Origin: a virus
Length of the DNA: 21,806 bases
IMG/VR virus record: IMGVR_UViG_3300005915_000135
Location: 1-21,806 of that record
Strand: one strand, 5' to 3'
The translations under genes and the position numbers were made by a program. The notes under the pieces were generated by a model. The model did not search any database and had not been told where the DNA came from. It saw only the letters and a program-made list of their open reading frames with translations. This document shows, piece by piece, positions 1 to 21,806 of the stretch (its first letter is position 1; every line of letters starts with the position of its first letter).

Positions 1-891
1 GCAGAAAATGATTCCTCTGACTTTTTTGCAATGACCCTTATTAAGGTCTTGGAGAATGGAAGATATCGCCTTGTTAACTGTTATGCTGTTGCTGGCGGCA
101 AGTTTAAAGACCATGCAGAATACCTGCGTTATATCCTATCCAACTTTAATGTTGTCTTTGTAATGATCGATAATGCTGGCGGCCCAACATTCTTACAGTT
201 TGTCAATCAGTATAAGTGGTTCAAGAGCAGACCTTTAGAAGCCATTCCAAGAGAAGAGGCAGATTTTTCCGATATCGTAGATTATCAAAGACAGTTGCAA
301 AAGGCGAAGGGTTTATATAATCGAGAAATAAATAAGATCGTCTATTTCCAACATTTTAACAGCGACTGGATTCGCCGTGCGAACGAATTGCTTCAAGGTA
401 ACATTGGGCACAAGCGTATCGTTTTTGCTTCCCCTGCACAAGGAATCGAAACAGAATACAAAAAGCAAAGAGACCAGACTAAAATCGACAATCTCAAAGA
501 CCTCAAATTTATTGGGTCGGTTGTAAACGATAAGAAGAATAAACTTGACGAGGCGGAAGAGATCAATAAAACCATCGATCAGTTAGATGAAGGCTTGTCT
601 CAGGACAAGAGACTTCAGGCAAAACAAATTGATTTATTAGAGCGGCAAGGATTCTTGCTTGAGCTAACAAAAACTCAATGTGCCTTAATTCAAATCAAGG
701 CATCTGACTCTGGCGTTCAAACCTTTACCCTTCCTCATCATTTGAAAAACCAAACTGGCCCAAATAAGACGCGACGAGATTTATACACGTCTCTTTTGAT
801 CGCAAATTGGGCAAGCAAATGTTATCACGACATGATAGCTGCGCCACAGGAAGAGGAATTTGATTTTATGCCTTCCGTAATTCGAGATTAA
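1..891 (+). CDS. Terminase large subunit, C-terminal nuclease part (5' end outside window)
   Basis: The reading frame is open from base 1, so the 296 visible residues are the C-terminal end of a larger protein; the ATG at 31 is internal and the ATPase domain is missing. TerL packages phage DNA: its ATPase domain drives translocation and its RNase H-like domain cuts concatemers. The visible part fits the nuclease domain. A beta hairpin ends in FVMIDNAGG (Asp57 of the visible part, bases 169-171), the usual second acidic site, and TRRDLYTSLLIANW near the end carries the third (Asp260). The first catalytic Asp would lie at or before the left edge. Between them is a charged helical stretch (about residues 150-215) ahead of the last strand. 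The position directly before a portal gene supports the call. Family confidence is good; the subfamily cannot be told. Confidence 0.85.
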   Translation, partial: AENDSSDFFAMTLIKVLENGRYRLVNCYAVAGGKFKDHAEYLRYILSNFNVVFVMIDNAGGPTFLQFVNQYKWFKSRPLEAIPREEADFSDIVDYQRQLQKAKGLYNREINKIVYFQHFNSDWIRRANELLQGNIGHKRIVFASPAQGIETEYKKQRDQTKIDNLKDLKFIGSVVNDKKNKLDEAEEINKTIDQLDEGLSQDKRLQAKQIDLLERQGFLLELTKTQCALIQIKASDSGVQTFTLPHHLKNQTGPNKTRRDLYTSLLIANWASKCYHDMIAAPQEEEFDFMPSVIRD

Positions 892-898
892 TGTGTAA
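873..898 (+). promoter_or_regulatory. Bipartite promoter-like element upstream of portal gene (imperfect copy)
   Basis: TTCCGT (873-878), 14 bases, then GTGTAA (893-898). The first half matches the consensus TTCCCA at four of six positions, and the second half and the spacing are exact. It spans the terL stop codon and lies 21 bases before the portal ATG at 920. It belongs to a set of elements with identical spacing in this window; the promoter function is inferred. Confidence 0.5.
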
Positions 899-919
899 AA
901 GTAAGAAAAAGTAACTTTC

Positions 920-3004
920 ATGCCAAAAAGACCTTATAAGAAAAAGAATCCAGACTATTGGAACAACCTCTCTCGAAAGAGCGTGGAGCCAGCCCCAGCT
1001 ATACTTAATACGAAGGAAGGCGTGCCTGTTGTGTTTGCAGAAAATGAGGAGTATAGTTGGGGGCCTGTTGGGGTTTCCGATGCGGCGACTTATAGCTCTG
1101 GTGCCCCATCTTCTGGTGGGAACAGTCGCAGGCGCAACTATACCTCGACAGAACAGCTTCTTCCCGAGTATGCCCAACTTTCAAGTCTCAAGATGCCTTG
1201 GGACTCAAGTAGTGGGAAGGTTTCTGCTGCTTCAGCAATTGAGCTTTGTGAAAAAACCTACGCCCACATTGCCGTATTCCGTAATACGATAGATATCATG
1301 ACGGAGTTTTCGTCTTCGAGCATTTATCTTACTGGCGGAAACAAGTCTTCCAGAACCTTTGTCGAGAACTGGTTAAGAAGAATCAAGGTTCAAAGACTTA
1401 CAGAACAGTTTTTTAGGGAGTATTTTCGATCTGGGAATGTTTTCCTTTACAGGTTTGATGGGAAGTTTTCCAAAGAGGATCTTCGTAAAATCCGAAGCGA
1501 GGCTGACAGCGGAAGGGTAAGCCTTGCTGCATCAAAGAGTAGGATCGCCTTAAGGTATGTGATCTTAGACCCTAAAAATGTTGTGGCGCTTTCGACTTCA
1601 AATTTTTCCCACTGCAAATACGTCAAAGTTCTTTCCCCGTATGAGATCGAGCAACTAAGAAACCCGAAGACAGAAGAAGATCAGGCGGTTTTCGACGCGC
1701 TTTCAGCAGATGCCAAGAAGAAAATTCGAGGACAGGGACTCACAGCCTCAGGGGTCGAAATAGAGCTTGATCCAAAGAGGCTCTGTTATGTTTTCTACAA
1801 AAAGCAACCTTACGAACCTTTCGCAATCCCATTTGGATTCCCCGTTTTAAAAGATATCGACAGGGTTGAAGCCTTGAAAAACATGGATCAAGCGATTAGT
1901 CGCACGGCTCAAAATGTTGTTCTCTTAATCACGATGGGAGAGAAGAAGCATGAATATGGTGGTGGGGTGAACCCCAAGGCAATGGCCAGCATACAAAACA
2001 TTTTTTCTAACGAGTCTGTGACGAGGGTTCTTGTTTCTGATTATACGACAAAAGCTCAGTTTGCTATTCCTGAAATTGGCAATATTCTCGACCCTAAAAA
2101 ATACGAAGTTTTAGAGCGCAGTATCAGATACGGCCTGCAAAACATTATCGTTGGGGAGGAAAGACTTGCGAATCAAATGATCAAGGTGAAGGTCTTCTTA
2201 GAAAGGCTCAGCGAAGGTCAAGAAGCATTCCTACAGGATTTCTTACAACCAGAGATCAGAAAAGTTTGCAAGGACATGGGATTCAGAAAGATCCCTACTG
2301 CACATTTCCAAGGATCAAGTCTTAAGGACGAGGTTCAGATGATGCGTATTTACACTCGCCTCGGTGAAATTGGATTCCTTACGCCAGAACAAGTGTTTAG
2401 GGCTATGGAGACGGGTATCCTCCCAGAGGACGCAGAGTTGGATGAAGCTCAAGACAAATATGTCAAGAGTCGCCGCAAGGCCCATTTCAATCCAGTTGGA
2501 AGCGGCACCCCAATGATTTCCTCCCCAACACCTCCTGACACGGGTAACGGGAACGGCAAGGAGAGCGGGAAACCAACCTCTCCAAACGATGGTCGCCCAG
2601 CGGGAAGCAGCGGAATACCGCAGACCACAAAGAAGGTTAGCCCTCAAGGAACATCAAGCGCGAAGGAAGGGAAATACGGAGTCAAGAAAATGGCAGATAC
2701 CGTTTGGGCAATTTCTCGCTTCTCTAGCGAGGCGGAAAAGGCAATCAAGCGGAAATACAAGATAAAAGAACTAACCGAACAGCAAGAAATCATGGCTGCA
2801 AGTTTGGTCGAGCGCGTAATTACTACTGCGAGCAAAGGGAAATGGAGCACAGAACTCAAGAAATATTTGGGAGATCCCGAACAACTTGCGTTCAACTTAA
2901 ATAGCCCTATCAGCAAAGCGGTAGAAGAAATCGCGCAAGAACACCAGACCGACTATTATACTGCGGCTTTATTGTATCATAGCAGGCATGGCAAGGACTC
3001 TTAA
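920..3004 (+). CDS. Portal protein
   Basis: A 694-residue portal protein, the dodecameric ring at the capsid vertex through which DNA passes and to which the terminase and connector dock. I recognise the general portal layout: an N-terminal helical region with aromatic and basic residues, a core containing a clip/stem-like segment (about residues 300-450, including PFAIPFGFPVLKDIDRVEAL and RYGLQNIIVGEERLANQ), and the position right after terL. The core seems to end near residue 515. It is followed by a low-complexity Gly/Ser/Pro/Thr linker (about 525-590) and a separate helical C-terminal segment (about 592-694), which is unusual for a portal. The start at 920 follows the promoter-like element by 21 bases, and its Shine-Dalgarno is weak. 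The 3' end overlaps the next gene by 17 bases, suggesting translational coupling. The portal call is firm; the role of the C-terminal addition is unknown. Confidence 0.88.
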   Translation: MPKRPYKKKNPDYWNNLSRKSVEPAPAILNTKEGVPVVFAENEEYSWGPVGVSDAATYSSGAPSSGGNSRRRNYTSTEQLLPEYAQLSSLKMPWDSSSGKVSAASAIELCEKTYAHIAVFRNTIDIMTEFSSSSIYLTGGNKSSRTFVENWLRRIKVQRLTEQFFREYFRSGNVFLYRFDGKFSKEDLRKIRSEADSGRVSLAASKSRIALRYVILDPKNVVALSTSNFSHCKYVKVLSPYEIEQLRNPKTEEDQAVFDALSADAKKKIRGQGLTASGVEIELDPKRLCYVFYKKQPYEPFAIPFGFPVLKDIDRVEALKNMDQAISRTAQNVVLLITMGEKKHEYGGGVNPKAMASIQNIFSNESVTRVLVSDYTTKAQFAIPEIGNILDPKKYEVLERSIRYGLQNIIVGEERLANQMIKVKVFLERLSEGQEAFLQDFLQPEIRKVCKDMGFRKIPTAHFQGSSLKDEVQMMRIYTRLGEIGFLTPEQVFRAMETGILPEDAELDEAQDKYVKSRRKAHFNPVGSGTPMISSPTPPDTGNGNGKESGKPTSPNDGRPAGSSGIPQTTKKVSPQGTSSAKEGKYGVKKMADTVWAISRFSSEAEKAIKRKYKIKELTEQQEIMAASLVERVITTASKGKWSTELKKYLGDPEQLAFNLNSPISKAVEEIAQEHQTDYYTAALLYHSRHGKDS

Positions 3005-5021
3005 ATATAACACCCACTCTATTTATTCTGGCCCCAATTGGACGGGACAGGAAAATTATAACAGTGGCGACATCTCGCAGTTTCAGCGCGTAACGGCGAG
3101 CAACTTCGACATAACCATAGAAAGAACCCGCTCTCCACAGCTAGGGTCTTTTTCTCAAGGGCACGCAATCATTGAAAGTCCGTTTATAAGCATGAACATG
3201 TCTTACCTTCCCACTGACGGGGAGAACGAACAGATCTTGGGCTTTATCGTCAATGGAACTGGCAACGCGTTCTCTGATCTTATTCAGCACGAATCCGACT
3301 TGTTCATAAGGACCAATGATGAGACTGTTTTGGCGGTCGGAAATTGCGCAATCTCCAACTATATTATAAATGCTGCTGTTGGCAACCCGATATCTTGCTC
3401 CGTTGGTTTCCGTGGATTCTCTATTACTGCTGGAGATGGGATTACTTCTAGTGGCGAGATCCCAAGGGTAGACACTCTTGGAAATTTTGTTGGGGGCAAA
3501 TTTATACTTCCTCCATTTGACACAAAATACAACTCCCGTGTCACGGGAGAGGCCCAAGATGTCGCGGCGTTACGCCCAAGCGATATGGAGATCACATGGG
3601 ACGACCTTTCAGGATTCTCTCTCAACAACGATATAAGCCAAGATTTTATACAATCCTTATCCCTTGGTTTTACGTTCGAACGCAAAGAAGTCAAAAGGCT
3701 GAGCGAGAAATATCCATTTTACCGAAACATCACGTATCCAGTTCGAGCAGAGCTTGGTGCGGAATTCATCTTAAGCAATCATGAAGCTGACACCCTCTCT
3801 AGGTTCATAACAAATAATACAGGCGCAATCACAGTAGACTTTAAATCTCCTTGCGGAGGGTGGTTTGATGAGAATTGGGAAGAGGTAAGCAAGAGCAAGT
3901 TCTCCTGTCGCTTGGAAAAGTTGCAGCTTATCAGTTCGTCAGATAGCCTTTCGATTGATAGTAGAAAAAGAATCTCTGTTAAGTGGGAAGCTTTTGCGAC
4001 GAATATAAACTATGATTCAAATGAAGTAATTTTTAATGGAAATCATGGTCCCGTTGATTGGATTCTTTCAAGCGTGGAAAGTGTCACTGGAGAAAATGGA
4101 ATTTCTGGCAGGGGAATTGCTCAAGTAGACGATCTTTCATACTTCTCACGATATCTCCCCCTCATCAGTTCTCAACCGCAAGAAATCTCATACACTGGAC
4201 TATACGACTATGCCTCTGGCAACAAGTCCATATTCTTGGATACAAAACCGACAAATTCCTTCTTTATAGGGCCAAAGGCGTTCCAAAGCGGGGATTTAAC
4301 GGAGTTATGGTTTAGCTGGGTGGACAGCGACATTGTTTATGCTAATCGCTACGATCTTTACGATCCAAACTCTGTTTCTGGGCATGAAATTTTAACATTG
4401 GATAGCACAGCAGACAATACCTCGCTCTGTTTTGATAGCAGCCTGAGCCCATTTGTCGCGGCTGAAAGAAATGGCAACGTGGAGATTTATGATAGCGCAG
4501 GAACGCTGACTGGAAGCTTTGTCGGGTCTTATCCTCAGATGTGGAACAATAGTGAAGCGTATTACGATACAGGCTCACAAAGCGTAGACATCGCTTGTTT
4601 CTACCTCTCTGGAAGTGACGTGTATGTGCGCTTGGACTCTGAGAGTTACTCAGAACCATACCTCGCTTACCAATTCAGTCAAACCCCACACTCTTTAAAA
4701 TGTGTTTATGCAAATCGACCTTACAGCGGATTTTATGACAAGGTCCACTTGTTCGGCTTGTATGAAGATGGAGATGGCTTTTCACTGAACCTTCAGCCAT
4801 GGAGCATTTACCAAGACTTTGAAGAGATGGGCAGCGGGGAGATTGTCGGGCAATTCAACGAAACCTTTGGCTGGCCGCAACTTTCCCTTGGCGCTTGGGG
4901 CATGGCCGCGTTGATAAATTCTTACGAATACTTTTCAAACGATGATTTTGAGAATTATGCGTCTGGATATACTGGCGTTTTAATTTCAGGAGAAGTTTTT
5001 TATACAGGAGAATATTTGTAA
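2988..5021 (+). CDS. Tail-tube-like protein with large beta-rich C-terminal extension
   Basis: A 677-residue protein in two parts. Residues 1 to about 342 are clearly related to the two tube-type proteins at 14005 and 15147. Shared anchors, compared with 15147, are IESPFISMNMSYLPTDGENE (LESPTVSLDFNYLLTDGTNE), SNYIINAAVGNPISCSV (SNYTAEAAVGGLPTASV), ALRPSDMEITW (ALQPGDVTLTL) and FERKEVKRLSEKYPFYRNIT (IAREPLQRLGSKFAFSREIT). The module occurs twice inside this part (about 39-74 and 221-258). Residues 343-677 have no counterpart in the paralogs. They are rich in Ser, Tyr, Asp and Gly and contain short strand-like repeats (for example DIVYANRYD, GNVEIYDSAG and SDVYVRLDS) reminiscent of a beta-propeller or receptor-binding fold. 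The gene starts inside portal and is joined to the next by a TAATG overlap. It is likely a virion protein: a specialised tube, tip or neck component is possible, but its location in the particle cannot be read from the sequence. Confidence 0.65.
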   Translation: MARTLKYNTHSIYSGPNWTGQENYNSGDISQFQRVTASNFDITIERTRSPQLGSFSQGHAIIESPFISMNMSYLPTDGENEQILGFIVNGTGNAFSDLIQHESDLFIRTNDETVLAVGNCAISNYIINAAVGNPISCSVGFRGFSITAGDGITSSGEIPRVDTLGNFVGGKFILPPFDTKYNSRVTGEAQDVAALRPSDMEITWDDLSGFSLNNDISQDFIQSLSLGFTFERKEVKRLSEKYPFYRNITYPVRAELGAEFILSNHEADTLSRFITNNTGAITVDFKSPCGGWFDENWEEVSKSKFSCRLEKLQLISSSDSLSIDSRKRISVKWEAFATNINYDSNEVIFNGNHGPVDWILSSVESVTGENGISGRGIAQVDDLSYFSRYLPLISSQPQEISYTGLYDYASGNKSIFLDTKPTNSFFIGPKAFQSGDLTELWFSWVDSDIVYANRYDLYDPNSVSGHEILTLDSTADNTSLCFDSSLSPFVAAERNGNVEIYDSAGTLTGSFVGSYPQMWNNSEAYYDTGSQSVDIACFYLSGSDVYVRLDSESYSEPYLAYQFSQTPHSLKCVYANRPYSGFYDKVHLFGLYEDGDGFSLNLQPWSIYQDFEEMGSGEIVGQFNETFGWPQLSLGAWGMAALINSYEYFSNDDFENYASGYTGVLISGEVFYTGEYL

Positions 5022-5773
5022 TGGCAGAGATTTATCATAAAGTTTATACGGGTGGAATAAAGAACACTCTTGTTTTAGATAGCAGGCAAGCCTTGTTATA
5101 CCCAATGGTTTTTGACGACTGGAACCAAATTGTGGTAGGTGCGTTCTTCTCCTTTACTGACAATAGCGAATTAAACCACAGTTGGGGATCAAGTGAAGTA
5201 ACCTATCAAAACACATTCTCGACAACAAGAGATATGTTTTATTTTGGGCTCAAAAACAACTCAAGCCAGTTCCCAAAGGTCAGTGGATCTAAATTCTTAG
5301 GAGCTCTTACAGTTGCGGGAGCAAGATGGTGGTCAGATGGGGACGGACTTCCAACTCACTTTGACATAACGGAAGATGCCTTGACAGACGTTTCGTATGG
5401 CAGCATAAACGACACAAGCATCTTGACATCGACAGAAGCTGAAATATGGACTCCATCTCAATCAGAAAACGCAGAAAGGTTTTCCCTCACGTCAAGCTTC
5501 GCACTAATAATTGCATTACGCTTTACCGTCAACGACAAGGGTCTTGCAACTCAAACGGTGAGCATTGATCGATATGCTACAACAAACAATACAGACACCT
5601 CTATTAACGCTCTTAAAGAATTGATTCAAGGCTCTGGTTACACAAGCGTTGCGACTGCAACATTTAATTCAGGAGACGCGGCTTTAACATTGCCAAATTC
5701 ACTTTTCATTCACTTCCCTTGGTCCCTTGTGCGGGGCCGATTGCATTCTGTAGCTGCAATGAAAGTCGAATAA
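5021..5773 (+). CDS. Unrecognised probable virion protein
   Basis: A 250-residue product that I do not recognise. It is rich in Ser, Thr, Asn and aromatic residues, without cysteine, signal peptide or membrane segment, and it looks like a beta-rich structural protein. Segments include a Trp-rich stretch near residue 105 (GARWWSDGDG) and a hydrophobic strand near 155-165. The start ATG at 5021 shares its A with the TAA stop of the upstream gene, and an AGGAG at 5006-5010 gives a 10-base spacing, so the start is well supported and translation is coupled to the tube-like fusion protein. Pairing with that gene suggests the two products act together in the virion, perhaps as partners or as fibre and chaperone, but nothing in the sequence proves this. 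A promoter-like element follows immediately. Confidence 0.6.
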   Translation: MAEIYHKVYTGGIKNTLVLDSRQALLYPMVFDDWNQIVVGAFFSFTDNSELNHSWGSSEVTYQNTFSTTRDMFYFGLKNNSSQFPKVSGSKFLGALTVAGARWWSDGDGLPTHFDITEDALTDVSYGSINDTSILTSTEAEIWTPSQSENAERFSLTSSFALIIALRFTVNDKGLATQTVSIDRYATTNNTDTSINALKELIQGSGYTSVATATFNSGDAALTLPNSLFIHFPWSLVRGRLHSVAAMKVE

Positions 5774-5777
5774 TAAT

Positions 5778-5803
5778 TTCCCATTTTAACTTCAAAAGTG
5801 TAA
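5778..5803 (+). promoter_or_regulatory. Bipartite promoter-like element, perfect copy, upstream of 5815 gene
   Basis: TTCCCA at 5778-5783, 14 bases, GTGTAA at 5798-5803. It lies wholly in the 41-base gap between two genes. The first 11 bases (TTCCCATTTTA) are identical to the copy at 15078. It ends only 11 bases before the ATG at 5815, so if it is a promoter the transcript would be leaderless or nearly so. Confidence 0.6.
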
Positions 5804-5814
5804 GATAAAACAAT

Positions 5815-6315
5815 ATGGAACAAAAACTCTCATTTATCAACGAAACTGTTGCCAACGAATTTGCGACGGCTCTTAAAGAAGAGCGAAAAATTGAATCTAA
5901 AATAGACAAAGAAGATAAAAAGTTCGTGGTATCTTTCTCTCTCGCGAAACGTTTTGCTGAATGCAAAGGACACTGCGGAGAAGGGGAGGCGACGACAGAA
6001 GATGATAGACATGTAACCATGGACGATCTTAATTCTTTTGTTTCGTTTATCTTGTCTGAGATGCAATGGCAGCTAAACTGGCTCTCGTCAGACGTTTCCT
6101 ATCTTTCAAGCTCTCTTTACAGGCACACAGAAAGCGGTCACCTTCCTCCTATCAAGGGCGCGGGTAAAATGGCAGATGCTTTGAAAACCCTCGGAATCGA
6201 CGATGACTACGATGTTCGAAAGCCAGAAATTCGTGCGAGCACTCGCTCCTACGCTTCTCTAGGTGGAAACCGACCTACGGTAGAAGTAGATCTTATCCCA
6301 TCTAAAGAAAACTAA
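5815..6315 (+). CDS. Unrecognised 166-residue protein upstream of prohead protease
   Basis: The product is not recognised. The N-terminal 60 residues are highly charged and probably helical, followed by a short Cys/His cluster (CKGHCGEGE, about 51-59), a Trp-containing helical section (about 70-105) and a C-terminal tail with PPIKGAGKMADALKTLGIDDD. The cysteines could bind metal but are too few for a standard zinc finger. The gene has no convincing Shine-Dalgarno. The ATG is the only plausible early start and lies 11 bases after a perfect promoter-like element. It is separated from the protease gene by two bases, so the two are probably co-translated. Position between portal and protease suggests a head-assembly or minor capsid role, which is only an inference. 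Confidence 0.6.
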   Translation: MEQKLSFINETVANEFATALKEERKIESKIDKEDKKFVVSFSLAKRFAECKGHCGEGEATTEDDRHVTMDDLNSFVSFILSEMQWQLNWLSSDVSYLSSSLYRHTESGHLPPIKGAGKMADALKTLGIDDDYDVRKPEIRASTRSYASLGGNRPTVEVDLIPSKEN

Positions 6316-6317
6316 AA

Positions 6318-8216
6318 ATGCCAAAAGAATTTAAATACAAGACTGTTTTCAACAAACAGGCCATTGTTACTGCGACCCACAATCCAAAAGTGAGCCGCCG
6401 TTTTGCGCAGGCAAATTTGAAGAACCTTCAAAATCTAGACCTTCCAAGCGAGGTAAGACTGGAGGATAATGTTGATCTTATCGCAGCTGTATATAACGCA
6501 GCGGTGATCAATCGCCTCAATCGAAACGACGATGGCATCGCAAGGGAAACCGCAATAGCAATCCAACCCCTCTTTCTACACAAGCCACAAAACATAGACC
6601 ACAAAAGAAGTCGTGTTATTGGACATGTTGTTAAAGCTGGTTGGAGTAGCTTCGGTGAAAACAAGATTCTCTCAGACGACGATATCAAAAACATAGAAGA
6701 TCCGTTCAACCTTGTTCTTGGCGGTGTTATATATAGATTGGTGGATGAGAAATTCGCAGATCTTATAATTGATGCAGCAGACGAAGAGAGTGATCACTTT
6801 AGAGAGGTTTCTGCAAGTTGGGAACTTGGGTTTGATGACTACCATATTGTTGTTGGTGATAGGGATGTAAAAAATGCCGAGATTATCACAGACCCAAAAC
6901 ATATCAATGAGCTTTCCAAATACCTTCGTGCGAACGGGGGATCTGGTAAAACTTCAGAAAACGAATATATAGGAAGACTTATCGTTGGGGGTGTTGGAGA
7001 AGTCCTGCCCTTAGGAATTGGATTTACAAATCAACCCGCCGCAGAAGTAGAAGGCGTTGAGGTCAAGGACTGGACAGATTTTTTAACTGACGAAGAACTA
7101 GAGGAAGAAGTTATGGGAGAAGATTTGGCAGATACAATTAAACGAGCAGTAATAGAAGTTCTTAAAGAGCAGAAAAGAAATGGTGGTCTTTTAGATGATA
7201 AAACGACTGAAATCAATACGACTGTCAATGTTGCTGACATTAATACGGATGTAGAGCTTAGCCCAAGGGCGGAAGAGATTAAAAAGTCGCTCAAAGAAAT
7301 AAATGAAATTCTTAATGCCAGCAAAGCCTCAACAGGGGAAACCATTGACAAGCTTCTTAAGATTGACAAAGATTTTTCAGCATCTGCAAGAAATCTTGCC
7401 GACAGTATGAGGCAAGTCGTTGATAATGAAAAAGATTCCAATTTAACGAAAAACGAAAAAAATAATTCCCAAAACAGAAAAACAACTGTAAACGATATTA
7501 ACCATAAGGAAACCATAATGGCCAAAGACAAAATTAAAACAAATAAAGATCTCTTAGCTCTCATTCCAGAAGAATCCAGAGCCAGCGCTGCTGATTTTAT
7601 TGCAGAGGAAATTGAACGAAAGAGCGAAGAGTATAAAGCGCAAGTCGAAGAAAAAGACATTGCCCTTAAGGACGCCTCAGCTAGTATCGATACGTTAACA
7701 GAAAAGTTAGATACGACCCAAGAGTCTATCAAAACTATTGTTAATAAGATGAAGATCGTTGAAGACGAATCTGCTGCAAAGGAGAACGCAAGATTGTTCC
7801 AAGAAAGAATGAGTGGGCTCGACGAAGAATTTAAACTTTCAGAAGCTGATAGGAAAGTTATTAGTGCAAGCATTCGCGGAATGGACGAAGACTCCTTCCA
7901 GAAATGGCACGAAGAATTTGCTACTATCGCATCTGACAAAAGCAAAACAACCATTAAAGAAAAGGACGACGAACTTCAATCTAAGATTGATGAAGCCGTT
8001 GCAGCTTTAAAGGATGACAAAGGGGAGGCAGAAAAAAAGGAAGAAAAGACCGAGAAGAAAACCGAGTCAAAAGCTTCCGAAGATGTCCCTGAGGTTCTCG
8101 ATAATATGAAAGAAGAAAAAGGCCAAGAAATTGCCAATGCCACATCCGAGAAGAAGGAAGACATGGTTAGTGAGTGGGCTGAAGCTTTTAAAGGTTCATT
8201 CGGGGACGAAGAATAA
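6318..8216 (+). CDS. Prohead maturation protease fused to scaffold
   Basis: A 632-residue protein combining a capsid maturation protease and an internal scaffold. Residues about 60-245 look like the phage prohead serine protease fold: the His region is IDHKRSRVIGHVVKAGW (candidate catalytic His95) and the Ser region is FREVSASWELGF (candidate Ser165), which resembles the conserved Ser motif of these proteases. The domain closes near GIGFTNQPA (about 234-242). From about residue 255 on the protein is Glu/Lys-rich and strongly coiled-coil, as scaffolds are; it includes a low-complexity Lys/Glu tract near 570-590. Such fusions are known in tailed phages, where the protease cuts the scaffold and leaves the head before DNA enters. 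An internal ATG at 7518 with its own signals probably yields free scaffold. The start at 6318 lies two bases after the upstream stop. The protease assignment rests on motif context; catalytic residues are proposed, not proven. Confidence 0.8.
   Translation: MPKEFKYKTVFNKQAIVTATHNPKVSRRFAQANLKNLQNLDLPSEVRLEDNVDLIAAVYNAAVINRLNRNDDGIARETAIAIQPLFLHKPQNIDHKRSRVIGHVVKAGWSSFGENKILSDDDIKNIEDPFNLVLGGVIYRLVDEKFADLIIDAADEESDHFREVSASWELGFDDYHIVVGDRDVKNAEIITDPKHINELSKYLRANGGSGKTSENEYIGRLIVGGVGEVLPLGIGFTNQPAAEVEGVEVKDWTDFLTDEELEEEVMGEDLADTIKRAVIEVLKEQKRNGGLLDDKTTEINTTVNVADINTDVELSPRAEEIKKSLKEINEILNASKASTGETIDKLLKIDKDFSASARNLADSMRQVVDNEKDSNLTKNEKNNSQNRKTTVNDINHKETIMAKDKIKTNKDLLALIPEESRASAADFIAEEIERKSEEYKAQVEEKDIALKDASASIDTLTEKLDTTQESIKTIVNKMKIVEDESAAKENARLFQERMSGLDEEFKLSEADRKVISASIRGMDEDSFQKWHEEFATIASDKSKTTIKEKDDELQSKIDEAVAALKDDKGEAEKKEEKTEKKTESKASEDVPEVLDNMKEEKGQEIANATSEKKEDMVSEWAEAFKGSFGDEE
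7466..7491 (+). promoter_or_regulatory. Bipartite promoter-like element inside protease/scaffold gene
   Basis: TTCCCA at 7466-7471, 14 bases, then CTGTAA at 7486-7491: one mismatch from the consensus, exact spacing. It lies in the coding sequence, in an Asn/Lys-rich linker, and 26 bases before the in-frame ATG at 7518. It could transcribe scaffold, decoration and capsid genes at higher level than protease. Confidence 0.5.
7506..7510 (+). promoter_or_regulatory. Internal Shine-Dalgarno for the scaffold start
   Basis: AAGGA lies seven bases before the in-frame ATG at 7518, an ideal spacing, inside the protease/scaffold reading frame. Together with the element at 7466 it supports initiation there. 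Confidence 0.6.
7518..8216 (+). CDS. Scaffold protein from internal in-frame start (nested gene)
   Basis: This is the in-frame 232-residue C-terminal part (residues 401-632) of the protease/scaffold protein, proposed as a separate product. It begins MAKDKIKTNKDLLALIPEES, is almost entirely helical and charged, and lacks the protease domain. Evidence for a separate start is an AAGGA seven bases upstream, a low-complexity Asn/Lys linker just before it, and a near-perfect promoter-like element 26 bases upstream. The arrangement parallels the lambda C/Nu3 pair, in which the scaffold is made from an internal start in the protease gene. Scaffold is needed in many copies and protease in few, so separate expression makes sense. 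It is not proven that both products exist. Confidence 0.6.
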   Translation: MAKDKIKTNKDLLALIPEESRASAADFIAEEIERKSEEYKAQVEEKDIALKDASASIDTLTEKLDTTQESIKTIVNKMKIVEDESAAKENARLFQERMSGLDEEFKLSEADRKVISASIRGMDEDSFQKWHEEFATIASDKSKTTIKEKDDELQSKIDEAVAALKDDKGEAEKKEEKTEKKTESKASEDVPEVLDNMKEEKGQEIANATSEKKEDMVSEWAEAFKGSFGDEE

Positions 8217-8239
8217 TTTTAATCAGGAGTTAAAAAAAT

Positions 8240-8905
8240 ATGTTAAAAACAATCGATAGACTACTTCCATTTAGACAAGTTTCTGAGCAGGATACCGTGA
8301 ATCAGTTCTCTTTGGATGGAACTGGTGTGATGGGTATTTTTGTTTCAGTTTCAGCGGGAAATCTTGATTTCCAGCATTTTTGGGCCGACGAAAGTCCAGG
8401 CGCTGCCTATGATCGCACATACTCGTTTCGCTATGAAACGAAAACCAAAGTAAGAGCTTGCACAAGTGGCGATACAAGAGCTAACGTTCTTGGCCTTACC
8501 ATTTTCAATGTTGCTGAATACGATGAAAACGGTGAGAAATATCTCTACTACCCACAGAAGGCAAAGGAAAATTCCGTTGTCTTGTCAGGGCAGGCAGTTC
8601 CTATTGGAACTCGCGGTATCTACACCATTACTTCAAACGCTTATGATAACGACCCAACTGGCGGAGCGGGAACAAACCTCCCTCAAGTCGGTGACTTGGT
8701 CGTTCCCTCTAACACCAATGACGGTAAGGTTTACTTTGCCGCAGCATCTGAAATTGGCCCAGACAAATATTACGACTCATCTGTAACGGGATTTGTTGAC
8801 AATGTAACATCTAACCAAGCATATTTCAACGAACAGGTTCTTGGAAAATGCATCGGAACAGGATCAAAGTTTAGCGGTTACGCTATGATCGAGCTTTGGG
8901 ACTAA
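8240..8905 (+). CDS. Probable head decoration / capsid-associated protein
   Basis: A 221-residue protein, Gly/Asn/Tyr-rich and probably beta-rich, with no membrane segment or signal. The gene sits between scaffold and major capsid protein, where many tailed phages carry their head decoration or stabilisation protein. No diagnostic motif was recognised, so the call is positional. The start is well defined: AGGAG at 8225-8229, ten bases before ATG, in a short intergenic gap. A second AGGAG precedes the capsid gene 22 bases further on, so this gene, capsid and nested scaffold appear to form one transcription unit that ends at the hairpin near 10137. It is larger than lambda gpD-like proteins (about 110 residues), so another capsid-associated role is possible. 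Confidence 0.5.
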   Translation: MLKTIDRLLPFRQVSEQDTVNQFSLDGTGVMGIFVSVSAGNLDFQHFWADESPGAAYDRTYSFRYETKTKVRACTSGDTRANVLGLTIFNVAEYDENGEKYLYYPQKAKENSVVLSGQAVPIGTRGIYTITSNAYDNDPTGGAGTNLPQVGDLVVPSNTNDGKVYFAAASEIGPDKYYDSSVTGFVDNVTSNQAYFNEQVLGKCIGTGSKFSGYAMIELWD

Positions 8906-8927
8906 CTTACAGGAGAAACAATAGATA

Positions 8928-10106
8928 ATGAATATTACGATCAAAAGAACGAAGAAAAATGTTGATCTCTTGGCGAAGCTCGCTTCAAGCAATCGTCTTG
9001 TTGCAATGCAGGCCCACGAATCGTTGGCGCAGTTTATCGGTGAAGTTCTTCAGAAAGTCATCAATAACGCACCTACGCTCTCAAATCTTTTCACACCGTT
9101 GCCATTTCGCGAGAACGACAATCCGTCGATCCCTCTCGATTTATACCGCGACGTGCTAGAGGAAGATTATTTGAGGGTGTGGTCCCAAGTTGAACCAGGT
9201 GGCATGCCTTACAACTTGCCAACACCTCCACAAAGCGAATTGAAGTTCACGACCTATCCTTTGGATAGTGCATGGGCTTTCCACAAAAAGTTCGCTCGTG
9301 ATTCCCGCCTCGATGTTGTCGCTAAGACCTTCGAAAGAATCACTCAGGAGGTTATGCTTAAGCAAGAGCGCAACTCTGCCGCATTAATTTTGCGTGCAAC
9401 TGCCCAAGCTTTAAGCCCAATCAAGCAGAACACGCAGAATGTCCGTCAGGTTATTCGCACAAATACTGCAAACCAACTCGTGCTTGATGATTTTGTTCGT
9501 CTTTTCACGTTGCACAAAAGAATTCGTCCAGCTTGGAATGGCGGAACGCCAAACGTTCGCCAGTCTCGTGGCTTGACTGATATGTTGATTTCCCCAGAAA
9601 TCACAGAAGAATTCCGTCGCATGGCTTACAATCCTCTTAACACTCGCGCTGGACCTACTAGCGCCACGGGAACCCCTGCTGGTTCTACGGTCGGTATCCC
9701 TTTGACCGAGTCTCAAAGAGAGAGCATCTTCAATAATGCTGGTATTCCTGAATTTTACGGTGTAGCAATGCACGAAATTCAAGAACTCGGTATCGGCTAC
9801 AAGTATAATGACTTGTTCGATTACTGGGCAGGATCAATTGAATACCCTGATCACGGTGAGGCATACGACTCAACAACGACTAGCACGTTCACTGCTGCTT
9901 CAGAAGAAATTATGCTCGGCTTGGACCTTTCCGAAAACGGAAACTTTGTTCGTCCAGTTGTTATCGATAAGGACACCAACGCAGAATTTACCGTCGAGCC
10001 CGACGATCAATTCACGCGTCGTTCTGGTAAAATCGGTTTCTACGGTTCGCTCGAAGAAGGTCGTCTTATTTTGGATGACAAAGGCTTATCAGGTTTGATC
10101 GTCTGA
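8928..10106 (+). CDS. Major capsid protein
   Basis: A 392-residue protein, which I call the major capsid protein from position (after scaffold and decoration), size and composition typical of an HK97-fold shell protein. The N-terminal 40 residues are basic and helical and could include a cleaved segment. The rest has a long helix-like stretch (about 135-165, FERITQEVMLKQERNSAALILRA region), a Gly/Thr/Pro-rich loop (about 235-260), and a late segment IPEFYGVAMHEIQELGIGY that resembles the P-domain strand region of capsid proteins. Codon use looks optimised, and base composition is GC-richer than in the endonuclease gene that follows. An AGGAG at 8911-8915 lies 12 bases before the ATG, slightly long. 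A strong hairpin terminator follows within 31 bases, as expected for a heavily expressed gene. Which residues are removed by the protease cannot be told. Confidence 0.83.
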   Translation: MNITIKRTKKNVDLLAKLASSNRLVAMQAHESLAQFIGEVLQKVINNAPTLSNLFTPLPFRENDNPSIPLDLYRDVLEEDYLRVWSQVEPGGMPYNLPTPPQSELKFTTYPLDSAWAFHKKFARDSRLDVVAKTFERITQEVMLKQERNSAALILRATAQALSPIKQNTQNVRQVIRTNTANQLVLDDFVRLFTLHKRIRPAWNGGTPNVRQSRGLTDMLISPEITEEFRRMAYNPLNTRAGPTSATGTPAGSTVGIPLTESQRESIFNNAGIPEFYGVAMHEIQELGIGYKYNDLFDYWAGSIEYPDHGEAYDSTTTSTFTAASEEIMLGLDLSENGNFVRPVVIDKDTNAEFTVEPDDQFTRRSGKIGFYGSLEEGRLILDDKGLSGLIV

Positions 10107-10136
10107 TACCCTCACAACCAACAACTTACGAAAGCG

Positions 10137-10165
10137 CCTCAGTCTAACCCTGAGGCCCTTTCTTG
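10137..10165 (+). terminator. Rho-independent terminator after capsid gene
   Basis: GCCTCAG (10137-10143) pairs perfectly with CTGAGGC (10151-10157) across a seven-base loop, followed by CCTTTCTT. The T tract is interrupted but the stem is GC-rich. It separates the capsid unit from the endonuclease gene. Confidence 0.75.
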
Positions 10166-10198
10166 ACCTGACAACACAAGCAACTAAAAGCATTTATA

Positions 10199-11059
10199 AT
10201 GTATAGAAATTGGACAACAGAAGAAGACAATATTATAAGACTCAAAAAAAGAGAAAATGAAATCTGGTCAGACTTTGTTAAGCGAGAAATGTCATACCGT
10301 AGTGTAAACTCTGTAAGGCTGCATGCTATAAGATGCCTTAATATCCACAATCATAATGCGATTTATAGGAAATACCACTTTGATGAAAGCGTATTTTCCA
10401 AATTAACTTCTGAAAGCTGTTATTGGGCTGGATTTATCGCGGCAGATGGCTGTATTGTAGATGCGGGTGGTTGGAAAACGCTATCAATAGAGCTTAGCCA
10501 AGTAGACGTCGAACACTTAAGAAAGTTTAAGGAATTTGTAAATTTTTCTGGACCCATTCGCCTTTTCAAAAGAAGGGAGGGCTGGGAGCACTGTGGGATG
10601 AGAATAACAAAAACTGATAGCCGCTTGTTTTCCGACTTAAAAAACAATTTCTCTATTACCCCTAGAAAAACGCGAACGCTTCAACCGCCAAAAATAAATG
10701 ATGATTACCTTAAGTTTTGTTTTGTCGTAGGGTTTTTAGATGGGGACGGAACCGTATGCCTGAATCAAAGAAGAAAAACCCTTTCTATTAATATTGTTTG
10801 CGCAAGTCATGACTTTTTGTCTTGGCTTAAGTCAATTGTTGACCCTATTGTTCAGCCCTACAAATTAAGGAATGTAAAAAGGAACGTGGTAAGGCATGGA
10901 ACGGATTATTGGCAATATGGTATTTCAGGCGTCGGAGCTTGTGCCCTCTGTGAGAAAGTTCGATCTTCCAAGCTTCCAGTTTTACCTCGAAAATGGTATA
11001 GAAAAGAACTTGGCAACTTTATCAAAGATACCATTCCCAAAATTCAGATTCCCGTGTAA
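10199..11059 (+). CDS. LAGLIDADG homing endonuclease with N-terminal Myb/SANT-like domain
   Basis: A 286-residue site-specific DNA endonuclease of the LAGLIDADG family. Two motif copies are visible, YWAGFIAADG (75-84) and FVVGFLDGDG (175-184). They are 100 residues apart, as in single-chain pseudo-dimeric enzymes, and the acidic residues Asp83 and Asp183 are in place. The first 50 residues (NWTTEEDNIIRL ... RSVNSVRLHAIRCL) resemble a Myb/SANT DNA-binding helix bundle. No interrupted gene flanks it: the capsid gene and the next gene both look intact, so it is a free-standing mobile gene. It lies between the capsid terminator and the next promoter-like element, and its last codons include that element, the final TAA of GTGTAA being its stop. 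It has no clear Shine-Dalgarno, and its 5' part is visibly AT-richer than the capsid gene. Homing spreads such genes into related phages; the cleavage site is unknown. Confidence 0.9.
   Translation: MYRNWTTEEDNIIRLKKRENEIWSDFVKREMSYRSVNSVRLHAIRCLNIHNHNAIYRKYHFDESVFSKLTSESCYWAGFIAADGCIVDAGGWKTLSIELSQVDVEHLRKFKEFVNFSGPIRLFKRREGWEHCGMRITKTDSRLFSDLKNNFSITPRKTRTLQPPKINDDYLKFCFVVGFLDGDGTVCLNQRRKTLSINIVCASHDFLSWLKSIVDPIVQPYKLRNVKRNVVRHGTDYWQYGISGVGACALCEKVRSSKLPVLPRKWYRKELGNFIKDTIPKIQIPV
11034..11059 (+). promoter_or_regulatory. Bipartite promoter-like element, perfect copy, at 3' end of endonuclease gene
   Basis: TTCCCA at 11034-11039, 14 bases, GTGTAA at 11054-11059. It is encoded by the last codons of the endonuclease gene and its TAA is the stop codon. 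The next gene starts 31 bases downstream with a good AAGGA, so the element probably drives the connector genes. Confidence 0.6.
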
Positions 11060-11090
11060 GAGAGTTTGAAAACCAAATCAAAGGAATAAG

Positions 11091-11528
11091 ATGACAAAAC
11101 AATTAGAAACAGGTGAAAAGGTTGCCGCAAAGAGAACCGTGGCAAGAGAAAAAGTGGTTAAGAAAACTAACGTTGTAAGTGGAATGCTTCCCTCTCCAGA
11201 CCCAATGGCCGCTGTGGTAACGCTTGACGATATCCTCGGAACAAGATCTTCAGCCTCTCCATGGAAAGTAAAGAATTTGGAAGACCTCGAAACTCAAATG
11301 GCAGAAATGAACCTTGTAGACTTACAAAGACTTGCGACAAGAGTCGGGCTACTTCCCGTTTCTGATAGGCGCGTTTTAAAAGGTCGCCTTTCTCGCGAAT
11401 ACAGAGTTCAAGCAAGAAAAAATACGCAAATTGACATGAGCAATTGGGTAGACCCAGATGATTCGATTCAAAATGCGTCTGAAGAGCAGACGAAAAGAGT
11501 TCGAAGAATTCTTAGAGAGGGATCATAA
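11091..11528 (+). CDS. Small head-proximal protein with SAP-like segment
   Basis: A 145-residue basic protein of unknown role. The first 30 residues are Lys/Arg-rich and probably disordered, and residues 31-65 are Pro/Ser-rich. Residues about 73-104 (MNLVDLQRLATRV, then GL, then RRVLKGRLSREY) look like a helix-extended-helix, in the pattern of SAP or Rho N-terminal-type modules that bind nucleic acid; this resemblance is suggestive only. The gene follows a perfect promoter-like element and has AAGGA five bases before its ATG. It ends three bases before the next gene, so it is the first gene of the connector unit. A small DNA-contacting head-completion protein would fit the place. No catalytic motif is visible. 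Confidence 0.55.
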   Translation: MTKQLETGEKVAAKRTVAREKVVKKTNVVSGMLPSPDPMAAVVTLDDILGTRSSASPWKVKNLEDLETQMAEMNLVDLQRLATRVGLLPVSDRRVLKGRLSREYRVQARKNTQIDMSNWVDPDDSIQNASEEQTKRVRRILREGS

Positions 11529-11531
11529 GCC

Positions 11532-11996
11532 ATGTCTAGTATTGGCGATTTTGCTTCTGGCGTATGGGTAGACTTGGGTAGCCCTTCAAACGTCTCCATT
11601 GTTTCAATCAGTGGTTGGTCGGAGGTTAATATTGGCGGTCTAAACATCAAAATAGATACCTCCTTCTCCATTTCTGGCGATGACTTCTCTCCATCATTTG
11701 GAACGACGGAAAGTTCTATCTATGAACAGATGTATAAGATCCAGTATTTTGAGCAAAGAACGTATGAGGCAATCAATGGGATTTTTGACGAGAGCACAAT
11801 GGACTGGTCAAACTTGTCAGAGGGAGACAGCAAGATAACAAGAACCAATCGCGGTGAGCTTTTGAAACTATATCGAGGGATGCAAAGAGATGCTCAATTA
11901 GAGCTTGATAAATGCGTCGGGTATTACAAAAGTAACCTCTCAAATCCAATTCAAGTTGCGGGCGATGACGCTCCATCTTCTCCTGTCCTTAACTAA
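11532..11996 (+). CDS. Probable head-tail connector/adaptor protein
   Basis: A 154-residue protein with a short beta-rich N-terminal part (GDFASGVWVDLGSPSNVSI) and a helical C-terminal half (about 68-140; EQMYKIQYFEQRTYEAINGI and RGELLKLYRGMQRDAQLEL). Helical bundles of this size immediately after the capsid region are typical of head-tail adaptor proteins that bind the portal, so I give that role by position and shape; I did not recognise a defining motif. The start at 11532 is three bases after the previous stop. GAGGG at 11517-11521 gives a ten-base spacing. It is followed closely by 11998, and the whole run from 11091 to 13954 is tightly packed, consistent with one transcription unit. Confidence 0.5.
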   Translation: MSSIGDFASGVWVDLGSPSNVSIVSISGWSEVNIGGLNIKIDTSFSISGDDFSPSFGTTESSIYEQMYKIQYFEQRTYEAINGIFDESTMDWSNLSEGDSKITRTNRGELLKLYRGMQRDAQLELDKCVGYYKSNLSNPIQVAGDDAPSSPVLN

Positions 11997-11997
11997 A

Positions 11998-12450
11998 ATG
12001 GTAAGTTTAATCTCAGACGCCAACAAAGCGAGTATAGACGATGCCTTTAATTCCATCCACGACACGTTTAGACGGCCCATAAAAGCCTTTAAAGATGGAA
12101 AGAGGGTTATTGTATCATCTAACCCGAACTACAACCATATTTACGGAAATCGGCCAAAGACCAGCAACGTAAGATATGAGGAATCAGAGCGTTTGATTTA
12201 TGCCCGTATTTTCTATTTTGCAGGGGAGAAACCAAAGACTCCCCTTGACGCAACAAAAGGCGACGATCTAAAACTCAGCATAGATTCTGGCGAGGTTCGC
12301 TTGAAGATGTCTAATGAGGATTTCAATTGGTTGGGAAATGTGAACAGGATAGAATTTGACAGCAAAATATTTCAAGTCATCTCAGACGAGATCCCACATG
12401 GAATGTTCACCTCCAGTTATAAAATGTTGATATTGAGGAGCCTTGATTAA
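11998..12450 (+). CDS. Probable head closure / connector protein
   Basis: A 150-residue protein. The open frame extends upstream to an ATG at 11905, but that would overlap the previous gene by 92 bases. The ATG at 11998, one base after the TAA of the previous gene, is the better start and I use it. There is a helical N-terminus followed by beta-rich sequence (KRVIVSSNPNYNHIYG and repeated short strands to the end). The size and location after the adaptor candidate fit a head-closure/stopper protein. No Shine-Dalgarno is evident, so it probably relies on coupling to the upstream gene. It overlaps the next gene by one base (TAATG). The role is inferred from synteny, not from motif. Confidence 0.5.
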   Translation: MVSLISDANKASIDDAFNSIHDTFRRPIKAFKDGKRVIVSSNPNYNHIYGNRPKTSNVRYEESERLIYARIFYFAGEKPKTPLDATKGDDLKLSIDSGEVRLKMSNEDFNWLGNVNRIEFDSKIFQVISDEIPHGMFTSSYKMLILRSLD

Positions 12451-13097
12451 TGAAGGTCAATACCAAAGAGGTAAGGTTGCAATTTGCGAAACAGTTCTGG
12501 AATACAACCACTGGAAAGCACTTTGCCTTGGGTCAAGCTCGACAAAAATCCAACGTTGCAAAACGCTTTATGATTAGAGAGTTTCAAAATGATCCAGTTA
12601 CCAAAGAGTTACAAGGTGGCAAAACTGCGCCGCACGAATCTGGATTGATCAGCTATGGTGGCCCACGCGGCGAAAGGGAGAATGTAAATCTTTACACGTT
12701 TTTTGGCTTCCCATCTGGAGACCCAACCCGAAACTTGGACGCTCTTTTAAATAGACACATTCCTATTACTTCAGTTGGCCCTCCTATTAACTTGAGATAT
12801 ACGTTCAAAATGGGCGTTCCAACAGAGTTGGAAATCGAAGATGTCACTAAGCTCGCCCAATGGGGTGTTGGAAATGCATCGTGGGCAAAAATGCTGGAGG
12901 ATGGATCTTTAAATGAGAATGTTCGGCATTACGCCGTCCTGTTTGACCTTGATCCAAGACTTGCAAGAAAATACAGTAGGACTGGAGTTGCGCTGCAACT
13001 AAAGAATAAGGTGTTGCCGAACTCAATCGAAGCTTACCCATACATCAGCAAAATCTTAGACATGTTTAAAAATACAATTGGAAGGCTGTTTTCATAA
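12450..13097 (+). CDS. Probable neck / tail-completion protein
   Basis: A 215-residue basic protein. The N-terminus is charged and helical (MKVNTKEVRLQFAKQFWNTT) and the middle has FQNDPVTKELQGGKTA and Gly/Pro-rich sequence. The place in the unit, between the head-closure candidate and the proteins just before the tail tube, matches the neck or tail-completion position of siphophages (HK97 gp10-type). I did not find a decisive motif. The start is clear: GAGGAG at 12435-12440, nine bases before ATG, and a TAATG overlap with the previous stop. The same overlap type links it to 13097, so these genes are translated as a coupled series. Confidence 0.5.
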   Translation: MKVNTKEVRLQFAKQFWNTTTGKHFALGQARQKSNVAKRFMIREFQNDPVTKELQGGKTAPHESGLISYGGPRGERENVNLYTFFGFPSGDPTRNLDALLNRHIPITSVGPPINLRYTFKMGVPTELEIEDVTKLAQWGVGNASWAKMLEDGSLNENVRHYAVLFDLDPRLARKYSRTGVALQLKNKVLPNSIEAYPYISKILDMFKNTIGRLFS

Positions 13098-13954
13098 TGC
13101 AAGACCAATACGTAAACAAGGTCGTCTCTAGCTTCTATCTTTGGCTTGACCATACGATTTTGTCAGATGGAGAGGGTTACGAAAACGCTTCCTCGAACCT
13201 GTATTATAACGAAGATTCCCAGCTTGGTGGAAAAATCCCATATTCATCCCCCTTCAAACAGTGGGGAGCAGATTCCAGCGTTACAAGCATAAACATCCCA
13301 AGTGGCGTTTATGTGAGCGGGGAATTTATAGCAAGGGGTGTCTCTGGATTGGAAATCGATTACGACAATGGCCGCGTGTTATTCGACGAAAGCGTTGGAT
13401 CGGGCTTGTCAGATCTCAGTGGAGATTTTGCTTACAAGGATTTTAACGTCTATGTTGTCGAAGATTTTGAAGAAGAGATCTTGTTTGAAAAGCGATACAT
13501 AGAAAATAGCCGCTTTGATCAGGACATAGTTTCAGGCGTAGAGCCCTACTCCTATGCAATGCCCGCATGCTTTATCTCTTCCATCGAATTAGAGAATAAA
13601 CCTTGGGCTCTTGGTGGAACAGACGAATCTAAAACTAAAATCCGAGTCATTCTTGTAACAGACGATGGGTTTAATATGGATGCTTGTGTGTCCTTATTCA
13701 TGAATAAAGCTCATAAGCATATTAAAATTTTCGATGATATTGGAGTCACCCCATTTAACGAATACGGGGATCTCAAATCTTCTCTTAGTGGGGATTACAA
13801 CTATTTAAATACCATCGATGAGAACTCTGGGCATTTGGCTTATGTAGAGCGTGTCTTTGCTTCAAAAATTGGGGGAACGCAAGAAAAAAGAAATTCTAAC
13901 ATGTCGATGGCATATGCAGATTTTTATTTGAGCGACCCAAGGATTCCCAATTAA
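13097..13954 (+). CDS. Probable tail terminator / neck virion protein
   Basis: A 285-residue acidic protein. The N-terminal helix (VNKVVSSFYLWLDHTIL) is followed by a beta-rich region with IPSGVYVSGEFIARGVSGLE and DYDNGRVLFDES, a pattern I associate with large-phage virion proteins. The C-terminal part contains KIRVILVTDDGFNMDACVSL and ends FYLSDPRIPN. Location directly before the first tail tube gene is where a tail terminator sits in siphophages, so I suggest that role with modest confidence. The start has GAAGG at 13081-13085 and a TAATG overlap with the upstream stop. The last codons overlap a promoter-like element that continues into the intergenic region. Confidence 0.5.
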   Translation: MQDQYVNKVVSSFYLWLDHTILSDGEGYENASSNLYYNEDSQLGGKIPYSSPFKQWGADSSVTSINIPSGVYVSGEFIARGVSGLEIDYDNGRVLFDESVGSGLSDLSGDFAYKDFNVYVVEDFEEEILFEKRYIENSRFDQDIVSGVEPYSYAMPACFISSIELENKPWALGGTDESKTKIRVILVTDDGFNMDACVSLFMNKAHKHIKIFDDIGVTPFNEYGDLKSSLSGDYNYLNTIDENSGHLAYVERVFASKIGGTQEKRNSNMSMAYADFYLSDPRIPN

Positions 13955-13969
13955 ATGAAAAGAGTGTAA
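13944..13969 (+). promoter_or_regulatory. Bipartite promoter-like element, perfect copy, before first tail tube gene
   Basis: TTCCCA at 13944-13949, 14 bases, GTGTAA at 13964-13969. It spans the stop codon of the upstream gene and ends 35 bases before the ATG at 14005, leaving room for a leader with AAGGA at 13992-13996. Confidence 0.6.
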
Positions 13970-14004
13970 CCTAATTAGAATTCAATAGGATAAGGAAATA
14001 AATT

Positions 14005-15066
14005 ATGGCCGTCTTTTACCAATCAGAATCAGTGGCTTTAAAGCCAACTGGAGACACAAATAGTCAAACAACCCTACCAACTTTACAGTCCGTCGGCGTA
14101 AACTTTAGTGCCCAACGAAACAACGTGCAAAGACTTGGTAAGTTTTCGGTGATGCCATACCGATCAGCAAATCAATGGCCAACAGTAAACTTTCAAAGCG
14201 AATACATTCCAACTGGTTATGACGTAGAACAAGCGCTTGGTTTGATGGGAACTGGAGCAATGGAAACAGGAACTTCCGCTGGACCATCAAGCACCTCGAT
14301 TGTTGACGCCCTCACTATCTCAAGCCAGTATTCATGGAGCGATATTGATGTAGCCATAAGAGAAATGGTATTAGAAGGAACGGAAAGCGCTTTCTCTACT
14401 CTTTCTATTTCTGAAGGTGTTCTCACAAATTACAGCTTTCAAGCTTCTGTAGGGCAGGCTCCAAAGGTTTCTTTCTCTATGGAAGGATTAGACGCAGGGG
14501 TTTCAACTTCATCCTTCTCAGTAGACACCCCAAGTGACTTAAGTCCAACCTTGCGCCCGCAAGATATGCAGCTTTATTTGCCAACAGGATTATTTGGTAT
14601 TGCTGACAACGGGGTCCACGTTCAAAGCGTTAACATTGGTATTCCTCTCGGTCGCACGCCACTCATTAGACTTGGAGAGCAGAAGGCATTCTCTAGGGAG
14701 TTGCAGTCTCCCGTAATTGTGACCGCGCAGATTAGCGCAATAATGTCTGGTTTCAAGGCAACCTCTTCAACAACAGGCTCTGATGAAATGACCCAGCTTG
14801 TTGCGGGAAAATTTATTGATGATGACTTTGTCGTTAGGGTTTGGCAACCAGTCGAAACGGGAAGTTCAACAACTCAAATGATTAATTTTGTTTTGAGAAA
14901 ACCTTACTTAGAAAACATTGGCTGGTCAAACTCTGTAGGCGGGTATACGGCTGTAGACTTACAGTTTTCTATTCCATGCGCTCCTGTTGATGATGGGTTT
15001 GGTCAAACAGATGGAGAGAGTAATGTTATAATTAGTGGAAATCTTGATACTAGCATTGTAATTTAA
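14005..15066 (+). CDS. Tail tube-type protein 1 (internally duplicated)
   Basis: A 353-residue protein placed just before a paralog and upstream of the tail chaperone and tape measure genes, which is the tail tube position. It is Ser/Thr/Gly-rich and beta-rich, without cysteine clusters or membrane segments. Two halves repeat a module: residues 31-67 (VNFSAQRNNVQRLGKF with later PTVNFQSEYIP) and 207-245 (VQSVNIGIPLGRTPLIRLG with later PVIVTAQISA). Both have Arg-x4-RLG then a Pro-x-V strand. Anchors shared with 15147 include SNYTAEAAVG/TNYSFQASVG and ALQPGDV/TLRPQDM. A duplicated tube domain is known from T5 pb6, where trimers give pseudo-hexameric rings. AAGGA at 13992-13996 gives a good start. 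Which of the two adjacent genes is the main tube is unknown. Confidence 0.7.
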   Translation: MAVFYQSESVALKPTGDTNSQTTLPTLQSVGVNFSAQRNNVQRLGKFSVMPYRSANQWPTVNFQSEYIPTGYDVEQALGLMGTGAMETGTSAGPSSTSIVDALTISSQYSWSDIDVAIREMVLEGTESAFSTLSISEGVLTNYSFQASVGQAPKVSFSMEGLDAGVSTSSFSVDTPSDLSPTLRPQDMQLYLPTGLFGIADNGVHVQSVNIGIPLGRTPLIRLGEQKAFSRELQSPVIVTAQISAIMSGFKATSSTTGSDEMTQLVAGKFIDDDFVVRVWQPVETGSSTTQMINFVLRKPYLENIGWSNSVGGYTAVDLQFSIPCAPVDDGFGQTDGESNVIISGNLDTSIVI

Positions 15067-15077
15067 CTCGTTATCAA

Positions 15078-15103
15078 TTCCCATTTTACATAAAGCTGTG
15101 TAA
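15078..15103 (+). promoter_or_regulatory. Bipartite promoter-like element, perfect copy, before second tail tube gene
   Basis: TTCCCA at 15078-15083, 14 bases, GTGTAA at 15098-15103. It lies entirely in the 80-base gap between the two tube genes and shares TTCCCATTTTA with the copy at 5778, and it ends 43 bases before the ATG. Confidence 0.6.
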
Positions 15104-15146
15104 AAAGAAATAACTCAAACTTTGAATTTTAAAGAAATAGTAAATT

Positions 15147-16253
15147 ATGTCAAATAGAAAAAGAGTCATTTACCAATCACAAGCATTATACGCTGGCCCA
15201 AGTCCTGCGAGTGGAACACATATTCACCCTTCTGGTGCGGCATCTGGAAACTACACAAACGAACTTTACCGTGTCCAGTCAGCAAGCTATGCTTTTAACG
15301 TTGCAAGACAAGATGTTAACCAATTCGGACAACTTGCCGCAATCGACAGGATTATTCTTGAATCACCAACCGTTTCATTAGATTTTAATTATCTTCTTAC
15401 TGACGGAACAAATGAGACGGGGATTGGCCTTGATATTGGAGGCGCAGTCTCTACAATTTCTGGCATTTTAACAAATGTTACTGATGAGCGTAATTATTTT
15501 ATTCTCACGACCCCAGAAGGAACCGACGCGGTCAGCAATGTGGCTGAAACAAGCCGAACGACTGTAGGTGTCGGAAACGGATTTTTAAGTAACTACACTG
15601 CGGAAGCAGCGGTTGGAGGGTTGCCAACGGCGTCCGTCACTGTTGAAGCCCTTAACATGAAGATTGATCCAGGTTCTAGTGGTTACGCTATTCCTGCTGT
15701 CAATCCAGAAAACGGCCTTGCAGTTGAAGGCGTTGATTATGTTCTTCCAATCGCACTTCAAGGAACTGGACAGCCTAGCGCTTTACAACCAGGAGACGTG
15801 ACTCTAACCTTGAATACTCCTTTCGGCGCAAAAGTAACTGATCAGTATAGTGAGGGAACTGCGCACATTCAAACCTTTTCGTTGCAAGTCCCAATTGCTC
15901 GTGAACCTCTCCAAAGGCTAGGATCTAAATTTGCGTTCAGTCGTGAAATTACATTCCCAGTTACAGTTTCGTTAAACGTTACTGCAAACGTTGCAGAGTT
16001 ACACTCAGGAAGTCTTGCGGACATGATTTGCGCAGATACGGCAAATGACCTAACAGTCACCCTTAGAGAGCCAAGTTGCACGGGAACAGGTCCAATTTCC
16101 CTGTTGTATACTCTCAAAAACGCAAAGCTTGATAGTCAAACCTTCAACTCTTCTATCGGCGCGAACCAAACGGTTGACCTTGTATGGTCTGCTCAGATTG
16201 GTGGCCCAGAAGATACGGATAATGGCTTGTTTATTAGTGGTTCAGCCACTTAA
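15147..16253 (+). CDS. Tail tube-type protein 2 (internally duplicated)
   Basis: A 368-residue paralog of 14005 and of residues 1-342 of the 2988 product. Its two module copies are at about 44-84 (FNVARQDVNQFGQLAAIDRI and ESPTVSLDFNYLLTDG) and 240-282 (QTFSLQVPIAREPLQRLG, FAFSREITFPVTVSLNVTA). It resembles the 2988 product more closely than 14005 does in the first half (LESPTVSLDFNYLLTDG versus IESPFISMNMSYLPTDG). It has its own promoter-like element and is followed at once by two hairpins, which suggests strong, discrete expression, as expected for a protein present in many copies. The Shine-Dalgarno is weak (AAAGAAA). It may be the major tube protein, with 14005 as a second ring type, or both may build the tube. 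Confidence 0.7.
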   Translation: MSNRKRVIYQSQALYAGPSPASGTHIHPSGAASGNYTNELYRVQSASYAFNVARQDVNQFGQLAAIDRIILESPTVSLDFNYLLTDGTNETGIGLDIGGAVSTISGILTNVTDERNYFILTTPEGTDAVSNVAETSRTTVGVGNGFLSNYTAEAAVGGLPTASVTVEALNMKIDPGSSGYAIPAVNPENGLAVEGVDYVLPIALQGTGQPSALQPGDVTLTLNTPFGAKVTDQYSEGTAHIQTFSLQVPIAREPLQRLGSKFAFSREITFPVTVSLNVTANVAELHSGSLADMICADTANDLTVTLREPSCTGTGPISLLYTLKNAKLDSQTFNSSIGANQTVDLVWSAQIGGPEDTDNGLFISGSAT

Positions 16254-16270
16254 TAGCCATCAGGCTATAT
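16253..16270 (+). terminator. Hairpin overlapping stop of second tube gene
   Basis: ATAGCC (16253-16258) pairs with GGCTAT (16263-16268) across ATCA, followed by a short AT-rich stretch. It is short and may be an RNA 3'-end stabiliser or a weak terminator, acting with the stronger hairpin 25 bases on. Confidence 0.35.
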
Positions 16271-16292
16271 TTTAAGGTTGAGCGATAAATTT

Positions 16293-16324
16293 AAGGGGCC
16301 ACTTTAAAAGTGGCCCTTTGTTTG
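16293..16324 (+). terminator. Rho-independent terminator after tail tube genes
   Basis: GGGCCACTT (16296-16304) pairs perfectly with AAGTGGCCC (16308-16316) across a three-base loop, and the stem can extend by A-T pairs on the outside. It is followed by TTTGTTTG. This is a strong intrinsic terminator placed between the tube unit and the chaperone/tape-measure genes. Confidence 0.8.
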
Positions 16325-16345
16325 TCCAAGTATAAAGGAAAAGGT

Positions 16346-16582
16346 ATGAAGATAGGAAATTTAAAGGATTTGTTCGAGTTTCAAATTCGAAGAAATACGA
16401 ATCGTTTATGTCGCAGTTTGTTGATGACGCTGGAAGATATCAATGCAGAAGAAGAAATTCTTTCGCAGAAGAGAATGTCCCATTTAAGAAAAAGGGTTTT
16501 AGATCATGGTAATGATTTTATTAGAGACCTTATCTCTGAAGTGAAAAATTACAGAATTGACTTGGATTTTGACGATGAGTGA
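16346..16582 (+). CDS. Small helical protein, unknown function
   Basis: A 78-residue, strongly charged, all-helical protein (LKDLFEFQIRRNTNRLCRSL, RKRVLDHGNDFIRDLISEV). I do not recognise its function. The frame extends upstream to a GTG at 16310, but that lies inside the terminator stem, whereas the ATG at 16346 has AAGGAAAAGG just upstream, so I use 16346. It follows the terminator directly, with no promoter-like element in between, so it may depend on read-through. Its neighbours downstream are the tail chaperone candidates, and it ends 32 bases before the next start, so it could be a small tail-assembly helper. Confidence 0.6.
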   Translation: MKIGNLKDLFEFQIRRNTNRLCRSLLMTLEDINAEEEILSQKRMSHLRKRVLDHGNDFIRDLISEVKNYRIDLDFDDE

Positions 16583-16614
16583 GTATAATAAGGAAAGAAC
16601 AAGGAATAAGGAAT

Positions 16615-17406
16615 ATGGAAAAAAAACAAGAGAGAATTGTTTCGAATAAGGAAATCTATAGTTTTGAAATCGTAACGACGAAAGAAGTTCCCGATACTAA
16701 GATTAAGAAAGATGAAGAGGGCGTCGAGGTGAAAGAAACTCGCATGGTCAAGAAAAAGATCCCCACACGACTTGTTATTGCCCGTCCGACGCGAAAGCAA
16801 ATGGATGAGGCAGACTTAGAGTTTGCAATTGAGCAGTCAAAGCTTATTAAAAAGGGTATTTTAACTCGTGCAATGATCACGAAGAAATACGCAGATACGG
16901 GAGGTCTCTTGACAAGTGATGAGGCGAAGTACCTTACTGAAAGATACAAGAAGCTCGCCGAGCTACAGAGTGAATTTGTTGCGATTGGTGTCAAGGTTAA
17001 GCGCCCAACAAAAAACCAGAAATCAGATTTCAAAAGAATTATCGAAGAGATCAACGAGATTCGAAAAGAAATCGCAGACATTGAATCTTCTTACAGCGGA
17101 ATTTTCCAGCACACGGCAGATGTCAAGGCATCAAACCATGTGATCTTATGGTATACTCTTATGCTTACTCATATTGAGGAGGACGAAAAGGAAGATGGGA
17201 ACGCAGAATGGACTCCATTCTTCAAGGGGAAAACCTTTGAGGAGAGAGTCGAGAGCTATTACGAAAAAGAAGAAGATCCTGACGAGCTTTACATCCTATC
17301 AAGACAGAAACTCGCATATTTCATTAGCTTCTGGTATAACGGCGCTGCTTCAGACAATGAAGATTTCGTGAACTTAGAAAAAGACATGGAAGAGGGAAAT
17401 GTCTAA
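16615..17406 (+). CDS. Tail assembly chaperone-type protein 1
   Basis: A 263-residue helical, charged protein in the slot between tail tube and tape measure, where tail assembly chaperones that coat the tape measure protein are encoded. The frame can be extended to a GTG at 16579 within the previous gene, but ATG 16615 has AAGGA at 16601-16605 (nine bases away) and is preferred. Residues about 55-125 (DEADLEFAIEQSKLIKKGIL, then ADTGGLLTSDEAKYLTERYK) share a layout with the downstream protein (VDLEIIHKGFVDKAVRDGVP, then GGVWSDDDESELEGLKKV), so the two seem distantly related. The second gene begins eight bases before this stop (ATGTCTAA overlap), a coupling arrangement. A chaperone role follows from position and shape, not from a known motif. 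Confidence 0.55.
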   Translation: MEKKQERIVSNKEIYSFEIVTTKEVPDTKIKKDEEGVEVKETRMVKKKIPTRLVIARPTRKQMDEADLEFAIEQSKLIKKGILTRAMITKKYADTGGLLTSDEAKYLTERYKKLAELQSEFVAIGVKVKRPTKNQKSDFKRIIEEINEIRKEIADIESSYSGIFQHTADVKASNHVILWYTLMLTHIEEDEKEDGNAEWTPFFKGKTFEERVESYYEKEEDPDELYILSRQKLAYFISFWYNGAASDNEDFVNLEKDMEEGNV

Positions 17407-18403
17407 TGAAGAAAGACTTGGGTTGCTTCGTAGGGTCTTCAGCGATGTAGCGCGTGGGTTTACTATCGGCTTTTTAAAAAATAAGCCAGTCTATATAAAG
17501 CACCTCTCCCATCATGATCAGGTAGACTTGGAAATCATTCACAAGGGTTTTGTTGACAAGGCGGTTCGTGACGGAGTTCCCACGGAGAAAGAGATGCTTG
17601 AGGTTCTCAAGGATGGCGGCGTTTGGTCAGATGACGACGAGAGCGAACTGGAAGGGCTAAAGAAGGTTATTCAATCTGAAACCGACAATAAGGCGAACGC
17701 TTTTTTGAAAGCTCAAGTTGACAACCAAAACGAAGCCATTAAAAAGGCTGAAGAGGAATACTGCGAAAAGGCATCTGAAAGAGAGAAGTGCGTTGGTATA
17801 ACGGCGGAGTCTTATGCGGACAAGCAAATCAATAGATACTATATCTCTCGAAGCCTATACAAGGACGAGGGGTTTATAACTCCTCTTTTAGATCAAAGCA
17901 GCGAAGAGTCTACCGATGGAAATCTTCGGGCGATTGTTTCTTGCTACAATATTTCGATGGAAGACATGCAGGATGGAAACCTTAAAAGGCTCGCAATCCA
18001 AGACTTCTATCAACTGTATTGGATAATGAGCGGGGAAAACCTCTATCATTTTTTTGGCCTTCCAATTTGTAATTTATCGCACTTTCAAATCAGGCTTGCG
18101 TCATTTTCAAAAACCTTTGGAAGCTTACTGCAAGAAATCGAAAACGTTCCAGATCACATTCGCGAAGACCCTGATGCCCTTATGGATTATGTCAAGATGG
18201 CAAAAGAGGGAAGGAAGAAAATGGAAAATACAAGAGAAGATGCGGCTGTCTCTATTGTTGGTGCGACGAAGGAAGACTACAAGGCTATGGGATATGACAC
18301 TTCCAATTCTACGACGTTCGAAAACGAACTCAAAAAGAAGAAGGACGCTGGTAATGAAGAAAGTTTAAATATGCATGATATTATGAACTTGATGGGCGTT
18401 TAG
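17399..18403 (+). CDS. Tail assembly chaperone-type protein 2
   Basis: A 334-residue protein, rich in Glu and Lys, mostly helical, starting inside the end of the previous gene. Residues about 29-95 resemble the matching part of the previous protein (Gly-(I/V)-(L/P)-Thr ... GG-(L/V)-x-(T/S)-D-(D/E) followed by charged helices). Later, CVGITAESYADKQINRYYIS corresponds to FQHTADVKASNHVILWYTL in the neighbour. The C-terminal half (about 195-334) is unique to this protein. It sits directly upstream of the tape measure gene with a lone GTGTAA between. Classical siphophages make two chaperones by frameshift; here the second gene has its own ATG in the +1 frame relative to the first, and I saw no -1 slippery site that would join them. 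Confidence 0.55.
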   Translation: MSNEERLGLLRRVFSDVARGFTIGFLKNKPVYIKHLSHHDQVDLEIIHKGFVDKAVRDGVPTEKEMLEVLKDGGVWSDDDESELEGLKKVIQSETDNKANAFLKAQVDNQNEAIKKAEEEYCEKASEREKCVGITAESYADKQINRYYISRSLYKDEGFITPLLDQSSEESTDGNLRAIVSCYNISMEDMQDGNLKRLAIQDFYQLYWIMSGENLYHFFGLPICNLSHFQIRLASFSKTFGSLLQEIENVPDHIREDPDALMDYVKMAKEGRKKMENTREDAAVSIVGATKEDYKAMGYDTSNSTTFENELKKKKDAGNEESLNMHDIMNLMGV

Positions 18404-18413
18404 TAAAAAAATG

Positions 18414-18419
18414 GTGTAA
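18414..18419 (+). promoter_or_regulatory. Lone GTGTAA before tape measure gene (weak candidate element)
   Basis: GTGTAA lies 33 bases before the tape measure ATG, in the same sort of place as the complete elements, but the expected upstream hexamer is GGGCGT and does not match TTCCCA. It could be a degenerate copy or chance. Confidence 0.25.
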
Positions 18420-18452
18420 ATTAAATAGAGTCTTATTACCAAGGTCTAAGGT

Positions 18453-21400
18453 ATGCCAAGAAATCCCGCAGTTACTATCGATGTTCGAGCGAACACGAGG
18501 CAAATGGAGCGTCAGATTGTCTCAGGTGCTTTACAAGCACAAAGGACAATTTCGTCACGTCCTATTCCTATCCACGCCGATACAAAAAACGCTTCCCAAG
18601 CCTTAGGGCGAATCTCTGGACAAGCGAACGAATTCAACAAGTCACTTGCAGCTTCTACCGCCCGTGTTGTTGCGTTCGGTGTTTCCGTTGGTATTGTTCG
18701 TTCGATCACAGAATCATTTAAAGAGCTTCTTCTCCAGACACGCCTTGTTGAAAAAAGTCTTGTAGATATTAATGTTATCTTCGGAGCATCTTCATCAGAT
18801 TTAGAAAAATTTGGTTCTAGGCTTTTCGGAGTTGCTCAAAAAACCGCTCAATCTTTTGCGACGGTAACAGAGGCCGCAGTTGAATTCTCTCGTCAAGGTT
18901 TGAGCATGGAGGAAACCTTAATAAGGACTCGTGACGCGCTGATCCTTACTCGTATTTCTGGACTTGACGCTGCACAGTCCGTTCAGACACTTACCGCCGC
19001 CGTTAATGGATTTGGACAGTCCGCCTTGAATACCACAGAGATTATCAACAAGTTTGCTATTGTTGACGCAGGGTTCGCTGTTAGCGCGAAAGACTTGGCA
19101 GACTCCTTGGCTCGTGCAGGTTCCGCCGCACAGGATGCCAATATTTCCTTTGATGAGTTACTTGCTCTTACAACGGCAGTCCAGCAAAGAACTGCTCGTG
19201 GTGGTGCTGTTATTGGTAATGCTTTCAAAACCATTTTCGCACGAATTCAAAGTTCTTCGAGAATCGATCAATTGAAAAGTCTTGGTGTCGAAATTGATGC
19301 GACACAAACAGGAATGCAGAAGCTCTTAGCGATCTCTACGTCTCTTGACAGTAAAGACGTTTTAAAGGCTGCAAAAATTAGAGAGTTGCTTGGTGGTGTT
19401 CGTCAAGTCAATATCGTTTCTGCCGTAGTAAGAGATTTGAGCAAAGAGTATAGTATTTTCAACAGCGCGTTAAGCATGTCTCTCGGCGCTACGGACGACG
19501 CCATTCGTCGTAACGAAAACTTGAACCAAACCTTAGATACGCTTGCAAAACAAGGTGTTCTCGGTTTGCAGAAAGCACTTGCGAAGTTGGGTGACATTGG
19601 TATCGGGGATAATTTAAAAACGATTGTCGCCGTGTTTAACGGTGTCATTAACAGCTTCAACAATACCCTTGATGGAGAGGGAATTGGGTCTGACTTTGCG
19701 AAAGGGTTTGTTCGTGGGGTAAGCAATGTCTTGAGCGGTCCAGTTCTTATTGCGTTGGGCATCATTCTTGTTCGCATCTTGCGTGAAACCTTCGTCTTTG
19801 CAAAAGACGTTGTCAAATCAATGGGTGTGGTTAATGGGGCAACTAGCCAACAAATTCAATTGCAAAAAAGCATTGGCGACGTGCTGAAAAGAAATAGCGG
19901 GGAATACCTCCTCCAATTGCGCTCATCAAAAAGTGCCGCTTCTCAACAAGAGGTATTACTTAAGATTCTCCAAAAGGAAATTCTTGCCCAGCAAGTGCTT
20001 AATAGAGAGATGTTGAATTACTCTAGGATCGCAGTTACCGCAGGATTCCGAAGGGGCGCTGGAGGTGTGCTATCCGTGAAAAGTCGCGGCGCTGTCCCCA
20101 CTGCCGCAGAGGGTATCCTCCCAGCCGTCGCAGAAGAGTTTCAGTCAGTTCGAAGTGGTATAGGAGGGGCAAGACCCTCTGACAAGCCAAGAGTCATCCC
20201 AAGCTTTGATTTTGGCGGTGGTAAACGCGGTCCAATTGTTGCCCACTCTGGAGAGAAAGTTGTTGAGAACTTCATGGGCTCTTCGGGAAGTGCCGTGTTC
20301 AATCGAGACATGATTAACGCCGCAGGAGGAATCACCTCACTCAAGAAATTTGGAAACGTTAGAAACGTTGCGTCTGGAGTCATCCCTAACCTCGCAGGTC
20401 TACCACCAATAGCGCGAAGATCGTTAATACAAGACGCATGGTTTAAGAAAGAGTCAGGACTCGGAGCAAATAAACTTTTTGCACAAAAACCCGAAGAAGC
20501 AATTTTACTTGCCTCAAAATTTGGGAACAAGGTATTCCCAAGAATGAAATCTAATGTTGGCATGTCCTCGTTTGTTAAGTCCGTGGATAGAAGCTCTCGA
20601 CCAGACGATATTGTCGATAAGATCAGAAGCTTTGGATTCGCGAATGGAATAATCCCAAATCTCGCAAGATTCGAGGGCCTTACGCGAATAGTTAAAACCA
20701 TAAAATTCAATGGTCAAAAAGCAGTTTTCAGTCGTAGAAAAAGTGACGACGAGTTTGAGTCATTCCTAAAAAGAACATATCCTGGAATTGGTCCGCAGGC
20801 AATCGGAAAGTTTTATCAACAGGGCCAGAAATATGAAAAGAATCGCTTGTTCAACCAAGTTCACCTTGCCAGAAAAGGGCATGGAGTAGAAATTTTAGGA
20901 AAAGGGGAAGGTGGCTCATTTATTGCGAAGCGTGCAAAAATGGACGTTCAAGATGCGATAGACCGTGGACTTATTACCCAAAGAGAGGCCAAGATAGGTA
21001 TTGATGCAAGACTTGGTGCGATGAAAAAAGATGGTCTTAAGCTTTTCGATGCAAGACCTCCAAATTTCTCCTTTCCAGATTTTAAGGTTTTGGATGCTGG
21101 TGGTCTAAGGGGGATAAAGCGTGCTGCAGCAGGGCAAATTCCTGAATTCGCAACAGTCTTGGGCGAGTCAGTCCAGCGAGAAGTGGGAGCGCTTCGCGGC
21201 TTAGGGGTTTCCCCAAGTGACGCCTCTAATGCTATTCGTGTCGGCTCAAATGCAACATTAAAAAATTCAGCGAATCCTCAAGGACTCGGCGTTTTCAACT
21301 CGCTCCAAGAAAACTCACTACAAGACGCTTTAGTTGCTCATCGTGGAGAGAACGTAAAATTTGCGGGCGCGGGCGCGGGCGCGGGCGCAGGTGCAAACGC

Positions 21401-21806
21401 ATCCAATGGACTTATTCCTAATTTAGTTGGTGGATTTTCCACAAAGAACCTAACGGACATTGAAGTCCAGAATGTTTTCCAGCAACTGAACAAAAGAGCT
21501 AGGGAGACGGGCGGCAAGATAAGAGACTACGGCACTGACATTAAGAAGGCAAGACAAGCCCTTAATGGACTAACCAACTTCACTGGAGACACAGCGAAGG
21601 AAACGAGAAAACTTTCAAGAAGCCTTGCTAACGAACAACGTCAAATTCGCACACGTCAAAAAAACCTACCTGGGGTCTCTCAACTCGCCTCTGGAGTGCG
21701 GGGCGCGACACCTCTTGCCTCTCAGGTAAACCAATCTGTAATCGAGGGAAGACTGAAGGTTAAGGCAGCCATCGAAAATAACAGGTTGGAAAGAGTCAAG
21801 TCTGAT
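18453..21806 (+). CDS. Tail tape measure protein (3' end outside window)
   Basis: The frame is open to the right edge, giving 1118 residues. Residues about 95-300 match the conserved TP901-type tape-measure core: paired helices with FSRQGLSMEETLIRTRDALI, SGLDAAQSVQTLTAAVNGFG, AVSAKDLADSLARAG and RTARGGAVIGNAFKTIFARI. A short hydrophobic segment lies near 429-443 (GPVLIALGIILVRIL). The later part (about 540-1000) has five spaced copies of an A-x-G-[IVLQ]-[IL]-P-x-x-[AV] motif and two VAHxGExV motifs, separated by basic, Gly-rich segments; a Gly-Ala hexanucleotide repeat occurs at 971-980. The C-terminus begins a charged helical section. Tape measures fix tail length, are coated by the chaperones, and may be injected with DNA. 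AAGG at 18441-18444, eight bases before ATG, supports the start. Confidence 0.9.
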   Translation, partial: MPRNPAVTIDVRANTRQMERQIVSGALQAQRTISSRPIPIHADTKNASQALGRISGQANEFNKSLAASTARVVAFGVSVGIVRSITESFKELLLQTRLVEKSLVDINVIFGASSSDLEKFGSRLFGVAQKTAQSFATVTEAAVEFSRQGLSMEETLIRTRDALILTRISGLDAAQSVQTLTAAVNGFGQSALNTTEIINKFAIVDAGFAVSAKDLADSLARAGSAAQDANISFDELLALTTAVQQRTARGGAVIGNAFKTIFARIQSSSRIDQLKSLGVEIDATQTGMQKLLAISTSLDSKDVLKAAKIRELLGGVRQVNIVSAVVRDLSKEYSIFNSALSMSLGATDDAIRRNENLNQTLDTLAKQGVLGLQKALAKLGDIGIGDNLKTIVAVFNGVINSFNNTLDGEGIGSDFAKGFVRGVSNVLSGPVLIALGIILVRILRETFVFAKDVVKSMGVVNGATSQQIQLQKSIGDVLKRNSGEYLLQLRSSKSAASQQEVLLKILQKEILAQQVLNREMLNYSRIAVTAGFRRGAGGVLSVKSRGAVPTAAEGILPAVAEEFQSVRSGIGGARPSDKPRVIPSFDFGGGKRGPIVAHSGEKVVENFMGSSGSAVFNRDMINAAGGITSLKKFGNVRNVASGVIPNLAGLPPIARRSLIQDAWFKKESGLGANKLFAQKPEEAILLASKFGNKVFPRMKSNVGMSSFVKSVDRSSRPDDIVDKIRSFGFANGIIPNLARFEGLTRIVKTIKFNGQKAVFSRRKSDDEFESFLKRTYPGIGPQAIGKFYQQGQKYEKNRLFNQVHLARKGHGVEILGKGEGGSFIAKRAKMDVQDAIDRGLITQREAKIGIDARLGAMKKDGLKLFDARPPNFSFPDFKVLDAGGLRGIKRAAAGQIPEFATVLGESVQREVGALRGLGVSPSDASNAIRVGSNATLKNSANPQGLGVFNSLQENSLQDALVAHRGENVKFAGAGAGAGAGANASNGLIPNLVGGFSTKNLTDIEVQNVFQQLNKRARETGGKIRDYGTDIKKARQALNGLTNFTGDTAKETRKLSRSLANEQRQIRTRQKNLPGVSQLASGVRGATPLASQVNQSVIEGRLKVKAAIENNRLERVKSD
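20106..21428 (+). repeat. Five dispersed A-x-G-x-I-P-N-L-A peptide motifs in tape measure gene
   Basis: The motif occurs at bases 20106 (AEGILPAVA), 20370 (ASGVIPNLA), 20640 (ANGIIPNLA), 21126 (AAGQIPEFA) and 21402 (SNGLIPNLV). Neighbouring copies are about 88, 90, 162 and 92 residues apart. Nucleotide identity is low, so this is a protein-level repeat. All are in frame. Confidence 0.7.
21363..21392 (+). repeat. GCGGGC hexanucleotide repeat coding Ala-Gly
   Basis: Four perfect copies of GCGGGC (21363-21386) and one diverged copy (GCAGGT) lie in frame within the tape measure gene and encode alternating Ala-Gly. The stretch is far GC-richer than its surroundings. Slippage would change length in steps of two residues without a frameshift. 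Confidence 0.85.

Follow-up and report, generated by a model that had tools for sequence, protein, structure and literature searches.

A two-part DNA element, TTCCCA-N14-GTGTAA, recurs ahead of structural genes in a viral contig and in its relatives, and probably it is a middle/late promoter to which a phage-encoded, ECF-like sigma factor directs host RNA polymerase. That factor is most likely the protein here called SigA. The stretch of DNA analyzed (the window) is a 21.8-kb viral contig fragment, all genes of which lie on the + strand, and family-wide questions were answered on related contigs. The window begins with the end of a terminase large-subunit gene (31-891, +), the product of which is 49% identical to part of the terminase of G001, a 205-kb relative. 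There follow a portal gene (920-3004, +; PHROG 2739), a putative protease-scaffold gene named from gene order (6318-8216, +), a putative major capsid gene (8928-10106, +; assigned from gene order and a weak PHROG match of a relative, E 0.011), and genes for tail-type proteins and then a tape-measure-like protein (from 18453, +). A LAGLIDADG homing endonuclease gene (10199-11059, +) lies between the putative capsid gene and the fourth copy of the element, and G001 has no gene at that place. The window genes at 2988-5021 and 5021-5773 are related to several adjacent G001 genes (14084-19901), a pattern that duplication of a structural-type gene pair could have produced.

Seven copies of the element were found in the window, all on the + strand. 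The preliminary description had listed six, each of which was recovered where it had been placed: exact copies at 5778..5803 (element 2, 11 nt before the ATG at 5815), 11034..11059 (element 4, 31 nt before the ATG at 11091), 13944..13969 (element 5, 35 nt before the ATG at 14005), and 15078..15103 (element 6, 43 nt before the ATG at 15147); a one-mismatch copy, TTCCCA-N14-CTGTAA, at 7466..7491 (element 3); and a two-mismatch copy, TTCCGT-N14-GTGTAA, at 873..898 (element 1, 21 nt before the portal ATG at 920). The list missed a seventh copy at 18394..18419 (element 7), which lacks TTCCCA and has GTGTAA at 18414-18419, 33 nt before the tape-measure-like ATG at 18453. Placement shortly before genes, also claimed earlier, held except that element 3 sits inside the putative protease-scaffold open reading frame, 26 nt before an in-frame ATG at 7518. 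Element 4 overlaps the end of the homing endonuclease open reading frame, the stop codon of which is the TAA of GTGTAA.

When up to two mismatches to TTCCCA-N14-GTGTAA were allowed, the window gave nine matches against a shuffle mean of 1.5, and none of 100 shuffles reached nine. Because of that mean, three of the nine (at 2350 and 6799 on the − strand and at 2522 on the + strand) are regarded as chance-level matches. Prediction across genomes is a stronger and independent test compared with counting mismatches. A position weight matrix trained on 19 gene-proximal GTGTAA sites from G001 only returned the six sites already noted plus 18394 as its seven best matches in the window, all on the + strand, with 13944 ranked first and 873 second; the eighth match scored 8.8 bits and was on the − strand. 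Orthologous sites in G001 were located for element 2 (19902, before the homologous gene), element 4 (23937), element 5 (26810), and element 6 (27822), and the ortholog of element 7 is a GTGTAA at 31208, before the gene for a 2,877-aa homologue of the tape-measure-like protein.

To judge from sequence, the bipartite signal is common to dozens of related viruses. One viral-contig scan yielded 121 stretches encoding putative capsid relatives, 80 of which were kept and sorted by capsid identity into clades I (the window and G001, whose putative capsid proteins are 60% identical), II (~50%), and III (~43%), a working label and not a tree. GTGTAA upstream of genes was observed 23 times against 3.8 expected in clade I, 137 against 11.6 in clade II, and 28 against 1.7 in clade III. 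In an unsupervised count of hexamers upstream of called genes, GTGTAA led in clades II and III, and in clade I it came second, outranked only by host-type TTGACT; GTGTAA was the top or near-top enriched hexamer in most family contigs. Moreover, GTGTAA was present within 90 nt upstream of 73 of 87 portal relatives. The structural module of G001 contains eight GTGTAA sites and no host-type promoters, versus 11 and 15, respectively, in the rest of the genome (Fisher p 0.0045). The earlier proposal of a late-gene promoter thus stands for structural genes and is too narrow as worded; in the relatives G002 and G003 the element also precedes nucleotide-metabolism genes, e.g., ribonucleotide reductase, and because these are nonstructural we call the class middle/late. 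The motif did not turn up in literature searches.

The two halves are not equally conserved. The preliminary description had paired TTCCCA with GTGTAA, and both halves were confirmed, but GTGTAA, or strictly TGTAA, is the better conserved. Alignment of clade I sites on GTGTAA placed TTCC(C) at −20 to −16. TTCC lay at exactly −20 in 14 of 25 gene-proximal clade I sites, once across 26 other offsets, and at −20 in 1 of 58 sites far from genes; at least four matches to TTCCCA were found in 15 of 25 near sites versus 5 of 58 far sites (Fisher p 2e-6). The upstream half has shrunk in clade II to TTC or NTCAC, with TTC at −20 in 11 of 45 sites, and part of it there coincides with coding sequence or with a repeat specific to the portal; it was not seen in gene-proximal sites of clade III. 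The upstream half is the weaker of the two, and TTCCCA is the form it takes in clade I. A short palindromic repeat, AAAGTNACTTT, occurs at about 906-917 in the window and in one to three copies around the pre-portal GTGTAA of many relatives, and it may be the operator of another regulator.

The geometry of the element is compatible with a sigma-dependent promoter in which TTCCC(A) would be the −35 half and TGTAA, usually within GTGTAA, the −10 half. It had been objected that a 14-base spacing does not fit sigma-70 hexamers and that the last half is a poor −10. Neither objection held: once the halves are aligned to sigma-70 hexamers, the N14 that precedes GTGTAA becomes a 15-bp spacer ahead of TGTAAN, and TGTAAN would stand in the place of TATAAT. 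GTGTAA precedes start codons by as little as 7 nt and by as much as more than 60 nt, with a mode of 8 to 11 nt in clade II. No distance fell below 7 nt, which argues that GTGTAA itself occupies the −10 position, and a 7-nt floor is as expected for the −10 element of near-leaderless mRNAs. Transcription would start about 7 to 8 nt downstream of GTGTAA, and the resulting mRNAs for the portal, post-capsid, tail, and tape-measure genes would be leaderless or carry short leaders. In clades II and III, Shine-Dalgarno motifs occur at close to background frequency. Of 19 host-type promoters in G001 (TTGAC-N16/17-TANNNT), 10 are exactly 6 nt upstream of the ATG, and leaderless transcripts therefore seem usual in these phages. 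Early-type genes of G001 (L089-L095) have TTGACT-N16/17-TANNNT exactly 6 nt before the ATG, suggesting that early mRNAs of G001 are leaderless. Most middle and late transcripts of Thermus phage phiYS40 likewise have no leader (PMC3594737), a likeness that is predicted here from spacing only.

Sites of the element head transcription units, and in many relatives the site that follows the putative capsid gene lies directly 3′ of a terminator-like hairpin. The window has a possible terminator hairpin at 10136..10156 (+), 3′ of the putative capsid gene and upstream of element 4 with the homing endonuclease gene between, and many relatives have a terminator-like hairpin at the matching position; the total from a terminator-hairpin scan of the window was not above chance. 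Hexamers enriched in clade II, CCGAAAGG, were suspected of being a second promoter and proved to be terminator-like hairpins.

Element 3 is of a different kind in that it lies within coding sequence. Across 42 distinct protease-scaffold genes, the element holds its place and spacing (T-TC ... T-GTA). The third base is invariant in 4 of 490 well-occupied codon columns, one being a tryptophan and the other three falling within the element, and the codon preceding GTA specifies five amino acids across these genes, each time with T as the last base (NNT). Such third-base invariance indicates that selection acts on the DNA and not on the protein alone. Most clade II relatives have an in-frame ATG about 20 nt after the element; in the window the distance is 26 nt, and a scaffold-like product could start at that ATG (7518). 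We predict that the internal copy drives separate expression of this C-terminal product (7518..8216, +; in the same frame as the 6318-8216 open reading frame), the function of which is assigned from gene order. Phage AR9 is known to have internal late promoters (PMC5312081).

The preliminary description had suggested looking for phage sigma factor or RNA polymerase genes, and two sigma-70-family proteins, SigA and SigB, were found conserved in the family. The window, as a 21.8-kb fragment, does not reach the sigma locus and has no sigma gene. SigA (224 to 246 aa) is encoded upstream of TerL in 39 of 39 contigs covering that place. Its sequence-level Pfam match is marginal, with Sigma70_r2 over the cut-off in five of nine records and a weak match to Sigma70_r4_2. 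An AlphaFold (AF2) model of SigA has two confident helical domains (pTM 0.42), the Foldseek matches listed for it are sigma factors, the best being Mycobacterium tuberculosis SigH at a modest E of 2.5e-3, and it matches SigH, SigL, SigW, and RpoE along its full length. The model is thus consistent with an ECF factor, having sigma2 and sigma4 without sigma3, at modest E-values; between the two domains is an insert with conserved cysteines. SigB is about 200 to 240 aa, sigma32 is among the sigma factors matched by its model (E 1.2e-4), and SigB relatives were found in every large contig examined, clade III included. SigA is favored as the reader because of its location upstream of terminase. No multisubunit RNA polymerase was detected by PF00562 or PF00623 in four large contigs, with 14 of 14 control genomes positive, and the polymerase that accompanies phiKZ/AR9-type promoters is accordingly not indicated in those four contigs. 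The two sigma factors, this negative result, and the placement of the element at the heads of transcription units support the earlier suggestion of a phage-specific or alternative-sigma promoter.

Several further searches placed the phages themselves. The putative capsid protein, SigA, and SigB had no match in INPHARED. A host search gave three contigs from metagenome-assembled genomes (two Flavobacteria and one Halobacteriovorax), which are too weak for a host call. G001 has 48 predicted tRNA genes (L093:16400-19541, L094:141-19101), two of them of uncertain identity (one tRNA-??? and one called Pyl, anticodon cta).

Known phage systems resemble the proposed one in part. The T4 late promoter, TATAAATA, has no −35 half and is read by host polymerase with gp55 as the phage sigma factor. 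The present element resembles it in having TGTAAATA-like variants and, as proposed, in pairing a phage sigma factor with host polymerase, but differs in having an upstream half, and SigA and SigB have no homology to gp55 detectable by hhalign (probability 0.1 percent and 4.6 percent, respectively). Middle and late promoter motifs of SPO1 differ from the present element. SPO1 is alike in having two phage sigma factors, gp28 and gp34, which serve successive gene classes (PMC9429907). Promoters of bacterial ECF sigma factors, such as M. tuberculosis SigH, share the bipartite −35/−10 layout, and the SigA model shares their domains, but the −35 of the element is not GGAAC, and SigA has its cysteine insert and marginal Pfam match. 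The phage sigma promoters of phiEco32 and 7-11 (TAATGTATA; TGTGATGTTATA), for which the phiEco32 sigma is gp36 (PMC4331800), are similar in having few, well-conserved copies before structural genes, a TGTA core, and early genes under host-type promoters, but the motifs in that report have no separate upstream half. BLAST with the concatenated phiEco32 motif, an uninformative query, gave no match. In hhalign, neither SigA nor SigB matched gp36 significantly, and SigA weakly matched PHROG 1740, which holds gp36 (E 0.0017); any kinship of gp36 to SigA or SigB would be distant. We infer for the element a mode of action like that of sigma-dependent late promoters in phiEco32 or SPO1, with a −35/−10 pair that is its own and new.

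The same promoter class might instead be read by SigB, or by SigA and SigB in succession, middle genes by one and late genes by the other. SigB relatives are present throughout the large contigs examined, the SigB model matches sigma factors with better E-values than does that of SigA, and a single non-host promoter motif was recovered for two sigma factors. SigA, however, and not SigB, is encoded beside the packaging and structural genes, and in G012-G014, which encode SigB with no SigA detected, GTGTAA-N7-13-ATG showed little excess (11 versus 5 for the reversed pattern), a weak comparison, because these contigs are fragmentary and yielded no structural genes. We consider reading by SigB, alone or in succession, unlikely, at a fraction of the weight that we give to SigA.

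Chance, an activator site, a substitute for the Shine-Dalgarno sequence, and a single-subunit polymerase promoter were also considered and rejected. Fixed spacing would equally suit the operator of a phage activator, as in the activator-type middle promoters that T4 MotA serves, and the element might then be such an operator, or an anti-termination or processing site, with host sigma-70 holoenzyme initiating. Sigma-70-like sites in the window are, however, at chance level (30 versus 30.9), and the 7- to 8-nt floor to the ATG places GTGTAA itself at −10, so that we regard this explanation as very improbable. Less credible still is an RNA-level translation signal. In clades II and III, where Shine-Dalgarno motifs hardly exceed background, the element does lie near start codons, but its distances range too widely, only some genes have it, its upstream half keeps a fixed DNA spacing, and one copy is within coding sequence, 20 to 26 nt before an ATG. 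Exact repeated promoters are typical of single-subunit RNA polymerases, and a phage enzyme of that type is an equally slight prospect; the degenerate −35/−10 pattern looks sigma-like, and PF00940 had no match in the four large contigs, although that profile was equally silent in control genomes and absence is not thereby shown.

A promoter read by a phage ECF-like sigma factor, probably SigA, would fit a broader picture, which we hold tentatively and at slightly less than even weight as a whole. Widespread uncultivated large tailed phages may use a two-class program with largely leaderless mRNAs. Early genes would have host sigma-70 promoters with the −10 element 6 nt before the ATG; the new class would have the bipartite TTCCCA-N15-TGTAAN and be served by an ECF-like phage sigma factor that contains cysteines and lacks a close relative in sequenced phages; and a promoter kept inside the protease-scaffold gene would make the scaffold separately. 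The element within that gene is a case of a promoter-like element under DNA-level selection within coding sequence. For a large phage family known here from metagenomes alone, the result is an expression map in which a promoter class is matched to a candidate sigma factor. Leaderless expression of its genes becomes directly testable through the start-codon spacings of the early and late classes.
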